Origin: a virus
Virus record (IMG/VR): IMGVR_UViG_3300017989_000082
Coordinates: 1 to 64,000 of that record
Length of the DNA: 64,000 nucleotides
Reading direction: 5' to 3' (one strand)
In this document: piece by piece, positions 1 through 64,000 of the stretch
Position numbering within the stretch: position 1 is the first letter of the stretch
How the letters are laid out: every line of letters starts with the position of its first letter
The notes under the pieces: model-generated
Seen by the model: the letters and a program-made list of their open reading frames with translations, nothing else
The model's database searches: none
Told to the model about the DNA's origin: nothing
Program-made: the position numbers and the translations under genes

Positions 1-291
1 CTGCGTCGGGGTTATATTATGGGATAATTCCTCTTTAATTTCTTTCTCCGGAAAACCAGGCACCACCGGTTCACGCACTATCTTTTTCAGGGGTAGTTTT
101 ATCTTCGGTTTCGGGGCTGGTTTTTTGTGAAGCTCCGTTGGCTTGGAAAGATCAAATTGCTCAATGATCTTTTTCTTGATGGATTCAGTTTGCCGCCCGG
201 TACGCCCCTTTTCGGTTTTTCTCTTTTTGTCGGATTTTCTGGCTGATGGAGGCGAACTGATTTTGGCCCGCAATTTGTCTAATTCGGTCAT
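1..291 (-). CDS. Partial basic protein, N-terminal 97 residues
   Basis: The reading frame opens at an ATG (complement of 289-291) preceded by AGGAG, and stays open to the window edge, so the C-terminus is missing. The visible part is rich in Lys, Arg and Pro, with basic runs and no recognisable domain. It starts 5 bp after the stop of the RadC-like gene and is probably co-transcribed with it. The composition suggests a disordered, nucleic-acid-binding tail. This is inference, and no function is assigned. Confidence 0.7.
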   Translation of the reverse strand, partial: MTELDKLRAKISSPPSARKSDKKRKTEKGRTGRQTESIKKKIIEQFDLSKPTELHKKPAPKPKIKLPLKKIVREPVVPGFPEKEIKEELSHNITPTQ

Positions 292-296
292 TGGAA

Positions 297-827
297 TTAC
301 TCCTGTTTGGCGTTATTAACTTCCTCAATTATAGCAAGAAGTTTCTCCTCAGTCAAAGCTTTACCGTCTCCTATTTTTTCGTTGATTTCAATGATCTGGC
401 ATATACTCAGGTAGCGATCTTGGTAGTCAACAATGATGGAATCAAGGAGTTCAATATTGTGGAGACAGCACGCGCGACTTATGTTGAGCGTTAACTCTAT
501 GTCTTCTTCTGATACATTGAGAACATTTCCCATCGGATGATTGTGTCCAATAATTATCCTGTGGCTTCCGGTCAGGCAGGCAAATCTTATTACTGCCGCT
601 ATTGTCGTAACAACATGGTCGCTGGTTCCCTTTGCCAGCTCGTGTACGCCAGTAATATAGTTGTTTTTGTCTAAAGATAATACGATTAAGAACTCACGAT
701 CCTTTTTACCTATGAGATCAAGGATAACCCTTGCGGTCTCATCAGAGTTTGATGCCCTTAATGTTGAGACTTCAACCACCCCAGCCTCTTTTAATTCGGT
801 TTCCCATAGTGTAACTTGCTCTGCCAT
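297..827 (-). CDS. RadC-like JAB/MPN-domain protein
   Basis: 176 residues. The segment from about residue 45 to 145 matches the RadC/JAB fold. It carries the metal-binding signature HNHP (95-98) followed by Ser106 and Asp109, equivalent to HxHP...S..D of RadC proteins, then a helix and the ELLDSIIV strand typical of the family. The HhH domain of full-length host RadC is absent, as is common in phage and plasmid versions. RadC-type proteins are predicted metalloproteases whose role is unsettled; many lie on mobile elements. It is followed directly by the partial basic protein at 1-291. Confidence 0.85.
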   Translation of the reverse strand: MAEQVTLWETELKEAGVVEVSTLRASNSDETARVILDLIGKKDREFLIVLSLDKNNYITGVHELAKGTSDHVVTTIAAVIRFACLTGSHRIIIGHNHPMGNVLNVSEEDIELTLNISRACCLHNIELLDSIIVDYQDRYLSICQIIEINEKIGDGKALTEEKLLAIIEEVNNAKQE

Positions 828-879
828 TATATGCCTTTCTGAACATTTCTGCTCCTTATTGCAGGGTTAAAGGAAAACG

Positions 880-902
880 GGGGCGACAACTTGTGTCGCC
901 CC
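880..902 (-). terminator. Intrinsic terminator after the Lys/Ala-rich gene
   Basis: A 9-bp GC-rich stem (880-888 with 894-902) has a 5-nt loop. On the minus strand it is followed by a T-rich run (CGTTTTCCTTT). It lies between the gene at 939-1568 and the RadC-like gene, so the latter may need its own promoter or read-through. Confidence 0.75.
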
Positions 903-938
903 TATTCCTCGGGCGCGGTGATTTCTTGCTGGACTTAT

Positions 939-1568
939 TTAGCCAGCCTTCTCGAAGCCCACTTTCTCCATCATGCGGACGAAGGTATTGAAGCTGTTTT
1001 TGGTCGGCTTGCACCACCAGTACTTGCCGACCTTGTTGGCCTGGTCCTTCAGGCCGTCCAGCTTCCCAACGTCTTGCAGGGCAACACCGTTGGTCTTGGT
1101 TTTGGAGCCCTTGTAAACGGGCCGCCCGAAGCCGACCATGCCGGGGTAGTTGTCGCCGGTCACAATGCGAATCTCAACCTTCGGCTGGCGGTAGTCCCTG
1201 ATGCGAACAATGTCACCGCTCTCGGCGTTCATGCTGGTGGTGAAGTCCACATTCACGAACTGCTTTGTCAGCCGTTTCAGGAAGTCCAGCGGCTGTTCTG
1301 CTTCTTCCCGGCGTTCACGCTTGACGAACTTGTTGATCTCGCGATACGGGTCACGGGAGCCGTGATAGGCTTGCTGCTCCAGAAACTTCTTGTCGAAAGG
1401 CGTAGCTTTCCTCTTCTTCTCATCCTTCGGAGCAGCCTTTGCCTTCTTGCTGGGAGCCGGGGGCGCGGCTTCAACTTCAACCGGAGCTTCGGTGGCCGTG
1501 GGGGTCGCCGCGGGGGCGGCAGTCTTCGTCTTTGCTTTCTTTGCTTTTTTGCTCTTCTTTGTAGCCAT
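939..1568 (-). CDS. Hypothetical protein with Lys/Ala/Pro-rich tail
   Basis: 209 residues from the ATG at 1568, chosen because AAAGGAGG lies 6 nt upstream; an in-frame ATG farther upstream lies across the sigma-54 promoter. Residues 1-55 are a histone-H1-like basic, Ala/Pro-rich tail. Residues 60-209 are a compact charged and aromatic domain ending in NSFNTFVRMMEKVGFEKAG, which I do not recognise. The only operon signal is a divergent sigma-54 promoter at 1641-1656 and a downstream terminator. A DNA-binding role is possible but unproven. Confidence 0.8.
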   Translation of the reverse strand: MATKKSKKAKKAKTKTAAPAATPTATEAPVEVEAAPPAPSKKAKAAPKDEKKRKATPFDKKFLEQQAYHGSRDPYREINKFVKRERREEAEQPLDFLKRLTKQFVNVDFTTSMNAESGDIVRIRDYRQPKVEIRIVTGDNYPGMVGFGRPVYKGSKTKTNGVALQDVGKLDGLKDQANKVGKYWWCKPTKNSFNTFVRMMEKVGFEKAG

Positions 1569-1640
1569 GTTTACCTCCTTTGTGTGGTTGTTGTATGTGG
1601 CTACTGTCCAATTGCTTACTGCGCTGTTGCCCGGAAAGTA

Positions 1641-1656
1641 TGCAACCGCCATGCCA
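1641..1656 (-). promoter_or_regulatory. Sigma-54 promoter, minus strand
   Basis: On the minus strand this reads TGGCATGGCGGTTGCA: GG and GC doublets exactly 10 nt apart, as in the -24/-12 consensus TGGCAC-N5-TTGC. It lies 73 bp before the ATG of the 939-1568 gene and is divergent from the promoter at 1978. The dyad pair at 1785-1823 lies between the two. Confidence 0.85.
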
Positions 1657-1784
1657 ACGTGGTCATCGTGTACTCGTCATTATTCATCTCAACTGAAGAG
1701 TTTTGAGTTTGCTACATTTATTTTTTTCAGCCAATTTCGATGGGTCAGGGCGGTTAGCTTCGATTACCGTTGAAGAGTTTAAAA

Positions 1785-1823
1785 GTGCCGCTCTTTGTCA
1801 CTTTAAATAACTCTTTTTGTCAC
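1785..1823. promoter_or_regulatory. Paired activator dyads (candidate enhancer)
   Basis: Two 17-bp sites: GTGCC-N7-GTCAC (1785-1801) and ATAAC-N7-GTCAC (1807-1823), 22 bp apart. They fit the dyad consensus seen before the other sigma-54 promoters of this phage (GTNAC/GTGCC-N7-GKCAC). Placed between two divergent sigma-54 promoters, they could serve both. A weaker third site, ATTAC-N7-GAGTT, is at 1763-1779. The rest of the 464-bp gap is AT-rich with no gene. Confidence 0.7.
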
Positions 1824-1977
1824 TCTACTCTATTTATCATCGTCATCTTATTATCTTCTCTTTTTGGCCAACCGCCCCCTTTAAGTATTGACTACAAATT
1901 GGTACGGCGACTGCTCTATTATCAGCCGTAAAGAGGTCGCCAGCGTAGACTATAAATTATTGGAATCGCTATACTTT

Positions 1978-1993
1978 TGGCATGGCATTTGCA
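1978..1993 (+). promoter_or_regulatory. Sigma-54 promoter
   Basis: TGGCATGGCATTTGCA, with GG (1979-1980) and GC (1991-1992) in -24/-12 register. The initially transcribed region contains GGGTAAC, as in other members of the set. It drives the operon beginning at 2033. Confidence 0.85.
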
Positions 1994-2032
1994 TAATTTT
2001 TGGGTAACAAATTAAGCCATGAAGGAGCTAAA

Positions 2033-2284
2033 ATGAAAAAGTATTATATCAAAAGAAGACAAAGAAGACTTGGTGGGTGGGCTGTTATGTGTCCCTGTTG
2101 CGACAAACCAATTGCCAACGGGATGCGTAAAGAAGTTGCCGAGGCATATTGCGCCTTGCAAAACAGCGATGCCCTTCAGCGACAAATAGACAAAGAGTTT
2201 AAGAAAGGAATTTGCTATGATCCTGAAGGAATCACAGAGAGAATTGTTGAAGCCTATTATCGAACAGGCAGGTTTCCTGTCTAA
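2033..2284 (+). CDS. Small hypothetical protein with CxxC
   Basis: 83 residues from the ATG at 2033, preceded by GAAGGAGC. The basic N-terminus (KKYYIKRRQRR) is followed by a CPCC motif that could bind metal, then a helical C-terminal half. First gene of a sigma-54 operon. It overlaps the next gene by 68 bp. I do not recognise a family. Confidence 0.7.
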   Translation: MKKYYIKRRQRRLGGWAVMCPCCDKPIANGMRKEVAEAYCALQNSDALQRQIDKEFKKGICYDPEGITERIVEAYYRTGRFPV

Positions 2285-2498
2285 AAAAGATATTGAGGCC
2301 CTGCTGGCAAGTGGCGACAACATGGGGCAATTGCCCTGTCTGATCCGCTGTGGGAATGTCAGGCTTATTACGGCGATGATGTATGCGCCTATTATGGTGC
2401 AGATTATTAATAACGAAACTGTCGTGAATGATTATGTCAGAGATGTTTCCTTTGACAAGGCAACATACGACAAAATCAAAGCGGCACTCGGGAGGTAG
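2217..2498 (+). CDS. Hypothetical protein
   Basis: 93 residues with an amphipathic N-terminal segment. The start at 2217 has AAAGGA upstream but overlaps the preceding gene by 68 bp. A shorter start at 2322 would remove the overlap. The protein ends 2 bp before the Pol X-like gene, which suggests translational coupling. No family recognised. Confidence 0.6.
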   Translation: MILKESQRELLKPIIEQAGFLSKKDIEALLASGDNMGQLPCLIRCGNVRLITAMMYAPIMVQIINNETVVNDYVRDVSFDKATYDKIKAALGR

Positions 2499-2500
2499 TA

Positions 2501-3361
2501 ATGGCTAAGGGAAAGAAAATGAAAACGATCCACGCAAGGCCCATAGCCAAGGAGGTTGAGGCGGCTCTTAAGGCCGTGCCTTGCGTGGCCGATGTTGTAG
2601 TTTGTGGTTCGATGCGGCGGATGCGCCCCGAGCTGAACGATGTAGATGTGGTCGTCGTCAGCGAAACCATGAACCCGAAGGGCCAAATCTGGTCGCAACT
2701 GCCAAAGTGCGACCATCTTAACAACGGAAACACCGACAAGCGCATTATTTATAAGGGGCTTCAGTTCGACATTCGGGTGTTTCCGCATCGGGCAAAAGGG
2801 GCGGCTCTGCTGTTCTCAACTGGCTCTGCCCGCTTCAATGTGCAGATGCGAAGTCATGCCAAGCGGCTCGGCTTTAAGCTGAACCGCTACGGTGTCTGGA
2901 AGGGGGACACAAACCTGACAGTGGGGTTTGATGAAAAGCAGATCTTTGAATTATTGGGGCTGAAGTATGTTGAGCCTAAAGATCGTGATGACAGCATTAT
3001 CACCAATAAGAAGATAAAGAGGCGCACATGGGTTATCAGAAGCAAGAGTAACCCGAACAAGAAATACAAGGTAAGCCTTGAGGATGGCGAGCTTCGATGC
3101 GAGTGTAAGGGTTTTACTTTTCGACGAACCTGCTGGCATACCAAGAAGGTAAGAGAAAGCCTTGGTGATGTTATGCCTGAAAAGGAGAGAATTCACAAGT
3201 ATCGTAAGATAAAAGTCATGTGCTCGTCATGCAATGAATGGCACGATGAACGGGAAGTAGATGGCATGGATATTTATGAGGACATGGAGGGAAAAGATGT
3301 TTTAGTATTCATCTGCCCCCGGTGTGGAACCAAGCGGGAATCTCGCCGCTATATGGAATAA
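2501..3361 (+). CDS. Pol X-like nucleotidyltransferase fused to SWIM and zinc-ribbon domains
   Basis: 286 residues. Residues 10-165 match the DNA polymerase beta/X palm: GSMRR (36-40) and DVD (47-49) provide two catalytic Asp, Asp90 in FDIRVF the third, and 113-161 carry the thumb-like pattern N.QMR..A..LGFKL...G...LGL.Y..P.DR. The usual N-terminal 8-kDa/HhH domain is missing. Residues 175-216 form a SWIM zinc finger (Cys200, Cys202, Cys211, His213). Residues 236-280 form a zinc ribbon (Cys241, Cys244, Cys272, Cys275). The catalytic triad suggests an active nucleotidyltransferase; a DNA-repair or end-modifying role is inference. I do not know this exact architecture as a named family. Confidence 0.8.
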   Translation: MAKGKKMKTIHARPIAKEVEAALKAVPCVADVVVCGSMRRMRPELNDVDVVVVSETMNPKGQIWSQLPKCDHLNNGNTDKRIIYKGLQFDIRVFPHRAKGAALLFSTGSARFNVQMRSHAKRLGFKLNRYGVWKGDTNLTVGFDEKQIFELLGLKYVEPKDRDDSIITNKKIKRRTWVIRSKSNPNKKYKVSLEDGELRCECKGFTFRRTCWHTKKVRESLGDVMPEKERIHKYRKIKVMCSSCNEWHDEREVDGMDIYEDMEGKDVLVFICPRCGTKRESRRYME

Positions 3362-3362
3362 A

Positions 3363-3390
3363 TTGCTTGATATGGATTTTCTGTTATGAT
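3363..3390 (+). promoter_or_regulatory. Probable sigma-70 promoter for the structured RNA
   Basis: TTGCTT-N16-TATGAT, followed by an AT-rich start region. The predicted start near 3397 coincides with the 5' end of the structured segment. The match is moderate. Confidence 0.5.
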
Positions 3391-3396
3391 AATATT

Positions 3397-3682
3397 AACG
3401 AACCTGTTGGAGCTGAGCCTGTGGAGGTTGGTACGAAATTTTTGCGTGGGTGTCCATGCGTCCGGCAGAGGGAGGCCGTACCGTAAAAAGAGTCATGCTG
3501 CCGGTGCATAGTGGGGTATGGGTTGGGAGCTTCGCCAGCCCTCTCCGTTATAACGGCCTACATGGGCCTAGGAGGGTAAATGGACACACAGTGCTGAGAC
3601 TTTCGGTTGCGGTCGAAGCAGGGCGGTTAGATAGCTAGTTCTCCAGCTTATGCCGCCCCTCCCAAGCAACCGCTTTTCTTTT
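3397..3682 (+). ncRNA. Structured non-coding RNA with a 23S-like hairpin
   Basis: A 286-nt segment has its own promoter and no convincing gene. Complementary pairs include 3430-3435/3477-3482 (GGTACG/CGTACC), 3450-3456/3581-3587 (GTGTCCA/TGGACAC), 3462-3468/3498-3504 (CCGGCAG/CTGCCGG), 3520-3526/3535-3541, and 3604-3610/3666-3672 (CGGTTGC/GCAACCG) enclosing 3621-3626/3653-3658. The first and third cross, so a pseudoknot is possible. Bases 3629-3644 (AGATAGCTAGTTCTCC) differ at one base from the 23S rRNA helix 35 hairpin. The 3' end is a GC stem followed by CTTTTCTTTT. Class unknown. Confidence 0.6.
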
Positions 3683-3698
3683 AACCAAGGAGGAAACA

Positions 3699-4187
3699 AT
3701 GAGTAGCGTATTACAAACAAGGTTTGGCAGACTCGTGATATGGGCGGCCGACAAAGACACAGTCAAAATCTCACCATCTGATTCCCCTGTAAAGATCTAT
3801 GGTGTGGGGTATGATGTCCACGCCACTCTTTGCAGATATGAAGAAGATGAATTCCAGATTTGTGATCCCGAAGAGTTTATTATGTCAAGATCCATACAGT
3901 CAGTAGACTGGAAAGACAAATTTGCTACGCCAGCGGCTAAGGAGGCCATGCATAAGGAGCTAGAGTATTTAGTACCTCTGTGGGCTTTGGAAAATATAGA
4001 AGAAAAACCTGAAGATGAAGGCATTCCCCCCGAAGATCCAGTTGAGCCTGAGCCTGAAAAGAATGAAGAACCAGATGATGGGCCAGACCTTACAACTATT
4101 GAAGGCAAGCGAGAAATGATCGCCAAGCTGAAAGAGCAGATTGCCCAGCTTAAGGTCGAGATAAATGAGGCCAAAAAGAGGCAGTAG
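3699..4187 (+). CDS. Hypothetical acidic protein with C-terminal coiled coil
   Basis: 162 residues; AAGGAGG lies 7 nt upstream of the ATG. Residues 1-100 look globular. Residues 105-130 are a Pro/Glu/Asp-rich linker. Residues 132-162 form a heptad-like coiled coil (MIAKLKEQIAQLKVEINEAK). It directly follows the structured RNA and may be expressed from the same transcript. Not recognised; the coiled coil suggests oligomerisation. Confidence 0.75.
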   Translation: MSSVLQTRFGRLVIWAADKDTVKISPSDSPVKIYGVGYDVHATLCRYEEDEFQICDPEEFIMSRSIQSVDWKDKFATPAAKEAMHKELEYLVPLWALENIEEKPEDEGIPPEDPVEPEPEKNEEPDDGPDLTTIEGKREMIAKLKEQIAQLKVEINEAKKRQ

Positions 4188-4206
4188 CAGTAACAAAGAG
4201 TGTCAC
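4168..4206. promoter_or_regulatory. Paired activator dyads upstream of promoter 4267
   Basis: GTAAC-N7-GTCAC at 4190-4206 is a full match. A degenerate partner AGGCC-N7-GGCAG at 4168-4184 lies 22 bp upstream, inside the end of the preceding gene. An intrinsic terminator lies between this pair and the promoter, as expected if the activator acts by DNA looping. Confidence 0.65.
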
Positions 4207-4230
4207 TTTAGATTCCTAGATTAAACACCG

Positions 4231-4262
4231 AGGCCCTCAAGATAGTCCTAGAGGGCCTTTTT
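4231..4262 (+). terminator. Intrinsic terminator
   Basis: Eight-bp stem AGGCCCTC/GAGGGCCT (4231-4238 with 4251-4258) followed by a T run. It closes the 3699-4187 unit and insulates the sigma-54 promoter that begins 5 bp later. Confidence 0.85.
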
Positions 4263-4266
4263 ACGA

Positions 4267-4282
4267 TGGCACGCTGTTTGCA
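4267..4282 (+). promoter_or_regulatory. Sigma-54 promoter
   Basis: TGGCACGCTGTTTGCA is the closest match in the window to the textbook TGGCACG-N4-TTGCA. GG at 4268-4269 and GC at 4280-4281. Downstream GGGGTAAC...ACCC then GAAAGGAGG leads into the 4324 gene. Confidence 0.9.
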
Positions 4283-4323
4283 TACCTTTGGGGTAACGCA
4301 CACAACCCGAAAGGAGGCAAGTT

Positions 4324-4692
4324 ATGGCGACAAGAATTACAGAAGGTTTTATGAAGGCGATCAGGCCAAAAATTGAGGAAGCTCTTGAGCTGGTAGGGGA
4401 AGAGTTTGAAGTTGAGTTTGAAACTGCCAGAGCCACCTACAATGAAAACTGGTTTGAAATGAAGATCAAGTGCAAGGCCGCCGGGGGTCTGACCAGAGAG
4501 CAAACTGATTATGATAACAGGCGTGCCAGGATTGGACTTCCGCCGCGAGGCAACACGGTCCACCTGAACGGCGTGCCGTATGAGATTTACGGCTGGAAGG
4601 TTTCAGCCAGAAAGTACAAGATTATTGTTATTGACAGGCGAACGGGAGAGCGGCTCAAGTGTACGCCCTGGGCGATCATCAACAGCCTTTAA
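4324..4692 (+). CDS. Hypothetical protein
   Basis: 122 residues; AAAGGAGG precedes the ATG. The first 45 residues are acidic and helical, the rest basic and beta-rich. First of five small genes, each with an AAGGAG-type ribosome-binding site and short gaps, in the operon of promoter 4267. No family recognised. Confidence 0.8.
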   Translation: MATRITEGFMKAIRPKIEEALELVGEEFEVEFETARATYNENWFEMKIKCKAAGGLTREQTDYDNRRARIGLPPRGNTVHLNGVPYEIYGWKVSARKYKIIVIDRRTGERLKCTPWAIINSL

Positions 4693-4703
4693 GGAGAACA
4701 GCT

Positions 4704-5012
4704 ATGTCAAATGTAAAGAAAATTCATCTTGAATACGTTCGGCACCTGTATGAGGAGCATTATTGTTACGATCATGCTGATTATCAGTACCTCATGATGC
4801 AGATTGGCCGAATTGTTACGAATCACAACGAGGGATTGTTGGTGGAAGTCACTCCATTTAACGGCTCCAAAAGCAGGGTCGTTATTAGCGGCGAAGAGGC
4901 TGTTTCCTACCTTTGGCTTAAAAAGATGGCCAGATGCATGAGAGCCTATGGCTCCAAATTCAATGGCTACCACCAGGACATTGAGGATAACGGCCCACAG
5001 ATAGCATTATAA
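4704..5012 (+). CDS. Hypothetical protein
   Basis: 102 residues from the ATG at 4704, chosen for AAGGAGA 8 nt upstream rather than the longer frame that overlaps the previous gene. His/Tyr-rich N-terminus (YEEHYCYDHADYQY). No recognised domain. Second gene of the operon. Confidence 0.8.
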   Translation: MSNVKKIHLEYVRHLYEEHYCYDHADYQYLMMQIGRIVTNHNEGLLVEVTPFNGSKSRVVISGEEAVSYLWLKKMARCMRAYGSKFNGYHQDIEDNGPQIAL

Positions 5013-5022
5013 GGAGGCTAAA

Positions 5023-5235
5023 ATGAAGGCGTTGGACGGAACAGAATTAACAAAGGTATTGTGGAAGGATATTCGTGACGGGGACATTGTATATCTTTAC
5101 GCCACACATCAGGGTAAGGAGTATGGGATAGGGCCTTTCAGGGTGGTGTCAAAAAATAGAAGAGCCTTATGCCGAGTTGATTCAAAAAGAAATTTTCTTA
5201 ACTATCCTGAAGAGTTGTATAGAATCAAAATATAA
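5023..5235 (+). CDS. Small hypothetical protein
   Basis: 70 residues; AAGGAGG precedes the ATG. Predicted to be a small beta-barrel-like protein (GDIVYLYATHQGKEYGIGPFRVV), unassigned. Third gene of the operon. Confidence 0.75.
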   Translation: MKALDGTELTKVLWKDIRDGDIVYLYATHQGKEYGIGPFRVVSKNRRALCRVDSKRNFLNYPEELYRIKI

Positions 5236-5246
5236 GGAGGCTTAAC

Positions 5247-5435
5247 ATGAACACGATTAACTGCGTAGGTTGTGGAAAAGAGCTTAAGTTGCAGGTTTGC
5301 CAGTCTGCGGCTGGATACTATGCTGGCCACTGGTGTAAGACCTGTGGACCACACGACCGTCAGAGCTTTTACTTTGGAACCAAAGAGGAGGCTCAGGAGA
5401 TGGTTGATCAGATGGTGAGCGCAACCAATAATTAG
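5247..5435 (+). CDS. Small zinc-ribbon-like protein
   Basis: 62 residues with AAGGAGG upstream. Cys6-x2-Cys9 and Cys30-x2-Cys33 form a probable zinc-ribbon. A helical tail follows. One of many small Cys-rich proteins in this regulon. Function unknown. Confidence 0.75.
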   Translation: MNTINCVGCGKELKLQVCQSAAGYYAGHWCKTCGPHDRQSFYFGTKEEAQEMVDQMVSATNN

Positions 5436-5445
5436 GAGGTGGTTA

Positions 5446-5685
5446 ATGTTTTGCAAGAATACGCTTCGGCGTAAGCCGAGCCAGATTTACAACCCGGCAG
5501 ATGTCGGCAGTTTTGGTACTATTTACGTGAATCCTACCACATACCATGAGTTTGAACAGCGAGTCCCGAATCATGGTTTCAATTTATTAATTTCTCGTAA
5601 TATTCCTGATGGGCACTTAGAGCTCGTAACACAAGATTCTAGGAAGATGGTTACACTTGATGCTCTGGTCGCCTTTCTCCGGTAA
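5446..5685 (+). CDS. Small hypothetical protein
   Basis: 79 residues with AGGAGG upstream. Last gene of the operon. Its stop codon overlaps the first activator dyad of the next promoter, so the regulatory sites are packed against the coding DNA. Not recognised. Confidence 0.75.
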   Translation: MFCKNTLRRKPSQIYNPADVGSFGTIYVNPTTYHEFEQRVPNHGFNLLISRNIPDGHLELVTQDSRKMVTLDALVAFLR

Positions 5686-5719
5686 CTCTTTACGGCACTC
5701 CAGTAACAAATAGAGTCAT
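5682..5719. promoter_or_regulatory. Paired activator dyads upstream of promoter 5773
   Basis: GTAAC-N7-GGCAC (5682-5698) and GTAAC-N7-GTCAT (5703-5719), 21 bp or two helical turns apart. The pair ends 55 bp before the -24 GG, exactly as for the pair at 6806-6843. Confidence 0.75.
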
Positions 5720-5772
5720 TAGACAATTAACTCCTTTGATTGGTTACCTGAATAGACTACTCTTTTTCAGGT

Positions 5773-5788
5773 TGGCATGGCTGTTGCA
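5773..5788 (+). promoter_or_regulatory. Sigma-54 promoter
   Basis: TGGCATGGCTGTTGCA, GG 5774-5775 and GC 5786-5787. It is preceded by the box GACTACTCTTTTTCAGG shared with promoters at 6897 and 11811. It is followed by GGGTAACAACCC, a possible 5' hairpin, and GAAAGGAG. Confidence 0.9.
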
Positions 5789-5829
5789 TACCTGTAGGGT
5801 AACAACCCGCACCGAAAGGAGAATGGAAA

Positions 5830-6141
5830 ATGAAAAATGGAAAGAAGACGAAAGTGTATCACGCAGACCCGCCGCGGTTTAGTGTGTTTGGCGATGAAGA
5901 GCTGCTGGAATCCCTTCATGATTTTCCCAGCGGCTACGAGTTGGCCGCTACTGCCGATTTCCCCATGCTGGATCTTGTTTACCAGCTTACCAACAGTATT
6001 GACTGGCCGTGGTGGGAGAATGAGGGTGTCACCATGGAGGGTAATGTTGAGGGTCGGCGAAGTACCAGCGTCGGTGATGTCATTGTGATTCCCGACGGAA
6101 GCCGCTTCGTGGTCGCCCTTATGGGTTTCAAACAATTTTAA
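5830..6141 (+). CDS. Hypothetical protein
   Basis: 103 residues; GAAAGGAGA upstream. A basic N-terminus is followed by a mixed alpha/beta domain. First gene downstream of the sigma-54 promoter at 5773. No family recognised. Confidence 0.78.
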   Translation: MKNGKKTKVYHADPPRFSVFGDEELLESLHDFPSGYELAATADFPMLDLVYQLTNSIDWPWWENEGVTMEGNVEGRRSTSVGDVIVIPDGSRFVVALMGFKQF

Positions 6142-6152
6142 GGATGTGCATC

Positions 6153-6350
6153 ATGTCAAGGGTTGCCACCAAAGAGCAAATCATTGATGATATTCTATCA
6201 GACACCAGCGAGCATTGCGATAACATTGGTGAAATACTCTATGAACTCTTTACCAGAGAACAAAACACCCAAAAGCTCAGGTCTTTGCTTGAGGAATACT
6301 TTGCCGATGAATCAGCTCTGACCAAATGGCAACAACTTGACTGGATATAA
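6153..6350 (+). CDS. Small acidic helical protein
   Basis: 65 residues from the ATG at 6153, where AAGGA lies 8 nt upstream; the ATG at 6144 overlaps that site. Strongly acidic and helical. Second gene of the 5773 operon. Not recognised. Confidence 0.7.
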   Translation: MSRVATKEQIIDDILSDTSEHCDNIGEILYELFTREQNTQKLRSLLEEYFADESALTKWQQLDWI

Positions 6351-6359
6351 GGAGGCACT

Positions 6360-6722
6360 ATGCCTAGCATGAGAGACACACATAAGAGAATAGAAAAAAG
6401 ACTCAAAAAAATGGAGGAAGAAATGCCCTACAAAGAAGAATACATGGAGCAGGCCAAGGCCGCGGCTGAGCAGGTCGCACGCCTTATCAACAATTTCAGC
6501 GATGATCCTGCCAAAGCCTTTGTTGAGGCGATGGGCAGTCAGCACCGCACGCTCCAGCAAAACTTCATGGGGCTGGTTTGCGGATGGATTCAAATGAATG
6601 CCGACCGCTACGCCCGCGGCCAGTACGACCTACGCAATGAGGCGACTTGCCAGCTTTGCGCCAGAATTAAGGAATCGCTTGAGACCTGTGGCTACGAGCT
6701 ATATAAGTTACCAACAGTATAA
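6360..6722 (+). CDS. Helical hypothetical protein
   Basis: 120 residues; AAGGAGG upstream. The N-terminal 30 residues are a charged helix (KRIEKRLKKMEEE). The rest is helical with a late CxxC (QLCARI region has spaced Cys). Last gene before a terminator. Not recognised. Confidence 0.75.
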   Translation: MPSMRDTHKRIEKRLKKMEEEMPYKEEYMEQAKAAAEQVARLINNFSDDPAKAFVEAMGSQHRTLQQNFMGLVCGWIQMNADRYARGQYDLRNEATCQLCARIKESLETCGYELYKLPTV

Positions 6723-6738
6723 CCTAGAACCTACGAGT

Positions 6739-6781
6739 CCGCAGGGGAATTAAACTCCTTTCGCCCCTGCGGGCCTTTTTT
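6739..6781 (+). terminator. Intrinsic terminator
   Basis: Nine-bp stem CCGCAGGGG/CCCCTGCGG (6739-6747 with 6764-6772) with a 16-nt loop and a following T6 run. It ends the operon started at 5773. Confidence 0.85.
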
Positions 6782-6805
6782 ATCTTATTAACGGATATCG
6801 TTTTA

Positions 6806-6843
6806 GTAACTCTTTACGGCGCTCTAATGACTCTTTGCGGCAC
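6806..6843. promoter_or_regulatory. Paired activator dyads upstream of promoter 6897
   Basis: GTAAC-N7-GGCGC (6806-6822) and ATGAC-N7-GGCAC (6827-6843), 21 bp apart. The distance to the -24 GG is 55 bp, identical to the previous unit. Confidence 0.75.
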
Positions 6844-6896
6844 TGAGATTAACAGACCATATTTCTCTTCCTTAAATAGATTACTCTTTTTCAGGC

Positions 6897-6912
6897 TGGC
6901 ATGGGTGTTGCA
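6897..6912 (+). promoter_or_regulatory. Sigma-54 promoter
   Basis: TGGCATGGGTGTTGCA, GG 6898-6899 and GC 6910-6911. Box GATTACTCTTTTTCAGG lies directly upstream, and AGGGTGTAAG follows at the likely start. Confidence 0.9.
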
Positions 6913-6969
6913 TACAAATAGGGTGTAAGCGTTGAACCCAACCGACACAACAACCGAAAGGAGACTACT

Positions 6970-7257
6970 ATGGCGAATGTAAGATTTAGAGGCGGTAAGC
7001 GTTCCAGAGGCTATACTGAACACAGGCATAACCGGGACCCCAAGCCTGTGAAGGAAATCGAATTCTACGGAACCCGGTTGGAATCTTTCTATGACGGTAT
7101 GCTTTCTTCCATCGAGCGGGTGTTTGAGGCGAGCCCCGGCATCACTCAGATGAACCCCCGGCACGCTGTCTTGTTTAGGCAGTTGGCAGACAGTTACCAT
7201 CAGTTGTCTGCTGTTCGGCGCAACCAACTCAGGAGCATTGTGCGTAAAGGAGTTTAA
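6970..7257 (+). CDS. Basic hypothetical protein
   Basis: 95 residues; GAAAGGAG upstream. The first 30 residues are very basic (RFRGGKRSRGYTEHRHNR); the rest is helical. First gene of a five-gene operon from the 6897 promoter. Not recognised. Confidence 0.78.
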   Translation: MANVRFRGGKRSRGYTEHRHNRDPKPVKEIEFYGTRLESFYDGMLSSIERVFEASPGITQMNPRHAVLFRQLADSYHQLSAVRRNQLRSIVRKGV

Positions 7258-7260
7258 AAA

Positions 7261-7602
7261 ATGCCAGCATACAATCTGCCTGAAGGGGTAATGGAAGAAG
7301 AAGAGCGGGAAGTGCTTGATATCCGCGGCGGTGTTTCGTGGGAGTACGCCCCGGCATACTGGCTTAACGACAGTGAGTGGGCTACCGTCTTGCTTCACCG
7401 CACCCCTGATCCCTGCCCGTTCTGCGGAAGCATCCGGCTTGAACCGCACGTCGGCAACTGCTATGAGGGGAACAAGCTGTGGGATGAGTATTTCTGTCAG
7501 GATTGCGGCGAAGCGGTTGTCTGGGTTGTTTGGTTTGATGGGTCGCCCCCAACATGGGACATCAACCACCTTAATCCAATGATTGAAAGGAGTTTGATAT
7601 GA
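7261..7602 (+). CDS. Lar-like zinc-ribbon protein
   Basis: 113 residues; AAAGGAG upstream. CPFCG at 52-56 (Cys52, Cys55) and CQDCG at 79-83 (Cys79, Cys82) form a zinc ribbon resembling the Lar (restriction alleviation) type found in phages. The resemblance is only to the CPFCGS...C..CG pattern, so an anti-restriction role is inference. Its stop overlaps the next start by 4 bp. Confidence 0.7.
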   Translation: MPAYNLPEGVMEEEEREVLDIRGGVSWEYAPAYWLNDSEWATVLLHRTPDPCPFCGSIRLEPHVGNCYEGNKLWDEYFCQDCGEAVVWVVWFDGSPPTWDINHLNPMIERSLI

Positions 7603-7775
7603 GTAGAGCCGATACTGTATGTATTCACTGTGAATTCTTCGCCCTGAACTGGTGCGAGGAAGTGGCGCAAACAATGGCAGAGAATGCGCCAGGAGTTGAA
7701 TGCTCGCATGAGTTTGATGTAAACCTGAACGAGCCTTGCGGGTGTTACTGCCCCGTAGAGGGTCTAACCGAATAA
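7599..7775 (+). CDS. Small Cys-rich protein
   Basis: 58 residues. The ATG overlaps the previous stop (ATGA) and is preceded by AAAGGAG. Seven Cys, including CIHC and CGCYC, plus His suggest a metal-binding knuckle. Not recognised. Confidence 0.7.
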   Translation: MSRADTVCIHCEFFALNWCEEVAQTMAENAPGVECSHEFDVNLNEPCGCYCPVEGLTE

Positions 7776-7787
7776 AAGGAGAAAGCT

Positions 7788-7991
7788 ATGAAACTCGCAC
7801 CCCCTTGCGTTATCTGTGGTAAGAAAAACCCGTTTTACGAAGATGTGTGGGTGATTACCCCTAAGGGAGTAGCCTGCCTGAAACACTCAGGAGTAAAGGA
7901 GGAATTTGAGAAAGTATACAAAGATGTTGGCGGTGAGGATGGGTATCTTGATCTTTTGCTCGAAATAGATAAATACTCAACGGAGGAATGA
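7788..7991 (+). CDS. Small Cys-containing protein
   Basis: 67 residues; AAAGGAG upstream. CVICG at the N-terminus and CLKH about 20 residues later could bind zinc; the C-terminal half is an acidic helix. Followed by a 9-codon ORF (7988-8017) that I do not count as a gene. Confidence 0.72.
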   Translation: MKLAPPCVICGKKNPFYEDVWVITPKGVACLKHSGVKEEFEKVYKDVGGEDGYLDLLLEIDKYSTEE

Positions 7992-8028
7992 TCATGAGGC
8001 TTACTGCAACAGCATAAGGAGAAATGCC

Positions 8029-8553
8029 ATGAGTAAAAGACCAAAAATGAAAATCATGAAGATCAGTGCGTGCATCGGTTGCCCGAATGTGCATCTTCAC
8101 AGTGTTGGGCATTATTCGTGTTGGGAAATGACAAAAAGTCTTGAGAGTATTGATGTAACAAGCCATACTCCTGACTGGTGCCCTTTATCTGAATTTGCTA
8201 TTCCCAATTTCATTACCGAAGGGTTTTTCGTTGAGGCTCTCAACAAGATTCTTGAAATTGAGGCCGAGCATGATGGTGGCGGTGAGTATCCAACATGGTT
8301 TACCGATAACGAGCTTGACCGCACGACCTATTGGTCCAATATGAGGAGGGCCATTGAAGACCTTTTGGGCGGAATGACCCCGAAGTTTGAGACCATGAAC
8401 CTTGACGATGCCTTGACAATGGCCTATGAGGATCTGCGTGACCTTTCCCCTTTTGATGGCAATAAGCTGGCCTCTATCATTACACTGATCTCAGGCCGCG
8501 GGGCTCGTTATAACCCTGAAACCGACTTGATCGAATTAGAGCCTGAAGGGTGA
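8029..8553 (+). CDS. Hypothetical protein with N-terminal Cys cluster
   Basis: 174 residues; AAGGAGAA upstream. Cys15, Cys18, Cys31 and Cys51 form a CxxCP...C...WCPL arrangement typical of small metal-binding modules. Residues 60-174 are helical. Last gene of the 6897 operon, before a terminator. Function unknown. Confidence 0.75.
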   Translation: MSKRPKMKIMKISACIGCPNVHLHSVGHYSCWEMTKSLESIDVTSHTPDWCPLSEFAIPNFITEGFFVEALNKILEIEAEHDGGGEYPTWFTDNELDRTTYWSNMRRAIEDLLGGMTPKFETMNLDDALTMAYEDLRDLSPFDGNKLASIITLISGRGARYNPETDLIELEPEG

Positions 8554-8599
8554 TTTTCGACCCCTGCCTGCTTCTGTCAGCAGGAAATAGGTTTAAAGG

Positions 8600-8640
8600 G
8601 GCGTCTCAGGCTGCTCAGGATGCCCTTAGACGCCTTTTTT
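8600..8640 (+). terminator. Intrinsic terminator
   Basis: GGCGTCT pairs with AGACGCC at the ends of 8600-8634, with an imperfect inner stem, followed by T6. Confidence 0.8.
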
Positions 8641-8701
8641 CTTAAAATAGGTACTCAAGCCCGCCTAGAAGGCTCGAAGGCTTTAAAACGGCTCTACGTG
8701 G

Positions 8702-8818
8702 CTCGTAATACGCCTGACTCGTAACACGTAAGACTCGTAATATATATTTCGTACTTAAAGAGTTACGAGAAAGAGCTAGATTACGAGTTACGAGCTAGAT
8801 TACGAGTTACGAGCTAGA
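8702..8818. repeat. CTCGTAAY / GTTACGAG short repeats
   Basis: Three CTCGTAAY copies are followed by several inverted copies. The latter include two tandem units of AGCTAGATTACGAGTTACG near 8776-8815. An activator-like CGTAC-N7-GTTAC site (about 8753-8769) merges with the repeat. The 468 bp between 8553 and 9022 hold this repeat, a terminator, a dyad pair and a promoter, and no gene. Confidence 0.65.
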
Positions 8819-8842
8819 CCTCCTACCCGATAAGATTACCCT

Positions 8843-8880
8843 ATGACTCTTTTTGCTTATCTTTTGCCGCAGATTGTCAC
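8843..8880. promoter_or_regulatory. Paired activator dyads upstream of promoter 8944
   Basis: ATGAC-N7-GCTTA (8843-8859, weak right half) and TTGCC-N7-GTCAC (8864-8880), 21 bp apart. The pair ends 65 bp before the -24 GG, one helical turn more than the 55-bp pairs. Confidence 0.6.
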
Positions 8881-8943
8881 AATTAGATATCGCTTGCCGC
8901 TACCTACAACATCCTGCCCCTGTAACGACTAATCTATTCGGGT

Positions 8944-8959
8944 TGGCACAGGAGTTGCA
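8944..8959 (+). promoter_or_regulatory. Sigma-54 promoter
   Basis: TGGCACAGGAGTTGCA, GG 8945-8946 and GC 8957-8958. It matches TGGCAC and TTGCA of the consensus fully. The leader to the 9022 gene ends in GAAAGGAG. Confidence 0.88.
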
Positions 8960-9021
8960 CCCTATATGTGCGTATGGCAGAAGCATTTGTCGTTAACCCG
9001 AAGTAGAAAGGAGACAAAATT

Positions 9022-9390
9022 ATGAATGAGAAGCTTCGTCTTATTGAGCAGGGAAAGCCCACTGGTCGGCTTACGGCTGATGAATGGGCGGTCGTGCTCA
9101 AGGCAATCGAAAAGGGCGAAATCGAAACCGACGGAACCCATGTGGAACGGTTTGATATCCTGATTGATGTTATCAAGGCAAGGGGCTCCTGCCATGACCA
9201 GCCGAATGGCTGTGTCGGTTGTATTATTGATAGGGCAACCGGGGGCGACGAACTTGCCTGTGATGTGGCTGTCTTCGGGCCTATTCATGATATGCTGATT
9301 TACTGGATAACTGGTGTTCGGCCAACTGATGCCGACTTGAGTATTCACAATGACCATATGGCGGGCTGTCGGCAGTATTACGGTGAGTAA
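9022..9390 (+). CDS. Hypothetical protein
   Basis: 122 residues; GAAAGGAG upstream. Acidic, with Cys and His scattered from residue 58 on (CHDQPNGCVGC), a possible metal site. Followed by an 8-bp GC hairpin (9399-9419) without a T run. Not recognised. Confidence 0.75.
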   Translation: MNEKLRLIEQGKPTGRLTADEWAVVLKAIEKGEIETDGTHVERFDILIDVIKARGSCHDQPNGCVGCIIDRATGGDELACDVAVFGPIHDMLIYWITGVRPTDADLSIHNDHMAGCRQYYGE

Positions 9391-9444
9391 TCGGGAACAG
9401 GGCGGGCTTGTCCCGCCCTAACCCCAACCAAAAAGGAGAAGACA

Positions 9445-9759
9445 ATGCCGGGAATCAGAATTATTGAGTGGACGGCGAGGGCACACACCAAGAGTGAATG
9501 GGTTGACATTATTACGGAATTCCAGTCGGCCCTGGAGCACGTTGACCAGACACACATCACCTTCAAGATCAACGAGCCCAACCAGCTTGACCCGGAAGAC
9601 AGAATCACTATTAATTGGAAGGAAAGGCGGGGATTCCAGTACCTCAGGGACGGGGCCGGGCACTGGTCCTGTCAGACCTTTGCCAGCCGCGCCTACGAAG
9701 ACCTGATACTGGCCGTATTGGGCGGAGCAGGAGTTAGGTTCCGCATAACCTATAAGTAG
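9445..9759 (+). CDS. Hypothetical protein
   Basis: 104 residues; AAAGGAGA upstream. Alpha/beta composition, no recognised motif. Second gene downstream of the 8944 promoter. Confidence 0.75.
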   Translation: MPGIRIIEWTARAHTKSEWVDIITEFQSALEHVDQTHITFKINEPNQLDPEDRITINWKERRGFQYLRDGAGHWSCQTFASRAYEDLILAVLGGAGVRFRITYK

Positions 9760-9771
9760 GGAGATATAACG

Positions 9772-9903
9772 ATGGCGAAAGAAATAAGAATCCTCAAGGT
9801 GCGGCACATGGGAACCGTCGGTAATGAGATTAAAGCCCAAGCCGATGATTATGAACTCTGTGCCTCTGGCAGGACATGGGCGGAAGCGGTGACGACCCGA
9901 TGA
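9772..9903 (+). CDS. Tiny hypothetical protein
   Basis: 43 residues; GGGAGA lies 8 nt before the ATG, and the stop overlaps the next ATG. The short length makes it uncertain, but the spacing and coupling fit the operon. Confidence 0.5.
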   Translation: MAKEIRILKVRHMGTVGNEIKAQADDYELCASGRTWAEAVTTR

Positions 9904-9974
9904 TGAATTGGGGGTGGTTTGACGACCTGCCCCAGCCGCTGCCGAAGGCTGATATTATCGCTTCGAAGAAGTAA
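9900..9974 (+). CDS. Tiny hypothetical ORF
   Basis: 24 residues starting at an ATG that overlaps the preceding stop (ATGATGA). It could be a coupled microprotein or simply a chance ORF. Confidence 0.3.
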   Translation: MMNWGWFDDLPQPLPKADIIASKK

Positions 9975-10027
9975 AACCGGTCCGGGCGGGGGCCAAAAGC
10001 GTCCCCGTCCTAGTGGAAGGAGAAGAT

Positions 10028-10450
10028 ATGTCAGTTACCAAGGTTAATCTTGACCGATGGCTACTGGAAGGTGCGGTAGATAAGTGGTATCAGATATGCT
10101 TTGCTAACGGCGTCGACCGCGGCGGGCAGAACTGCCCTCTGTGTCAACACTACAACGAGTACTGCTGTACGACTACCGACGGAGAGCCCGTCAACTTTAA
10201 CGACCTTATTGACAATAACGAGAATATCCACCGATGCCCCGTCTTCGAAGAGTCAGAGCTGAGTGATTGCCAGAATACTCCGTACGATCAGTGGAACAGA
10301 TACGTTAAGGCTCGGACTACCTGTGCTCGTATAGGCAGAGAAAAACGCTGGGAGGGCTGGAAGGTTTCTGACCTGCGTTCCCTCTACCTCGCCTTTAACG
10401 AATACTGCTACCTTAAACGACTACTGGAAGAAAGGAGCGAAGATGTTTAA
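10028..10450 (+). CDS. Cys-rich hypothetical protein
   Basis: 140 residues from the ATG at 10028, with GGAAGGAGA upstream. CPLC, CC and CPVF spread over residues 35-80 suggest one metal-binding module; the C-terminal half is helical and basic. It overlaps the next gene by 8 bp. Not recognised. Confidence 0.75.
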   Translation: MSVTKVNLDRWLLEGAVDKWYQICFANGVDRGGQNCPLCQHYNEYCCTTTDGEPVNFNDLIDNNENIHRCPVFEESELSDCQNTPYDQWNRYVKARTTCARIGREKRWEGWKVSDLRSLYLAFNEYCYLKRLLEERSEDV

Positions 10451-10655
10451 ACCTCTGATTATAGGCTATAAGTACGAGCAGACCTACTACTTACACAAAA
10501 CAGATGTGTATATGTCTGCTGGTAACGAACCCACCGCGGCTCGGTTCTTCTGTACCCTAGCCTCCCTTCCGACTGCCGTAAGAGCCTACGGGCCTATATA
10601 CGATAAAAACGGTAACGAAGTAGATATAGATCAACTTATCAGAAAACACCTGTAA
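10443..10655 (+). CDS. Small hypothetical protein
   Basis: 70 residues; GAAAGGAG upstream inside the previous gene. Tyr-rich beta-like N-terminus. Coupled to the preceding gene. Not recognised. Confidence 0.7.
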   Translation: MFKPLIIGYKYEQTYYLHKTDVYMSAGNEPTAARFFCTLASLPTAVRAYGPIYDKNGNEVDIDQLIRKHL

Positions 10656-10666
10656 GGAGAAGAGCT

Positions 10667-10824
10667 ATGTTTCAAATGTGTTTTTAGATCAGATAAACAA
10701 CAACAACAGCGGCTACAATATCAACGAGCATACCTATAAACTATTCGTCGCCTCTATAGATATTTACCCACAAGGCCGTAAATATCTCTACCGCTACTTT
10801 ATAAACCTCGAAGGCGACTACTAA
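10667..10824 (+). pseudogene. Small gene broken by a frameshift at a T run
   Basis: An ATG at 10667 with AAGGAGA upstream reads only seven codons (stop at 10685-10687). The adjacent frame stays open from there to 10822-10824 with protein-like composition (about 48 residues, Asn/Tyr-rich) and has no ATG. One extra T in the run at 10681-10685 would join the two. It is either a real mutation, a sequencing error or a programmed shift. Confidence 0.55.
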
Positions 10825-11700
10825 AAATCCGCTCATCCTGAAAAGACTCTCAGCCTGTATTTAAGACCATAGGCTTTTCTTTGAATAGATGCAATAGACG
10901 TACTATACAACACATAATACTATAGACCTCTACCCCTGCTATCATATAAAATACCCCCCCCAACCCCTAGCCCCTCTATATATCTAGAACTTTCTACGAT
11001 GCCCGTAGCCGTTACTCTAGCCCTAAACTAATACCTGAGCCTACCCTAATACAATCGAACGCCTTACGATTGATTTACCTACCCCTAACCAAACCCCTCG
11101 TAACAAATACTACCTCGTAATATACTACACAACTGAGACGTCTGGTTAAGAGCGGGTAGACCTCGTAACGCAGAGCTCTATCAAAGACCTCTATATCTAT
11201 TCATCTATTGCAGACATCTATATCTACCCCTCCAGACTCCTGGTATCTGTGCTCTAATGCCTCTGCCTCCATTACTCTAGTCGGGAAACAATATATATAT
11301 ATATATCACTCTGTCCAGAAATCTAGTCTATTACCACCCCGAAAATCAGGAGAACGACGTCCTCTAATAGTTGGTAGTATCTGATTTATATAAATAATCA
11401 CCAATATCCTGCCCCTTTTCTCTTTTGTCCCCATCTATATCTGTATCGTTATCTTAGCATATACCATCTATATCTGTATCGTTATCTGTATCGTTATTTG
11501 TATCGTTATTTTAGGAATAACCTGCTCTTTTCCTCTTTCATCCCCATCTCAAATCTGGCTAAAGAGCTCCACTTATGCAGATATCGTACCAAAAATCCAT
11601 CGGAAGTTATAAAAACTCTAAGATATCGTATAAAAAAGATTATAAAAGTACAAAAAGACGTCAAAGACGTCAGATTATATATTTAGAGTAGATAAGAAGA
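10825..11700. other. Non-coding, low-complexity spacer
   Basis: No credible gene in about 880 bp on either strand. It contains CTCGTAAY copies (near 11098, 11113, 11161), runs of C/T/A such as CCCCCCC, an (AT)n stretch near 11289-11304, and a degenerate tandem of TGTATCGTTATCT-like units at 11430-11515. A 62-codon frame at 11498-11686 begins with TTG and has no ribosome-binding site. Confidence 0.6.
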
Positions 11701-11710
11701 TCATAAAAAG

Positions 11711-11748
11711 ATTACAAAAAGAGCCACTAGATTAACAAATAGAGTCAC
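11711..11748. promoter_or_regulatory. Paired activator dyads upstream of promoter 11811
   Basis: ATTAC-N7-GCCAC (11711-11727) and TTAAC-N7-GTCAC (11732-11748), 21 bp apart, ending 64 bp before the -24 GG. Confidence 0.7.
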
Positions 11749-11810
11749 AGACCCATGTACGATAAGCACAGCCTGGGAACTGCCCCTTGAATAGATTACT
11801 CTTTTACAGT

Positions 11811-11826
11811 TGGCATGGGAGCTGCA
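11811..11826 (+). promoter_or_regulatory. Sigma-54 promoter
   Basis: TGGCATGGGAGCTGCA, GG 11812-11813 and GC 11824-11825. The -12 box is CTGCA rather than TTGCA. The GATTACTCTTTTACAG box lies upstream. It drives three small genes. Confidence 0.82.
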
Positions 11827-11887
11827 TACTGTATAGGGTGCAGGCAGGTGCGTTTATCGTTTAAATAGAAACAGAAAGGAGAAGATA

Positions 11888-12076
11888 ATGGTATGGAGAG
11901 GGTTAACAGAGTACGTAGTCTACTTCAGGACCGAGCACTGCGGTCCTGAATACGAGGTGGTATCGGGGTCGTTCGACCCCGATAGGGCCAAGGAGATGGC
12001 CGAGCAGCTGACTGAGCGACTGGCTACGCTGGTCGACTGCGGGTGCTGTCTGCCCGCAGTTAAACGAAAGGATTAA
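11888..12076 (+). CDS. Small hypothetical protein
   Basis: 62 residues; GAAAGGAGA upstream. Beta strands followed by a helix, with CGCC near the C-terminus. Codons 25-32 form a strong DNA dyad (GGGTCGTTCGACCC) that resembles a tRNA T-arm by chance. Not recognised. Confidence 0.72.
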   Translation: MVWRGLTEYVVYFRTEHCGPEYEVVSGSFDPDRAKEMAEQLTERLATLVDCGCCLPAVKRKD

Positions 12077-12080
12077 GATA

Positions 12081-12293
12081 ATGATAGAAAAGATCAAGAG
12101 GGCTGCGTATACTGCTCTTAATCGGAGGGGCGTTGTTCTCGCCCCTACCCCGAAGGAGATTCGATTCCCGCAGTTCGACCCCTGCCGGGCAGTAATGCCT
12201 ATCGCTATTGTAGAGTGGCGAGCGACTGTTAATATGGAAGAGAAGATTCTCACCCATGTTATTATGCCCGGCGATATTTCTTTCCGGACCTAG
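12081..12293 (+). CDS. Small hypothetical protein
   Basis: 70 residues, 4 bp after the previous stop; GAAAGGATTA upstream. Basic N-terminal helix. Not recognised. Confidence 0.68.
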   Translation: MIEKIKRAAYTALNRRGVVLAPTPKEIRFPQFDPCRAVMPIAIVEWRATVNMEEKILTHVIMPGDISFRT

Positions 12294-12305
12294 AGGAGAA
12301 GATTA

Positions 12306-12512
12306 ATGCTTACAGACAACGATATTTTCATGAGGATCTTAGGCACGGTCTTGCTCTTTACCGTTATTATAGGAGCGGCTATCGTTTGTAAGGCTAACGT
12401 ACAGCTCGGAAGCTACCGAGTGAGATATTTCCCGGCAGACGGCGAGTATTGCGATTGCTATACCAACGAGCTGGGAGAAGAATACTGCGGACCCTGCTAC
12501 TATATAGATTAG
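12306..12512 (+). CDS. Small single-pass membrane protein
   Basis: 68 residues; AGAGGAGA upstream. One transmembrane helix at about residues 9-27 (ILGTVLLFTVIIGAAIV). A short domain with four Cys (CDCY, CGPCYY) follows. This last intact gene of the 11811 operon probably acts at the inner membrane; role unknown. Confidence 0.75.
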   Translation: MLTDNDIFMRILGTVLLFTVIIGAAIVCKANVQLGSYRVRYFPADGEYCDCYTNELGEEYCGPCYYID

Positions 12513-12565
12513 ACCTGCCTTAACGCCCGCCCGATCAAGAGGCCGCCAGAGGAAGGAGGAAACTG

Positions 12566-12625
12566 GTGGCTATCCTTCCGTACCGGGTTTGGATATCTAG
12601 GCTCGTAACGCAGGGTTCGCTCTAA
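12566..12625 (+). CDS. Truncated mini-ORF interrupted by repeats
   Basis: A GTG preceded by an excellent AAGGAGGAAA site opens a 19-codon frame. It stops inside the first CTCGTAAC repeat block. It may be the stub of a gene lost when the repeats expanded. Low certainty. Confidence 0.3.
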   Translation: MAILPYRVWISRLVTQGSL

Positions 12626-12870
12626 GAGGTCGTAATCCTACCTCGTAACCCGATGTCGAAATAAAGATGTCGAAATCGGAGGTCGGGCCTCGTAACCCAG
12701 ACCTCTTTAAAAGATGTCGAATCCGACCTCCTGCCTCGTAACCCGGACGGAAGATAAAGATGTCGAATCCGACCTTCTGCCTCGTAACCCGGACGGAAGA
12801 TAAAGATGTCGAATCCGACCTTCTGCCTCGTAACCCGGACGGAAGATAAAGATGTCGAATCCGAGGTCGA
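12602..12870. repeat. 46-bp tandem repeat array containing CTCGTAAC
   Basis: Three near-identical 46-bp units at 12713-12758, 12759-12804 and 12805-12850, each GATGTCGAATCCGACC... then CCTCGTAACCCGG. A degenerate 47-bp unit (12666-12712) precedes them, and a partial unit follows from 12851. Isolated CTCGTAAC copies occur at 12602 and 12643. The open frame this creates on the minus strand is a by-product of the repeat. Confidence 0.8.
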
Positions 12871-12898
12871 AATCGGAGGACCGAGCCCTGGACCCGAG

Positions 12899-12936
12899 GT
12901 GCCGTAAAGAGTCATACGAGTGCCGCTCCTTGTCAC
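12899..12936. promoter_or_regulatory. Activator dyad pair with a decayed promoter
   Basis: GTGCC-N7-GTCAT (12899-12915) and GTGCC-N7-GTCAC (12920-12936), 21 bp apart, are among the best dyads in the window. The usual GATTACTCTTTCAGG box follows at 12947. Where TGGCA...TTGCA should begin (about 12962) there is CTCGTGATATACGAG, itself a dyad. No intact gene follows until 13269. Confidence 0.7.
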
Positions 12937-13102
12937 TTTTCGACCAGATTACTCTTTCAGGAGCTCGTGATATACGAGTCGGGGAAGGACTTCAAGATCG
13001 GACATATGTAATGCCAACTAAGGATGTCTTGGCTGAGGGGGGGGTAGAAAATACACCCTGAACGGCCGTATAAAACAACCGTTTGCCTTTAAATTCAATA
13101 AG

Positions 13103-13118
13103 TTAGGCAATTGCCTAA
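13103..13118. promoter_or_regulatory. Perfect 16-bp palindrome, possible operator
   Basis: TTAGGCAATTGCCTAA is a perfect palindrome 52 bp before the -24 element of the 13170 promoter. This promoter lacks the usual dyad pair nearby, so the palindrome may be its own regulator site. Inference only. Confidence 0.4.
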
Positions 13119-13169
13119 AAAATTAGCCCGAAAAGAAAAATGACGAAAAAAGCTTATTTTTTCATGTAT

Positions 13170-13185
13170 TGGCATATGAGTTGCA
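13170..13185 (+). promoter_or_regulatory. Sigma-54 promoter
   Basis: TGGCATATGAGTTGCA, GG 13171-13172 and GC 13183-13184. The standard dyads are absent within 200 bp; the nearest pair ends at 12936. The leader has a GGTTG...CAACC hairpin and GAAAGGAAA before the 13269 gene. Confidence 0.78.
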
Positions 13186-13268
13186 GTATTTACCGCGCAC
13201 ATAAGTTTTACAGGTTGTCAATAATGGCAACCTCAACTAGCCCGCGCCGCGGGCAGAAAGGAAACACC

Positions 13269-14093
13269 ATGCAAGAAAAAATCAAAACGGCAAAGGCAAG
13301 AAAAGAAGAATTGATTTTGAACATTGAAAAAACCGAAAAGGTGCTTTTTGATGCCGCGGCCGCGCTTAAGGTGGCAAAAGGAAAAAGCAAGGTTGCCGCG
13401 CGCAAGGCGCTTAAGGTTGCCGAAAAGAACCATGCGGCCGCGGTTGATGCGGCACGCGCCGCGGGCGTGTTGCCTGCGCCTGAAAACACCGCGGCTGAAA
13501 GTGAAGCAAACACCGCGGCTAAAAAATTGAGTGACGCGCCCGCGCCCGCGGCCGTCAAGGCTCAGGCAATCATTGACGCGGCAGTTGACGCTACGCCCGC
13601 GGTCAAAAAGAAGGTTCAAGAAAAGCTGGCCGAAAGCGCGCCTGAAGTACACGCGGAATATATGAAGCTTGTGGCCGCGGCCGCGCGAATGGGTGAAGCA
13701 ACCCAACCGGTTTTAACACTCAACAATTCACTCATTGAGGTTGAGCGCGGCACAAAAGAAGTTGACGTTAACAACATACCAATTGTGTCAAGCGCGTTCG
13801 GTGCGGTTGAATTTTTGCGGCCACGGCTGAATAATGCCCGCTTCATTCTCACCGCGAAGAACCTAAAAGCGGGCAAGGAAGCTTCAATTCGCATTTTTGA
13901 GCGCGGCCAAACGAAACCTACATCACGCGTGATATTCACCGCACGTTCGGGTGAATTCGGAAGCTCAGCGAAGGAAATGTCAAACATGGGTATTGCCTGT
14001 GAACGCATAACCCATGGTGGGAAATATGGTTATTCAACCGCGTGGGAAAAACTTCAGGCTTTCTACACCGAAAATTTCTGCATCAAGAAATAA
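13269..14093 (+). CDS. Ala/Lys-rich hypothetical protein
   Basis: 274 residues from the ATG at 13269 (AGAAAGGAAA upstream). Residues 1-150 are Ala/Lys-rich and probably helical or disordered. Residues 155-274 form a separate domain (FILTAKNLKAGKEASIRIF...VIFTARSGEF) that I do not recognise. The gene is dense in CGCG and CCGCGG and far more GC-rich than its neighbours, which suggests transfer from another genome. It resembles the 939-1568 protein only in its basic, Ala-rich N-terminus. Confidence 0.8.
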   Translation: MQEKIKTAKARKEELILNIEKTEKVLFDAAAALKVAKGKSKVAARKALKVAEKNHAAAVDAARAAGVLPAPENTAAESEANTAAKKLSDAPAPAAVKAQAIIDAAVDATPAVKKKVQEKLAESAPEVHAEYMKLVAAAARMGEATQPVLTLNNSLIEVERGTKEVDVNNIPIVSSAFGAVEFLRPRLNNARFILTAKNLKAGKEASIRIFERGQTKPTSRVIFTARSGEFGSSAKEMSNMGIACERITHGGKYGYSTAWEKLQAFYTENFCIKK

Positions 14094-14117
14094 ATTTTAG
14101 CCCGCGCCCGCGGTATA

Positions 14118-14153
14118 ACGCGCCTGTTATTTTTTTTTAACAGGCGCGTTTTT
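14118..14153 (+). terminator. Intrinsic terminator
   Basis: Twelve-bp stem ACGCGCCTGTTA/TAACAGGCGCGT with a T-only loop, followed by T5. It ends the 13269 gene. Confidence 0.88.
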
Positions 14154-14154
14154 C

Positions 14155-14398
14155 TTGCCCCTGCCTTGCCACCAGGCTTGCCCCTGCCTTGCCACCAGCA
14201 CGCCACCAGCACGGCCACCAGCACGGCCACCAGCACGGCACCAGCACGCCCACCAGCACGCCCCCTGCCTTGCCACCAGCACGGCACCAGCACGCCCCCT
14301 GCCTTGCCACCAGGCTTGCCACCAGCACGCCCCCTGCACGCCACCAGGCTTGCCACCAGCACGCCCCCTGCCTTGCCACCAGCACGGCACCAGCTTGA
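14155..14398. repeat. GC-rich degenerate tandem repeat array
   Basis: About 20 imperfect 11-13-bp units of the types CTTGCCACCAG, CACGCCACCAG, CACGGCCACCAG and CACGCCCCCTGC. The repeats keep several frames open on both strands, but no frame has a ribosome-binding site. This is probably structural or replicative DNA. Confidence 0.8.
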
Positions 14399-14552
14399 CA
14401 GCTTTCACTGGTTAACACCTTTTGACGCGTTGCGTCAAAGTGTCAAAGTGTCAATTTGATTCTCAATATGGGAAAAAATTGTCACATTAATATATGCGCA
14501 TAGCCAAAATGGGCATGGCTGTGATGTGTCCCTCCTCACAAATAATCGCTCT

Positions 14553-14618
14553 TCTCTTTTCAATATCCCACGAGTCTCTTTTCAATATCCCACGAGTCTC
14601 TTTTCAATATCCCACGAG
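14553..14618. repeat. Three exact 22-bp tandem repeats
   Basis: TCTCTTTTCAATATCCCACG plus AG, three exact copies at 14553-14574, 14575-14596 and 14597-14618. A diverged copy (TTTTTTCAATATCCCCCGAG) lies at about 14701-14720. Confidence 0.9.
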
Positions 14619-14935
14619 CTTAACAAACTCGCCAAAACCTCGCCAAAACACACTATATTCTCCCCAAAGTAAGTACCTGTCTGCAAAAAAACCGTCCCAA
14701 TTTTTTCAATATCCCCCGAGTATTACCCCTAACAAAACACGCCTAAATACCCCCTAAATAACTTTATAAATGTCCTATGATGTGAATGATGTGAAATTGG
14801 TGTGAATGATGTGAAATGTTTGTCCCCTTTTTAAACCCCTAGCGCATTTATGACGCAATGTGTCCATTAATAAGTGGATGTTAAAAGATTTCACATACCC
14901 CCACATACCCCCACCCTATCTCCCTTTTGTTTCAT

Positions 14936-14985
14936 TTATTATGGACTAATTATGGACTAATTATGGACTAATTATGGACCAATTA
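14936..14985. repeat. Four 11-bp tandem repeats
   Basis: TTATGGACTAA is repeated three times, then TTATGGACCAA. The unit equals one helical turn, typical of a protein-binding iteron. Confidence 0.88.
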
Positions 14986-15001
14986 TCAAAGACTTATTTA
15001 T

Positions 15002-15031
15002 TTGACAAGCCGTCCAATTTACGGGTATTAT
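15002..15031 (+). promoter_or_regulatory. Sigma-70 promoter
   Basis: TTGACA-N18-TATTAT in AT-rich DNA, about 60 bp before the start of the PAPS-reductase-like gene. Confidence 0.7.
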
Positions 15032-15094
15032 ATTTCATTATTACAGACATATATTTAATGCGCCCTGGAAGTTGTGTTTGCGGAGGAGAGTTTC

Positions 15095-16309
15095 GTGGAG
15101 AAAGAGAAGAGAAAGAGAAAGGAAGTTGTAGATAAGGGGAGAGAAGAAGATAGGGTGGTTAGGGAGTTTATGAAGAGGAGAGATAAGAGGAAAATGAAGC
15201 TGGATAAGAATAGGCGGTTGCCGGGAGAGGTTAGAGGTGGAAATATAAAAGATGCAGAGGATAAGAGGTGGGAATTGAAAGAGCGGCAGGGGTTGCCGTT
15301 AGAGATTAAGATAAGAATGAGTAAGGATCGTATAGAAGAGTGGTATAGGCATTGGAACGGGCGCATTTATGTATCGTTCTCTGGGGGTAAGGATAGTACG
15401 GCCTTGTTACATTTAGTAAGAAGTATGTATCCTGAGGTCCCGGCGGTGTTTGTAGATACTGGACTGGAATTTCCTGAAATAAGAAAATTTGTTAAACGAG
15501 TAGAGAACGTAACGTGGTTGAGGCCGAAGATGCCTTTCTTTGAGGTTATAGAGAAATATGGGTATCCGATTATTAGTAAGGAGAGTGCTGCTAAGTTGTA
15601 TGATATTCAGAATACTCGTAGCGAGAAGGTACTTAAGAAAAGGTTGTATGGGGATAAGTTTGGTCGGGGTCGGCTACCGGAGAAGTGGAAGTATTTAATT
15701 GATGCAGATTTTAAGATATCAGATAGGTGTTGTATGGTAATGAAGAAGGCTCCGATTATGAAGTATATTAAGGAGAATAACAGGGCGGGTATAATCGGGA
15801 CGATGGCGGATGACTCTCGCCTGAGGACTACTAACTATCTGATGAATGGATGTAATGTTTACCGTAACTACAGACCTACCAGTACCCCTATTGCTTTTTG
15901 GGTGGAGCAGGATGTTGTAGAGTATATTAATAGATTTAATCTTGATTACTCGGAAATATACGATATGGGGTATGCTAATACAGGTTGTATATTTTGTGCC
16001 TTCGGCGTGCATCTTGAGTATGGAGAAAATAGATTTCAGCGACTGTATCATACTCACCCAAAACATTATTGGTATTGTATAGAAAAGCTTGGTATGGGAA
16101 AGGTACTTGAAGCGATAGGTGTAAACTATAAGGTTGGGTTTTGTAAAGATTGCCGTTACCTTGGTAAAGAGCTAAACAGGTATATAGACGCGGAAGGTAG
16201 GGTTTCCGGTATGTATATATGTAATAAGAAGGTCTTAGAGAAAACAAACGCCTACAATAAAGCTTGTATTAAATTTGTCCTTAAAAAGAGTAAAGCCGTA
16301 ATAGTTTAA
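15095..16309 (+). CDS. PAPS-reductase-family protein (PP-loop, Fe-S cysteines)
   Basis: 404 residues. The GTG at 15095 is chosen because GGAGGAGA lies 7 nt upstream; a GTG at 15074 would add seven residues. SGGKDST (96-102) is the PP-loop nucleotide site. Adjacent CysCys (212-213) followed by K..P, and CxxC (298-301), match the Fe-S-binding CC...CxxC pattern of APS/PAPS reductases and DndC-like proteins. A C-terminal CKDC...C cluster may bind a further metal. The first 70 residues are highly charged helix. Phage members of this family are common; the substrate here is unknown. Codon use is AGA/AGG- and AT-rich, unlike the preceding 2 kb. Confidence 0.85.
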   Translation: MEKEKRKRKEVVDKGREEDRVVREFMKRRDKRKMKLDKNRRLPGEVRGGNIKDAEDKRWELKERQGLPLEIKIRMSKDRIEEWYRHWNGRIYVSFSGGKDSTALLHLVRSMYPEVPAVFVDTGLEFPEIRKFVKRVENVTWLRPKMPFFEVIEKYGYPIISKESAAKLYDIQNTRSEKVLKKRLYGDKFGRGRLPEKWKYLIDADFKISDRCCMVMKKAPIMKYIKENNRAGIIGTMADDSRLRTTNYLMNGCNVYRNYRPTSTPIAFWVEQDVVEYINRFNLDYSEIYDMGYANTGCIFCAFGVHLEYGENRFQRLYHTHPKHYWYCIEKLGMGKVLEAIGVNYKVGFCKDCRYLGKELNRYIDAEGRVSGMYICNKKVLEKTNAYNKACIKFVLKKSKAVIV

Positions 16310-16335
16310 TCCTTCCTTAAACGACCCCTTTTTTC

Positions 16336-16364
16336 TTGACACCGATTTTTAAGTATTTTATATT
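16336..16364 (+). promoter_or_regulatory. Sigma-70 promoter
   Basis: TTGACA-N17-TATATT, near consensus, between the PAPS-reductase-like gene and 16446. Confidence 0.82.
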
Positions 16365-16445
16365 GTAACCTCATTAAAGGTGCGCTGGGAAGGTATGTAA
16401 AGAGAAGGTTTAGTTAAAGAGAAATTTGATAAAGGAGAAACGAGT

Positions 16446-16715
16446 ATGAGAAAGAGATTTTTTGTGCCGGAGATTACAGAGAAAATGAGGGATCTGCTGG
16501 TTAAGTATTACAGCGGGAGGTGGATTGGGAAGTTGGAGAGCGAGATTTGGGTGGCTTTCGAGTTTATGCACATTCGCCGCAGTATGTGGAAGGGTGAAGG
16601 GTGGCACCGTGCTCGTTTTGTCAGGCGCATGCTGGAATTTGCTCTGCTTGTCCTTGCGGAATTATGGATAGCGGATGTGGAATTATTGCGTCAGAAATTG
16701 AGAGTGAAAATTTGA
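16446..16715 (+). CDS. Hypothetical protein
   Basis: 89 residues; AAAGGAGAAA upstream. Basic and Trp-containing, largely helical. First gene after the 16336 promoter. Not recognised. Confidence 0.75.
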   Translation: MRKRFFVPEITEKMRDLLVKYYSGRWIGKLESEIWVAFEFMHIRRSMWKGEGWHRARFVRRMLEFALLVLAELWIADVELLRQKLRVKI

Positions 16716-16840
16716 CTCCTGGTGGGACGAATACGATTAAAGAAATAAATGCCGAGCATAAGCGAATTGACAGGGCGAAATATCTTTGTGCGAAACGACT
16801 CTATGAAGTACTAGAGGAAGTATGGGAAGAACTCTGCTAA
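16664..16840 (+). CDS. Small helical protein
   Basis: 58 residues if it starts at the ATG at 16664, overlapping the previous gene by 52 bp. The region from residue 20 on is a charged helix (EINAEHKRIDRAKYLCAKRL). The ribosome-binding site is weak, so coupling to the upstream gene is likely and the start is uncertain. Confidence 0.5.
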   Translation: MDSGCGIIASEIESENLTPGGTNTIKEINAEHKRIDRAKYLCAKRLYEVLEEVWEELC

Positions 16841-16857
16841 AAGGAGAGGTTGTTATT

Positions 16858-16977
16858 ATGAAAATTGTACGGTTGAATAAAGAAAAGAGGAAAGCGATTC
16901 TGGAAGCCCTGCTTGATGTAGAGGAACATATGAAGGCTCTTGTTGAAGAGGGCAGCCTAGACAGGCGGGGGGAGTAA
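16858..16977 (+). CDS. Small charged protein
   Basis: 39 residues; AAAGGAGAGG upstream of the ATG. Charged amphipathic helix. Its last codons and stop are duplicated just downstream as an approximately 17-bp tandem copy (AGGCGGGGGAGTAAA near 16982). Confidence 0.55.
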   Translation: MKIVRLNKEKRKAILEALLDVEEHMKALVEEGSLDRRGE

Positions 16978-17036
16978 ACCAGGCGGGGGAGTAAATAAGG
17001 TTAAGAAAAAATATTAAAATCTTAAAATACTGTTAA

Positions 17037-17065
17037 TTGCCAAAACTGAAATAGTTTGTTATAAT
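17037..17065 (+). promoter_or_regulatory. Sigma-70 promoter
   Basis: TTGCCA-N17-TATAAT, 31 bp before the 17096 start. Confidence 0.82.
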
Positions 17066-17095
17066 AGCCCTTCCCTTAATAAAGGAGGTTTTGGT

Positions 17096-17344
17096 ATGAA
17101 AGAGCCTGTTGGGTTTGTTGGGTTTTTTGGGAATGTTACTATAGCTCTTGTTATCGCTATTATTTTCTTCAGCATAGCCAGCTTTATTTCTTCGTCGGTT
17201 TGGGGATCGTATCACCCAGTAGCCGAGGGGGTCATGCTTGAGGACAAAGAAATTGCAAAGGGGCTATTTAGGGTCTACGATCAAGAGCTTGGTGTTGCCT
17301 GCTATACAAGCGTGCGGGCTATTTCCTGCGTAAGCCTGATGTAA
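17096..17344 (+). CDS. Single-pass membrane protein with CYT...ISC tail
   Basis: 82 residues; AAAGGAGG upstream. An N-terminal transmembrane helix (about 9-36) is followed by an external domain ending GVACYTSVRAISCVSL. The two-Cys motif may form a disulphide. The same motif recurs in the 17566 gene. I recall similar motifs in small phage proteins but cannot name a function. Confidence 0.75.
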   Translation: MKEPVGFVGFFGNVTIALVIAIIFFSIASFISSSVWGSYHPVAEGVMLEDKEIAKGLFRVYDQELGVACYTSVRAISCVSLM

Positions 17345-17356
17345 AGGAGAATTAAA

Positions 17357-17569
17357 ATGGCGCAACCAAAAACAACGGAAAACCTGATCCCCGTCATGTT
17401 GAGCAAGGAAGAGGTGTTTGATGCCGTAACAGCCGAGGTCATAAGCCGCTTTGCCAAGGCGGGGCACGACCCTAAGAGGATACGCATTAAGTCTTCCGAG
17501 TTTCAAACTGAAGAGTATCAGGGTAACGAGATATTTACTGGCATTAAAGTTACGGTCGGCTTTAAATGA
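17357..17569 (+). CDS. Small hypothetical protein
   Basis: 70 residues; AAAGGAGAA upstream. Alpha/beta composition with a C-terminal beta hairpin (EIFTGIKVTVGFK). Its stop overlaps the next ATG. Not recognised. Confidence 0.75.
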   Translation: MAQPKTTENLIPVMLSKEEVFDAVTAEVISRFAKAGHDPKRIRIKSSEFQTEEYQGNEIFTGIKVTVGFK

Positions 17570-17667
17570 TTCGCTGCGTTGACTGCGCCCACTACGATCA
17601 TGAAACCGGCGTGGTGTGCTATACATATCATGGAATATCTTGTGTAAGCCTTGATGTTGAGAACTGA
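17566..17667 (+). CDS. Small Cys protein paralogous to the 17096 C-terminus
   Basis: 33 residues, ATG overlapping the previous stop (AAATGA). The sequence YDHETGVVCYTYHGISCVSL aligns with YDQELGVACYTSVRAISCVSL of the 17096 protein. It lacks the membrane helix and has an extra CxxC at the N-terminus (CVDC), so it may be a cytosolic zinc-binding paralogue. Confidence 0.65.
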   Translation: MIRCVDCAHYDHETGVVCYTYHGISCVSLDVEN

Positions 17668-17673
17668 AACAGT

Positions 17674-17883
17674 TTGCTTGCTGTGCGGTGGGAATGAAGT
17701 GGTTAGCCTGACCCGCCGGACCGTACCCGGCTTAATGGTAGCTATGGCAAAAACACCCCTATGGAATTGGGGTTCTGGCGAGGCACCAGTTAAGTTAACC
17801 CATAGCGGGATCTTTTGTTGCTTGGCCACAACTGCTGATCCCTTAAACCCATTGTGCGGACCGCGCAGCAAGCAATTTTTTTT
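17674..17883 (+). ncRNA. Structured RNA closed by a 16-bp stem, with U8 tail
   Basis: Bases 17674-17689 pair with 17860-17875 (16 bp with one G-U), followed by eight T. Inside are helices 17715-17719/17727-17731 (GCCGG/CCGGC), 17741-17747/17800-17806 (GCTATGG/CCATAGC) enclosing 17755-17759/17769-17773, and 17807-17812/17837-17842 (GGGATC/GATCCC) enclosing GTTG/CAAC. These nest without conflict into a multibranch RNA. The frame through it is not protein-like beyond its first residues. The ribosome-binding site of the next gene touches the T run, so it may act as a terminator-linked switch. Class unknown. Confidence 0.6.
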
Positions 17884-17894
17884 AGGAGAATCAC

Positions 17895-18062
17895 ATGAGC
17901 AAAATACCATTTGTTATTCCAATAGAGGTTCTCGAAAACATACTGCGCCTTGCAACTGTCCATATTGAAGACCATGACGAGCTTGGTGATATGTCAAAGA
18001 GTGTAATTGGCTTCTTTGGAAACGACCTGATTAATGATATTATAAACGAAGATGAAGAGTAA
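17895..18062 (+). CDS. Small acidic protein
   Basis: 55 residues; TTAGGAGAA upstream, starting 11 nt after the U tract of the structured RNA. Acidic and helical (IEDHDELGD, NEDEE). Any regulation by the RNA would act on this gene first. Not recognised. Confidence 0.7.
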   Translation: MSKIPFVIPIEVLENILRLATVHIEDHDELGDMSKSVIGFFGNDLINDIINEDEE

Positions 18063-18501
18063 AATGGTTGACGAAAACTCTATATGTTGCTTTAACTGCA
18101 TTCACGCTGACCTTGAACCGATTTTTCTTTTTGGGGAAAATGAAAACGGCATTGCTTTTAAGCTTGTGGAGTGCTTTGCTAGAAAGTCAGTAAAAGAGTC
18201 GCCACCACAAGAGGCATACTTGCCTCCTGACAGACCACAAAATTGCAAACACTTTGAAAGGGATAATTACATGGGAGTTACTGTAAAACAGAAAGAGCAC
18301 ACGAGTGTTATGGATCTTGCCAACGAAATCAGGAAAGAATACCCTGTAATGGGGGCGCTGAACAGTGACCTCAATGGAATAGTGAAAAAAACCATTAAAA
18401 TGCTTGCCCAGATGCCCCTAGATGACGTTTTAAGGCTGCTTATTGAGGTTTCCCCTAGCTCAATGGAAAAGTGGCTTACGGGGGATCCTGATGCGCCTTA
18501 G
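18052..18501 (+). CDS. Hypothetical two-part protein with Cys module
   Basis: 149 residues. The N-terminal part has CCFNC, CFAR and NCKHF Cys/His spacing that suggests a metal-binding module. The part from residue 74 (a possible internal start MGVTVKQ) is helical. It overlaps its neighbours on both sides. Start may be 18052 or 18064. Not recognised. Confidence 0.7.
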   Translation: MKSKMVDENSICCFNCIHADLEPIFLFGENENGIAFKLVECFARKSVKESPPQEAYLPPDRPQNCKHFERDNYMGVTVKQKEHTSVMDLANEIRKEYPVMGALNSDLNGIVKKTIKMLAQMPLDDVLRLLIEVSPSSMEKWLTGDPDAP

Positions 18502-18766
18502 AGGCTATTATTTAATAACCCGCTATGAGGGGAATACCCTTGCCGATGAGATGCGTTCTCTTTTTGAGTATTTCAACACCCCGGTAGTCGTTGATGTTTA
18601 CCCAGACCCAGCCAGCCTTGGGGCTGTTGTAGCCGTTAAGGGATACTATACGGATGAGACTCTTCGCGAGTTTAACAGATTGAATCTTTTAAAGTTATAT
18701 ATTAACAGACTTAAGAAACTTAAAAGCGGAGGAAAATATGAGCCACCTGATTGTGAAGCTGATTAA
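18491..18766 (+). CDS. Small hypothetical protein
   Basis: 91 residues from the ATG at 18491, overlapping the previous stop. Alpha/beta ferredoxin-like appearance (GYYLITRYEG...VVVDVYPDP). A longer upstream start would lie entirely within the preceding gene. Not recognised. Confidence 0.65.
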   Translation: MRLRGYYLITRYEGNTLADEMRSLFEYFNTPVVVDVYPDPASLGAVVAVKGYYTDETLREFNRLNLLKLYINRLKKLKSGGKYEPPDCEAD

Positions 18767-19097
18767 GATTTTTTTAAGCATTTATTGCCCCATGCGAGAT
18801 GAATGCCCCTACCGGGTTATGGACGTTTTAGGCGTTGACAGAAAGCTTCTCAGGAAGTATATTGATGAAGGTGGAAAGCTAGTGTTTGATTTTGCATCTG
18901 AGCATCTTGCTGAATTCAATAAGGAGTTAAACTGTGGCTTAAAAAATGAAGAGTTTAAACAGTTCGTGCTTGAGGCGCAGGAGCTTCTAAACAAGTTTAA
19001 TATTGCCAGTATATTCACCGAGAATAACGAGGAAGAAAATGGCAAGAAGGAAGTTCACAAAAAGGGAAAAGCCAGAAGATATAACGCACGAAATTAG
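18738..19097 (+). CDS. Hypothetical helical protein
   Basis: 119 residues; CGGAGGAAA upstream. The segment from 20 to 90 is charged and helical; the C-terminus is basic (KKEVHKKGKARRYNARN). It overlaps both neighbours. Not recognised. Confidence 0.7.
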   Translation: MSHLIVKLIKIFLSIYCPMRDECPYRVMDVLGVDRKLLRKYIDEGGKLVFDFASEHLAEFNKELNCGLKNEEFKQFVLEAQELLNKFNIASIFTENNEEENGKKEVHKKGKARRYNARN

Positions 19098-19272
19098 CTC
19101 TGCCAATCCAAGCCCCGGTGTTGATGATGTTCAGATTCGGTTTAAAAAATTCGACACTATGTTGAGTAAAATAACCCTGCCGATTGATAAAGCAAAAAGT
19201 TTTGCGGAAGACCTTTGTGCGTTCCTGAATATTCCCACCAAAAAAGGAAACAATGAAGACAAAGGAGGCTAA
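19039..19272 (+). CDS. Small hypothetical protein
   Basis: 77 residues from the ATG at 19039 with GAGGAAGAAA upstream. Basic N-terminus (ARRKFTKREK), then a helical body. Coupled to the preceding gene by overlap. Not recognised. Confidence 0.68.
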   Translation: MARRKFTKREKPEDITHEISSANPSPGVDDVQIRFKKFDTMLSKITLPIDKAKSFAEDLCAFLNIPTKKGNNEDKGG

Positions 19273-19274
19273 TC

Positions 19275-19541
19275 ATGCCAAAAGAAGTTTTCCTCAGAAC
19301 AAAAGAAGCTGCCCACGTGTTCAGCCATGCCATAGGAGAAGACGTCAGCCCGGATGATCTTCTTGATTACGCCAGAGCTGGAAGGTTAAAGGCGGAGAAA
19401 ATTGGTCGGTATTGGCAGTTCAAGCAAAAAGATATTGTTGATTTTTGCAAGAAAGTTTTATCCGACCGAGATAAGGCGAAAAGGGCGAGGGAAAATGAAA
19501 GAAGAAAAATCGGAACCGGAAGCAGTTCAAACGCAATATGA
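19275..19541 (+). CDS. Excisionase/MerR-type helix-turn-helix protein
   Basis: 88 residues; AAAGGAGG upstream. Residues 7-58 show the winged helix-turn-helix pattern of excisionase-like proteins: LRTKEAAHVF..., a helix, then GRLKAEKIGRYWQFKQKDI. A basic tail follows. It probably binds DNA near this operon, as regulator or recombination directionality factor. No integrase is visible, so regulator is the likelier role. Confidence 0.72.
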   Translation: MPKEVFLRTKEAAHVFSHAIGEDVSPDDLLDYARAGRLKAEKIGRYWQFKQKDIVDFCKKVLSDRDKAKRARENERRKIGTGSSSNAI

Positions 19542-19755
19542 ATCAGTGCGGTTTACAGCCAAGGAACTTGAATGGATATTTTTGTATTTCAACAAGAGCC
19601 TTGGGCTTGCCTACCGCGGCGATCAAGACAGAGACGGCCTTAAACTTGAAGAGTTGCAGTGTGACCAGTTCTCCCCAAGGCTACTCATGGAAGATGTAAA
19701 AATAACCCAAAGGATAATTGCTAAAACGAGGCCGTATGGATCACATGGGGGTTGA
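19495..19755 (+). CDS. Small hypothetical protein
   Basis: 86 residues from the ATG at 19495 with GCGAGGGAAA upstream, overlapping the helix-turn-helix gene by 47 bp. Helical, acidic. Its end overlaps the -35 element of the next promoter. Not recognised. Confidence 0.68.
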   Translation: MKEEKSEPEAVQTQYESVRFTAKELEWIFLYFNKSLGLAYRGDQDRDGLKLEELQCDQFSPRLLMEDVKITQRIIAKTRPYGSHGG

Positions 19756-19780
19756 CATGGCCCTTCCATTGTGGCATAAT
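19752..19780 (+). promoter_or_regulatory. Sigma-70 promoter
   Basis: TTGACA-N17-CATAAT. It starts at the stop codon of the preceding gene and is followed 41 bp later by a terminator hairpin. Confidence 0.78.
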
Positions 19781-19820
19781 ATTTTTACTTATAGCCTTTG
19801 TTTGTTGTTTCATTACCCAC

Positions 19821-19864
19821 GCCCCGCGCTGTTAACTCCATGAGGATAGCGCGGGGCATTTTTT
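19821..19864 (+). terminator. Leader terminator (candidate attenuator)
   Basis: Perfect 10-bp stem GCCCCGCGCT/AGCGCGGGGC (19821-19830 with 19848-19857) and T6. It lies between the 19752 promoter and the ribosome-binding site of the 19880 gene, so the gene can be expressed only by read-through or regulated antitermination. Confidence 0.82.
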
Positions 19865-19879
19865 ATGGAGGAAACAATT

Positions 19880-20230
19880 ATGGAAGCCGGCGTTAAGGAA
19901 GCCAGAGGCGAGTTAGAGAGTAGGCCGTATTTAGTGGCGGCAATGGTTGATGATGTTGAAGTCCGAATTGTTGTCCAGGCGGTAAGCTTGGCTGATGCCT
20001 TGGTGAATGCAACCTTTGCTTTTGCCAGAAAGAAGCTGTTTGTGCATTACCCCTCAACAGAGTGGATTAGGCAGAACGGGGGGCCGGGACTGATGGAGAA
20101 AATGAAGGGGGTTGAAAAATCCCACTTCGTAGCGGCCTTTGCCGTTCCCGGCGAGTATCGGTATATGGATGACTATAAAATCTACGGCCTCTACAAGGGC
20201 AAAGATGTATCAGGGCAGTGGTCCCATTAA
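19880..20230 (+). CDS. Hypothetical protein
   Basis: 116 residues from the ATG at 19880; TGGAGGAAAC lies upstream, right after the leader terminator. Alpha/beta protein with a Tyr-rich end. Not recognised. Expression likely depends on escape from the attenuator. Confidence 0.75.
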   Translation: MEAGVKEARGELESRPYLVAAMVDDVEVRIVVQAVSLADALVNATFAFARKKLFVHYPSTEWIRQNGGPGLMEKMKGVEKSHFVAAFAVPGEYRYMDDYKIYGLYKGKDVSGQWSH

Positions 20231-20246
20231 AAAGTTGTTTTCCTAT

Positions 20247-20276
20247 TTGACAAACAATTTAGGGATATAATATGGT
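20247..20276 (+). promoter_or_regulatory. Probable sigma-70 promoter
   Basis: TTGACA-N18-TATGGT. A TATAAT also occurs but only 13 bp from the -35. Another terminator hairpin follows about 40 bp downstream. Confidence 0.6.
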
Positions 20277-20315
20277 TTAACTCAGGTAAGGGTGCTGGGT
20301 TTCACATTGGCGTAT

Positions 20316-20364
20316 GCCCCGTGGTGAGAAGATAACTCCGCCTTGCCACGGGGCAGTTTTTTTT
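20316..20364 (+). terminator. Leader terminator (candidate attenuator)
   Basis: Stem GCCCCGTGG/CCACGGGGC (20316-20324 with 20346-20354) and T8, ending 16 nt before the 20381 start. It is the same promoter-hairpin-gene layout as at 19752-19880. Confidence 0.82.
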
Positions 20365-20380
20365 AAGGGGGTGAGCATGA

Positions 20381-20788
20381 ATGATTGGGACACAAGTTAA
20401 CAAGATAGTAGAAAATTTTTTTATCCATAAACTTGGACGTCTTTGTTTTTTCTTCATAATGTGGGCACGCCACGAGCTATGGCTATGCAAATATGGCAAC
20501 AATTTATATTTTCATGTTGAGAAACTAACTAAGAGGTTTTCCAGCCTATATTATTCGGTACATGGCTGCAAGCTTGGCGGGGATAAAAAGGCCAGCGTGT
20601 TTTTTGCCATTGCCCGTCGCCACTACAAAACGACAACCGGTATTTTTCCGAGTGATTATGAGATTGAGTTTCTTTGCAAGGACATTTGGCTTTGGAATAA
20701 TTGGGGCAATGACCAGAAGGTACATGGCCACCGCTGGACCTTAGTTTTTCAGAAACCAGAAGTAAAATATTTTTATACTGGAATGTAA
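20381..20788 (+). CDS. Hypothetical protein
   Basis: 135 residues, Trp/His-rich (MWARHELWLCKYG, DIWLWNNWG). AAGGGGGTGAGC precedes two overlapping ATGs; the one at 20381 opens the long frame. Mixed beta strands, no recognised family. Confidence 0.68.
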   Translation: MIGTQVNKIVENFFIHKLGRLCFFFIMWARHELWLCKYGNNLYFHVEKLTKRFSSLYYSVHGCKLGGDKKASVFFAIARRHYKTTTGIFPSDYEIEFLCKDIWLWNNWGNDQKVHGHRWTLVFQKPEVKYFYTGM

Positions 20789-20818
20789 GGGGGTGTAATT
20801 TAAATAGTTATTTTAGCC

Positions 20819-20847
20819 TTGACAATATGCTAAGTTATTGCTAAAAG
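20819..20847 (+). promoter_or_regulatory. Probable sigma-70 promoter
   Basis: TTGACA-N17-TAAAAG, with a strong -35 and weak -10, followed by a structured leader. Confidence 0.55.
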
Positions 20848-20949
20848 GGTGCAATTGCCTGTTCAGGCAATGCCTTGGGAAGAATGTTTAAAAGCAATAT
20901 TAATATCTTAGCGCTTATTGGCAAGGGAACTCTTGCCATGGGGGCATTT
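20848..20949 (+). promoter_or_regulatory. Structured leader with alternative pairings
   Basis: ATTGCCT/AGGCAAT forms a first hairpin (20848-20865). The overlapping AATGCC (about 20863-20868) could instead pair with GGCATT just before the start codon, enclosing a GGCAAG/CTTGCC hairpin. Mutually exclusive pairings near the ribosome-binding site suggest an RNA switch. Based on inspection only. Confidence 0.4.
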
Positions 20950-20950
20950 T

Positions 20951-21283
20951 ATGGAGCAAAAAGAAAAAACGTTAGCGGAAAGCACTAATGAAATAAACCT
21001 CCACATGGCCACTGTCAATCAATATGCCAAAGTAATTATAGAAAAAGCAAGGGCCATAGACTCAATAAGCCGGGACTTCGTACTTGACACGGAGCGCCTG
21101 CTAACCGAAGGGTTTAAGATCCAAAGCATTATTGAGATCCTCACCAATATCAAAGAAGAAACCTTCAACCTTCTCAGAAATGTTAACCAGAGCGAGCTTC
21201 ACGCCTATAAGGCTGACAAGCTATCAGAGGGTGTTTTTCCGAAGGTAGTAGAAGAAAGAAGGAGCCACACTAAGAAAAACTAA
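20951..21283 (+). CDS. Helical hypothetical protein
   Basis: 111 residues from the ATG at 20951; the upstream GGGGGCATTTT is part of the leader structure. Almost entirely helical, with heptad-like spacing (NQYAKVIIEKARAIDSI). Likely coiled coil. Ends by overlapping the next ATG. Confidence 0.65.
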   Translation: MEQKEKTLAESTNEINLHMATVNQYAKVIIEKARAIDSISRDFVLDTERLLTEGFKIQSIIEILTNIKEETFNLLRNVNQSELHAYKADKLSEGVFPKVVEERRSHTKKN

Positions 21284-21636
21284 TGTATATGCCCCAACAG
21301 GTGATTGCTATGAAGAAGATAAACGGCAAAAAGAGAAAGGCAGTTGTAAGACGTGCTGTTATTGTCGTAGAAAAGAGAATTCCATTAAGCACAAACCCCA
21401 ATGAAGATCCCTGCCCAAGTCCACTCCCTACTGAAACAAAGCGCAGAAAAGCCATGTGTTTTGCTTTTGCAAATGCCTCATTGGGATGCCGCTGTATGGC
21501 GGGGAAGTGCCCGAATTACGATAAAAACGCATGTGGTGTTAACGGACAAACAGTTTATGTGCGATTCAGCAGAAGGATGCAATACCGGCACTTGAAAAGA
21601 ATATTACACTATGATAATAATTTAAACTACTTTTAG
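21283..21636 (+). CDS. Basic Cys-containing protein
   Basis: 117 residues; a start at 21310 (MKKINGKK) is also possible. Very basic N-terminus, then a CFAFANASLGCRCMAGKCPN cluster that may bind zinc. Likely nucleic-acid binding, unassigned. Confidence 0.65.
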   Translation: MYMPQQVIAMKKINGKKRKAVVRRAVIVVEKRIPLSTNPNEDPCPSPLPTETKRRKAMCFAFANASLGCRCMAGKCPNYDKNACGVNGQTVYVRFSRRMQYRHLKRILHYDNNLNYF

Positions 21637-21649
21637 GGGGTACTGAAGG

Positions 21650-21922
21650 GTGGCTAAGTTTCTCGTATTATCAGAAGATAAAAACAGGGTGTATATCCGC
21701 AATTGTGTTCGCATCGCAAAGAAGAGTTTAATTTTTGACGAGCCTGTCAATGGTAAAACCCAAGTGCCGAAAGAGCGCTGTTATTACTACAATGATGCCG
21801 AACACGCTGATTATCTTTACGACCTACAAAGGCTTGATAAAAGAATAAGAAATTTAATAATGATTAGGGATGATCTTTTAAGCAGGTTTACGCAGGTAAC
21901 AACGAAGAGCACGAGGTTTTAA
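21650..21922 (+). CDS. Small hypothetical protein
   Basis: 90 residues from a GTG at 21650 preceded by TGAAGGG. Basic N-terminal strands, then a charged helix. Not recognised. Confidence 0.65.
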   Translation: MAKFLVLSEDKNRVYIRNCVRIAKKSLIFDEPVNGKTQVPKERCYYYNDAEHADYLYDLQRLDKRIRNLIMIRDDLLSRFTQVTTKSTRF

Positions 21923-22273
21923 ATGAACCATAGAAACACGATGAAGGAATTCCGCACAGATGATTTTCTTGTTAAATTTCTACACCCAAATAGAGACGGG
22001 GTAGAGGTGGAGGTTTATATGCGTAGGCGCAAGCGATTCCCGCGCACAATGAGCCTTCATTCAAAGCCAATCATGAAGTTCAACCTTAAGGATTTGCTTG
22101 GGGAAGAAAAGAAAGAGACCGCATTTAACGTTTTCCAAAAGATGATAGATAAAAGTCAGAATGCAACAGCCTTTGTTCTATCAGACGAATGGGGAGAAGA
22201 AGATGGAGAAAGTGAAGGGAGAGAAGAAGATGGAGAAAGTGAAGGGAGAGATGAAGAGGTATCTGATAATTGA
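21923..22273 (+). CDS. Hypothetical protein with acidic repeat tail
   Basis: 116 residues, starting at the base after the previous stop. Basic N-terminal domain and acidic C-terminal tail. The tail is made by a 27-bp tandem duplication that gives EEDGESEGR twice. It overlaps the exonuclease gene by 23 bp. Not recognised. Confidence 0.65.
   Translation: MNHRNTMKEFRTDDFLVKFLHPNRDGVEVEVYMRRRKRFPRTMSLHSKPIMKFNLKDLLGEEKKETAFNVFQKMIDKSQNATAFVLSDEWGEEDGESEGREEDGESEGRDEEVSDN
22196..22249. repeat. 27-bp tandem duplication
   Basis: Two exact 27-bp copies at 22196-22222 and 22223-22249. Each carries GGAGA/GAAGGGAG sequence, so the duplication also doubles the ribosome-binding region in front of the exonuclease gene. 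Confidence 0.88.
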
Positions 22274-23177
22274 TGGAAACCTCCTGTTACACAAGAGCCA
22301 AGGCGTTCATGGAAGCCTGAAGACCAAAGTTAAGGGAGAAGTTGTTCACACCGGCATCCCTTATGGTTTTCTAAAGGCCATTGTCAGGCTTAACAAGCAT
22401 TATCAATTCTTAAGGACTTGTGTTGTTTTCGACAGTGGCGTGGCACCAATGAGTGTCAAACAGCATGCTAGAAAGCCGGTTGTTGCCAGAGATCTTCTAC
22501 CAAGGGTTGATGTATTTGAAGACTACAAGAGTAGCAGAGGCCCACTGAAGATTGAAATAGCCCGCGGAAAGAAGCTCCTTGACCGATTCCTCAATTGCCT
22601 GCCAATAACTGTTACGTATGCCAGTCCGCTTTATGAGGCGGATGATGTTGTGGCCCATGTTTCTAACGAAGTGTGGCTTCGCAGGCAGGACACCAATACC
22701 GATGTCATTATTTACTCTGATGACAAAGACTTCCATCAACTCATACATGGTCCGAAAAATGGGTTTCGAGTATTTTGCCATAAGCGCAAAGATGTAATCA
22801 TGGACCGAAAAAAATTAAAAGAAAAATTTGGCCTTAGCCCGAGACAATTTGTAAAATACCTTGCCCTTGTTGGGGACAGCATTGATGACATTCCCGGCGT
22901 AAAAGGGGTGGGGCCAAAAACGGCTGTTAAACTTATAACCGAAAAAAGAATTAAAAAGACAATAAGTAAAGAAGATTATGAAATATATAAGCGAAACATA
23001 TCCCTAATAGAATTGTCGGCTGATCAGCGGGTTGTGCTTGCTTGCCGCCACGGACGCCTTGACATGAAAAAGCTTAATGTGCTATTAAATAAGTTCAAGA
23101 TGGTCAGTTTCCAAAGGGAGCAAGATCAAAGCGTGTTGCGGCAACTTAAACCGATTAAATTCTTGAGGGAATGTTGA
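22251..23177 (+). CDS. FEN/T5 D15-like 5'-3' exonuclease
   Basis: 308 residues from the ATG at 22251 (GAAGGGAGAG upstream); a longer frame upstream only reads the duplicated DNA. The acidic active-site set is visible: Asp8, Asp61, EADD (129-132), SDDKD (156-160) and GDSIDDIP (208-215). A helix-hairpin-helix GVKGVGPKTA (216-225) follows. This matches flap endonuclease-type enzymes of the PIN-like superfamily, which remove RNA primers and flaps during replication. It is the clearest replication gene in the window. Confidence 0.92.
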   Translation: MKRYLIIDGNLLLHKSQGVHGSLKTKVKGEVVHTGIPYGFLKAIVRLNKHYQFLRTCVVFDSGVAPMSVKQHARKPVVARDLLPRVDVFEDYKSSRGPLKIEIARGKKLLDRFLNCLPITVTYASPLYEADDVVAHVSNEVWLRRQDTNTDVIIYSDDKDFHQLIHGPKNGFRVFCHKRKDVIMDRKKLKEKFGLSPRQFVKYLALVGDSIDDIPGVKGVGPKTAVKLITEKRIKKTISKEDYEIYKRNISLIELSADQRVVLACRHGRLDMKKLNVLLNKFKMVSFQREQDQSVLRQLKPIKFLREC

Positions 23178-23199
23178 GTGCCCTATGGGGGAGTGTTGC

Positions 23200-23544
23200 A
23201 TGCGGTCACTTCATGTTCGGGCAAGCATTGGTGTTTTCCATTTAACCAGTAAGGCTTTCGAAAGTGCAATGTTTGACCTTATTGAACATTGCGGGTTGCA
23301 TGTTCGCAGGGCGATTTCATATGAGTTTTTCCCAGACGGCATAACCGCCGTTGCCATATTGGCAGAGAGCCATATTATTCTTAGCACGTGGCCAGAGAAA
23401 CATGATTTACAACTCGATTTCTTTTGTTGTGGCGATACCAGTGCTATTGATAGAATGCTGGGAGCCATTCCTGAAAAACTTAATTGCAAGATTGTTTCAT
23501 CAAGAGTTTTAGATAGGGACAGCATGGTTTCAGTACCATCGTAG
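23200..23544 (+). CDS. speD: S-adenosylmethionine decarboxylase (SpeD/SpeH type)
   Basis: 114 residues from the ATG at 23200 (GGGGAG upstream); the ATG at 23185 is possible. GITAVAILAESHIILSTWPE (47-66) matches the processing site of prokaryotic AdoMet decarboxylases: cleavage between Glu56 and Ser57 would generate the pyruvoyl group. His58, and Cys77 in CCGD, are conserved. The length fits the about 120-residue bacterial class. Its product, decarboxylated AdoMet, feeds spermidine synthesis. A phage copy probably boosts polyamines for DNA packing or host takeover (inference). Confidence 0.85.
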   Translation: MRSLHVRASIGVFHLTSKAFESAMFDLIEHCGLHVRRAISYEFFPDGITAVAILAESHIILSTWPEKHDLQLDFFCCGDTSAIDRMLGAIPEKLNCKIVSSRVLDRDSMVSVPS

Positions 23545-23572
23545 GTTCCTCCCTGCGATAGCAGTACCCTTC

Positions 23573-23605
23573 AAGCCCGCTGGCATTGCCAACGGGCTTT
23601 TTTTT
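23573..23605 (+). terminator. Intrinsic terminator
   Basis: AAGCCCG...TGG pairs with CCA...CGGGCTT (23573-23599) followed by a T8-9 run. It separates the early/metabolic genes from the packaging operon. Confidence 0.9.
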
Positions 23606-23618
23606 GTTGTTTTCTGAT

Positions 23619-23648
23619 TTGACACAATGCGTCCACATATGCTACTTA
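23619..23648 (+). promoter_or_regulatory. Probable sigma-70 promoter of the packaging operon
   Basis: TTGACA-N18-TACTTA, directly after the terminator and before the terminase genes. The -10 is weak, which could mean activation by a late factor. Confidence 0.55.
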
Positions 23649-23670
23649 AAACTAAATAATGGAGGTCGTT

Positions 23671-24168
23671 ATGAAGAGAAATAAAAGAGATACATTGCAG
23701 TTTGCGAAGATGAAAGCGGCGATGATGTTCGCAACGGAAAACCTTTCCACGCGGGAAATCGCAATCAAGGTTGGCCAGAGTACAAGAATGGTGAACACAT
23801 GGCTTGATGACCCGGCCTTTCAGGATGAGGTCAGACGCTACGCTGAACGCTTCCTCAAGGTGAATGAGGAAGGGAAGGAATTTAGGAAGCAGCAGGCGTC
23901 TACGGTGCTCCCATTCCTATATAATGAACTGTTTCGCAGGGTGGCTGTTGACCCCGCCTGCTTAGAGCATATGCGTGACACCGATTTGCGACAGCTCATT
24001 ATTGGCCTACAGCATGAGGCCCGCCTTGACACCGACGGGGACGTAACCCAAAAGGTAGGCCATTTGTCAACCAATAAGCTTGCCGACCGCTACAACAAGA
24101 GTTGCTCTGGGAAGAAAATGAAGAAAGAGAAAAGGGTGTCAAACCTGGATGACCATAGAAAGAAGTAA
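23671..24168 (+). CDS. Terminase small subunit-like protein
   Basis: 165 residues from the ATG at 23671 (ATGGAGGTC upstream). Residues 10-55 carry a helix-turn-helix (STREIAIKVGQSTRMVNTWLDD) like small terminases and Mu-like gp27 proteins. The middle is helical; the C-terminus is basic. Its position directly before the large terminase supports the role of recognising phage DNA for packaging. Confidence 0.75.
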   Translation: MKRNKRDTLQFAKMKAAMMFATENLSTREIAIKVGQSTRMVNTWLDDPAFQDEVRRYAERFLKVNEEGKEFRKQQASTVLPFLYNELFRRVAVDPACLEHMRDTDLRQLIIGLQHEARLDTDGDVTQKVGHLSTNKLADRYNKSCSGKKMKKEKRVSNLDDHRKK

Positions 24169-24171
24169 CCC

Positions 24172-26019
24172 ATGAGTTTGATGGTTTCCAAAAAGAAGAG
24201 GAAAAAGAAGGTGAAAAAGAGCCGACAATTGGATGTCGGTTCTTTTGTTAGTGAGGCCAGTGAGGAGCTAAGCTCAAAGCCAGCTGATAATAAGCGCCGG
24301 GCCGCAGTGGTGGTTAGCAAAAAGAAGCCGCAACGAAAAGCTGCTCCCCTTACAGTGGTAAAAAAACAACCCACTGAAGAGGAGCTTGCCAACTGGTTGT
24401 CAACGGTTCCCGGTTTTATTGAGGGGCTAACCGAAACGGAATTTAACCCTACTCGTCTTTATGGGTATCAGGTAAAGTATTTGAACCGAAAAGTTTCCTT
24501 TTGGCATATAGACAAGGCGAGGCAGACTGGCTTCAGTTATGTGTTTGCTGCCGAGGGGCTGGCTAAGTCCCATCTGATGCACAAGTACACGAAAATTTTT
24601 ATTTCCATCAACCAAGATGAAGCCAATGAGAAGATCACCTACGCCCGCGCCATGTATGACAGTATGCCGCTGGCGTGGAAAAAGAAGTTGGTGGTGGACA
24701 ACCGCAAGTGTTTGGAGTTCGAGGGCAAGTGGCGAGGCCGTACAACCCGTACCCGCATAATCAGCCACGCACAAAGGGAGCCCCGTGGGAAGGGCGGTAA
24801 CACAGAGGTTGTTCTTGACGAGGCCGCACATTATATTTTCGGAAACCAGATTTACACTGCCGCCCTGCCTATTACCACTAGGGGAAAGGGTGGTATCACC
24901 ATAGGAAGCACACCGCTTGGAAAAAGCGGCATTCACTGGGACATTGCTGATAAGCCAGAATTCAGACGTATATACAGATACCAGCGGGTTTTCTGGTGGC
25001 ATTGTATTGATTTTGTCCAAAAGGGGAAGTTTAAGGAGGCCAACAAGAAGGCTAATAAGATGTCAACTGCCGAGCGCGTAGACAAATATGGCAGTGACAA
25101 GCTTATTAGCATATTCCTGAGTATGGATCTTGAATCCTTTCAGCAGGAATATGAGCTTTTACATATTGACGAGAGTGTTTCCTTTTTTCCTCTTGATCTT
25201 ATTAAGCGCTGCACCTATAGCGTAATAAAGGACAAAATTTACCTTGAGGAAGATGAATATGCTGAAGATGCTAAAAGTTTTCCTGTTGAGACTTCGTACC
25301 CAGAGGTTAAATTTAATTATTATACCGCCCTTGATGACCTTGCCGCCGCTAAGCGGGCAGGGGAGTTTAAGGGATCGCTTTCTGCTGGCTTCGACGTTGG
25401 ACGGCGTAAACACAACGCGGAGCTTATAATTGTTGAGGATGTGCCACGCGGCCCTGTTGCCCTTCGCGGAAGAATTAAGTTCAACAATGTAGATTTTGAA
25501 GCGCAGGAGGCTGAACTTGGCCGAGCAATTGATTGGCTTGGTCTTGAGCGTATGGGTATTGATGAAACTGGCCCCGGTATTCAGCTTGGCGAGAACATGG
25601 AAAAGAAATATCCGGGAGTTTGTATTCCAATTAATTTTACTAACTCTTGGAAAGAGCTTAATGCCAGTCATACTCGCAGGCTAATGGAAACGCAAAATTT
25701 GGCCCTGCCTGATGACCGGGATGTCAGAGGCCAGTTTCACAGTATTAAGCGAATGGTCACAGATCATGGAAACCTCCGCTTTGACGCGGAAAAGAATAAG
25801 GAGCATCATGGCGATATTGTTTGGGCTACGGCCCTTGCGGTTGAAGAGCTTCGCCCTGATGAAATTGGTAGCTTGAGCGTGTCAAAGAAGAAAGTTGACA
25901 GGGCCGTTCCAGAGAATATTGTTTCAAGACCAAAAAAGAGATTGTTTAACAAAAAGACAACCAGTGTTCCCATAGCAAGACACACTGGTCCATCTTTTGG
26001 GGTTTTGCCGCCTCATTAA
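24172..26019 (+). CDS. terL: Terminase large subunit (Mu gp28-like)
   Basis: 615 residues. The first 65 residues are an unusual Lys-rich extension. The ATPase has an atypical Walker A, ARQTGFS (116-122), and Walker B VVLDEAAH (213-220), followed by a motif III-like GSTPLG (245-250). The nuclease domain has Asp408 (GFDVG), Asp464 (MGIDETG) and Asp548 (HGDIVWA). The form resembles the gp28 terminase of Mu-like phages. It powers packaging of DNA into the head and cuts it. Confidence 0.9.
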   Translation: MSLMVSKKKRKKKVKKSRQLDVGSFVSEASEELSSKPADNKRRAAVVVSKKKPQRKAAPLTVVKKQPTEEELANWLSTVPGFIEGLTETEFNPTRLYGYQVKYLNRKVSFWHIDKARQTGFSYVFAAEGLAKSHLMHKYTKIFISINQDEANEKITYARAMYDSMPLAWKKKLVVDNRKCLEFEGKWRGRTTRTRIISHAQREPRGKGGNTEVVLDEAAHYIFGNQIYTAALPITTRGKGGITIGSTPLGKSGIHWDIADKPEFRRIYRYQRVFWWHCIDFVQKGKFKEANKKANKMSTAERVDKYGSDKLISIFLSMDLESFQQEYELLHIDESVSFFPLDLIKRCTYSVIKDKIYLEEDEYAEDAKSFPVETSYPEVKFNYYTALDDLAAAKRAGEFKGSLSAGFDVGRRKHNAELIIVEDVPRGPVALRGRIKFNNVDFEAQEAELGRAIDWLGLERMGIDETGPGIQLGENMEKKYPGVCIPINFTNSWKELNASHTRRLMETQNLALPDDRDVRGQFHSIKRMVTDHGNLRFDAEKNKEHHGDIVWATALAVEELRPDEIGSLSVSKKKVDRAVPENIVSRPKKRLFNKKTTSVPIARHTGPSFGVLPPH

Positions 26020-26035
26020 TGGAAGGGACTTTCTG

Positions 26036-28021
26036 ATGGCTAAGAAAAAGAAGCGGAGAGCGGTTGTTAAAAAGACCAGCGGTCCAATCATGTCAAGAAG
26101 GGACCGCAAGGGACTTGAAGATTTCACAGAGAAGCATTTCAGCCGGGAGCTCCAGGATGAATTCAGCAGTTTCCTTAAGGGGGAAGCTAAGCTGAAGGGC
26201 AGAAAAGGGGGCAGAAAGGCCGACGAGGATGAGGTTCCTGTTATTAACCTGAAAGAGCTTACCCGCATAGACAACCCAAATGTATCCGGCATGGCCTTTG
26301 GTAAAGATTACGGCATTTACAACCCTTCCGAAATTACCATTGATACCTTCAAGAAGATGAAGAAGGATCCGCAAATTGCTGCCGCACTTGCTTTTGTTAA
26401 ATTGCCAATCATGAGTCTGCCGTGGCGCATACAATGCGAAAATGATAAAATCGCTAAAACGGTTGAGTATATTATTAAACCCATATGGAGGTCTACCCTA
26501 AAGAGTGTTCTCACGGCGGTTGAATATGGGTTTGCCAGCCACGAGAAAGTTTACGCCCTAAGGGACATCCATGTTCGGTCAGAAAACAAAACTGGTAAGA
26601 AGAAAACCTTTTTTAAGGGACCAGCCCTGACCTATAAGAAAATTAAACCCCATTACCCAGATTCAATAACAATCAACGTGAACAAGTTTGATGACTTCTC
26701 CAGCATTACCCAATCAATGATGGGAAAGGGAGACGTCACCATTGATAAGAATAAGAGCTTCCTGTTTACAAACGACTACGAGTTTGGGAACCTGTATGGA
26801 ATGTCCCGTCTTGAGTCGGTATATAAATACTGGTACTGGAAAGAAATCATGTACCAGTTCATGCTCATGTATTTTGAGCGCCGCGGAAGCCCGCCTGTAG
26901 TGGCTACGGCCCCAATGGGGCGGTCAACTGATTCTGACGGTACAACAAGGCGTGACAACCTTGATGTGGCCTTAGACCTTGCCTCAAGCCTTCTGAGCAA
27001 CAGCGTTGCTGCCCTGCCCTACCAAAGCAACCGCAATACAAACGAAAATATGTGGGGCCTGGAGTACTTGCTTGACGACAAGCGTGGCGAGATGTTCATT
27101 GAGGCCATTAACCATATTGACAAGGCCATTCTGCATGGAATCTTCCTGCCCGACAACACGGTAACGGAGGGTGGCTCTTATAGTTCATCTTCTGTTCATG
27201 CTGATTTGTTTCTCATGAGCGAGAAGGGGCTCGTTACCGATATTGAATTGGCGGTTAATACGCAGCTTGTACCCATATTGGTGCAGGGCAACTTCAAACG
27301 TAGCGAGTGGTGCGATTGCTACTTTGAAATGGAGAACCTTGATTTTAACCGCAAGTTGGCTCTTAAAGAGATTTTCATTGAAATGCTCCGCAATGTTGAC
27401 AATATGGTTCAAATTGGCTTGCGTCCAAAAATATACCCTGATATTGAAGAGCTCGCCAAGGTTCTGCAAATTCCCGTTTCTACCCTTAAAGATGAGGTTG
27501 ATGAAACGGAGGCTCCCAGCCAGCTCCCGGGCGAAAAAGCTCCTACCAATGTAATCCCTATTGATGGGGCTAAAAGCAGGGCCGTTCCTCGTAGGCCGAA
27601 GCGGGAAAGCAGCACAGGCACCCGGGATGTTGACAGGAAGGATCTTCGCCCCGGTGGTAAGCGTGCCGAACAGCGACGGGCAAAAATGAGTGAGGCTGAA
27701 AAGAGATTGTCAGAGCCCGATGCTGATATGATAGACCTTCTTACGGAAATGTATGGTCCCCAGCCCGATGAAGATGGGGCCATACCCTCAAGCGAGAAAC
27801 TTCGCTTTAAACTGATAATGCAGGCGCTAACAGATGATGGACTCAAAGAGATCAAGAAGGGGTTGATGCGCTACAGGGCAATATCAAGCATGGACATCAT
27901 TCCCAATTTTGAGTTTATGGATAACATGGATGTTATTCGCCACATTGTTCCGCTTCCAGACTTTGCCATTGACCTTTTGCAAGAGGCCATGATTCGTAAA
28001 CTTTCTGATGTTGGAGAATAG
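26036..28021 (+). CDS. Portal protein (Mu gp29 / DUF935-like)
   Basis: 661 residues from the ATG at 26036 (GGAAGGGAC upstream). After a basic N-terminus, residues 90-430 follow the DUF935 portal pattern: DPQIAAALAFVKLPIMSLPW, then VEYGFASHEKVY and FDFN-type segments (LDFNRKLALKE). The C-terminal 150 residues are charged and partly disordered. It forms the ring through which DNA enters the head. Position after TerL supports the call. Confidence 0.87.
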   Translation: MAKKKKRRAVVKKTSGPIMSRRDRKGLEDFTEKHFSRELQDEFSSFLKGEAKLKGRKGGRKADEDEVPVINLKELTRIDNPNVSGMAFGKDYGIYNPSEITIDTFKKMKKDPQIAAALAFVKLPIMSLPWRIQCENDKIAKTVEYIIKPIWRSTLKSVLTAVEYGFASHEKVYALRDIHVRSENKTGKKKTFFKGPALTYKKIKPHYPDSITINVNKFDDFSSITQSMMGKGDVTIDKNKSFLFTNDYEFGNLYGMSRLESVYKYWYWKEIMYQFMLMYFERRGSPPVVATAPMGRSTDSDGTTRRDNLDVALDLASSLLSNSVAALPYQSNRNTNENMWGLEYLLDDKRGEMFIEAINHIDKAILHGIFLPDNTVTEGGSYSSSSVHADLFLMSEKGLVTDIELAVNTQLVPILVQGNFKRSEWCDCYFEMENLDFNRKLALKEIFIEMLRNVDNMVQIGLRPKIYPDIEELAKVLQIPVSTLKDEVDETEAPSQLPGEKAPTNVIPIDGAKSRAVPRRPKRESSTGTRDVDRKDLRPGGKRAEQRRAKMSEAEKRLSEPDADMIDLLTEMYGPQPDEDGAIPSSEKLRFKLIMQALTDDGLKEIKKGLMRYRAISSMDIIPNFEFMDNMDVIRHIVPLPDFAIDLLQEAMIRKLSDVGE

Positions 28022-28023
28022 CC

Positions 28024-28263
28024 TTGAGCATATCAAAAGAAATTCGGGTAGGTCCGGATGGAAATACAAGGACGAGGCGCAAGGTAAATTTTCAGGCAAT
28101 AACGAAAATTTTCACGCTTCATAACGCCACGTTTACCCGAGATGCCAATGGAAGGCTGATTGAGACCCTGCTTTATCAGGATACTGACTATGCAAAACGC
28201 ATTACCTTTACACGGGATGGCAATGGCAAAATCACAAGCATGTCATCAGAGGAAGTATATTAA
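28024..28263 (+). CDS. Small hypothetical virion-operon protein
   Basis: 79 residues from a TTG start with GGAGAA upstream. Contains FTRDANGRLIET and FTRDGNGKITS, a two-copy beta-hairpin motif as in RHS/YD-type or fibre repeats. Ends by overlapping the next ATG. Probably structural. Confidence 0.65.
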   Translation: MSISKEIRVGPDGNTRTRRKVNFQAITKIFTLHNATFTRDANGRLIETLLYQDTDYAKRITFTRDGNGKITSMSSEEVY

Positions 28264-28709
28264 TGTTACAGGATAATATAAATCCTGATTTGGTTCGCCG
28301 CATTGACGGCCTTCCTTACTTGTATGACCCAACTAGGGCATTATGGCTTAGTGTCAATATGCGGACCTACACCTTTGCCATTGACCATAGAAATATAGGT
28401 TGCGCTACAGCAATGCAATTCATTGCCGAGTTACACACTAATGTCAATGGGCCGCTAGTAGAAAAAAATGGAATATTAGTTTCTCTTTCTGTTCGCTGTC
28501 AAAACAATGCAAATGCAAATTTTAATCTTTATAAAAATAACGATTCCTTGGTACGTCAAATTGTTTTATCTGGTGTTAATTTTGGTAAGCTCGAAAACCT
28601 GAGTGATTTGCTTTCTGAAGATGATTGGCTTGGCTGTAATTGTGAGCCGATTTCTGGAAATGTAGATTTTCCGGTCTTGCAAGCCACGGTAGCGTGGCGA
28701 GAAAATTAG
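28263..28709 (+). CDS. Hypothetical virion-operon protein
   Basis: 148 residues, start overlapping the previous stop. Beta-rich jelly-roll-like composition with Asn-rich strands. Lies ahead of the fibre genes; probably a decoration or fibre component. Not recognised. Confidence 0.68.
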   Translation: MLQDNINPDLVRRIDGLPYLYDPTRALWLSVNMRTYTFAIDHRNIGCATAMQFIAELHTNVNGPLVEKNGILVSLSVRCQNNANANFNLYKNNDSLVRQIVLSGVNFGKLENLSDLLSEDDWLGCNCEPISGNVDFPVLQATVAWREN

Positions 28710-28724
28710 AAAGGAGAAATTGAT

Positions 28725-30137
28725 ATGGCCATAATGCATACTGTCATTATTAAAAACAATGATTCCACGGACATTGAAATACCTGATCTTGGAATCATTG
28801 GTGTCCCCGCTGGAGATCAAATAACGCTAAGTAATCAGGAAACATATCCTGAAATTGCTGGTAGTGATGATCTCCGCACATTGGTTGAAAATGGCGATCT
28901 TGTTGTGAATGATGGCTCAGACGACCTGAGTGCCGCAGATGGCGTTCTGTATTTAACTATTGTTCGCCAGCAATACCTCATGGACACGTTCTATACAAGA
29001 GCACAGCTTCAGGGCTCTGGGCAGGCAGAAATCCATTGGAATAATTTGACGAACAAACCGGCCTTTGGGGATCCAAGTTTTGTTGCGCCTGTCTTATATC
29101 GTGTTCTTGACATTGCCAGCGATGCCACGGCCTCAAATGTTGGCGATGTTTATGTTGATACCGACGATGACAAATACTACAAATGGAATGGGGCCGCATG
29201 GGTTGATGATGGGGATGTTGCCGAGGGCGACCGGGTTATTAACCTGGATCATGCCACCGAAAATATCCATGTATTTGATAGTGGTGCATGGGCCGACACC
29301 ACGGAATCTGCTGACCAGACCCTTGTTAACGTCAATGATGACGGCGATGGCAATGACGCCCAGTATGTGTATGATGGCCCCACCGATACATGGCTGAAAA
29401 TGGGCGACATTGATTACAGCGGCCACTTTGACGGTGGAGCCGGCAAGCACGATGCCAGCGAAATTGATGTTGAAGGTACGTATCCGAATGTACCAAGCTC
29501 TCCGTGTGATGCTGAGACGGCCATTAGCGAGCTCAGCGATGCAATTACCAGTGCCGCGGAAAGCAATACGTTGGATGAGGCGTATGATGAAGGCGGTGCT
29601 GGTGCAGGCCGCGCCATTACGGCAGATTCCGGCCCCGTTGAGATTGACAACGGCGGTGGTACGCAAGCTGGTTTCAGGCTTGTTCCTAACGCCACGTTCC
29701 CCAGCGTTAGCCTTGCCAATGGTCAGGTCCATGTTGATGCTGACGGTATTGAATATGTCTATGATGGCACAAGAGGCAAATGGCTCTCAAAGGCCAGAAT
29801 GACAATGAGCTTCAGCAGGCAAGGCAACAGTGCAAACGCCTATTTGCTTTCTGGTGAAGTTCCTGCCAATCAATCTGGCCCAAGATTCCATAAGGATGTA
29901 TGCATTACCGGCATTAGCTGTCAATTAAGCAATGTCAGTACAGGCACCCTTATTGTAAGAAAGGATGATGTTGCCATAAACCTTTTTACGCTGGCCATTT
30001 CTTCCGCGCAGGGCGATCACGACGATACCATTGATGAATCTATTGATGCAGGGAGTTTTTTACAGTGTGGCCTGACAAGCAGTGTTACGCCGAGAAACCC
30101 GGTCGTGACCATATGGTATGCGTACGAAAAGAAATAA
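28725..30137 (+). CDS. Fibre-like structural protein
   Basis: 470 residues; AAAGGAGAAA upstream. Residues 6-75 form an N-terminal domain shared with the 30157 protein (NNDSTDIEIPDLGI, DLRTLVENGDLVVNDG). The centre has repeats of the type YVDTDDDKYYKWNGAAWVDDG, common in phage fibres. The C-terminal about 120 residues are a beta-rich head. Probable tail or head fibre. Confidence 0.75.
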   Translation: MAIMHTVIIKNNDSTDIEIPDLGIIGVPAGDQITLSNQETYPEIAGSDDLRTLVENGDLVVNDGSDDLSAADGVLYLTIVRQQYLMDTFYTRAQLQGSGQAEIHWNNLTNKPAFGDPSFVAPVLYRVLDIASDATASNVGDVYVDTDDDKYYKWNGAAWVDDGDVAEGDRVINLDHATENIHVFDSGAWADTTESADQTLVNVNDDGDGNDAQYVYDGPTDTWLKMGDIDYSGHFDGGAGKHDASEIDVEGTYPNVPSSPCDAETAISELSDAITSAAESNTLDEAYDEGGAGAGRAITADSGPVEIDNGGGTQAGFRLVPNATFPSVSLANGQVHVDADGIEYVYDGTRGKWLSKARMTMSFSRQGNSANAYLLSGEVPANQSGPRFHKDVCITGISCQLSNVSTGTLIVRKDDVAINLFTLAISSAQGDHDDTIDESIDAGSFLQCGLTSSVTPRNPVVTIWYAYEKK

Positions 30138-30156
30138 ATAATGTGGTAGGAATGTA

Positions 30157-31311
30157 ATGGCAAATCCGCTTGTAGTTGTACTGAACAATGATAGCACAGA
30201 GGTTTGGATTGACGATTTGGGGTTGTCAATCCAACCCTCTGAGCAACTAGTGCTATGTGAAGACAGCATAGATAGTTTGTTTCCCATATCAAAGATTTTT
30301 GATTCCAACGACTTAAAAGATCTTGTCGAAAACACAACCCTTAGCGTAAGTAGCGATGGGACAAACTACCTTGATACTACTGATGGAATTTCCCACATAA
30401 GTTATGAATCGCCCTATCAAGATCTTGCTGGTGATTCAAAATTTGACCGGGAAGGCGGTGTCATTACACCAAAGGTTGAGGGGGATGATCTTGATTTAAA
30501 AAACGGCACCCTCATTCTCCGAAATGTTGCTGGCACTGGCTATGTGGTTATTCAAAGAAGCAGCGGTAATGCCAGTATATCTGTTTATGGCACAGATGCC
30601 AGGGCTCTGTACCTTAACCTCATGAAGCAGGTGACGCAGCTTGGCGGCTCTACCTCTGACCAGTATGTTGTTATCTCTGATAGCGGGGATGGACAGTTAC
30701 TTGGAATATTCGGTGACGGGGTTCACAAAATACGAAAAGAGCTTTTGTTTCTTGCTGGCTTGACCCCAACAGAGTATTTCCGGGTGGGGCATGATGGCTC
30801 TGGCTACTTTGTTTTTGCCGGTGATGGAAATAAGATCAGGTCAGTGCTGGATCAGGATAATATGTCATCGGACAGCGCCACCGCCCTGATTACCCAGCAG
30901 AGCGCCAAAGCCTACAATGACAAGTTCCCGCATGAGATAAATTTTGCAATCTCTGACGGCTCCAACCCATATCAGGAAATAGAGGCTACATCTTGGAAGT
31001 CGGTTCGCCAGTTTATCTTTCGGGGCACTAATAATATATGGGCGCCAACGGCCTTTAAGGTGGCGGTGAAAATACCGTTTAATCAAACTGGACACTTTCA
31101 ATTAGTGGACCTGACGCACGGCAGTAACGTTGTGGCCTCTATGACAAAGGTTGGCTATCTTTGGCAATTCCCAAATGGTGCCAACTGGAAAATAGTAACA
31201 GATAATTCCCTTGCCAACCTTCCTTCGGGGGAGTCTGTTTTTGAGTTGCAGGCGAAGGCTGAAAATGCTGGGGGCAAGGTGTATTTATCCTCAATGAACC
31301 TTGTATTTTAA
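30157..31311 (+). CDS. Fibre-like structural protein, paralogue of 28725
   Basis: 384 residues. The N-terminal domain aligns with that of the 28725 protein (NNDSTEVWIDDLGL, DLKDLVENTTLSVSSDG). The middle (residues 100-240) resembles trimeric fibre shaft, and the C-terminal 130 residues are a different beta domain. It likely shares a docking site with its paralogue but carries a different tip. Confidence 0.75.
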   Translation: MANPLVVVLNNDSTEVWIDDLGLSIQPSEQLVLCEDSIDSLFPISKIFDSNDLKDLVENTTLSVSSDGTNYLDTTDGISHISYESPYQDLAGDSKFDREGGVITPKVEGDDLDLKNGTLILRNVAGTGYVVIQRSSGNASISVYGTDARALYLNLMKQVTQLGGSTSDQYVVISDSGDGQLLGIFGDGVHKIRKELLFLAGLTPTEYFRVGHDGSGYFVFAGDGNKIRSVLDQDNMSSDSATALITQQSAKAYNDKFPHEINFAISDGSNPYQEIEATSWKSVRQFIFRGTNNIWAPTAFKVAVKIPFNQTGHFQLVDLTHGSNVVASMTKVGYLWQFPNGANWKIVTDNSLANLPSGESVFELQAKAENAGGKVYLSSMNLVF

Positions 31312-31328
31312 CGAGAGGGTGGCAGGCC

Positions 31329-32231
31329 ATGACTGTTTATAACTGGCGGGTTTATTGCAACACCGAGGGCGGCTACATCGAGACATGGAGCCCGGAGGTG
31401 CCCACCGTTTGCCCCAACAATAACATCCATGAGATTGACCCTTTAAAGTCCGTTATCATTGGGGAGGTGAAAGAGGTTGTTCCGGTTGATTCCGTTACGG
31501 GTAAGGTGAGGTCTCATTCAAGTTCAAAATTGCCAGGACTCACTACCAACTTTACTGGCCGCGGCGATGATCCTTCGGATGTTGATGATGTTGGAAATGG
31601 TCAAAGAATATATTACAAGCACGAGCTTGGCGATAGTACTGAAGCCACTATTTATGTTGATTTTAATACCATTGCAAACACCACCAGTATAAATGAAGGG
31701 TATGAATCACACAGTAATTGCCAAAATGAAGATTGTGGGTCTGTTGAAATAGTTTCGCGGGCCACACAAATATCTATGGATGGAACCAACACAGACTATA
31801 AACTTTATGCTGGCATTATGGTTATTCCAGCAATTGATAGTACTGGAGAGGTAGAAATACTTTCAGATCTTTCAGAGCATGACGGTGGTTTAGTTTATAT
31901 GCCCGATGTTCAGCAAACTGATGGATCTTATCTATCTCCTGTTGCTTTTTGGAATGCGGAATGGAATAGCGTGACGAAAAAATTTGAAAATATAACACCT
32001 GCTCCTGCCGGAGATGGTCGTTATAATATTTTCATATATGAATATGTTTTTCATCGCTTTGCAAATGATTGGCCTTTGATGGGTAATTGCAGCGGTTGTC
32101 TTCTATCAACTGAGGATGAAGATTTGTGGGGGCATGGAATGAGATTAAAAATAACCATGAAGACTGGTTTGCCAGACCATGCTTGGGAGTTTAAACTTGG
32201 CCTATCAATGAGTAGATTGAGAACTGCATAA
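31329..32231 (+). CDS. Fibre or head-decoration protein
   Basis: 300 residues; GAGAGGGTGGC upstream. The N-terminus YNWRVYCNTEGGYIETWSPE...CPNNNIHEID is a module I recognise from other phage fibre proteins, with paired Cys that may bind metal. The rest is beta-rich. Probable virion surface protein. Confidence 0.7.
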   Translation: MTVYNWRVYCNTEGGYIETWSPEVPTVCPNNNIHEIDPLKSVIIGEVKEVVPVDSVTGKVRSHSSSKLPGLTTNFTGRGDDPSDVDDVGNGQRIYYKHELGDSTEATIYVDFNTIANTTSINEGYESHSNCQNEDCGSVEIVSRATQISMDGTNTDYKLYAGIMVIPAIDSTGEVEILSDLSEHDGGLVYMPDVQQTDGSYLSPVAFWNAEWNSVTKKFENITPAPAGDGRYNIFIYEYVFHRFANDWPLMGNCSGCLLSTEDEDLWGHGMRLKITMKTGLPDHAWEFKLGLSMSRLRTA

Positions 32232-32250
32232 CACATAGTGGGCTTAATTA

Positions 32251-32649
32251 ATGAACTATGCACTGATTAATAATGAAATACACGATAGCTTTCCGGTTGT
32301 AGACCGGGCTACGTTCAATATGGTAGGCGGAATTGACTCTACAAGCTTTGCTGTCACTATTCTTGATCCTGATGGTGATGGCAGAGTTGATGGTACGGGC
32401 GCTGTTGATTGGTCTATTCAGGAAAAGGGTGTAGGCACTGGCTTCTATACGCTAAGCTTTACTCCTGACCAGCTTGGCGAGTGGATCGCAAATGTTGTCC
32501 ACGATGATTATTTCCCCTATGGAAAGAGTATGAATTATGAAGTTGTACCGGAAGGGTTTTTCTCTTCCGGTGGTGATTCCACTTCCGATATTGCGGAATT
32601 GCTTGACATTTGCGATGACATTGTTATAATGCTCTCAACATTATTATAA
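32251..32649 (+). CDS. Hypothetical virion protein
   Basis: 132 residues, beta-rich, Asp/Gly-rich (DPDGDGRVDGTGAVDW). The early region looks like an immunoglobulin-like or bacterial surface fold. No family name given. Within the fibre block. Confidence 0.68.
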   Translation: MNYALINNEIHDSFPVVDRATFNMVGGIDSTSFAVTILDPDGDGRVDGTGAVDWSIQEKGVGTGFYTLSFTPDQLGEWIANVVHDDYFPYGKSMNYEVVPEGFFSSGGDSTSDIAELLDICDDIVIMLSTLL

Positions 32650-32661
32650 GGAGGTTTTGCC

Positions 32662-33132
32662 ATGATCACGGCCACCGTAATCCATCACGTTTCAGATAAT
32701 TATATGGCAGAGATTAGCCGAGTGATACAGGCATACACATTTAACCCAAGCGTTGATGCCACCGGCGAGAGTTCGGAGCTTGTCAGATTTGAAATTTCAA
32801 ACCTTAAAACATCGGTTACGGATGAAGATCGTGATTATGCTGGAAATGCAGATGTTATGAAATTTCTCAAAATCTCTTTGTCATGTAATTCTGAAGATTT
32901 CGATTTCAGCATTCTCAACCGCGGCGACATGACATGCCTTGATACTATCAACGAAATTATTGCCTATGAGGGCGAGGTATTGTCAATGTCAGATAGCTGG
33001 CTAATGGACCTCGTTGTGAGAAACGCTGACGACATCCCTGATAATATGTTTTATGCCTGGTTTAGGAATAATGATGCCGTCAACCCCATTGGCGATGTCA
33101 CAATGGAAATCGCGTTTGAAACCGTTGATTAA
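32662..33132 (+). CDS. Hypothetical virion protein
   Basis: 156 residues; AAGGAGG upstream. Mixed alpha/beta, acidic. Not recognised. Lies in the fibre block. Confidence 0.7.
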   Translation: MITATVIHHVSDNYMAEISRVIQAYTFNPSVDATGESSELVRFEISNLKTSVTDEDRDYAGNADVMKFLKISLSCNSEDFDFSILNRGDMTCLDTINEIIAYEGEVLSMSDSWLMDLVVRNADDIPDNMFYAWFRNNDAVNPIGDVTMEIAFETVD

Positions 33133-33146
33133 TATGGAGGTATATC

Positions 33147-33455
33147 ATGGCAAGAGTTAAGCCGGTCAATTATTTTGGAAGCGGTGGCGGCGGTTCTTAT
33201 GCTCCGCTGAACCACAATCATGACTCAAGATATGCCCTCATTTTTCATTCCACAGGGCATGCAAATGGTGGGAGTGACCCCTTAAAGCTTGATGCTCTTG
33301 CTGTGCCAGATGACAGTACGAATCTTGATGTATCTGTGTCGGCGCATGGTTTGATGCCGAAGCTTACCGGAGAAACGGATAAATTTTTTCGCGGGGATGG
33401 CTCTTGGTCTGAAGCTACCATTCCTGATAATTTAGATATGGGTTCTTTTGTATGA
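33147..33455 (+). CDS. Short fibre-like protein
   Basis: 102 residues; TGGAGG upstream. GSYAPLNHNHDSRYALI is the HxH fibre motif seen in phage tail fibres, where His residues can hold metal on the threefold axis. It ends in DNLDMGSFV, similar to the end of the next gene (DIDGGSFV). Confidence 0.72.
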   Translation: MARVKPVNYFGSGGGGSYAPLNHNHDSRYALIFHSTGHANGGSDPLKLDALAVPDDSTNLDVSVSAHGLMPKLTGETDKFFRGDGSWSEATIPDNLDMGSFV

Positions 33456-33496
33456 GTTTTTATTAACTTATTAATCTTCAATAGGGGGTTAAAATT

Positions 33497-34753
33497 ATGC
33501 CGGTTTTTCAAGTAAAAAGAGGTACAAAGGCGGAGCTCAATGGCATTACTTTGGCGGCTGGTGAGTTGGGTTTCACCACAGACACCAAGGAGGTTTACAT
33601 TGGTGACGGAGCCAGCAATAACCTGATTGGCTCTGTCAAGGTTGATGTTGTCGCCAATAAGCCCGCGGCTGGCGTTGCCGGGAGAATTTTTCACCAAACA
33701 GACGGCGATGATGCCGGGGATACATTTCTTGATGATGGGGCACAGTGGGTTAAAATTGGCGTTTCCAACATTGGAGACCTCAGTGGAGACCTGGACGATA
33801 TTGATGATGGCACCAGCTATCAGCGGGTTGCGGCTTCCGAGGTTGATGAAAGCGGCTATGTCACGCAGGTAAATGATGGGGCAAATGTGGCCACGGCATC
33901 TGATGTACGGGGGCATCTTGATGATGACTCAATCCATCAAGAGCATCCGGCCTCAAGTGCTGTTGGCAACATTGCCACCTTTGCCGATACTACCGGCGGC
34001 CTTGATGATTCTGGTGTAAAGGTCAGCGATGCTGGCAGCAGCTCAACGGATCTCTGGTCGGCACAGAAAATCCAGAACACCATTGACCTCGCAATTGCGG
34101 GGCTTGATATCCAGGCGGATGTGCTTGATATTCAGGTGGATGATACCCTTGATCCTGGTGGTTCCCCGGATACCGGTGCCCGCTACATCATGACGGACTC
34201 AACAAATGCCCATGCCAATTTTGGCTCAATTGATGGGCTTGAGGGTAATGACATTGTTGAATATGATGGCGATTCTTTTGAGGTTGCCTACGATGTCTCT
34301 GAGGAGGGGGAAGGCGCACTTTGCTGGGACCGTGATAGCGGCACATGGCAACGGTGGGATGGTTCCTCCTGGGATGAATTTGGTGGCTTGGCCGGAATAA
34401 CGGCTGGCAACGGCCTGACCAAAGATGGCAGTATTCTTCACGTCGGGGCAGGGGACGGCGTTGATGTTGATTCCGATGATATTGCCGTTGATGTTACCGA
34501 TTTCATTGATACCGACTATGGTCTTGAGGAAAATTCAAATGACATTCGCATTAACCTTGAAGCGGATGGCGGTTTGCAGTTTGATGGCTCCAATCATGGC
34601 ATTGAAATCAAAGCGGATACCAGCACTGGCGATACCATTGCCCCCTTGGCAGTGGGCGCTGACGGGGCCGGGGTTGAAGTGGACAACAGCACCATTAAGC
34701 ATTCCAATGGTGTGCTTGAGGTTGGCGATATTGACGGCGGCTCCTTCGTTTAG
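33497..34753 (+). CDS. Tail fibre with GFTTDTKE-type N-terminal domain
   Basis: 418 residues. Residues 1-80 match the N-terminal module RGTKAELNGITLAAGELGFT...VYIGDGA used in many phage fibres and hyaluronidase-like tail proteins. A shaft of Gly/Asp-rich strands follows. The same module opens the 34835 protein, so these are tandem paralogues. Confidence 0.78.
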   Translation: MPVFQVKRGTKAELNGITLAAGELGFTTDTKEVYIGDGASNNLIGSVKVDVVANKPAAGVAGRIFHQTDGDDAGDTFLDDGAQWVKIGVSNIGDLSGDLDDIDDGTSYQRVAASEVDESGYVTQVNDGANVATASDVRGHLDDDSIHQEHPASSAVGNIATFADTTGGLDDSGVKVSDAGSSSTDLWSAQKIQNTIDLAIAGLDIQADVLDIQVDDTLDPGGSPDTGARYIMTDSTNAHANFGSIDGLEGNDIVEYDGDSFEVAYDVSEEGEGALCWDRDSGTWQRWDGSSWDEFGGLAGITAGNGLTKDGSILHVGAGDGVDVDSDDIAVDVTDFIDTDYGLEENSNDIRINLEADGGLQFDGSNHGIEIKADTSTGDTIAPLAVGADGAGVEVDNSTIKHSNGVLEVGDIDGGSFV

Positions 34754-34777
34754 TTTTTCGGGGGTTTAATAATCCTT

Positions 34778-34804
34778 AGCGGGGTTTAAATATTTAGCCC
34801 CGCT
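34778..34804 (+). terminator. Hairpin between fibre genes
   Basis: AGCGGGG/CCCCGCT (34778-34784 with 34798-34804) with an AT loop; the T run only begins about 12 nt later. Could be a weak terminator or RNA-processing site. Confidence 0.4.
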
Positions 34805-34834
34805 AGGGCCAACCCTTTTTGGAAGGATAATGTG

Positions 34835-37555
34835 ATGTCTAACACAATACAGTTGAGAAGAGGGACAGAGTCAGAGCTTGGAGGGATTACCCTAGCTGCC
34901 GGGGAGGCTGGTTTCACCACAGATACAAAAGAGATTTTTGTTGGTGACGGCGCAAACCATCACGTTATCGGCTCTGTGAAGGTGGGGGCATTGGCCAGCA
35001 GGCCCGCGGCTGGTGCTGCCGGGAGAATTTTTCATGTTAATTCCGGCGATAGTACTGGCAACACATATATTGACGACGGTGTTGCTTGGCAAACTGTTTT
35101 TGATGCGGCTCACAGCCATGATATTATCTCCGAGGGCGATACCAGCGTAGAGATAGTAGATACTGGCAGTGGTGGCGCAATTAAGTTTAAAGCGGATAAT
35201 ACTCAGTGGGGAACCATTGATGCTAGCGGGGTCAGGTTTGGAAACAACCCATTGGCTCCTGTATTTGGAAACCTCCAGCTTGTTATTGATGGAGCCCATG
35301 CCCCCTTGGCCGCTATTGGGTATAGCGATGCATTTTATGCCTCTGGAATGTTAAGTCTTGGCCACATCAGGGGGAGTATTGATTCCCCCGACCCTATTCA
35401 GAATGACGATTACATTGGAATGATAAGCTTTGGTGCCTTTGATGGGGCCACGCTTCCATCTGGCATAACCATGATTGGGTATGCAACGGAAGACTGGGAC
35501 AGCGAATCTCATGGCTCAGAACTTATTATTTCCTCAACCCCTAATGGCTCGCCAACTGCCGTTGCAGCTCTCGGTATTGGCGGGAATGGAAAGGTTGTTG
35601 TTGGCGATTCAACTTTTGGGGATGAAAAGCTTCGTGTGTCCGGGGCTGTTCAGCTTGGTGCTGCTGATAGCACTAACGATGGCACCATACAGTGGACTGG
35701 AAGTGCCCTCCAGTATTATGACGGCGAGTGGAAGACATTTGAAAACACCGACCACGATCATGACTCTGATTATGCTGCATCAGATCACATACACTCTAAC
35801 TATGCTGTTTCTGGCGACGAGGGAGAAATTCAGTTTAGCGATGGCAGCTCCGCGCATGCTTCGAGTTCAAAGCTTTATTGGGATACAACTAATGAGGATC
35901 TCCATGTTGATGGGGATATTTATGCTGACGGCTTTAGCTCTAACTCGCCATTTATCATAAAGGAAAATGGCACCGAGGTTGCCCGTTTTAGTGGTGGCAA
36001 GCTCGGAGTTGGTATTGACCCTGTTTATAATTTTCATCTTGATTATGATGGACAGGCCGCGGCAGCTATTGTTGGCCATGATGATGGGAGTTATAATCAT
36101 GCCTACATGGCTGTTGGCAGAAGCAAGGGCACAGCGGAAGAACCTTCCGAAATTGAAGTTGACAACACGATTGGGGCATATATAATCTCCGGCTATCATA
36201 GCGTGGCCGGGTATGTTGCCTCTGCTGGTATGTACTCGCAAGCAACTGAGAGCTGGAACGGTAGCGGCGTTGGTACAAAGCTTATGATATGTGTAACGCC
36301 GAATGCTGGGGCGGGAGCCCCTTTCAGTGCGGCGTTAACGCTTGAGAATGATTATCGGGCAACTTTTACGAGCAGCATTAAGCCGGGTAATTATGATGGC
36401 ACAAATGTTTCTGGCGGCATGATTCGCTGGACTGGAAGTGCCCTCCAGTATTATGACGGCGAGTGGAATACTTTCGAGAATACTTTCCATAATCATGACT
36501 CTGATTATGCCACAGCGGATCATACCCATGCCGGGGTCTATGCAGACAGCACCCATACGCATGATGAAATCTCAGAAGGCAACTCGAAGGTGCAGGTTGT
36601 TGATTCAGCCGAAATAACATATGGCCGAATCAGCTTTACCGTTAATGATACTTGGGCAGGTTTTATTTCTTCTACGGTTACAGATCCATGCATGATTATT
36701 ACCGATAATCCGAGCGCAGTGGCACTCCATATGCAATATGGGCCGGTCTATGGGCATATATCGGCGGTCAAAGAATCCGCTGCAATGCTCGGGGCTTTTT
36801 CATACAGTGACACCGCCACTGATTGCGGAACATTGTATTTATTCCATGCTGGAAATGCAATCAATGGCCCAAGCTACACTGCCGACGGGCATTCATTGGG
36901 CGAGGTTGTATATGCTGGCTTTGATAATGGTCAGGGGCGTCTAACAGGTGTTCTCCGCATGAGGGCCACAGAAAGTTACAGCGGCGATGGGCGTGGCTCT
37001 GAGTTTGATATTCGCCATGTAAAAACTGGCGAAGTTTCTTATACCACGGCTTTTGCCATTGGTGGAGACTCAAAGGTTACCCTTGAGCAAGGCACAGGTA
37101 TTAACAAGTTTTCAACAACCCTTCTGAGTACAAGCGATGACGAGGCCCCAACCTCAAAGGCAGTTGCAACATTTTGTAATACCAATTATGCCGATGCCAC
37201 TCATAATCACGATTCTGATTACGCCGCTATAGGTCATGTCCATACTGGCAATATTAATCAAACAGCCGGGGACAGTACGAATTATCTCAGTGATATGCTT
37301 AACCTCGGCGTGAGTGAAGAGTCTGAGGCAAAAGATCTTGTCAAGCTTTTGCTGAACGGAAATATAGAGTTTTATAACTCGACACCAATGATATATTTTA
37401 GCAACGAAGGAACACGCTTAGTTCAAACCGGAGGCTATTTAAACTTCCAAAAGTGGACAGGCTCCGAATACGAGACTGTATTTTATATCAATCATATTGG
37501 AAACGATTCTACAAATTGGGAAATTGGTGGCCCAGCAGTCGTGAACGTTCTGTAA
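34835..37555 (+). CDS. Long tail fibre
   Basis: 906 residues from the ATG at 34835 (GGAAGGATAA upstream). N-terminal docking module as in 33497. The shaft contains repeated HDHDSDYA/HNHDSDYA and HTHDEISEG histidine motifs and two exact copies of a 40-bp DNA segment (starting at about 35694 and 36428, encoding WTGSALQYYDGEW). The tip is unique. Probably the receptor-binding fibre; internal repeats allow rapid recombination. Confidence 0.78.
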   Translation: MSNTIQLRRGTESELGGITLAAGEAGFTTDTKEIFVGDGANHHVIGSVKVGALASRPAAGAAGRIFHVNSGDSTGNTYIDDGVAWQTVFDAAHSHDIISEGDTSVEIVDTGSGGAIKFKADNTQWGTIDASGVRFGNNPLAPVFGNLQLVIDGAHAPLAAIGYSDAFYASGMLSLGHIRGSIDSPDPIQNDDYIGMISFGAFDGATLPSGITMIGYATEDWDSESHGSELIISSTPNGSPTAVAALGIGGNGKVVVGDSTFGDEKLRVSGAVQLGAADSTNDGTIQWTGSALQYYDGEWKTFENTDHDHDSDYAASDHIHSNYAVSGDEGEIQFSDGSSAHASSSKLYWDTTNEDLHVDGDIYADGFSSNSPFIIKENGTEVARFSGGKLGVGIDPVYNFHLDYDGQAAAAIVGHDDGSYNHAYMAVGRSKGTAEEPSEIEVDNTIGAYIISGYHSVAGYVASAGMYSQATESWNGSGVGTKLMICVTPNAGAGAPFSAALTLENDYRATFTSSIKPGNYDGTNVSGGMIRWTGSALQYYDGEWNTFENTFHNHDSDYATADHTHAGVYADSTHTHDEISEGNSKVQVVDSAEITYGRISFTVNDTWAGFISSTVTDPCMIITDNPSAVALHMQYGPVYGHISAVKESAAMLGAFSYSDTATDCGTLYLFHAGNAINGPSYTADGHSLGEVVYAGFDNGQGRLTGVLRMRATESYSGDGRGSEFDIRHVKTGEVSYTTAFAIGGDSKVTLEQGTGINKFSTTLLSTSDDEAPTSKAVATFCNTNYADATHNHDSDYAAIGHVHTGNINQTAGDSTNYLSDMLNLGVSEESEAKDLVKLLLNGNIEFYNSTPMIYFSNEGTRLVQTGGYLNFQKWTGSEYETVFYINHIGNDSTNWEIGGPAVVNVL

Positions 37556-37598
37556 TAGGTGTTGTAAAATTTTAATTTGGTAAGGAGGTAACTTTGGT

Positions 37599-38138
37599 AT
37601 GACACAGAAATTTACAGTAAAAGAGACAACGTTGAAGATGAGAAGGGTAAGTGAAATCAGCGCCGCCCTTCGGGCCTTCAAAGACATGCCGGTCCTAAAG
37701 GACAACAACTACCTTAAGTTTAAGATCGCAAGAAATAGGATCTACATTAGGGACGAGTTGATGGCCCTTGAGGAGTATAATAAGACCCCTTCCGGCATTA
37801 AAGATTATGATTCTGAATATGCTATTTTGTGTCGAAAATTCTGTGATAAGGATGAAAACGGGAAGCCTATTGTTGACGAAAAAGGAAATTTCTCCATTGT
37901 TGGCAATTTAGTAGAGTTTTCCGATGAACAGAAAGTGCTTCGCAAAAAACACAAGGAAGCTCTTGATGAACTTGAAGAGAACAAGAGGTGCTTCAATGAG
38001 CTACTTGATAGCGAGGTAACGATTTTATACATTCCGCTGCCGTATGATGATTTGCCAGAAGATGCAAGCACGGAGCAAATCGAAGCCATTATGCCGATTA
38101 TTGATGGCATTGAGGTTATTGAGCCAGATAAAAAATAA
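37599..38138 (+). CDS. Hypothetical protein, tail-gene neighbour
   Basis: 179 residues; AAGGAGG upstream. A helical segment (FSDEQKVLRKKHKEALDELE) is followed by a C-terminal IPLPYDDLPED...IMPIIDG. The pattern resembles small proteins that precede lysis genes in tailed phages (DUF1617-like), but the match is by eye only. Confidence 0.65.
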   Translation: MTQKFTVKETTLKMRRVSEISAALRAFKDMPVLKDNNYLKFKIARNRIYIRDELMALEEYNKTPSGIKDYDSEYAILCRKFCDKDENGKPIVDEKGNFSIVGNLVEFSDEQKVLRKKHKEALDELEENKRCFNELLDSEVTILYIPLPYDDLPEDASTEQIEAIMPIIDGIEVIEPDKK

Positions 38139-38156
38139 GAACATAGGAGGTGCAAT

Positions 38157-38675
38157 ATGCCAGACCCCAATGTCATTTCCCCGGACACATTAGCGGAAAT
38201 AGTCCGCGCGGTTCGTTCAACCGGCGGCGTTTCGTCTGGGGCGTATAGCAGTGTATTTGGGGCGGCTGGTGCTTTTGTTGGTACAATTTCCTATTTTGCT
38301 TTTCGTGGAGCAAAGAGTTGGTATGTCGAAAAGAGAAATGGGAATGGTGGGAGCAGCGGGGGCAGTGGGGGTGTTACCAGCCATCAGCAAGGTAGCACAT
38401 CAAACCCAAACGGCTGCTTATCTCTTTTCGATGCCATTGGGCGCTTTGTTCAGCAAGATCATTGTAAGACTTACCATAAACAACTTTCGGAAAACCAAGA
38501 GTTAAAGCATCAAGCCCAAATGAAGGCTACAAATGATGTTGGGGATAAAGTTGAGCGTATTGCCATTGCGATTTCTGGCGAAATGGATAATATGAAAGAA
38601 GAAATTAAATCAACCAAATCTGAAATAGTCATTTTGGCCAAGGCTATTGACAATGGGAATGGGGTAAAAAGATAA
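38157..38675 (+). CDS. Membrane protein, candidate holin
   Basis: 172 residues. One hydrophobic segment at about 33-50 (SSVFGAAGAFVGTISYFAF). A Gly/Ser-rich linker and a C-terminal helix (117-165) follow. It sits directly before the NlpC/P60 lysin, as a holin or spanin would. A single membrane span makes the call tentative. Confidence 0.5.
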   Translation: MPDPNVISPDTLAEIVRAVRSTGGVSSGAYSSVFGAAGAFVGTISYFAFRGAKSWYVEKRNGNGGSSGGSGGVTSHQQGSTSNPNGCLSLFDAIGRFVQQDHCKTYHKQLSENQELKHQAQMKATNDVGDKVERIAIAISGEMDNMKEEIKSTKSEIVILAKAIDNGNGVKR

Positions 38676-39142
38676 TGATTGCATTAACAGATGCCCAGCA
38701 AGGTGATTTGCGCGGCGCAATGTTGCAATACGCCATTCAGTTTCTTGGTAAATTTTATAAATGGGGCGGGGATGACCCTAGCGGTTTTGACTGTAGCGGC
38801 TTTGTCATTGAGCTAATAAAGGCTGTTGGTGCCCTTCCCCGCAGGGCCGATTATACCGCTGACGGTTTAATGAACCTCATGATTGGCTGCAAGGTGAATA
38901 ACCCTTCCCTCGGTTGCCTTGTGTTTTACGTTAACGACAATGGCCGAGCATACCATGTTGAGTTTTGCGCTACTGAATTGCTTTCCATTGGTGCCAGTGG
39001 TGGCGGCAGTAATACCCGCACTATTCAGGATGCCATCAACCAGAACGCATTCATAAAAGTTCGCCCCATTAAAAGGGGAGGTGCTAAAATGGTGTTTGTG
39101 GATGTTATTAAATATTTAGTTGACAAACAAAATTACCTGTGA
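38675..39142 (+). CDS. NlpC/P60-family endopeptidase (endolysin or tail lysin)
   Basis: 155 residues, start overlapping the previous stop. FDCSGFV holds the catalytic Cys40; the His is His94 in AYHVEFC. WGGDDPSG before the Cys is typical of the family, which cleaves peptide bonds in murein. The position next to a membrane protein and away from the tail genes favours endolysin. Confidence 0.85.
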   Translation: MIALTDAQQGDLRGAMLQYAIQFLGKFYKWGGDDPSGFDCSGFVIELIKAVGALPRRADYTADGLMNLMIGCKVNNPSLGCLVFYVNDNGRAYHVEFCATELLSIGASGGGSNTRTIQDAINQNAFIKVRPIKRGGAKMVFVDVIKYLVDKQNYL

Positions 39143-39185
39143 TAGATCAGTAACAGACAGGATTTAATACTGTTAAGGAGTTGCA

Positions 39186-40856
39186 ATGCCGAAAGAGTGG
39201 ACTGACTGTGTGGCGAGCTTGATCAAAAGCGGAACCCCTAAGGATTCCGCTTACGCTATTTGTACGGCCCAGTATAAAAAGAAGCACGGCAAACCGCCAC
39301 AGCGCCATGAAGAACTTTCAGTGGAGGAGAAGGCGCTCCTTGATGATTTCCTTGATAGGGAGGAAGAAATAATGGGAAAAGATATACAGAAGTATGATCG
39401 AAAATTCAAGATGCCATCAAGAGCCCTTTCAACCTGCGTTACCCTTCCTGTCAAACTCGCCGAAGACGACTTTGAAAAAGAGAAAACCGTAAAGATTCAA
39501 ATTATGCGGGAAGGCAAATGGGAACACCCGATGTATGGGAAGTTGGAATTTAACCAAAAGAAGTTTCGCAAATTTATCCGAAATTTTAACCTGAACATCC
39601 CACAAGAGCATATCGCTTATGATTTCAAGCACCGGCCGGACTGGGGGGCTGCGGCTTGGGTCAAGAAGTTTCATTCGAGTGGAGACAAATTCTTTGCAAC
39701 CGTGGAGCTTACGCCACGAGGATATAAGAGTTTAAAGGAAAGGGAGTTTATTTATTTTTCAACCGAATTCACTGACGAGTATCAAGATTACGAAACTGGT
39801 ACGAAACACGGCCCTTGTATTTTGGGCGGTGGCCTGACAAACAGACCCTTCATTAAAGACATGGACCCCGTACTTCTTTCAGAGGATGGAACGGAACAGG
39901 AATTCTCACCTTTGAGTGAGGACCGAAAGGAGGTTTCAGATCCAATGTTAAAAGAACTCATGAAAAAGTTGCAAGCCCTTGGCGAGAGCCTGAAGAAGCT
40001 TTCAGAGGGCGATGTGACAAAGGAAGACCTGACCGCGGCGACAGACAGCTTCAACGAGGTTGAGCAGGAATTTGCGGCAATCAAGCCCGAAGACCTGAAG
40101 GCCGAAGAGAACAGCGATGCCGCTGAGAAGCTGGAAGCGCTTGGCGAAAGCGTCAAGAAGCTTGGCGAGCAGATCAGCGAAGTCAAAGATGCTGAGAGCA
40201 TTGCCGGTGTCGAAAAGTACCTCAAGAAGCTGGAAGGTCGCTTCGAGAAACTGGAGCTCAAGGAAAAGACCGACGGTGACAACAAACCCCTCTCAGAAGA
40301 GAACGAGGCCCTGAAGGCCACGAACGCCAAGCTTTCCGAGGATGTTGAGAAGTTGAACGGCTCCGTGAAGGAGCTTGGCGAGAGCATCAAGGCCCTCCAG
40401 AAAAAAAACGAGGCCAATGACAAGCGGATTTATGAGGGCAGTATCGAAGCCTTCAAGAAGGAGCTTTCCGCCGATGGTCTCTGGCCCAGCGTCGTCGAAG
40501 AGTGTTCCGCTGTCCTTCACGCCTATGAGGGCCGTGGCACCACCGTCGTTACCCTCTCCGAAGATGTTACCACCGGCGAGGGCGACGAGAAGAAGACCGA
40601 AAAGGTCGAAAGCAAACTCAGTCTCCAGGATATCATTCGCCGAATTCTCTCCGCGATTCCCGAGGAAGGGCGTGTGAACCTGAGCGAGAACACCAAGGGC
40701 GCTGGCGGCGAAAAGCCGGGCGAGAACAAAATGCTTTCCGTTGAGGAAATCGAAGGCATCGCCAAGGAAAGAGAAAAATCCTATGGTGAAACGCTGGTTG
40801 AGCTCTCAATGGATCCGAAGTACAAGGACCGCATTGATCTTGGCGGCAATGTTTAG
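39186..40856 (+). CDS. Prohead protease/scaffold fusion (Mu gpI-like)
   Basis: 556 residues; AAGGAGTTGC upstream. Residues 1-40 hold the short WTDCVASLIKSG...AYAICT module seen at the start of other phage head proteins. Residues 85-230 resemble the Mu gpI protease (HPMYGKLEF..., AYDFKHRPDWGAAAWV, FIYFSTEF). Residues 260-450 are repetitive coiled coil (LGESLKKLSEG, LGESVKKLGE), a scaffold. Residues 500-556 are a charged tail. Protease and scaffold in one chain precede the capsid gene, as in Mu. Confidence 0.8.
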   Translation: MPKEWTDCVASLIKSGTPKDSAYAICTAQYKKKHGKPPQRHEELSVEEKALLDDFLDREEEIMGKDIQKYDRKFKMPSRALSTCVTLPVKLAEDDFEKEKTVKIQIMREGKWEHPMYGKLEFNQKKFRKFIRNFNLNIPQEHIAYDFKHRPDWGAAAWVKKFHSSGDKFFATVELTPRGYKSLKEREFIYFSTEFTDEYQDYETGTKHGPCILGGGLTNRPFIKDMDPVLLSEDGTEQEFSPLSEDRKEVSDPMLKELMKKLQALGESLKKLSEGDVTKEDLTAATDSFNEVEQEFAAIKPEDLKAEENSDAAEKLEALGESVKKLGEQISEVKDAESIAGVEKYLKKLEGRFEKLELKEKTDGDNKPLSEENEALKATNAKLSEDVEKLNGSVKELGESIKALQKKNEANDKRIYEGSIEAFKKELSADGLWPSVVEECSAVLHAYEGRGTTVVTLSEDVTTGEGDEKKTEKVESKLSLQDIIRRILSAIPEEGRVNLSENTKGAGGEKPGENKMLSVEEIEGIAKEREKSYGETLVELSMDPKYKDRIDLGGNV

Positions 40857-40953
40857 CTAACCTCCTCTGACGCGCACATGGTAAGGGTAACGATCAACAG
40901 GCAGGGCTAAACACGGTAAACTCTTAATACGAATGAAGGAGGTATAATATAAA

Positions 40954-41385
40954 ATGGCTGACCAAACCGACAACAGATACACATGGGGGAATCAGGTTGA
41001 TGGTTTTCTCCACACCTTCACCGCGGAGGGTGCCATCTCCAACAACCAGATCCTGGAATTAGGTACTGCGGGGCGGCAGGCAAAACCCCATACCACCACG
41101 CAGACTGTCGCCATCCTGGGTGTTGCCCATTCCGATGCCGCCGATGGTGAAGAAATCACGGTCGTGTGCAATGCGCCCATCCGGAAAGTTATTTCCGACG
41201 GCAACATTACCCGTGGGGAAGTGGTGATTCCGTCCGCCGCCACGGCTGGCCAGTGTGCCAGTCAGGCGTTTGCTGACGGTGAAACCCTTTATGGCGCGCT
41301 GGGTATTGCGCTTGAAACGGGCGATGAGGCAGGCGAACTGGTTCCGGTGCTGTGTTCCATGCCGGGTATCATTTCAAACGCTTAG
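40954..41385 (+). CDS. Head decoration protein (DUF2190-like)
   Basis: 143 residues; GAAGGAGG upstream. Beta-rich with the pattern EGAISNNQILELGT...VAILGVAHSDAADGE...LGIALETGDE. This resembles DUF2190-type capsid decoration proteins that trimerise on heads. It lies between scaffold and major capsid. Confidence 0.72.
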   Translation: MADQTDNRYTWGNQVDGFLHTFTAEGAISNNQILELGTAGRQAKPHTTTQTVAILGVAHSDAADGEEITVVCNAPIRKVISDGNITRGEVVIPSAATAGQCASQAFADGETLYGALGIALETGDEAGELVPVLCSMPGIISNA

Positions 41386-41397
41386 AGTCCATCCTGG

Positions 41398-41417
41398 TGC
41401 CCTCTGAGGGGCATTTT
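41398..41417 (+). terminator. Weak hairpin before the capsid gene
   Basis: TGCCC/GGGCA stem with T4 after it. Partial termination or processing here could tune the decoration-to-capsid ratio. Confidence 0.35.
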
Positions 41418-41466
41418 GATATGGTTTTAAGCATAACCTTGTAACTTTCCGAAGGAGGTTAATTAA

Positions 41467-42393
41467 ATGTATAACCGACAAATGGGTTATATTCATGATG
41501 ACAAGGTCCTCACAGCCTTGAGCATCAAATATGAGAATGCCGAGTACACCGGCAATATGTGGCTCCCGGAAATGGGTGTCGCAAAGGAAACCGGTAAGTA
41601 CAAGATCTACAACCGGGATGGCTGGTTCAAGGGTGCGCCCAAAAAGGCCGACGGTGCGATCACCGAAGAGGCCACGCTCAGCTACGATGAGGCGACTTAC
41701 TCTTGCTACGAACGGGCCATCAAGGATATTGTCACCGATCGGGCCATGCAGCATGCCGACGCCCCCATCAAGCCGAAGGCCGATACCGTGGAGTTTCTGA
41801 CTGAAAAGGTCATGCTCTCACAGGAGCTGGATCAGTGGCTCCTTATTGTCGGCACGCAGGGCTTGAATCAGGCTACCTACAAGACGGACCTGACTGCTGC
41901 CACCGCGTGGGATGGCGGGACCGCCCCTGATATTCTCGGCGACCTCTCCACTGCCATCAAGACCATTGCCAAGCGTATTGGCAAGCGCCCCAACCAGATT
42001 TCCTTTACCACCGATATTGCCGAGGCCGTTGCCCAGGATGACAAGATCATGGAAATCCTGAAGCATCACAGCACCGACATGATCACCGGTATGGGGCTGC
42101 CCGGCAGCCTGCGCTCCATGAAAATCATCATCACGGACGCGCTGGCCAATGAGGCTGACGAGGGCCTGACCGCCAGTTATGAGTACATCCTGAGCGACAA
42201 CATTGTGTGTGCCTATGTCAATACCGGGCACCAGTTGACGCTTGGCAGAACCTTTGTTTCCAAGAAATTCAAGGTTGCACGCTGGCGGGATGAAGACCGG
42301 GAAGGTGAGTTCATTAAGCTGAACAAGGTTTACGCGCCCAAAATCACCACGCTGGCCGCGGGCTACCTGTTCACGAATGGCACCAATCCCTAA
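41467..42393 (+). CDS. Major capsid protein
   Basis: 308 residues; CGAAGGAGG upstream, one of the strongest sites in the window. Starts MYNRQMGYIHDDKVLT. The order (protease-scaffold, decoration, this gene, connectors) and the length fit an HK97-fold capsid protein. GC-rich codon choice here matches the decoration gene and differs from the AT-richer genes nearby, as expected for highly expressed proteins. Confidence 0.8.
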   Translation: MYNRQMGYIHDDKVLTALSIKYENAEYTGNMWLPEMGVAKETGKYKIYNRDGWFKGAPKKADGAITEEATLSYDEATYSCYERAIKDIVTDRAMQHADAPIKPKADTVEFLTEKVMLSQELDQWLLIVGTQGLNQATYKTDLTAATAWDGGTAPDILGDLSTAIKTIAKRIGKRPNQISFTTDIAEAVAQDDKIMEILKHHSTDMITGMGLPGSLRSMKIIITDALANEADEGLTASYEYILSDNIVCAYVNTGHQLTLGRTFVSKKFKVARWRDEDREGEFIKLNKVYAPKITTLAAGYLFTNGTNP

Positions 42394-42495
42394 CCGGGGC
42401 GGGTGTTAACACTCAACACTCTGTCATAGGGGCAGTGGCGTAGGGCTGCTGCCCCGTATGGCGCAACGGTGTAATGCGATAAGGAGAAGCGACTC

Positions 42496-42687
42496 ATGAG
42501 TGAAAAAACACGTTATTTGTGGGGAACCACAAAGACCAACAAGATTCATGTCACCAATTACATTGATCTTGTTGCACAGTCTTCTGCCCCTGATGCCTAC
42601 CCCGGTAGACTCTACCGGGATGCAGACGGTAAATTACAACTGTGCGAGGATGGCACCAACTACGTTGAGGTCACAACCTCTTCATAA
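42496..42687 (+). CDS. Small virion-operon protein
   Basis: 63 residues; AAGGAGAA upstream. Beta-rich with PDAYPGRLYRDADGKLQLCEDG, reminiscent of short fibre modules. The leader contains a GGGGCAG/CTGCCCC hairpin (about 42430-42456) and a GTGTTAACAC dyad. Not recognised. Confidence 0.65.
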   Translation: MSEKTRYLWGTTKTNKIHVTNYIDLVAQSSAPDAYPGRLYRDADGKLQLCEDGTNYVEVTTSS

Positions 42688-42720
42688 CAACAGAAGGTTT
42701 CACTTTAGAAGGAGCTTGGT

Positions 42721-43029
42721 ATGAGGGTTATCGTAATGTTGGAGGCTGGAAAGTTTCACGATGGCAGTGGGTATATTTACCCTGAACAGGGTGAGGAGAT
42801 TGATTTGCCCGACGAAATGGCCGAAAGTGAAATCGCAGCGGGTAATGTTGTTTTGCCCGGCGAGTTGGAATCTGCTCTTCCCGGCAGAAAAAAGAAGGCC
42901 GCTGCTCCAGAACCTGACGATGATCCGGATGAAGATGAAGATGAAGGCGATGATCCGGAAGAAGATGACGAGCCAGAGTCCGAGCCGCCTAAGAAAAAGA
43001 AGAAAAAGAAGAAAAAAAAGGCGGCATAG
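42721..43029 (+). CDS. Charge-segregated head protein
   Basis: 102 residues; GAAGGAGC upstream. N-terminal 55 residues are a compact domain (MRVIVMLEAGKF...EEIDLPDEMAES) like short connector-associated proteins. The tail is an acidic run of about 30 residues followed by 10 Lys in a row. The polyampholyte tail could contact DNA or connector; function unknown. Confidence 0.7.
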   Translation: MRVIVMLEAGKFHDGSGYIYPEQGEEIDLPDEMAESEIAAGNVVLPGELESALPGRKKKAAAPEPDDDPDEDEDEGDDPEEDDEPESEPPKKKKKKKKKKAA

Positions 43030-43054
43030 GGCAACCTTGTGGGGGATAGTATAA

Positions 43055-43813
43055 ATGGCTAGGCCGTACTGTGAACTTGTTGATGTTAAACGCCTACTGA
43101 GGACAGCCGCCAAGAAGGTTAAGACTTCTGAGGCTTATCGGGATCTTGGCTACGACACGAACAATAGTGGCACAGTGCGGCTTACTGCCGTGTCTTTCCT
43201 TGACAGTTATGTTGGGGTTGAGCGCTTTGAGATTATTTTTCAGGCTGATTCAACCAATTTCGAGGTAACTGGCGAAGACATTGGATACCTTGGGAGTGGC
43301 AATATAGGCTCGGAGTTTTCGTGTCAATATTTCACCATTTCTCCTTTGCAGTGGGAGGGCACTCCTGAAGAGGGCGATATTGTTTATTTTGTCAGTAACT
43401 CCAACATTAGCGTCGATGATGCTAATGAATTCATTCTTGATCAAAGCATTTATATCAACAACTATATCGGAAAGACTTTTGGCGACACCACCAATCTCGA
43501 GTGGGAAGAAGATCTAGGCGCAGAGCAGCCGGAGATTCTTAAATATGCTTGCACATACCGGTCGGCATTTTACATATTTATTTCTGTTTATGCCGGTGCT
43601 GAGCTTGATGGAAGCCCCGTTACGCAGTGGCGCTCAACGGCTGAATCTGCTATTAAGCTTTACATAGCCAACAGAGATAACGAGGGCATACAGAGTGTTC
43701 CTCGCTGGAAAAGTCGCCAGATTCTTGCGAACACGCTGGGGGTTGATGGAAGCCCGTATGACAAAGAGTACTTGACCGACCTCGTTGAGGAAGACAGGAC
43801 CTATAACCGATGA
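43055..43813 (+). CDS. Probable head-tail connector
   Basis: 252 residues. The C-terminal two-thirds are helical with a Trp/Lys-rich end, as in HK97 gp6-like connectors. It lies between the head genes and the next connector. Sequence identity to a named family is not clear. Confidence 0.62.
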   Translation: MARPYCELVDVKRLLRTAAKKVKTSEAYRDLGYDTNNSGTVRLTAVSFLDSYVGVERFEIIFQADSTNFEVTGEDIGYLGSGNIGSEFSCQYFTISPLQWEGTPEEGDIVYFVSNSNISVDDANEFILDQSIYINNYIGKTFGDTTNLEWEEDLGAEQPEILKYACTYRSAFYIFISVYAGAELDGSPVTQWRSTAESAIKLYIANRDNEGIQSVPRWKSRQILANTLGVDGSPYDKEYLTDLVEEDRTYNR

Positions 43814-44280
43814 TAGGCTTTAAAACTCGCTTCAACAAAGCTGCCGCGATTAATCGCATCAAGAAGCTCCAAAATAACGAGCTTATGTTTACTCGGCCGC
43901 TAACGAAGGTTCAGGGGCGAATGAAGGAGCTTATGAATGAACGGTTTGATTCCTTCGAGGTATATAGGCCTCTTCTTAGCGATAACTATCGGCGCCGTAA
44001 AGATCTGGAAGGCAAACAGGTTGGCGAGAAAAGTGGGGCGCTGAAAGCAAATATCAGAAAAGGTGGACTCAATAAATCAATTATTATTGGTCCGAGAATC
44101 TCCAAGGCCGAATGGGAGATTAATCCCAATATCAATAAGAGTAGCCCGCTATATTTCCATCTCTGGTTAGCTAGAAAGGCAGGCCACGATCTTGTTGATA
44201 TGACCCCCTACGATATAGAAGAGCTTGTTTCAACATTTATAGTTGAAATGGGACTTCAAATTGCAAGGGTTTCAAAATAA
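43810..44280 (+). CDS. Head-tail joining protein (HK97 gp10-like)
   Basis: 156 residues, start overlapping the previous stop. Basic and helical, with LKANIRKGGLNKSIIIGPRI. Length, composition and position match the gp10/Mu gpG-like virion morphogenesis class. Confidence 0.65.
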   Translation: MIGFKTRFNKAAAINRIKKLQNNELMFTRPLTKVQGRMKELMNERFDSFEVYRPLLSDNYRRRKDLEGKQVGEKSGALKANIRKGGLNKSIIIGPRISKAEWEINPNINKSSPLYFHLWLARKAGHDLVDMTPYDIEELVSTFIVEMGLQIARVSK

Positions 44281-44765
44281 TGGCAAGAGATATTGACCTC
44301 GGCGGACTTGATAATGTTTTTGATAACGCCGCCAGAAATATTAAAGAGGTTTTTCAGCAATACGGGAAAGACGAGGCAGGTGTTCGTTTTTCCAGGATAT
44401 ACACTGAGGACGAACCAAACCCTCGCTCGCACTCATTGGCTATTGTACTTGATAACCACGAGCATCAGCTTCGTTCTTGGATTGGAAGACAGAAAAGAAA
44501 TTTCACAATAGTTATGAATTTTAACATTATTTACTATCACGAGCAGCCGGAGAATGATGCAAGAAAAAAAGAGGTTCAAAAGATCATTTGGGGAATATGC
44601 CAAATTCTTCTAAAGCATAATACCCTTAATGGCTTTTGTGATAGATTGGGTAGTACGGTTACGGGGTCTGAATATGTTCGTCGGCAAATTAACAATAATA
44701 TAATGTCGGCGGGATTGGTACGAGTAACACTGAGAAAGCTTCATACTGTAACTGATATTGATTAG
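44280..44765 (+). CDS. Tail terminator/completion-like protein
   Basis: 161 residues, start overlapping the previous stop. Alpha/beta with conserved-looking NFTIVMNFNIIYYHEQP core, as in tail terminators. Placed just before the tail tube gene, where this function is normally encoded. Confidence 0.62.
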   Translation: MARDIDLGGLDNVFDNAARNIKEVFQQYGKDEAGVRFSRIYTEDEPNPRSHSLAIVLDNHEHQLRSWIGRQKRNFTIVMNFNIIYYHEQPENDARKKEVQKIIWGICQILLKHNTLNGFCDRLGSTVTGSEYVRRQINNNIMSAGLVRVTLRKLHTVTDID

Positions 44766-44780
44766 AAGGAGGTGCCATAA

Positions 44781-46778
44781 ATGAGCGTAACAGCCGTTGG
44801 ACCTGCCGTTGGTGCGAGGGGCCAAGTTGGTATCTCTCAGGAAGGTGCATGGGGAAAAAAGCAACCTGCCCCAACTGCCTTTATTGAGATGACCGGCGAG
44901 GGGGTTGTCAGCGAGCTTGGCTCCCTGATTTCCAATTCGCTTCGTGCTGATCGGGCGATCCACAAAAGTATCCGCGGCATTGAATCCGCTGGCGGAGACA
45001 TCAATGTTGAAGTCACGGCCGAGGGGCTTGGCACCATGTTCAAGCATGCTCTTGGTCAAGTTGAAACCACACGGCTTGATTCCGCTTTTGTTCTGAAAGT
45101 AACCGATGGCAGCGTCACGAGTGCTGTCCTCACCATTACCACAGACGCAAGCGGATACGCCACAAACTTTGCCGTTGCCCTTACGGGTGGAACAGGGTCA
45201 GGAATTGACCAAGCCATTTCCGATACCACCGCCGATACCATTGCAGAGCTTATGGCTGCAATCAACGCAGGCGGCACAGGGTTGGCGGCATACAGTCCCA
45301 CCAGTTATGCCGGTGGTGGCACAGGGGAAACCCTACTGGCCGCGGATTATGCCGATGGAACCGATGCGAGTAACCTGCTTGAAGGTGTTACGGACATCGA
45401 GCTTATCGGTGGCCCCGGCGCAACCAAGGATTTCCTTGTATGCTTTGGCTGGGGAGTGTATCAGCATGTGATTGATGCTGCGCCCACTCTGCCTGCCGGG
45501 CTGACACTTGAAATCGGAAGAGACATTGCCGCGTTTACCTATGCCGGTGCCAAGGTTGACACCATGAACATCACTGCTGAAACCGGTGAGATTCTCACCG
45601 GCACTTTCGGCATGATGGCTAAGGGAGCAACCACAGCCAGCCGAGCCGTTGCCGCAAGTGGCAACACGGGCAATGCCAAAAATGCGCTTCGGCTGATTTA
45701 TGCAGGAGAAGAAGCTGCCTGCACTGTTGAGATTGACAAGGCCAATCACCAGTTCATTATTGACAGCGATGATGATGACGAGGATATCATCCTTGATATC
45801 AGCATTCCCTATGTTGATCCTGCAACGGGCATGGTCTACAATGTCGATACCATTGGTGGTCTTGTCAGCTATCTTAACAGCCTGAGCTACATCACGGCCT
45901 TTATTGCCAACTACACGGACCTTGATGCTGATTCCAGCTATCTGCTGGATGTTGGTCCCGTCAGCATTATCGCGGAAACGTGGTTGAATTTTGACACCAC
46001 CGATGTTGCCAGCCAGCCTGTAACATGGGGCGATTATATCGGTGAGGATTCCGGCACCAGTGTTGAAATCCTGTGTGATATTGTTGGCGCAGGGGCTCCT
46101 GGCGTGGCAACCATCCGGTTCAGTGGTGATGGCGGCAGTACATGGGGTGATACCTTCACCACCAGCGCCACCGTACCTACCGAGGCTCGCATCGCAAGCA
46201 ATGTGAACACTGGCTTCACCGTTTTCTTCCCGGATAACACGGCACTTCAGAGTGGCGACCAGTGGACCATTGAAACCTTCAAGCTTGCTGATTCCGCAAC
46301 GTACAGCGAGCTTGATCCATTTGCCGGGTTTGACGGTGCATTGACCATTGATGGCAGTGCCCAACCGGTCATGGCATGGAATTGCACACTGAACAACAAC
46401 ATCTATGCCGACAAGTATGATCTCGGTTCACGGCAGCGGGCAGCATTGCCCGAGCAGCGCCGCACGACCGAGGGCACCATGACGGTTGAGTTTGACAACC
46501 TTGATCTTTATCGCCGGTTTGTCAACAACACCGAGGGGAACCTGATCATTGTGTTCACGCATGATGATTACATCGCCAATCAGGATTACTCGGCGCTTGG
46601 TAATTCCAAGACAAATTATTCCCTTACCGTCAGGCAGCCGAAGATTCGCTATGATGGCACCACGCCGGTTATTGAGGATGAAGGCATCATTGAGGTTGAG
46701 ATGCCCTACACCAGCCTCCATGCCGACAGCGTGCCTGATCTGCGGATCACGCTGGTTAACAACACTCCCTGTATTTAG
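44781..46778 (+). CDS. Major tail tube protein with large insertion
   Basis: 665 residues; GAAGGAGG upstream. The ends resemble tail tube proteins (VGISQEGAWGKKQPAP...GEGVVSELGSL...LTLEIGRDIAAFTYAGAKVDTMNI...ETGEILTGTFGMMAKG). The middle (residues 115-225) and the stretch 310-500 look like inserted Ig-like or bacteriocin-like beta domains, which make it much longer than the usual 150-400 residues. Inserted domains would decorate the tail surface. Confidence 0.72.
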   Translation: MSVTAVGPAVGARGQVGISQEGAWGKKQPAPTAFIEMTGEGVVSELGSLISNSLRADRAIHKSIRGIESAGGDINVEVTAEGLGTMFKHALGQVETTRLDSAFVLKVTDGSVTSAVLTITTDASGYATNFAVALTGGTGSGIDQAISDTTADTIAELMAAINAGGTGLAAYSPTSYAGGGTGETLLAADYADGTDASNLLEGVTDIELIGGPGATKDFLVCFGWGVYQHVIDAAPTLPAGLTLEIGRDIAAFTYAGAKVDTMNITAETGEILTGTFGMMAKGATTASRAVAASGNTGNAKNALRLIYAGEEAACTVEIDKANHQFIIDSDDDDEDIILDISIPYVDPATGMVYNVDTIGGLVSYLNSLSYITAFIANYTDLDADSSYLLDVGPVSIIAETWLNFDTTDVASQPVTWGDYIGEDSGTSVEILCDIVGAGAPGVATIRFSGDGGSTWGDTFTTSATVPTEARIASNVNTGFTVFFPDNTALQSGDQWTIETFKLADSATYSELDPFAGFDGALTIDGSAQPVMAWNCTLNNNIYADKYDLGSRQRAALPEQRRTTEGTMTVEFDNLDLYRRFVNNTEGNLIIVFTHDDYIANQDYSALGNSKTNYSLTVRQPKIRYDGTTPVIEDEGIIEVEMPYTSLHADSVPDLRITLVNNTPCI

Positions 46779-46799
46779 CCGCGTGCAGGGGTTCACTAT

Positions 46800-46830
46800 G
46801 GCAGGGGCGGCTTCATCCACCGCCCCTGCC
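46800..46830 (+). terminator. Strong hairpin after the tail tube gene
   Basis: Eleven-bp perfect stem GGCAGGGGCGG/CCGCCCCTGCC (46800-46810 with 46820-46830). It lacks a true T run (ACTCTCCTTT), so it is partial terminator or mRNA-stability element. Confidence 0.6.
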
Positions 46831-46846
46831 ACTCTCCTTTAAGGGG

Positions 46847-47017
46847 GTGAGCGTGCTTGGAGTATTATGTAGTATGGTTAATTTTTTTGCCATTTATGCT
46901 ATTAACCAGATCACTCTTGCGCTTAATGCGGCTATGCCATTTTTATGCATTTGTTTACAATGGTACGTTCCGAGCCGAGGCAATGCAAATTGCCAAATGG
47001 CTCTGGAAGGTTTTTGA
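46847..47017 (+). CDS. Possible small hydrophobic ORF
   Basis: 56 codons from a GTG (TTTAAGGGG upstream) with a hydrophobic N-terminal half. It ends at GGT TTT TGA. The +1 frame past that point is open and leads in phase into the tail chaperone start at 47073. Either a small membrane protein or the N-terminal part of a frameshifted longer chaperone. Confidence 0.35.
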   Translation: MSVLGVLCSMVNFFAIYAINQITLALNAAMPFLCICLQWYVPSRGNANCQMALEGF

Positions 47018-47072
47018 ATACATATATGGAAAAGAAGAACTGAACGAACTGGTAGAACAAAGGAGACAAGAA

Positions 47073-47483
47073 ATGGCAGCTATTCACGGTGTACGGGCGG
47101 ATGAGGCGATTCCTTACATTTCCCAAACCCAAAAAGATGACCCTGAGGACGAGCTTGTTACATGGCAGGTGAAGTTTTTGACCGTCAGAGAATATGCCGA
47201 CATTCAGGATGAGCTCTTTAAGTCGAGCGGCATGGGCAAGAAGCGGGAAGAAAAATTTCTGCTTGGTAAACAGGCCATGTTGGCGCTCCGAAAAGGGCTT
47301 GTTGGGTGGAAAAATTTCAACTATTCCGATAAAACCCCTGTCGAGTGGGAAGACCCCAATAGGGGAAGGGATGCCGCCGACCGTGACAGAATCATGGATT
47401 CAAATCTGAACAAAATTCCCCCGGAGATCCGTAACGAATTGGCGGATTACATCCGAGGGGAGTCGCGGTTGGGGGAAGATTAA
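47073..47483 (+). CDS. Tail assembly chaperone (G-like)
   Basis: 136 residues from the ATG at 47073 (AAAGGAGACAAGAA upstream). Acidic helical protein with EYADIQDELFK...MLALRKGLVGWKNF, typical of G-type chaperones. It directly precedes a second frame that lacks a good start and then the tape measure. The end carries TTG GGG GAA (47469-47477), where a -1 shift would fuse it to the next frame. Confidence 0.75.
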   Translation: MAAIHGVRADEAIPYISQTQKDDPEDELVTWQVKFLTVREYADIQDELFKSSGMGKKREEKFLLGKQAMLALRKGLVGWKNFNYSDKTPVEWEDPNRGRDAADRDRIMDSNLNKIPPEIRNELADYIRGESRLGED

Positions 47484-47491
47484 CCCAAGCC

Positions 47492-48001
47492 TTGCGGCTT
47501 GCGATCCGCTGGGCAGTTTATTTAGAGGTTAACAAGGGGAAGTCTGACTCTTACAATTGCGTGTATTGTGAGTCTAAGGGATTACAGAAGCAAAGAAATT
47601 GCGACGGAGATTTAACAGGGTATTGCAAACGGGGAGGTCATGGCTATTTTGAGTTTGAAGACCTCATTATCAATGATAAAGGGCAGGCCGTTTGTCCGGC
47701 TTGCGAAAAACCCGTTGAAATGCCCTTTAAGCTCCAACTTGGTAAGACTTTTTGGATATGGCGGTGCCCGGTATTGGAGATTGACCATTCGGCCATTCAC
47801 CTAATACAAATGGTTAACTGGTCAGAGGCCATGCACCAAACACCCTCTGGCCTGCCGCTATACGATGAAAGTAATTTGTTTTTTGAAATTCGCAATTTCG
47901 TTTTAAACGAGCAAAGAACTGCTCGTGAGGAAATGGAAAAGAAACAACCAAGCGATGCACGCAAAAGTAAACAGGGTTCCCGCCCCCGAAAGAGGCGTTA
48001 A
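47492..48001 (+). CDS. Tail chaperone extension (T-like), probably made by -1 frameshift
   Basis: The frame is open from the -1 position at 47474 through 48001, and its only start is a TTG at 47492 with no ribosome-binding site. In the -1 frame the chaperone continues GRLTQALRLAIRW... This region has Cys clusters (CVYC, CDGDLTGYCKRGGH, CPAC), a probable zinc module, and a basic tail. Position just before the tape measure is that of lambda T and its relatives. Confidence 0.7.
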   Translation: MRLAIRWAVYLEVNKGKSDSYNCVYCESKGLQKQRNCDGDLTGYCKRGGHGYFEFEDLIINDKGQAVCPACEKPVEMPFKLQLGKTFWIWRCPVLEIDHSAIHLIQMVNWSEAMHQTPSGLPLYDESNLFFEIRNFVLNEQRTAREEMEKKQPSDARKSKQGSRPRKRR

Positions 48002-48029
48002 CCCTGTTTTCTTTTTTGGAGCTTGATAA

Positions 48030-51000
48030 ATGAAAGACTTTAAGCTTTCTTTTAAAATTGTCAATGAGGCAAGCGCTACCCTCAATCAGGTAATCAAAGA
48101 CATTGATGCGGTAAAGAGTGCCTCTTCCGAATTAAACAGGGTCAAGCTTGGTGAGGTTAAACAGCAGTTTAGTCATCTGCACAAGCAGATGCTGAAAGTT
48201 CTTGGTGTATATAAGTCTATACGTAAGTCTTATATAAAGCTAGATAATTTTAAATTTGCTAAACTGTCGGGGGAAATTGGAAAAATTAACACGGCCCTCA
48301 AAACAATTCCAGAACAAGTGAAAGAAGTGAATAATGCTATCGCCACTATCGGTGCGGGCATGGCAGGGTCGCAGTTGCAGCTATCTTTGTCGTCTATGAT
48401 TGCCAGCCTTAAGGGGGCAATTGGCGAGATTGAAAGGGCCATAGTTCGCCTCGAACGAGCTTTTAGCGCAGCCATGAAAGCCATTGGTGCTTTAGGGTCG
48501 GCCACAAAAAAACAAGGAGCCAGTGCAAAACAAACGGCAGATGAATACACTAAAATGTCTAATGCTCTTGGTTTAACTGTTGGGCAAGTTAAATCAGGAG
48601 AAGCCGCTTTTAAGGGCCTCCAGTCTACATTCCGCGGACTGGCGAATGGCCTTAAAACTACCACCACTGCACACATCAATATGACTGCCGCTACCACGAC
48701 GGGCGCAAGAAAATCCCATGCTGCTCTTGCAAAAATATCTAAAGGAATAAAGGGAACTGCCGCTGCAAGTAAGGGTTTTGTTTCCACTGGCAATGTTATG
48801 CTGGATACTCTTCGTGGCATTGGCAGGGGAGCTCTCCAAGTAAATAGGGTCTATTCCCAAACCGCCTCCTCAGTACAGGGGTTTAGTGCAATAGCTTCTA
48901 GTACAAATTCAAGTTTGAAGGGGCTTGCCAGCACCCTTCTTTCTGCCGCTAAGGGTACATCGGGGCTAACGGAAGAAACCAAAAAGGGAACCGGTGCCGC
49001 AAATGAAAACAAAAAAGCGGCTCAAGCTATGGCGGGGGCCAACCAGCAGGTTGCGGACTCTGCAAATAAAACCCAAAAGGCTGTAGGCAGGCTTTCAAGA
49101 ATGTCTGTTGCCGGGTTTAAGGAAATGCTTGTTGGCCAAGCAATGTGGATGATTGGGTTTACCTTGTTGTTGGCCCCAATAGCTCTTTTTACAAGTGCAT
49201 TAAGGGATGCTGTTGCTGTTCAGGATGAATTTGCAAGAACAGTTCGCGTTCTTCGCCCTGCGTCGGGTGATATGGAAGACATGGCAAAGGTTACGGCTGA
49301 AGCCTTTTCTGCCATGAACGATGAGATGGTTAGAACAGGAAAGGGCGCTCAAGACGTATCAGAGGTTCTTTATCAGTTAGGTTCTGCTGGCCTTACAGCG
49401 GAAGAGGCAGTTGCCGCCCTTCGCTCAACAATGGATGTTATTGTCGGTACAGAAGCCGACGTTACGGCAATTACCAAAACTATTGCTGGAATTTATAATA
49501 ACCTCGGAAACCAAATGTATGAGGCGGCTGATGGCTCCATTCAGTTTGTCAATGCCCTAGATGCACAAGCGCAAGGATTAAAGAGAAATACAGATCTATC
49601 AAAGGGCTTTGCCGCTATTAATGACGTTTTGGTTGCCGCCTTCCGTGACCACCAGATAGAAATGTCAGAGTTAAATGATGGTCTTCGCTATAGTATAGCC
49701 ACAGCCAGTATTGCCGGTGTAACATATACAGAGTTGGTAGGCGTTCTTGCTACCCTCAACGACCACATGGTTAAAGCGGGTGTTGCAGGCCGTTCGTTTC
49801 AGTCTATGTTATCGAGAATAGTTAAAAGCCCGGTAGATTTTGCTAAAGCGTTTCATATTGAACTTCCAGCAGATCAGCCCCTTAATGTTTTAAATCTTTT
49901 TGAACAACTACATGAGCAATTAAACCGTGGTGTTTGGACAGTTGAACAGCTTGGTGAAGCTTTTAAGCGCACTGGTCTTCGTGGTGCCAAAACATTTATT
50001 ACCCTTATTCAGCATTTTAATGATGTGCAAAAAAATATACAAGATTTGACACATGATGTTACTGGGGCTGCCGAGACAATGGCAGATATTATGCTGGATC
50101 GCCCGGCCGCGGCCCTTGACAGGTTATATCAGGCGCTTGTTCAAATTATTAGAATTTCTCTTGATCCAATAATTAAAACATTTTTTGGCCTGATTAAAGT
50201 TGTAAATCTGGCATTTCGTTCTGTTTACGATCTGTATAGTTCTCTACCTATTCTGGTCCAGCGGTTTGTTGATCTTGGTATAGGGACCATAACCCTTGGT
50301 GCTTTAATTCTTGGCTTTGGAAAGCTTAAAAAGAGCATAGATATTGCCAAAAGAGTTGCGGCACTTTATCGTCTATCTATGATAAAGCTTAATACGGCCA
50401 TTAAAAGTGGTACTGTTTTAAATACGGCATATAATTTCTCTTTAAGGGCAATGAGAACAGCCTACCATCAGGTTACTAAAGCAGCCGCAGGGTTTGCGAC
50501 TACAATGCTACTGATTGCAAGAAATATAAAGGCAACGGCCCTAATCCCCGTGGCATATTTTCACGAATTAGCGGTGGCGATCAGTGCGGCTGGGATTCAA
50601 ATGGGGACTATGACCGGGCTGTTTGCGTTTTCAAATACCGCCATGATAGCTTTTGGCGCTACTGTTGCCACGGTAACACAGTTAGTATTGGCTTTTGTTG
50701 CTGGGACTACGATTGCAGTTTTAGCTTTTGCCGCAATGGTGTTTGGCCTGTCAAGGCTTGATGGGGCCATGAGGAAATCTGACCGAAATATAATTAAGTT
50801 TAATGAATCCTTCCAAAAGGTAGGAGACGCCAGCAAAGAATTAAAAACAAAAATACAAGATGAAGCCATTGAAGCGCAAGGCAGAATAGTTCGCAGTGTT
50901 GGGCTAGATCTTGATTTCTACTCCCGCCGGGTCTTTAACGCCCTAGAGGTTAATACAGACATGGGCGTTGCCCTGAGGGGAACAATTAAGCAGTTAAAAG

Positions 51001-54000
51001 ATAATACTAAGTTTCTTGAGAGGCTAAGGAATTCTGAAAACGCAACCAATGAAGCAAGAAAGAAATCCTTACAAACCTTAAATGAAGGCAGGTATAGAAT
51101 ACAGCAGGCGGAGTTAGCGCTCAAGGCTTATAACGAGCGCATTAAAGAGGTTGGCGCTGAAGGAACAACTGTTTGGGAGGCTCTTGGCTTTGCTATTGTA
51201 GAAAGTGTTCGTTGGGCTATTTCTGGAATTAAAGAGCTTATTATCTGGGCAAAGTCTTTGCAAAATAATTTTAATAGAAATTTTGCTGCCATTACCGACA
51301 GAATAACATATGCTGTAAAGTGGTGGTCTAAGTTATTTAAAGATTTGATTGGGTTTGATGTTTTTCAAGAGCTTGAAATAGGGCGCAAAATCAAGGGGGA
51401 AGAGGATGCAATTAAGCATCTTGAGAAAATAAGAAACGAGGCAGAAGCCATTATACAATCAGAGCCGCTTCTTTTTGGTATCAGGATTCCAGAATTACAA
51501 GATCTTGATAAAACCATTTTTGGTAAAAAGACTGAGGCTTTTGATTTAATATTTGCCAACATCAGCCAAAGTGCTTACGGAATCACTAAAGAGTTTGGCA
51601 AACAGTATGCTGTCAACAAGGCAATACTTGAAGACTCAAGAAAAAGGGCAGAAGCAGACGAGCAAAATCTTAACAACCATGATTTAATTGATGGCAAGAT
51701 GGAAGAGTACCTTAAACTCCTGAAAAAAGCTAATCAGTCACAAAAGGACCACAACGATCTTCTCGATAAAGAGATGAAGCTCTATAAGGTTATCAACGAT
51801 CAAGCCCTTAGTATTGCCAAGGGAATTGAAGAGTCTCAATTTATTGGACTCTATGAGCAGTTGTCCAATAAGGGAATTGAATCATTTGCTAAATTGGAAA
51901 AAGCAAGAGAGGACTTTAATCAGGAATGGATAAATGAAACACATAAGACAACTGCCAATACCCTAGCCAGTTGGGATAAGTTGTTTAGAGAAATGGCCAC
52001 AAAAGGGGAGCTCACTGTTGGCCGGGCCTTTGAGATGTGGAACACCTTCCAGAGTGAAGGTGGTGCGGCTATCAGTGCAGTTATTGGTAAAATTGAAGAG
52101 CTTAATACTGCAATAATTGAATCCGAAAGAAAGGTTCGGGGTTTAAAAGAAGAGTTACAAGAAATGGCCGCGACCAAATTTGAAGGGCTGCTTAAGCTAA
52201 GGGAAACCTTCGATATTGGTACAAGCGCTTTAACAAAGATGGGCAAGGAGATTGAAAAAAACAGAGAAAAGCTCGATAAATTAAAGCTTAAGGCTGCTGG
52301 CCTAAAAGATAAACTTGGCGATTTTGACGTTGGAAGATTTTCATATGATCCAAAAGAGTATGCAAAATACCAAAAGAAGATGGATCAGCTTGACAAGCTT
52401 CAAAATCGTTCAAATATGACTCAGCGCCAGTATAATAAATTACTGGTCCGCCAGCAGGGATTGATTCGCCAAGTGCAAGCCTTATATGGTGAAAATATTG
52501 TATTGCTTGAGGGAACCCTTAAGGGCTATAAGGATACCACCGCGCAAATAGAAAAGAACCTAGTTGCTGAACGAGAAATTGCGGCGCAAGCTGGAGATAA
52601 TTTTAATGTAAGGGCGGGGGCGCTTGAAAAGCAAAAAGCTCTTCTTGAAAAACAATTAGGTTTTATTCAGAAGGCAGCAGATAAAGAGGTTCAAATTATT
52701 GATCTGGCTGTAGCGGCTGGGTTAAAATCTGAAGTGGAAGGAAGAGATGAAAAGGCAAAGTTATATTGGGATTATAAAAAGCAACTTGAATCAGTTTATA
52801 ATGATCTAGAAAATACCCAGAGGAAACTGATTAATAATGAAGTTAAGCGCCAGCAAGAGCTAAGAGATCAAAGATTAAAGCAGCTTGATATACTTAATGA
52901 TCTTAATGAAGCTATGAACCGCATGACAGAAGCCGTGGTTATTTTCATTACGCTTTTGGCTGGGGATAAAGCTGGCCCATTGCTTGATGGTCTTCTGAGG
53001 CGGCTAGATAGATCAAAAGAAAAGGTTGAAGCAACAAGGGAAGCTATAAGGGAAATGTTGAGCGAAGGTGCTTCCGGTGCTCCCACTGAGGATATGTTTG
53101 GGGTATCTGATATCGCAGCTAAGGGAGACATGCTTGCGACAAATAATATTACAGGCGCGGCAACGGCGGCAGAGAAACTTGCAAATGAGCTTGCGAGAGC
53201 CAACAAAGAAAGCAGTGCCATAAGTGATTCAATGGATAAATTTGCAGCGGCTAATGAAAAATCTTCTTTGGGGGTTAGTGAGCAAACAGAAAAGATGATA
53301 AAGGCCACTAAAGATGCAGGGGCGCATTGGGCTGGTATATTTGATGAAGCTCTTGGTGATTTCATGCCTGTAATTTCTGCCACCGGGGAATACGAAGGCC
53401 ATATTAAGACTATTGTTGATGCCTTCCAAAAACACCGAAAAACACTTGTAGAAGTTAATGGCCACATGGAGGTAATGGATGAAAGTGGCAAAAGGTATGC
53501 ATTAACAATGGATTTGTGGGAAAAGCATTTAGATCGGATTAATACGAAATTGGCAAGCAGTGAGAATATAATTGGAAATAACAATAAAAAATCTGCAAAA
53601 ATAATTGAAAACTTTAAACTATCGCAAAGAGAAATAGAGGGAATGATATCTGGAATTAGTGAATTTGGTAAGCAGTGGGGTGCGGCAGCTGATGGGTTTG
53701 CTATTGGTGGGGCCGGTATTCCGGGCTTTGATGCTGGCTTTGAAAACGATCTTGAATTATATAAATCAAAAATAGCTGAAATTTTTGCTGCTCTACAGAA
53801 AGGCGGAGAAGCAACAAAAATAATTGGCGATCAAATAGTTTTAAACACAGAGAAAGGCAAAAGGTTTTCCATGAGCGTAAGCCTATACAGTAAGCTTATG
53901 GGTGAAGTAGCTAATAAAAACAGAGCCGCCGCCGAAGAGAAAGCGAGAGAGTTTGAGGAGCAGGCAAAAGTTAATAATCTAACCGCGGAGGCGGCTAAAA

Positions 54001-55178
54001 GGTTGGAGGCTAATAAGAATGCCGTAAATGCAATTAAAGAAGAAACAGCGAGATTGGCTGAAGAATATAGAAGAGCAAAAGAAGAATCTAAGGAGGCGTT
54101 TGACCTTACTCCCAAACTAGATCCTGCGGCCTTTGAGGAGGTTGAAAGGATCCACCGTGAGTATATAGCCAATCCTGATCTTTTTAAGCCAAAAATAAAA
54201 CCGGAAATTGATCTTTCGGAAACGTTTAGTTCAGAAAAAATAAATTTTTTAACTGCTGGGTTGTCGGAACTGCAAGCTGAAGCAGACACTATTGAGGGTT
54301 TCATGTCTAGAATTGGCTTAACTGCCTCTGATTCTATAAGTCAGTTACAAGTTAATGCAGACACTGCCGCAATAGCTATGAAAGAGTTTGGCTTAACCGC
54401 TTCTGATTCATTAGCCCGTTTACAGGCTGATGCAGACACTGCTGCAATGGCTATAGAAGATTTTGGTTTAACCGCCTATGATTCCATAGATCAGTTGCAA
54501 GCCAATGCAGACACCGTTGCAATGGCTATGAAAGAGTTTGGCTTGTTAGATATAACAATTCCAATTGAAGATAGAGAAGTTATTGCCGCGGAAATGGAGT
54601 TGGATAAACTTAAAAACAAAATTGCTTCCTTAGATAATTCAGTAATTGATATTCGTGTAAACTATACAAGGTCAGGTAGCCCGCCAGAGGGTATGTATTA
54701 TGGCGGTATTGCCAGTGGGGTGCCAATCAGGGTGACGGCCGGGGAGGGATATATACCGCCAGAGTTTACCAAGAAGAATCTTTCTATGCTTCGGGCGTTG
54801 AATGCTGGGGCGGCTGTTCCGACCGGCGGCGCTATTCCCATAGGCAGGTTTGATGGGCCAAGGGGCATTGACAAGATCAAAACTATTTTGCCAACTGGCT
54901 CTTTTGTTCTTAGCCAAAGGGGAATGGATGCTCTGCGGCAAAGCATTAATGATAGCAAGAGTCTTCCTGGTTATCAGGCTGGTGGCGTAGTGGCCAGTGA
55001 TGAAAATGATTTTACAGATATTGCCCCTATTGAAGAAATGAAAGAAGAGGTTGCCGTTTTCAACCTCACCCTTGATGTAGGTGGGCAGAAAAAGACTTAC
55101 CCGCTTTACGGGGATAGGGCAAATATTAACGAAATCAAAAATACCCTTGAGCGTGAAAAAATGACGAGGCTTAATTAA
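48030..55178 (+). CDS. Tail tape measure protein
   Basis: 2382 residues, by far the longest gene. Residues 370-720 match the phage tape-measure core (VQDEFARTVRVLRPASGDME...). Hydrophobic segments lie near 367-390, 750-775 and 880-915. Most of the rest is coiled coil. Near residues 2096-2170 there are three 25-residue repeats. If 1.5 A per residue holds, the tail would be about 350 nm long (2382 residues). That is textbook scaling, not measured. It sets tail length and is ejected with DNA. Confidence 0.92.
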   Translation: MKDFKLSFKIVNEASATLNQVIKDIDAVKSASSELNRVKLGEVKQQFSHLHKQMLKVLGVYKSIRKSYIKLDNFKFAKLSGEIGKINTALKTIPEQVKEVNNAIATIGAGMAGSQLQLSLSSMIASLKGAIGEIERAIVRLERAFSAAMKAIGALGSATKKQGASAKQTADEYTKMSNALGLTVGQVKSGEAAFKGLQSTFRGLANGLKTTTTAHINMTAATTTGARKSHAALAKISKGIKGTAAASKGFVSTGNVMLDTLRGIGRGALQVNRVYSQTASSVQGFSAIASSTNSSLKGLASTLLSAAKGTSGLTEETKKGTGAANENKKAAQAMAGANQQVADSANKTQKAVGRLSRMSVAGFKEMLVGQAMWMIGFTLLLAPIALFTSALRDAVAVQDEFARTVRVLRPASGDMEDMAKVTAEAFSAMNDEMVRTGKGAQDVSEVLYQLGSAGLTAEEAVAALRSTMDVIVGTEADVTAITKTIAGIYNNLGNQMYEAADGSIQFVNALDAQAQGLKRNTDLSKGFAAINDVLVAAFRDHQIEMSELNDGLRYSIATASIAGVTYTELVGVLATLNDHMVKAGVAGRSFQSMLSRIVKSPVDFAKAFHIELPADQPLNVLNLFEQLHEQLNRGVWTVEQLGEAFKRTGLRGAKTFITLIQHFNDVQKNIQDLTHDVTGAAETMADIMLDRPAAALDRLYQALVQIIRISLDPIIKTFFGLIKVVNLAFRSVYDLYSSLPILVQRFVDLGIGTITLGALILGFGKLKKSIDIAKRVAALYRLSMIKLNTAIKSGTVLNTAYNFSLRAMRTAYHQVTKAAAGFATTMLLIARNIKATALIPVAYFHELAVAISAAGIQMGTMTGLFAFSNTAMIAFGATVATVTQLVLAFVAGTTIAVLAFAAMVFGLSRLDGAMRKSDRNIIKFNESFQKVGDASKELKTKIQDEAIEAQGRIVRSVGLDLDFYSRRVFNALEVNTDMGVALRGTIKQLKDNTKFLERLRNSENATNEARKKSLQTLNEGRYRIQQAELALKAYNERIKEVGAEGTTVWEALGFAIVESVRWAISGIKELIIWAKSLQNNFNRNFAAITDRITYAVKWWSKLFKDLIGFDVFQELEIGRKIKGEEDAIKHLEKIRNEAEAIIQSEPLLFGIRIPELQDLDKTIFGKKTEAFDLIFANISQSAYGITKEFGKQYAVNKAILEDSRKRAEADEQNLNNHDLIDGKMEEYLKLLKKANQSQKDHNDLLDKEMKLYKVINDQALSIAKGIEESQFIGLYEQLSNKGIESFAKLEKAREDFNQEWINETHKTTANTLASWDKLFREMATKGELTVGRAFEMWNTFQSEGGAAISAVIGKIEELNTAIIESERKVRGLKEELQEMAATKFEGLLKLRETFDIGTSALTKMGKEIEKNREKLDKLKLKAAGLKDKLGDFDVGRFSYDPKEYAKYQKKMDQLDKLQNRSNMTQRQYNKLLVRQQGLIRQVQALYGENIVLLEGTLKGYKDTTAQIEKNLVAEREIAAQAGDNFNVRAGALEKQKALLEKQLGFIQKAADKEVQIIDLAVAAGLKSEVEGRDEKAKLYWDYKKQLESVYNDLENTQRKLINNEVKRQQELRDQRLKQLDILNDLNEAMNRMTEAVVIFITLLAGDKAGPLLDGLLRRLDRSKEKVEATREAIREMLSEGASGAPTEDMFGVSDIAAKGDMLATNNITGAATAAEKLANELARANKESSAISDSMDKFAAANEKSSLGVSEQTEKMIKATKDAGAHWAGIFDEALGDFMPVISATGEYEGHIKTIVDAFQKHRKTLVEVNGHMEVMDESGKRYALTMDLWEKHLDRINTKLASSENIIGNNNKKSAKIIENFKLSQREIEGMISGISEFGKQWGAAADGFAIGGAGIPGFDAGFENDLELYKSKIAEIFAALQKGGEATKIIGDQIVLNTEKGKRFSMSVSLYSKLMGEVANKNRAAAEEKAREFEEQAKVNNLTAEAAKRLEANKNAVNAIKEETARLAEEYRRAKEESKEAFDLTPKLDPAAFEEVERIHREYIANPDLFKPKIKPEIDLSETFSSEKINFLTAGLSELQAEADTIEGFMSRIGLTASDSISQLQVNADTAAIAMKEFGLTASDSLARLQADADTAAMAIEDFGLTAYDSIDQLQANADTVAMAMKEFGLLDITIPIEDREVIAAEMELDKLKNKIASLDNSVIDIRVNYTRSGSPPEGMYYGGIASGVPIRVTAGEGYIPPEFTKKNLSMLRALNAGAAVPTGGAIPIGRFDGPRGIDKIKTILPTGSFVLSQRGMDALRQSINDSKSLPGYQAGGVVASDENDFTDIAPIEEMKEEVAVFNLTLDVGGQKKTYPLYGDRANINEIKNTLEREKMTRLN
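54315..54539 (+). repeat. Three 75-bp repeats in the tape measure gene
   Basis: Three 25-residue units beginning GLTASDSIS, GLTASDSLA and GLTAYDSID, each followed by LQ...ADT.A.A..EF. The units differ by several bases, so the duplication is not recent. They add a regular helical segment and could change tail length. Confidence 0.8.
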
Positions 55179-56329
55179 TGGGAATTTTCCACTTCGACAT
55201 AGAGGGTAGTTTTAACTCCCCTAATTTTGGTCGCTCATATGTGTTTGATGTTTCCAATGAGCAAGTGCAAAAGCTTATGAATTATGCGCCGCGGGCGCAG
55301 GCCATGACTGCCCATTACCATAGCCGTATATCTGAGCGACAAACTGTAAGAGGAGAAGTAATTGCAGAATTGACATTTGATAATGTTGCTTGGTCTTATT
55401 TGTGTGGGGCGGCATTTGGCGAACGGTTGGAAATTTCTGGCTATGAGTTTGCCCCGGCGAATAACTCTTGGGGGGTGCTTGCCGGTACTCTTACAAATGC
55501 TCTTTCTATTGATTCAACCACATTTCAAATCACTGCTGAGGACTCTACGGCCTTTGATGGGGTTGATGCAGTCATTATTAACGATGAAATGATAGAAATA
55601 GGCTCAATCTCAGCCAATCTGACGCTTTCTTGTGTCAGGGGTGCCCAAGGTACTACCCCAAGGGCGCACGCGGCTTCAGACGCAATCTGGGGCCTCTCAG
55701 CGGCTATTTCGCGGTCAATTGTCATGTGCCATAGGGTAAAAACCGGCCCGTTTTGCCATTTGCCCACCAGTTTGACCACAGTCATTGATAGAGGCAATGA
55801 AATTGATGCCTATAGCGGAGTGAAAATACAGGAAATGACTTTTAATTTTCGCCCCGGCGAAGTAATTAAAACACACATTAAATTTCTAGGGGCAGACTCC
55901 ACCAATAATGTTGGCTTAGAGGATCTGGAAACTGTTGACGATAACGACATGGTTGGCGTAGGCGATATACAGATTTTTTCAAATTTTGAACACGAGTACT
56001 TGGAACAATTTTACATTACCATAGGAAACGAGCTTGAGGCTCCCAGCTTTATGTTTTCAGGAAGGGCGCAGAATTATTTCTTGAAAAGTACATCCACCTA
56101 TGGTACTCTGGCTTGGCTAGACGATGATCCGGATCATGTTCGCCAGTACGAGGAAGATGATCGTCGTCATTTTGGAATAGTAATACCAAGAGGAAACTAT
56201 AAGATGATTTTTAACTTTAACAATGTTCGCATTAATACACCAAGCCACTTCTTAGATGACGATTTAATCATTGATGATATTTCCCCTTGGTATAGTTATG
56301 AGCATCCTGTAATAATGTTCCAATTTTAA
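55178..56329 (+). CDS. Distal tail-like protein
   Basis: 383 residues, start overlapping the tape measure stop. Residues 115-180 contain a module found in phage tail proteins (STTFQITAEDSTAFDGVDAV, CVRGAQGTTPRAHA). The rest is beta-rich. Placed right after the tape measure, where the distal tail or baseplate hub is encoded. Confidence 0.68.
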   Translation: MGIFHFDIEGSFNSPNFGRSYVFDVSNEQVQKLMNYAPRAQAMTAHYHSRISERQTVRGEVIAELTFDNVAWSYLCGAAFGERLEISGYEFAPANNSWGVLAGTLTNALSIDSTTFQITAEDSTAFDGVDAVIINDEMIEIGSISANLTLSCVRGAQGTTPRAHAASDAIWGLSAAISRSIVMCHRVKTGPFCHLPTSLTTVIDRGNEIDAYSGVKIQEMTFNFRPGEVIKTHIKFLGADSTNNVGLEDLETVDDNDMVGVGDIQIFSNFEHEYLEQFYITIGNELEAPSFMFSGRAQNYFLKSTSTYGTLAWLDDDPDHVRQYEEDDRRHFGIVIPRGNYKMIFNFNNVRINTPSHFLDDDLIIDDISPWYSYEHPVIMFQF

Positions 56330-56338
56330 GGAGCCATT

Positions 56339-56758
56339 ATGGCGACAGAGTTTTCCAGCAATGTGTCAATAGCCGGGTTGGTCTTAGAGGTTAACCCTGA
56401 GACCTTCGTAAAGGGTCGAAAGGTTTTTGGCAGTAATAGTCGCACAACCGCTGCAAACCTAGTGTTACAGGAGACAGCCAAGAAATACCTGTTTACCATA
56501 TCAGGCATTACTCAAAGCCAATTTGAGGAAATTCAGAAGCGCGCCGCGCTTGACATGAATATAGAGCTTATAGATTTCATTCCAATTTCTGAGCGAATTG
56601 AAATTACCCGAACAGTACACGAGTTGCTTTCGACCGAAACCATTAGCGGCGAGACCATTTACCGTTATGTTCCAAGTTATCAGGTTGCTGTTATTGATTA
56701 CGAAGAAGAGTGGCGAAGCAACACGATGACATATAAAATCATATTGGAGGAAATGTGA
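56339..56758 (+). CDS. Hypothetical tail protein
   Basis: 139 residues; AAGGAGCC upstream. Alpha/beta; no recognised motif. Second gene after the tape measure. Confidence 0.65.
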   Translation: MATEFSSNVSIAGLVLEVNPETFVKGRKVFGSNSRTTAANLVLQETAKKYLFTISGITQSQFEEIQKRAALDMNIELIDFIPISERIEITRTVHELLSTETISGETIYRYVPSYQVAVIDYEEEWRSNTMTYKIILEEM

Positions 56759-56898
56759 CCCACACGAACACAACCCTATGCCCAAAGTGCAAACGCCGCA
56801 TGAAGCAGGTTCAGCGGGGATGCTGTGGAGGCAGAGAGTACAGCAATGTTTTTCGGTGCGCGGGGTGCAAGCGAAGCTATATTGTAAGGGAGAAATAG
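56755..56898 (+). CDS. Small zinc-ribbon protein
   Basis: 47 residues from a GTG that overlaps the previous stop, with GGAGG upstream. CPKCKRRM and CAGCKRSY give a four-Cys zinc ribbon with basic loops. Lying inside the tail operon, it may bind nucleic acid or assist assembly; role unknown. Confidence 0.6.
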   Translation: MTHTNTTLCPKCKRRMKQVQRGCCGGREYSNVFRCAGCKRSYIVREK

Positions 56899-56901
56899 GA
56901 A

Positions 56902-57276
56902 ATGATTGATGACATCCTAATGTTTTTCTTCATGCTACCAATCGCCTGCGAAGCACTCACTCAGGTCATTGGCAGTGGAAGCCTTTTCAAGAAGCCGCGG
57001 GAGTGGGTAGTTGAAAAGAATATCCCATTTCTATCAGAATTATGGGCTTGTAAATATTGCATAAGCGTGTGGGCGGCGGCTACGCTTACTTTTCCTTATT
57101 TTTACATCAAAACAGGAGGAAATATTACTGCCAGCAATATCTTGTTAACACTGACGGCCACCCTCATTGTTCACAGGATTTCAAATATTTGGAATCTCGT
57201 TTTTGATATAATACAGGAGTACAGAATAAACCGATGGTTGATTGATTTAACCGTAAAAGAAACGGAGGAAAAGTGA
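56902..57276 (+). CDS. DUF1360-like membrane protein
   Basis: 124 residues. Hydrophobic segments near 5-22, 55-70 and 78-100. CKYCISVW (Cys50-x2-Cys53 then Trp) is the signature of DUF1360-type membrane proteins. Function unknown; could act on the host membrane at entry or lysis. Confidence 0.65.
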   Translation: MIDDILMFFFMLPIACEALTQVIGSGSLFKKPREWVVEKNIPFLSELWACKYCISVWAAATLTFPYFYIKTGGNITASNILLTLTATLIVHRISNIWNLVFDIIQEYRINRWLIDLTVKETEEK

Positions 57277-57277
57277 G

Positions 57278-58264
57278 ATGGCAATTGAAGCTACTGATTT
57301 AAAAATGTATAAGAGCGCGGTGGTCAATGACGCCGACTCTAACGGTGGCCGGATGAGCTACAACGAGGTTGTCAGCAATCAAGCCACGAATCTGTTCCCA
57401 AACGTTACGCAGGCAGAGCGCACTGCTGGCCTCACCCGCTATCGGAAGGCGTTCTGTAAATTGCATGACGATGGGAATGAGGTACTCTACAACCACAAGG
57501 TGTGGATTCGGATTGAAACCCCTGCCGGTGATTACATCCAAATCAAGGAGGGCACCAATGAGGATGTCCAGAGCGAAGCCGACGATTACACCGAATGGTT
57601 GGGGTGCGGCACGCTGAATGCCCCGGCTAGCATTGATGCCACCAGCATTGATGTTCTGTTTGAAACCAACAGCGGTGTTCAGACTGGCGACGCCGGTTGG
57701 CTCAGTGATGGCACCAATGAGGAGTTTGTTGAGGTCGCCGGGGTTAGCTGGTCTGTAAATGTTGCGACCATCACCCTGTCCAGTGGCCTGAGCTATGAAT
57801 ACGCTGCCCATACTCCGAGTGCGCCTGTTCGCTACGGCGGAGTTCTTGAGCTTAGCGACACAACCAGCAGCGTTGATAGTATCTCCATTACTGGCAGCGG
57901 CACTTTCGATGAAGACAAAATCAATACCTATAATCAGGGCACTGTCGAGGATGATTGGGAAATTGAAATCAATGCCGGAGACACTACCTACACCTGCACT
58001 GGCACCAACACTGGCGAGCTCACTTCCAGCCAGAACATTGCCAGCGAGTTCAAGCCCAGTAATCCGAATGTCAGTGGCACGCAAGGGTATTACTTCAGAA
58101 TCCAGGCGCTGGCCTTTGGTGGAAGCTGGGTAGAAGGCGATAAGCTGAACTTCAGCACGCATCATGCGGCCAAGGCTATTTGGGCGAAGGAGGTCGTGCC
58201 TGCTTCTACTTCCAGCTACAGCAATAACAATCCGTATATACGCATGAGTGGGGAAAGTGCGTAG
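57278..58264 (+). CDS. Hypothetical tail protein
   Basis: 328 residues; GGAGGAAAA upstream. Beta-rich, Thr/Ser/Asp-rich, with a DVLFETNSGVQTGD-type module like tail-hub proteins of related phages. GC-rich codon use resembles that of the capsid and tail-tube genes, so it may be an abundant virion protein. Confidence 0.65.
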   Translation: MAIEATDLKMYKSAVVNDADSNGGRMSYNEVVSNQATNLFPNVTQAERTAGLTRYRKAFCKLHDDGNEVLYNHKVWIRIETPAGDYIQIKEGTNEDVQSEADDYTEWLGCGTLNAPASIDATSIDVLFETNSGVQTGDAGWLSDGTNEEFVEVAGVSWSVNVATITLSSGLSYEYAAHTPSAPVRYGGVLELSDTTSSVDSISITGSGTFDEDKINTYNQGTVEDDWEIEINAGDTTYTCTGTNTGELTSSQNIASEFKPSNPNVSGTQGYYFRIQALAFGGSWVEGDKLNFSTHHAAKAIWAKEVVPASTSSYSNNNPYIRMSGESA

Positions 58265-58300
58265 TTTGCTGTAAACATTATTTGGTAAGGAAGTGGCTTA

Positions 58301-61300
58301 ATGGGCACTCTTACAATACATTCTACTGCCTGGACTGGTGCGGCCTATTCAGACTGCCAATTTGGCGGTAATACTGAGTTATTACAACATACAGGCGTTG
58401 CTTTTCTCACTCCCATAGATGGTGTTGTCGTTGGGGAAGTTAAGGTCTTCATGAAGAAGAATAACTCCCCGACGACAACTGTCTATTGTGCCATATGGGA
58501 TGCCGAGAATGATGATGAATGGAAGCCGGGCAGTGAGTTAGGGGTTGTAACAGTTGATACCTCTGGCGTTGGGGCTAGCTACTCTGAGGTAACTATTGAT
58601 TTATCTGGCCAAAACATAACGCTCTCAAAGAACACGAAGTATTGGTTGATATTTTATACCAATGTATATGATGGCTCTGATTATTGGCACTTAAGGGCGG
58701 TTGAGAATACGAATGCTCCATTCGCAATGGGGTATGGTGTTAGCAATGTATGGAGTCGTTGCCGCGGCAATGGCTCTGCTTGGTATACTTCCAGCAGTTA
58801 TTATTTCCAGTGCCAAATAAGCGCTACAAAAGCCAGCTACCAGACAATTGTTGGCTGGAATGGTGATCAAGACCCTGCAAATTATAAGGGAATTTTTTGG
58901 GAAGATGGCTCAAGCGAACAGGGGGTATTGCAAAAATTCAGAACGCCAAGCGCAAGCGGAAAGTGGCAAGTCCATGGCCTATCAGCACATTTACAAATTG
59001 ATGATGACGAGTATTATAGGCAAGTTCGGTTTAACTTTTTTGAGTATTCTGACACAACTGATTTTTCCGAGCTAATTCCCGTTGGCGATGGAGGGGTGTT
59101 TGGCGTAAAGGATTTTTATTGCGGTAGTGTTACGCCGGGGACAACAAGCGCTCTTGAAATTAAAGAAAAAAGAAAGCCCATTCTTGAACCGGACACTGAC
59201 TATTACCTTGGAATTACCGCAAATTTTAGTAACAGAGCATATGCTTTGTTTGATGATACAACCTGTTGTGAAAACGCCAGCCTCTTTACCATTGGTTGGG
59301 ACAACTCAATAACTGAAAATGTTGGGGAAAATATTTCCCTTTTCAATATACACGGCACAGAAGTTGCCATTGATCCTGAGTACACTCAAGACCCGATTTT
59401 ATTTTCTCCATTATGGCCTAATCCTGGTGGCGGGTATGAAAACATTGGCTATGCCGCTGGGAATAAATATTTTGCAGTTGCTTTTACGACTAATATATCG
59501 AACTGCACACTTAAAGAAATCAGGGCAACTCTTGTTAAGCACTATCGGCCAATTTCAACGCCGTTGCATTTAAAAATTCATGCTGCCGACTCAACCAGTG
59601 GTGAAATTGGGGACGAGCTTCTTGATATTGGCGAAATTGAAGATTATGTTCATATAACTGGAACCGAAGCTGTCATTCCGTGCGGAAGCACCCTGGAGTT
59701 AACTCCGTACATTAAATATTGGGCCGTGTTCTATTTCGATGGAACCCCTACCACGGATCGCTATTATAGGATTTATGGGGACGGCGATTTATTTGGTATG
59801 GGGATGATTGGTGTCTTGCCTGATGATGACAGCAAGTGCTCTGCGTACAGTGCAGATGGCTCTAGTTGGACCTATGAGTCCGACTATTATCACATACGGT
59901 TTATTGGCTCTAGTGAATATAAAATAACAATTCTAGATCCCCGTTGTGATCGCTTCTTTCCTTCTCCAAATGACAGACAGAGATCTTTTTACGATAATAC
60001 CGATAAATATGTTGCACAAAAAATAAGAATACCAAATATTTCCGAGGCAATGAAAATAGAAGGGCTTGGCGTTATAGCCAGAGCCTACGGCGAGGCAGAG
60101 GGTAATGTATGGGTTGAAATTTATGAAGCAGACGGGGATGCCCTTGGCGAGCTAATAAGCAATGGCACTTCTGACACGCTAGACCATAATGCCACTCACA
60201 CCGACACTGATACTGGTCAGTTTCCACCAATGGTATTATTCAGATTTTCTGATTTACCATTGGTTCAGCCTAATACAGATTATATTTTTGTTTTCAGGGC
60301 TGATGTCATTGATACAGGCTCGACGTGGTATTTTTATTATAACCACAACTCAGACTCTGCAAGCTATGCTAACCAAGGATTATGCGAAGGGGATGGCGCA
60401 ACAAATATTATTGGGAAATCTTATACTGTCAATAGCAGTGATGAACTCACAGAACTTTCAGATACGGGCGGCATGTTTTACGGGCTACAGCTTGTTGGTG
60501 GTCCGCCAGTACTTATTCCCGTTGATAATGACAATGTACTTAATTGGTCGTTAAATGATTATATTTTTAAGGATAACATTACCCGCTTTACTATTACTGA
60601 TCAAAAAATAGATCAGGATAATATAATTCTTTTCAACATTGCCCCGTTTCTATATCAAGACTTTATTCTTAACTGGCCCTTGACGACCAGAATTAATCAA
60701 GATACAACCCTACGCTGGCCACTTACAACATATGTTGAGGGTGATTTAATTATCCCTTGGAATATTATAGTTAGTGCCGATAGTGGTCTTTCTTGGAAAA
60801 TTCTTGAGCAAATTAATAAGGATCAAATACTCAACTGGCCGTTGACTACATATTTTGATTCAGACTTTATTTTACGCTGGCAGTTAATTCTTTCAAATGA
60901 CATTGGCATTAATTTCTCCCTGATTGAGTATATTTGGAGAAATCTTGGGCTGAAGATTCCAATTGTAATTGAAACGGATACCGTTCTTGACTTTGGTATA
61001 ATGGGTCCAATAAGTGCTGATTTTATTATCAGGAACATGATTGACTCCAGTGTATACAGTGATGTTGGAATAAAGAATAATATCTTTGTTACAAACGATC
61101 TTATTCTCAATAACTCTTTAAACCCTGTTGTTTCGCGAGACCTTATTTTAAGAAACGAGATCAGCTCTCGCATTTGGAAAGATATTGTTGCGATAAATAA
61201 TATTTTTGTTTCCACTGATGTCGGGCTGATAAACTCCCTTCGCTCGCCTATAAATAAAGACATTATTGCAAAATACAATATTGATTCCAGTATATGGAGT

Positions 61301-61648
61301 GATGTTGTACTTCGCAATGCTGTTTTTGTATCAAATGATATTGCCGTCGTTAACTCTCTAAACGACGTAATTGACAAAGATATAATTGCTCGCTGGAAAA
61401 TTGATTCTCAAGTTGCTAATGATATTGGCATTAAATATGCAATCCGAATTGAGCAAGATGTTGTGCTTGTAATTCCATTTAACACCGTCAACAAAGACAT
61501 AATTCTTGATAATAAACTTATGCAGGAAACCAGTAAAGATACAATCATAAGAAATAATATTCTTGAGTATGATCCTGTGCAAAAGGATCTAATAGTAAGG
61601 AATGCGCTCTTGGGGTCAGTACGACGGTATAAGATTAAATTCGTATAA
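58301..61648 (+). CDS. Large tail protein with 27-unit C-terminal repeat
   Basis: 1115 residues; AAGGAAGTGGC upstream. Residues 1-740 hold about four related beta-sandwich domains (motifs such as KNTKYWLIFYTN, DTDYYLGITA, PYIKYWAVFYF, PNTDYIFVFRA), typical of carbohydrate-binding modules. Residues 744-1110 are 27 tandem 12-16-residue repeats, mostly beginning with Asp. Probably receptor binding at the tail tip. Confidence 0.8.
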   Translation: MGTLTIHSTAWTGAAYSDCQFGGNTELLQHTGVAFLTPIDGVVVGEVKVFMKKNNSPTTTVYCAIWDAENDDEWKPGSELGVVTVDTSGVGASYSEVTIDLSGQNITLSKNTKYWLIFYTNVYDGSDYWHLRAVENTNAPFAMGYGVSNVWSRCRGNGSAWYTSSSYYFQCQISATKASYQTIVGWNGDQDPANYKGIFWEDGSSEQGVLQKFRTPSASGKWQVHGLSAHLQIDDDEYYRQVRFNFFEYSDTTDFSELIPVGDGGVFGVKDFYCGSVTPGTTSALEIKEKRKPILEPDTDYYLGITANFSNRAYALFDDTTCCENASLFTIGWDNSITENVGENISLFNIHGTEVAIDPEYTQDPILFSPLWPNPGGGYENIGYAAGNKYFAVAFTTNISNCTLKEIRATLVKHYRPISTPLHLKIHAADSTSGEIGDELLDIGEIEDYVHITGTEAVIPCGSTLELTPYIKYWAVFYFDGTPTTDRYYRIYGDGDLFGMGMIGVLPDDDSKCSAYSADGSSWTYESDYYHIRFIGSSEYKITILDPRCDRFFPSPNDRQRSFYDNTDKYVAQKIRIPNISEAMKIEGLGVIARAYGEAEGNVWVEIYEADGDALGELISNGTSDTLDHNATHTDTDTGQFPPMVLFRFSDLPLVQPNTDYIFVFRADVIDTGSTWYFYYNHNSDSASYANQGLCEGDGATNIIGKSYTVNSSDELTELSDTGGMFYGLQLVGGPPVLIPVDNDNVLNWSLNDYIFKDNITRFTITDQKIDQDNIILFNIAPFLYQDFILNWPLTTRINQDTTLRWPLTTYVEGDLIIPWNIIVSADSGLSWKILEQINKDQILNWPLTTYFDSDFILRWQLILSNDIGINFSLIEYIWRNLGLKIPIVIETDTVLDFGIMGPISADFIIRNMIDSSVYSDVGIKNNIFVTNDLILNNSLNPVVSRDLILRNEISSRIWKDIVAINNIFVSTDVGLINSLRSPINKDIIAKYNIDSSIWSDVVLRNAVFVSNDIAVVNSLNDVIDKDIIARWKIDSQVANDIGIKYAIRIEQDVVLVIPFNTVNKDIILDNKLMQETSKDTIIRNNILEYDPVQKDLIVRNALLGSVRRYKIKFV
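60530..61630 (+). repeat. 27 tandem 12-16-residue protein repeats
   Basis: Units such as DFILNWPLTTRINQ, DTTLRWPLTTYVEG, DLIIPWNIIVSA, DIIAKYNIDSSIWS, DVVLRNAVFVSN. From unit 4 on the lengths mostly run 14-14-12, giving a higher-order period of about 40 residues. This suggests a three-sided beta solenoid or regular fibre. Confidence 0.78.
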
Positions 61649-61664
61649 TACGGAGGGTCTAGCT

Positions 61665-62195
61665 ATGGCTGACAGAACCACCGGAAGTTTAACCGTAACC
61701 ATTGAGGCAAGTTGTGCCGCTGATGCGGCAGAACTTATCCGCATTGAGCTTGATGAAGATTTGAACGGCGGGCGAACTTGCTTTGAGCCAAATCAGGATA
61801 TTTATTTGAGGCTATATACTTCGCCAACAGATCTTGATTTAACCCTTGCTGTCACTCTTGGCAGCATTAGCATTGTGGGCGGGGGTGTTTCCAGTCATGA
61901 AGAAAGCATTACCGTGCAGGATGGCGAGGGAAATGCCGGGTATCCCATAAAGGCCATTTCAAGTAAGGAGTGGCATGGTAATGCTCCTTGTCCTGCTGCA
62001 AGCGTTACTTTTACAGCAGGCTATACGCAACTACTGTGCCCTACTGAAAATTGCAGTGGAAGCCCTCTTGGTGATGATACCTGCGAAATAACCTATGGCG
62101 TTTTGGATGTTGATTATACCTCTGATTACAGGAGCCTTGTGCTTAATGTTTCTGAACCGGGGGATGTCATTGTTTACGCTTATGCCAATGATTAA
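61665..62195 (+). CDS. Tail protein of a three-member paralogous set
   Basis: 176 residues from the ATG at 61665 (ACGGAGGG upstream). Starts MADRTTGSLTVTIEASC, then CFEPNQDIYLRLYTSPT...LGSISI...ITVQDGEGNAGYPI. The same layout recurs in the C-terminal half of the 62212 protein and at the start of the 63341 protein. Beta-rich, probably virion surface. Confidence 0.72.
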   Translation: MADRTTGSLTVTIEASCAADAAELIRIELDEDLNGGRTCFEPNQDIYLRLYTSPTDLDLTLAVTLGSISIVGGGVSSHEESITVQDGEGNAGYPIKAISSKEWHGNAPCPAASVTFTAGYTQLLCPTENCSGSPLGDDTCEITYGVLDVDYTSDYRSLVLNVSEPGDVIVYAYAND

Positions 62196-62211
62196 TTAAG
62201 AGCCCATTGTA

Positions 62212-63348
62212 ATGTACGAAAATGAAATTGAATATACTGTCACGGTTGAAATTGATGGGGTAAAGGTGCATAGCTATATGGAGAGCCTCACGGTGCTTAT
62301 GAGTGAGGAAAGCTACTGCAACGATATTACCATTAATTTCAACAAGCATGGGTGGGATCTTTTTAAGACCCTCTGTAACCCCCATGTGAATGCTGGCCAA
62401 GAGCGCATTGTTGTTACCGTCAACAGTGTTGAACATAAATTTTTATTAGAGAAGAGAATTTCAAGAGCTGATGCCGAAGAAAGAAAGTTTTATGTTTGGG
62501 GTCGGTCAAAAGCGGCTACGTTAGATCAATACTATTCCTTACCAATTACGGATGATGAAACCGAGAGCAATCCGTGGCAAACGGCAAACATGAGGGCATC
62601 CTCAATAATTAATTACCTTCTGACGGGAACCGGCATTACTGTTGATTTCCGGATTGACGATTTCACTGTTTACCCCGAAGCCTTCAGTGTTGAGAATGAA
62701 GTCCCTATTGATATAATAAACAGGCTTGCAAAAGTCCCAGGTGGGAGAGTAAGGAGTGGAAGAGATGGTAATTTGATTATTGACTATAAAGAGTTTTCAA
62801 CGAACTTCGTCGCTGATGATCCATCTGAAGAGTATACAGATGTTGATGAAATTATTCAGGTTGATGAAGAGGTAGTGATTCCTCCTGGCTATAATAAGGT
62901 TCGCGTCACTGGCTACGATGAACTCGCCGAAGATGCTGATAAAAGTATAAAGATTGAGAGAGTTGATACAGGCTGTATTGAGCCGGGGCAGGAATTCAGG
63001 GTAAAAGTATATACATCTCCTACAAATCTTGATTACACTTTTGATACGACCATAGGAACCTTTTTTCATATAGGGGAGTATACCGAGCAACATTCTGAAA
63101 CCATATTTTTCACCGATGGGGCTGGGAATACACAATACCCAATTTATTCGGTCCAAAATGCTGATTGGCATGGAGATGACCTCGGTGCCATAACATATAC
63201 GGCTGGCTTCGACAGCATAATTACTGCCGAGGAAACATTTGGTGTTCTTGAAATATCATATACGGCCAAATACACCCTTTATGGTGTGATTATTAATGAG
63301 TCTGGCGGGGCAATTGTTTTCGCAGAGGAGAACTTAGAAGATGGCTGA
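62212..63348 (+). CDS. Baseplate/tail-hub-like protein
   Basis: 378 residues. Residues 1-230 are a hub-like domain (ITINFNKHGWDLFK...RISRADAEERKFYVWGRSK) similar to gp27/gpD-type tail hub folds. Residues 240-378 repeat the 61665 type (YTSPTNLDYTFDTTIGTF...ITYTAGFDSI). It overlaps the next ATG. Likely at the tail tip. Confidence 0.68.
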   Translation: MYENEIEYTVTVEIDGVKVHSYMESLTVLMSEESYCNDITINFNKHGWDLFKTLCNPHVNAGQERIVVTVNSVEHKFLLEKRISRADAEERKFYVWGRSKAATLDQYYSLPITDDETESNPWQTANMRASSIINYLLTGTGITVDFRIDDFTVYPEAFSVENEVPIDIINRLAKVPGGRVRSGRDGNLIIDYKEFSTNFVADDPSEEYTDVDEIIQVDEEVVIPPGYNKVRVTGYDELAEDADKSIKIERVDTGCIEPGQEFRVKVYTSPTNLDYTFDTTIGTFFHIGEYTEQHSETIFFTDGAGNTQYPIYSVQNADWHGDDLGAITYTAGFDSIITAEETFGVLEISYTAKYTLYGVIINESGGAIVFAEENLEDG

Positions 63349-64000
63349 TAAAACCCAAGGCTCCCAGACAGTAACCATTGAAGAGTTATGTGAAGCTTTA
63401 TCTTGCGATATTGCAATAGAGCTTGACGAGGAATATAACGATGGTAGAAGTTGCTTTGCCCCGAATGATCCAATATATGTTCGGGTATTTTGCAGAAAGA
63501 CATATACTGTTAAAGCCACGCTTGGTAATGCGAGAATATTTGCATCTGGCATTCCACAAGAAATTACAGAATATGTTGATTTCAACAATTGGCGTGGGAG
63601 CACTGAAAAGCCAATTCATGAGATTACAAGCTATAACTGGAATGGCATAAGCCTTGGGGCAATTCGCTGGGAAAGGGGCAGCGAAAGCCTTGTTGCGGAT
63701 GAAAGCATGGCAGATGGCTATGGTGTTCTTGAATTAACATATATTACAGCCTTTGATAGATGGGAGTATAAAAGCCCTGTTGCTGGTGATGTTATTGTTT
63801 ACGCCATAGGAACAGGCAATTGTGTTGATTCCAATGGAGATTACCCCTCAGCAAGTTTAACCCTTGATATTGATGAAACTTGCGCTGAAGAGGCCAATGA
63901 GGTTACAATCGTTGTTAAAGATTTTGTAACTGGAAATGTAATATCAGGGGCGAGTGTAGTTATAGACAGAAACTTTGTTGGTACGACAGATGTAAATGGA
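63341..64000 (+). CDS. Partial tail protein, third paralogue
   Basis: 220 codons visible; the gene runs off the window. MADKTQGSQTVTIEELC mirrors the 61665 start, and CFAPNDPIYVRVFC...LGNARI continues the match. The last visible part (ASVVIDRNFVGTTDVNG) resembles a carboxypeptidase regulatory-like beta domain, so the full protein is longer than its paralogues. Confidence 0.7.
   Translation, partial: MADKTQGSQTVTIEELCEALSCDIAIELDEEYNDGRSCFAPNDPIYVRVFCRKTYTVKATLGNARIFASGIPQEITEYVDFNNWRGSTEKPIHEITSYNWNGISLGAIRWERGSESLVADESMADGYGVLELTYITAFDRWEYKSPVAGDVIVYAIGTGNCVDSNGDYPSASLTLDIDETCAEEANEVTIVVKDFVTGNVISGASVVIDRNFVGTTDVNG

Follow-up and report, generated by a model that had tools for sequence, protein, structure and literature searches.

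A cluster of predicted σ54 promoters with paired upstream dyads in a phage, probably controlled by host PilS-PilR

An uncultured phage represented by a linear, incomplete record of 96,332 bp, which includes a 64,000-nt stretch (the window), carries a predicted σ54 regulon that is probably (at a rough probability of 0.7) turned on by the PilS-PilR system and RpoN of its host, acting through -24/-12 promoters and pairs of dyads. The regulon would consist of some eight operons, distributed over both strands, and ahead of each would stand a -24/-12 promoter and, further upstream, two 17-bp dyads spaced by two helical turns. Tailed phages normally start expression of their genomes with the housekeeping polymerase or with a phage-made one.

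The promoters and their operons

A sequence-only reading of the window had listed eight sites of the form TGGCAY-N5-YTGCA. All eight are exact, with the coordinates and strands it reported, and in 8/8 the GG and GC doublets are spaced 10 bp apart; the whole record contains no further exact match. Dinucleotide-preserving shuffles of the whole record (n = 200) contain a mean of 0.325 exact sites (maximum 2) and those of the first 14 kb a mean of 0.02 (maximum 1), versus 8 observed, which upholds the view that the sites are not there by chance. When the record is scanned with a generic σ54 matrix, the same eight sites take the top eight scores, 16.4-20.1, the maximum possible being 20.1. The consensus also takes in a GGGTAAC-like stretch, conserved beyond the quoted motif where transcription is predicted to start, and the spacer between the promoter elements is free in sequence and fixed in length. 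Chance clustering of matches draws no support other than from weaker matches elsewhere in the record, which are in modest excess over shuffles. This explanation is extremely improbable and was rejected, since none of the 200 shuffles gave more than two exact sites per record, resampling speaks against chance for the dyad pairs as well (see below), and the linkage of promoters to genes is conserved in a diverged phage.

As had been claimed, every site lies ahead of a gene with a ribosome-binding site: an AAGGA/GAAGG-type site and an ATG are found 43-88 nt downstream of the promoter in 8/8 cases, whereas an equivalent signal follows, at 24-90 nt, only some 5% of positions picked at random from the region. 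The gene starts needed a small correction at two sites, where the promoter lies inside a longer ORF. The minus-strand promoter TGGCATGGCGGTTGCA (1641-1656), an exact match, falls within the longest ORF, 939-1652, and the fitting start is the ATG at 1568. From there the leftward operon opens with the gene for a basic 209-aa protein (939-1568, minus strand) followed by that for a RadC-like JAB protein, and continues onto an overlapping contig. On the plus strand, TGGCATGGCATTTGCA (1978-1993), also exact, precedes genes 2033-2284, 2217-2498 and 2501-3361, the last of which encodes a PolX-like nucleotidyltransferase (DNA_pol_B_thumb, E 2.5e-19). The other exact matches, all on the plus strand and followed by a ribosome-binding site and ATG, are TGGCACGCTGTTTGCA (4267-4282; operon 4324-5685), TGGCATGGCTGTTGCA (5773-5788; operon 5830-6722), TGGCATGGGTGTTGCA (6897-6912; operon 6970-8553), TGGCACAGGAGTTGCA (8944-8959; operon 9022-10655), TGGCATGGGAGCTGCA (11811-11826; operon 11888-12512) and TGGCATATGAGTTGCA (13170-13185). 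This last promoter falls within a mechanical ORF, 13140-14093; the fitting start is the ATG at 13270, and the G+C-rich, Ala-rich product of gene 13270-14093 has no Pfam match.

Searches with the portal and terminase proteins return only two near-identical contigs, which are almost certainly the same phage. An overlapping contig extends the record by 8.9 kb on the left and adds a ninth σ54 promoter, complete with a dyad pair, ahead of genes for a MoxR/CobS-like AAA+ protein (AAA_5/CbbQ_C) and a CobT-like VWA partner. Thus, the scale that had been called unusual is in fact larger, and the same arrangement occurs in other phages. That the eight sites, or nine with the overlapping contig, represent near-perfect σ54 promoters is well supported by their sequences. 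The label "early", which had been given to the region, is not borne out. Since the adjoining block at 15-21 kb has good σ70 promoters in place of σ54 promoters, the σ54 genes would form a transcription class separate from that block.

Paired dyads upstream of the promoters

Upstream of nearly all of the promoters, dyads of 17 bp (GTGnC-N7-GnCAC) occur in pairs with a spacing of 21-22 bp, and by its sequence this arrangement has the layout of a σ54 enhancer. The divergent promoters at 1641 (minus) and 1978 (plus) have in common a pair at 1785-1823, made up of GTGCCGCTCTTTGTCAC (1785-1801) and a degenerate copy (1807-1823). At 4169-4206 a weak dyad (4169-4185) is followed by GTAACAAAGAGTGTCAC (4190-4206). 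Dyads spaced 21 bp apart make up the pairs at 5682-5719 (GTAACTCTTTACGGCAC and GTAACAAATAGAGTCAT), 6806-6843 (GTAACTCTTTACGGCGC and ATGACTCTTTGCGGCAC), 11711-11748 (ATTACAAAAAGAGCCAC and TTAACAAATAGAGTCAC) and 12899-12936 (GTGCCGTAAAGAGTCAT and GTGCCGCTCCTTGTCAC). The weakest pair, that of the 8944 promoter (8843-8880), joins a degenerate dyad (8843-8859) to TTGCCGCAGATTGTCAC (8864-8880), and a fraction of 0.06 of random positions score equally high. The pair at 12899-12936 sits unusually far, 234 bp, upstream of the 13170 promoter; it may either serve that promoter or be the remnant of a lost promoter near 12958. These upstream pairs had gone unseen in the sequence-only reading.

Against GTGAC-N7-GTCAC, the consensus of the bacterial pilin loci, the highest-scoring upstream pairs reach a mean of 15.1 out of 20 over a background of 11.0, and 0 of 20,000 resamplings are as high. 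This test and the search for pilin loci are not wholly independent, because the consensus was taken from loci that had been found with a relaxed version of the phage pattern. From the second dyad to the start of the promoter the phage has 70, 70, 77, 79 or 80 bp, and two bacterial pilin promoters have 81 bp.

Bacterial counterparts of the composite

The composite of dyad pair plus promoter, derived from the phage, was scanned over about 85,000 bacterial genomes (genome_contigs), and the whole-genome check of bacterial matches used a gap of 45-75. The scan yielded 12 matches, seven of them at type IV pilus loci; six of the seven lie directly ahead of a prepilin gene and the seventh beside pilR. 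The regulator that neighbours the pilus-locus matches has the domains Response_reg, Sigma54_activat and HTH_8, and the kinase at one checked locus has a PilS-like 6TM domain. In bacteria, pilA is activated by PilR through σ54 (PMC10714779; PMC6058289). Since 7/12 of the composite matches fall at type IV pilus loci, the phage enhancer appears to resemble a PilR site most, the comparison being with pilin loci of the genomes scanned. Other deltaproteobacterial pilin promoters that were examined have σ54 sites but no such dyads, and the motif is thus clade-specific. The sequence-only reading had supposed that the promoters would respond to "nutrient or stress signals"; the enhancer sequence points elsewhere, as it is matched best among bacteria by the pilin (PilR) enhancer.

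Alternatively, the dyads might be bound by some other enhancer-binding protein of the host (an NtrC-family paralogue whose site also resembles GTGAC-N7-GTCAC, for instance) that responds to a different signal. Broader searches with a single dyad find a pilin gene downstream of only 5/14 matches and secreted-looking products at three, so a different activator with the same site is conceivable. Fis-type activators are also plentiful, with 37 in D. vulgaris (PMC4641369), and similarity between activator motifs need not track similarity between DNA-binding domains. However, the paired-dyad composite matches mostly pilin promoters, several beside pilS/pilR, and the regulons of PilR itself are wider than pilin and include surface proteins (PMC6058289), which makes a non-PilR activator unlikely.

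The repeats might also resemble σ54 promoters by coincidence and be bound by a regulator or RNA polymerase of the phage. Palindromes or tandem arrays of TGGCAY-N5-YTGCA that are not promoter-like do occur in some other viral contigs. The sites in this phage, however, are placed singly, in the orientation of the genes and ahead of start codons, with a spacer of fixed length and with paired dyads as at bacterial σ54 pilin promoters, and such a coincidence is very improbable.

Source of the activator

The sequence-only reading had noted that the window contains no activator gene. This holds more widely, the σ54 activator domain (PF00158) being absent from the rest of the record, from both overlapping contigs and from the diverged relative G010; nor was the RpoN domain PF04552 found in the phage records. 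The predicted lack of a phage-encoded σ54 activator is well supported. An activator might still be encoded in the unassembled part of the genome or be too diverged for PF00158, given that the record is linear and incomplete, that the overlapping contig supplied 8.9 kb more, and that the ninth promoter drives an AAA+ protein. Yet G010, which spans the region homologous to that gap, has no PF00158 match, and the AAA+ protein, being of the AAA_5/CbbQ_C type with a CobT-like partner, belongs to a group that differs from σ54 activators. A phage-encoded activator is thus quite improbable.

In the most likely reading, the host would provide both proteins, RpoN-RNA polymerase and an enhancer-binding AAA+ activator. 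RpoN-RNA polymerase would wait in a closed complex on the promoters until an activator bound to the dyads opened it; transcription from the phage promoters is itself something that we infer from their sequences. Because the dyads match the enhancer ahead of type IV pilin genes beside pilS-pilR in several phyla, the likeliest activator would be host PilR.

Related phages

No close relatives were found in a DnaE search of viral_contigs, and the isolate phages gave only distant TerL and DnaE matches. G010 is a diverged relative: its matched proteins are mostly 30-72% identical, and no nucleotide similarity was found across its 20-kb promoter region (L215). It has six σ54 sites in one cluster, including one ahead of the operon with the PolX-like orthologue, and the orthologue of window gene 939-1568 (81968-82612 in G010) lies downstream of a σ54 site there too (81580, plus strand). 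Thus, the linkage of promoter to operon is conserved in this relative; a clear dyad pair is present at only one of its six σ54 promoters.

Other, unrelated phage contigs bear the same composite of dyad pair and promoter. One family of such contigs resembles Stenotrophomonas phages such as S72, and S72 itself has neither the promoter nor the dyads. A broad scan of viral contigs with TGGCATGGNNNTTGCATA finds at least 120 stretches, several with multiple sites. Palindromic or tandem TGGCAY-N5-YTGCA arrays in other viral contigs were left out of consideration, since they may represent a different element. There is about an even chance that several unrelated phage lineages have independently placed gene modules under host PilR and σ54, which would confine part of the infection programme to cells whose pilus system is switched on.

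Known systems and implications

The closest parallel is the PilS-PilR/σ54 control of bacterial pilA, which shares the -24/-12 promoter, paired dyads at a near-equal distance, and the use of RpoN with an NtrC-family response regulator (PMC10714779). Unlike that system, the phage has many small operons rather than pilin as targets, and its dyad core is biased to AAAGAG/CTCTTT. The chromosomal σ54 regulome of Desulfovibrio vulgaris has a similar promoter-enhancer architecture, with the largest fraction of promoters less than 100 nt from the nearest activator site, although most of its regulons, at one to four operons, are smaller than that of the phage (PMC4641369). A precedent for phages that use a host regulator comes from cyanophages such as S-PM2d, in which genes are read by the host two-component response regulator PhoB of PhoBR (PMC10976474). 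However, PhoB works with the housekeeping-type polymerase on scattered genes, whereas the present phage would have a clustered, σ54-dependent module. Pseudomonas phage LSL4 also interacts with the PilS-PilR pathway, but through a protein, PIT4, that binds PilS and other kinases (PMC10714779), whereas the phage studied here would exploit the regulator by way of DNA sites. No report of a σ54/PilR counterpart in phages was found in the literature.

If PilR is the activator, expression of the module would be limited to cells in which PilS-PilR is active, that is, cells making or short of pilin. Such control may pay, for instance, if the phage enters through type IV pili, or by limiting the expression of accessory genes to piliated cells. 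Since a σ54 promoter is silent without its activator, expression of the entire module would depend strictly on a single signalling pathway of the host. Should that pathway be PilS-PilR, one circuit would connect phage gene expression with surface sensing and with a surface structure that serves many phages as receptor. The combination of paired GTGnC-N7-GnCAC dyads with a -24/-12 promoter may also provide a sequence "handle" with which to find such phages and to guess their hosts by matching phage enhancers to pilA promoters.

Sigma-54 promoters in the phage record

Eight sigma-54 sites (TGGCAY-N5-YTGCA) had been claimed by the sequence-only reading, and all eight are exact and positioned as it gave them: 1641 on the minus strand, and 1978, 4267, 5773, 6897, 8944, 11811 and 13170 on the plus strand. 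The window covers bases 1-64,000 of a linear virus record of 96,332 bp. A search of the whole record revealed no further exact site, and with a generic sigma-54 matrix the top eight scores of the record are these same sites. The claim that chance is a poor explanation also stands: dinucleotide-preserving shuffles give an expectation of 0.325 exact sites per record and 0.02 in the first 14 kb, versus the eight observed. Downstream of each promoter (8/8), at a distance of 43-88 nt, comes an ATG with a ribosome-binding site, a combination present at ~5% of random positions in the same region.

IMG/VR also contains two near-identical contigs that overlap the record, one of which adds 8.9 kb on the left. 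On this contig is a ninth sigma-54 promoter, likewise with a dyad pair (see below), followed by genes for MoxR/CobS-like AAA+ and CobT-like VWA proteins; RadC-like, uracil-DNA glycosylase and radical SAM genes are among the leftward operons. Over the nine sites, the consensus also takes in a TA past the -12 box and, at the predicted transcription start, sequence resembling GGGTAAC. At a contig end, a helicase gene (stretch L031:1-927, minus strand) is apparently broken by an intein start, CLTLDTNIILEDG. In stretch L009 (7700-20000), glycosyltransferase-, radical SAM- and methyltransferase-like genes, recognized from translations only, lie in a row downstream of tail genes.

Paired upstream dyads

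The sequence-only reading had the sites right and missed what lies upstream of them: pairs of 17-bp dyads (GTGnC-N7-GnCAC) spaced 21-22 bp, or two helical turns. These begin at 1785/1807, 4169/4190, 5682/5703, 6806/6827, 8843/8864, 11711/11732 and 12899/12920; the first lies between, and can be common to, the divergent promoters 1641 (minus) and 1978 (plus). In five cases the start of the second dyad is 70, 70, 77, 79 or 80 bp from the promoter. Sigma-54 enhancers of NtrC-family activators are typically paired dyads on the same helix face at such a distance. Against a consensus drawn from the pilin promoters of bacteria, the mean score of the best pairs upstream is 15.1/20, versus 11.0 at background positions (0/20,000 resamplings as high). 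The pairs of 8944, whose score is only marginal, and of 13170, which lies 234 bp off, are less convincing. At 12899-12960 a good dyad pair and, after it, the pre-promoter stretch typical of these sites (AGATTACTCTTTCAGGA) are present, yet there is no promoter; this may be a promoter relic, severed when the G+C-rich 13.0-14.4 kb segment inserted. Intergenic tandem and inverted repeats occur at 12636-12864 (46-bp units), 14155-14415 (CACCAGCACG units) and 8697-8826 (CTCGTAAC motifs).

A diverged relative

G010 (IMGVR_UViG_3300035698_016128, 124 kb) is a collinear relative with 30-72% identity for most matched proteins; blastn detects no nucleotide similarity over its 20-kb promoter region. It has six sigma-54 sites in a single 6-kb cluster, each (6/6) followed by a ribosome-binding site. 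In one case the operon that follows is the PolX-like one, matching the place of 1978 in the window (PolX-like gene, 2501-3361, plus strand), and another site lies upstream of the ortholog of 939-1568 (minus strand), the gene behind 1641. The shared promoter-gene link is a case of phylogenetic footprinting. A clear dyad pair is present at only 1/6 G010 promoters.

Other viral contigs

The composite of promoter and dyad pair is also found in viral contigs unrelated to this phage, with G+C contents of 33-71%. One carrier (L159) has portal and terminase genes and, in its record, five exact sigma-54 sites. In the eleven unrelated composite-bearing records searched, no sigma-54 activator domain scored over threshold.

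Sigma-54-type sites also occur in other arrangements. L218 (IMGVR_UViG_3300028888_000074, 115,947 bp) has 18 exact sites at 210-16201, all on the plus strand and none reversed (backward control, 0); most precede a gene with a AATTAAAATT-type leader, and none has PilR-type dyads. A transposase is present, and L218 may be a phage or other mobile element. L039 (IMGVR_UViG_3300032282_005530) has ten exact sites in less than 4 kb (8232-11835), several in divergent pairs 42 bp apart. In L136, L071, L148, L050 and L141, TGGCAY-N5-TTGCA is arranged either in convergent palindromes at 18-bp spacing or in tandem arrays with a spacing of 26-50 bp, and may here belong to some other element that imitates sigma-54 sites.

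Bacterial counterparts of the composite

The composite, loosened from the phage sites (a promoter separated by 45-75 bp from two dyads, themselves spaced 20-22 bp), matched 12 stretches in one genome per species from ~85,000 bacterial species. The promoter lies no more than ~150 bp ahead of the start of a type IV prepilin gene (GFTLIEL) in L173, L175 (= L222), L176, L180, L183 (= L269) and L184; in L181 the sites directly follow pilR. The remaining 5/12 look like chance matches. Next to the pilin loci is a regulator that combines a receiver domain, a sigma-54-interaction domain and a Fis-type HTH; the one kinase checked (L176) has a PilS-like 6TM domain. For the two bacterial pilin promoters measured, the distance from the start of the second dyad to the promoter is 81 bp, versus 70-80 bp in the phage. 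With the pattern relaxed to a single dyad, 892 genomes yielded 14 matches, five before pilin genes (two already counted in the composite scan) and three before genes with secreted-looking products. The dyads are absent from the other deltaproteobacterial pilin promoters examined; thus, the motif is confined to some PilR lineages.

Probable source of the activator and apparent transcription classes

The window had been said to contain no activator gene, and the wider searches agree: the activator domain Sigma54_activat (PF00158) has no match in the record, both overlapping contigs or G010, and the RpoN domain PF04552 was not found in the three of these four that were searched for it. Since, in addition, G010 spans the stretch between helicase and DnaE that is unassembled in the phage, the activator is probably the host's own.

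Good sigma-70 promoters occur in the adjoining block at 15-21 kb, at 15002, 16336, 17037, 18835 and 19752 (11/12 matches each; overall span 15002-19780); thus, there seem to be two transcription classes, and the label "early" for the sigma-54 block is unproven.

No report of a phage sigma-54 or PilR regulon was found in open-access papers, a coverage that leaves out most subscription journals and preprints. Cyanophages are known to use a host regulator, PhoB (PMC10976474), and PilS is known to be a target of one phage protein (PMC10714779). Activation of pilA by PilR through sigma-54 is established (PMC10714779; PMC6058289), and PilR is the best-supported candidate for the activator of the phage promoters.
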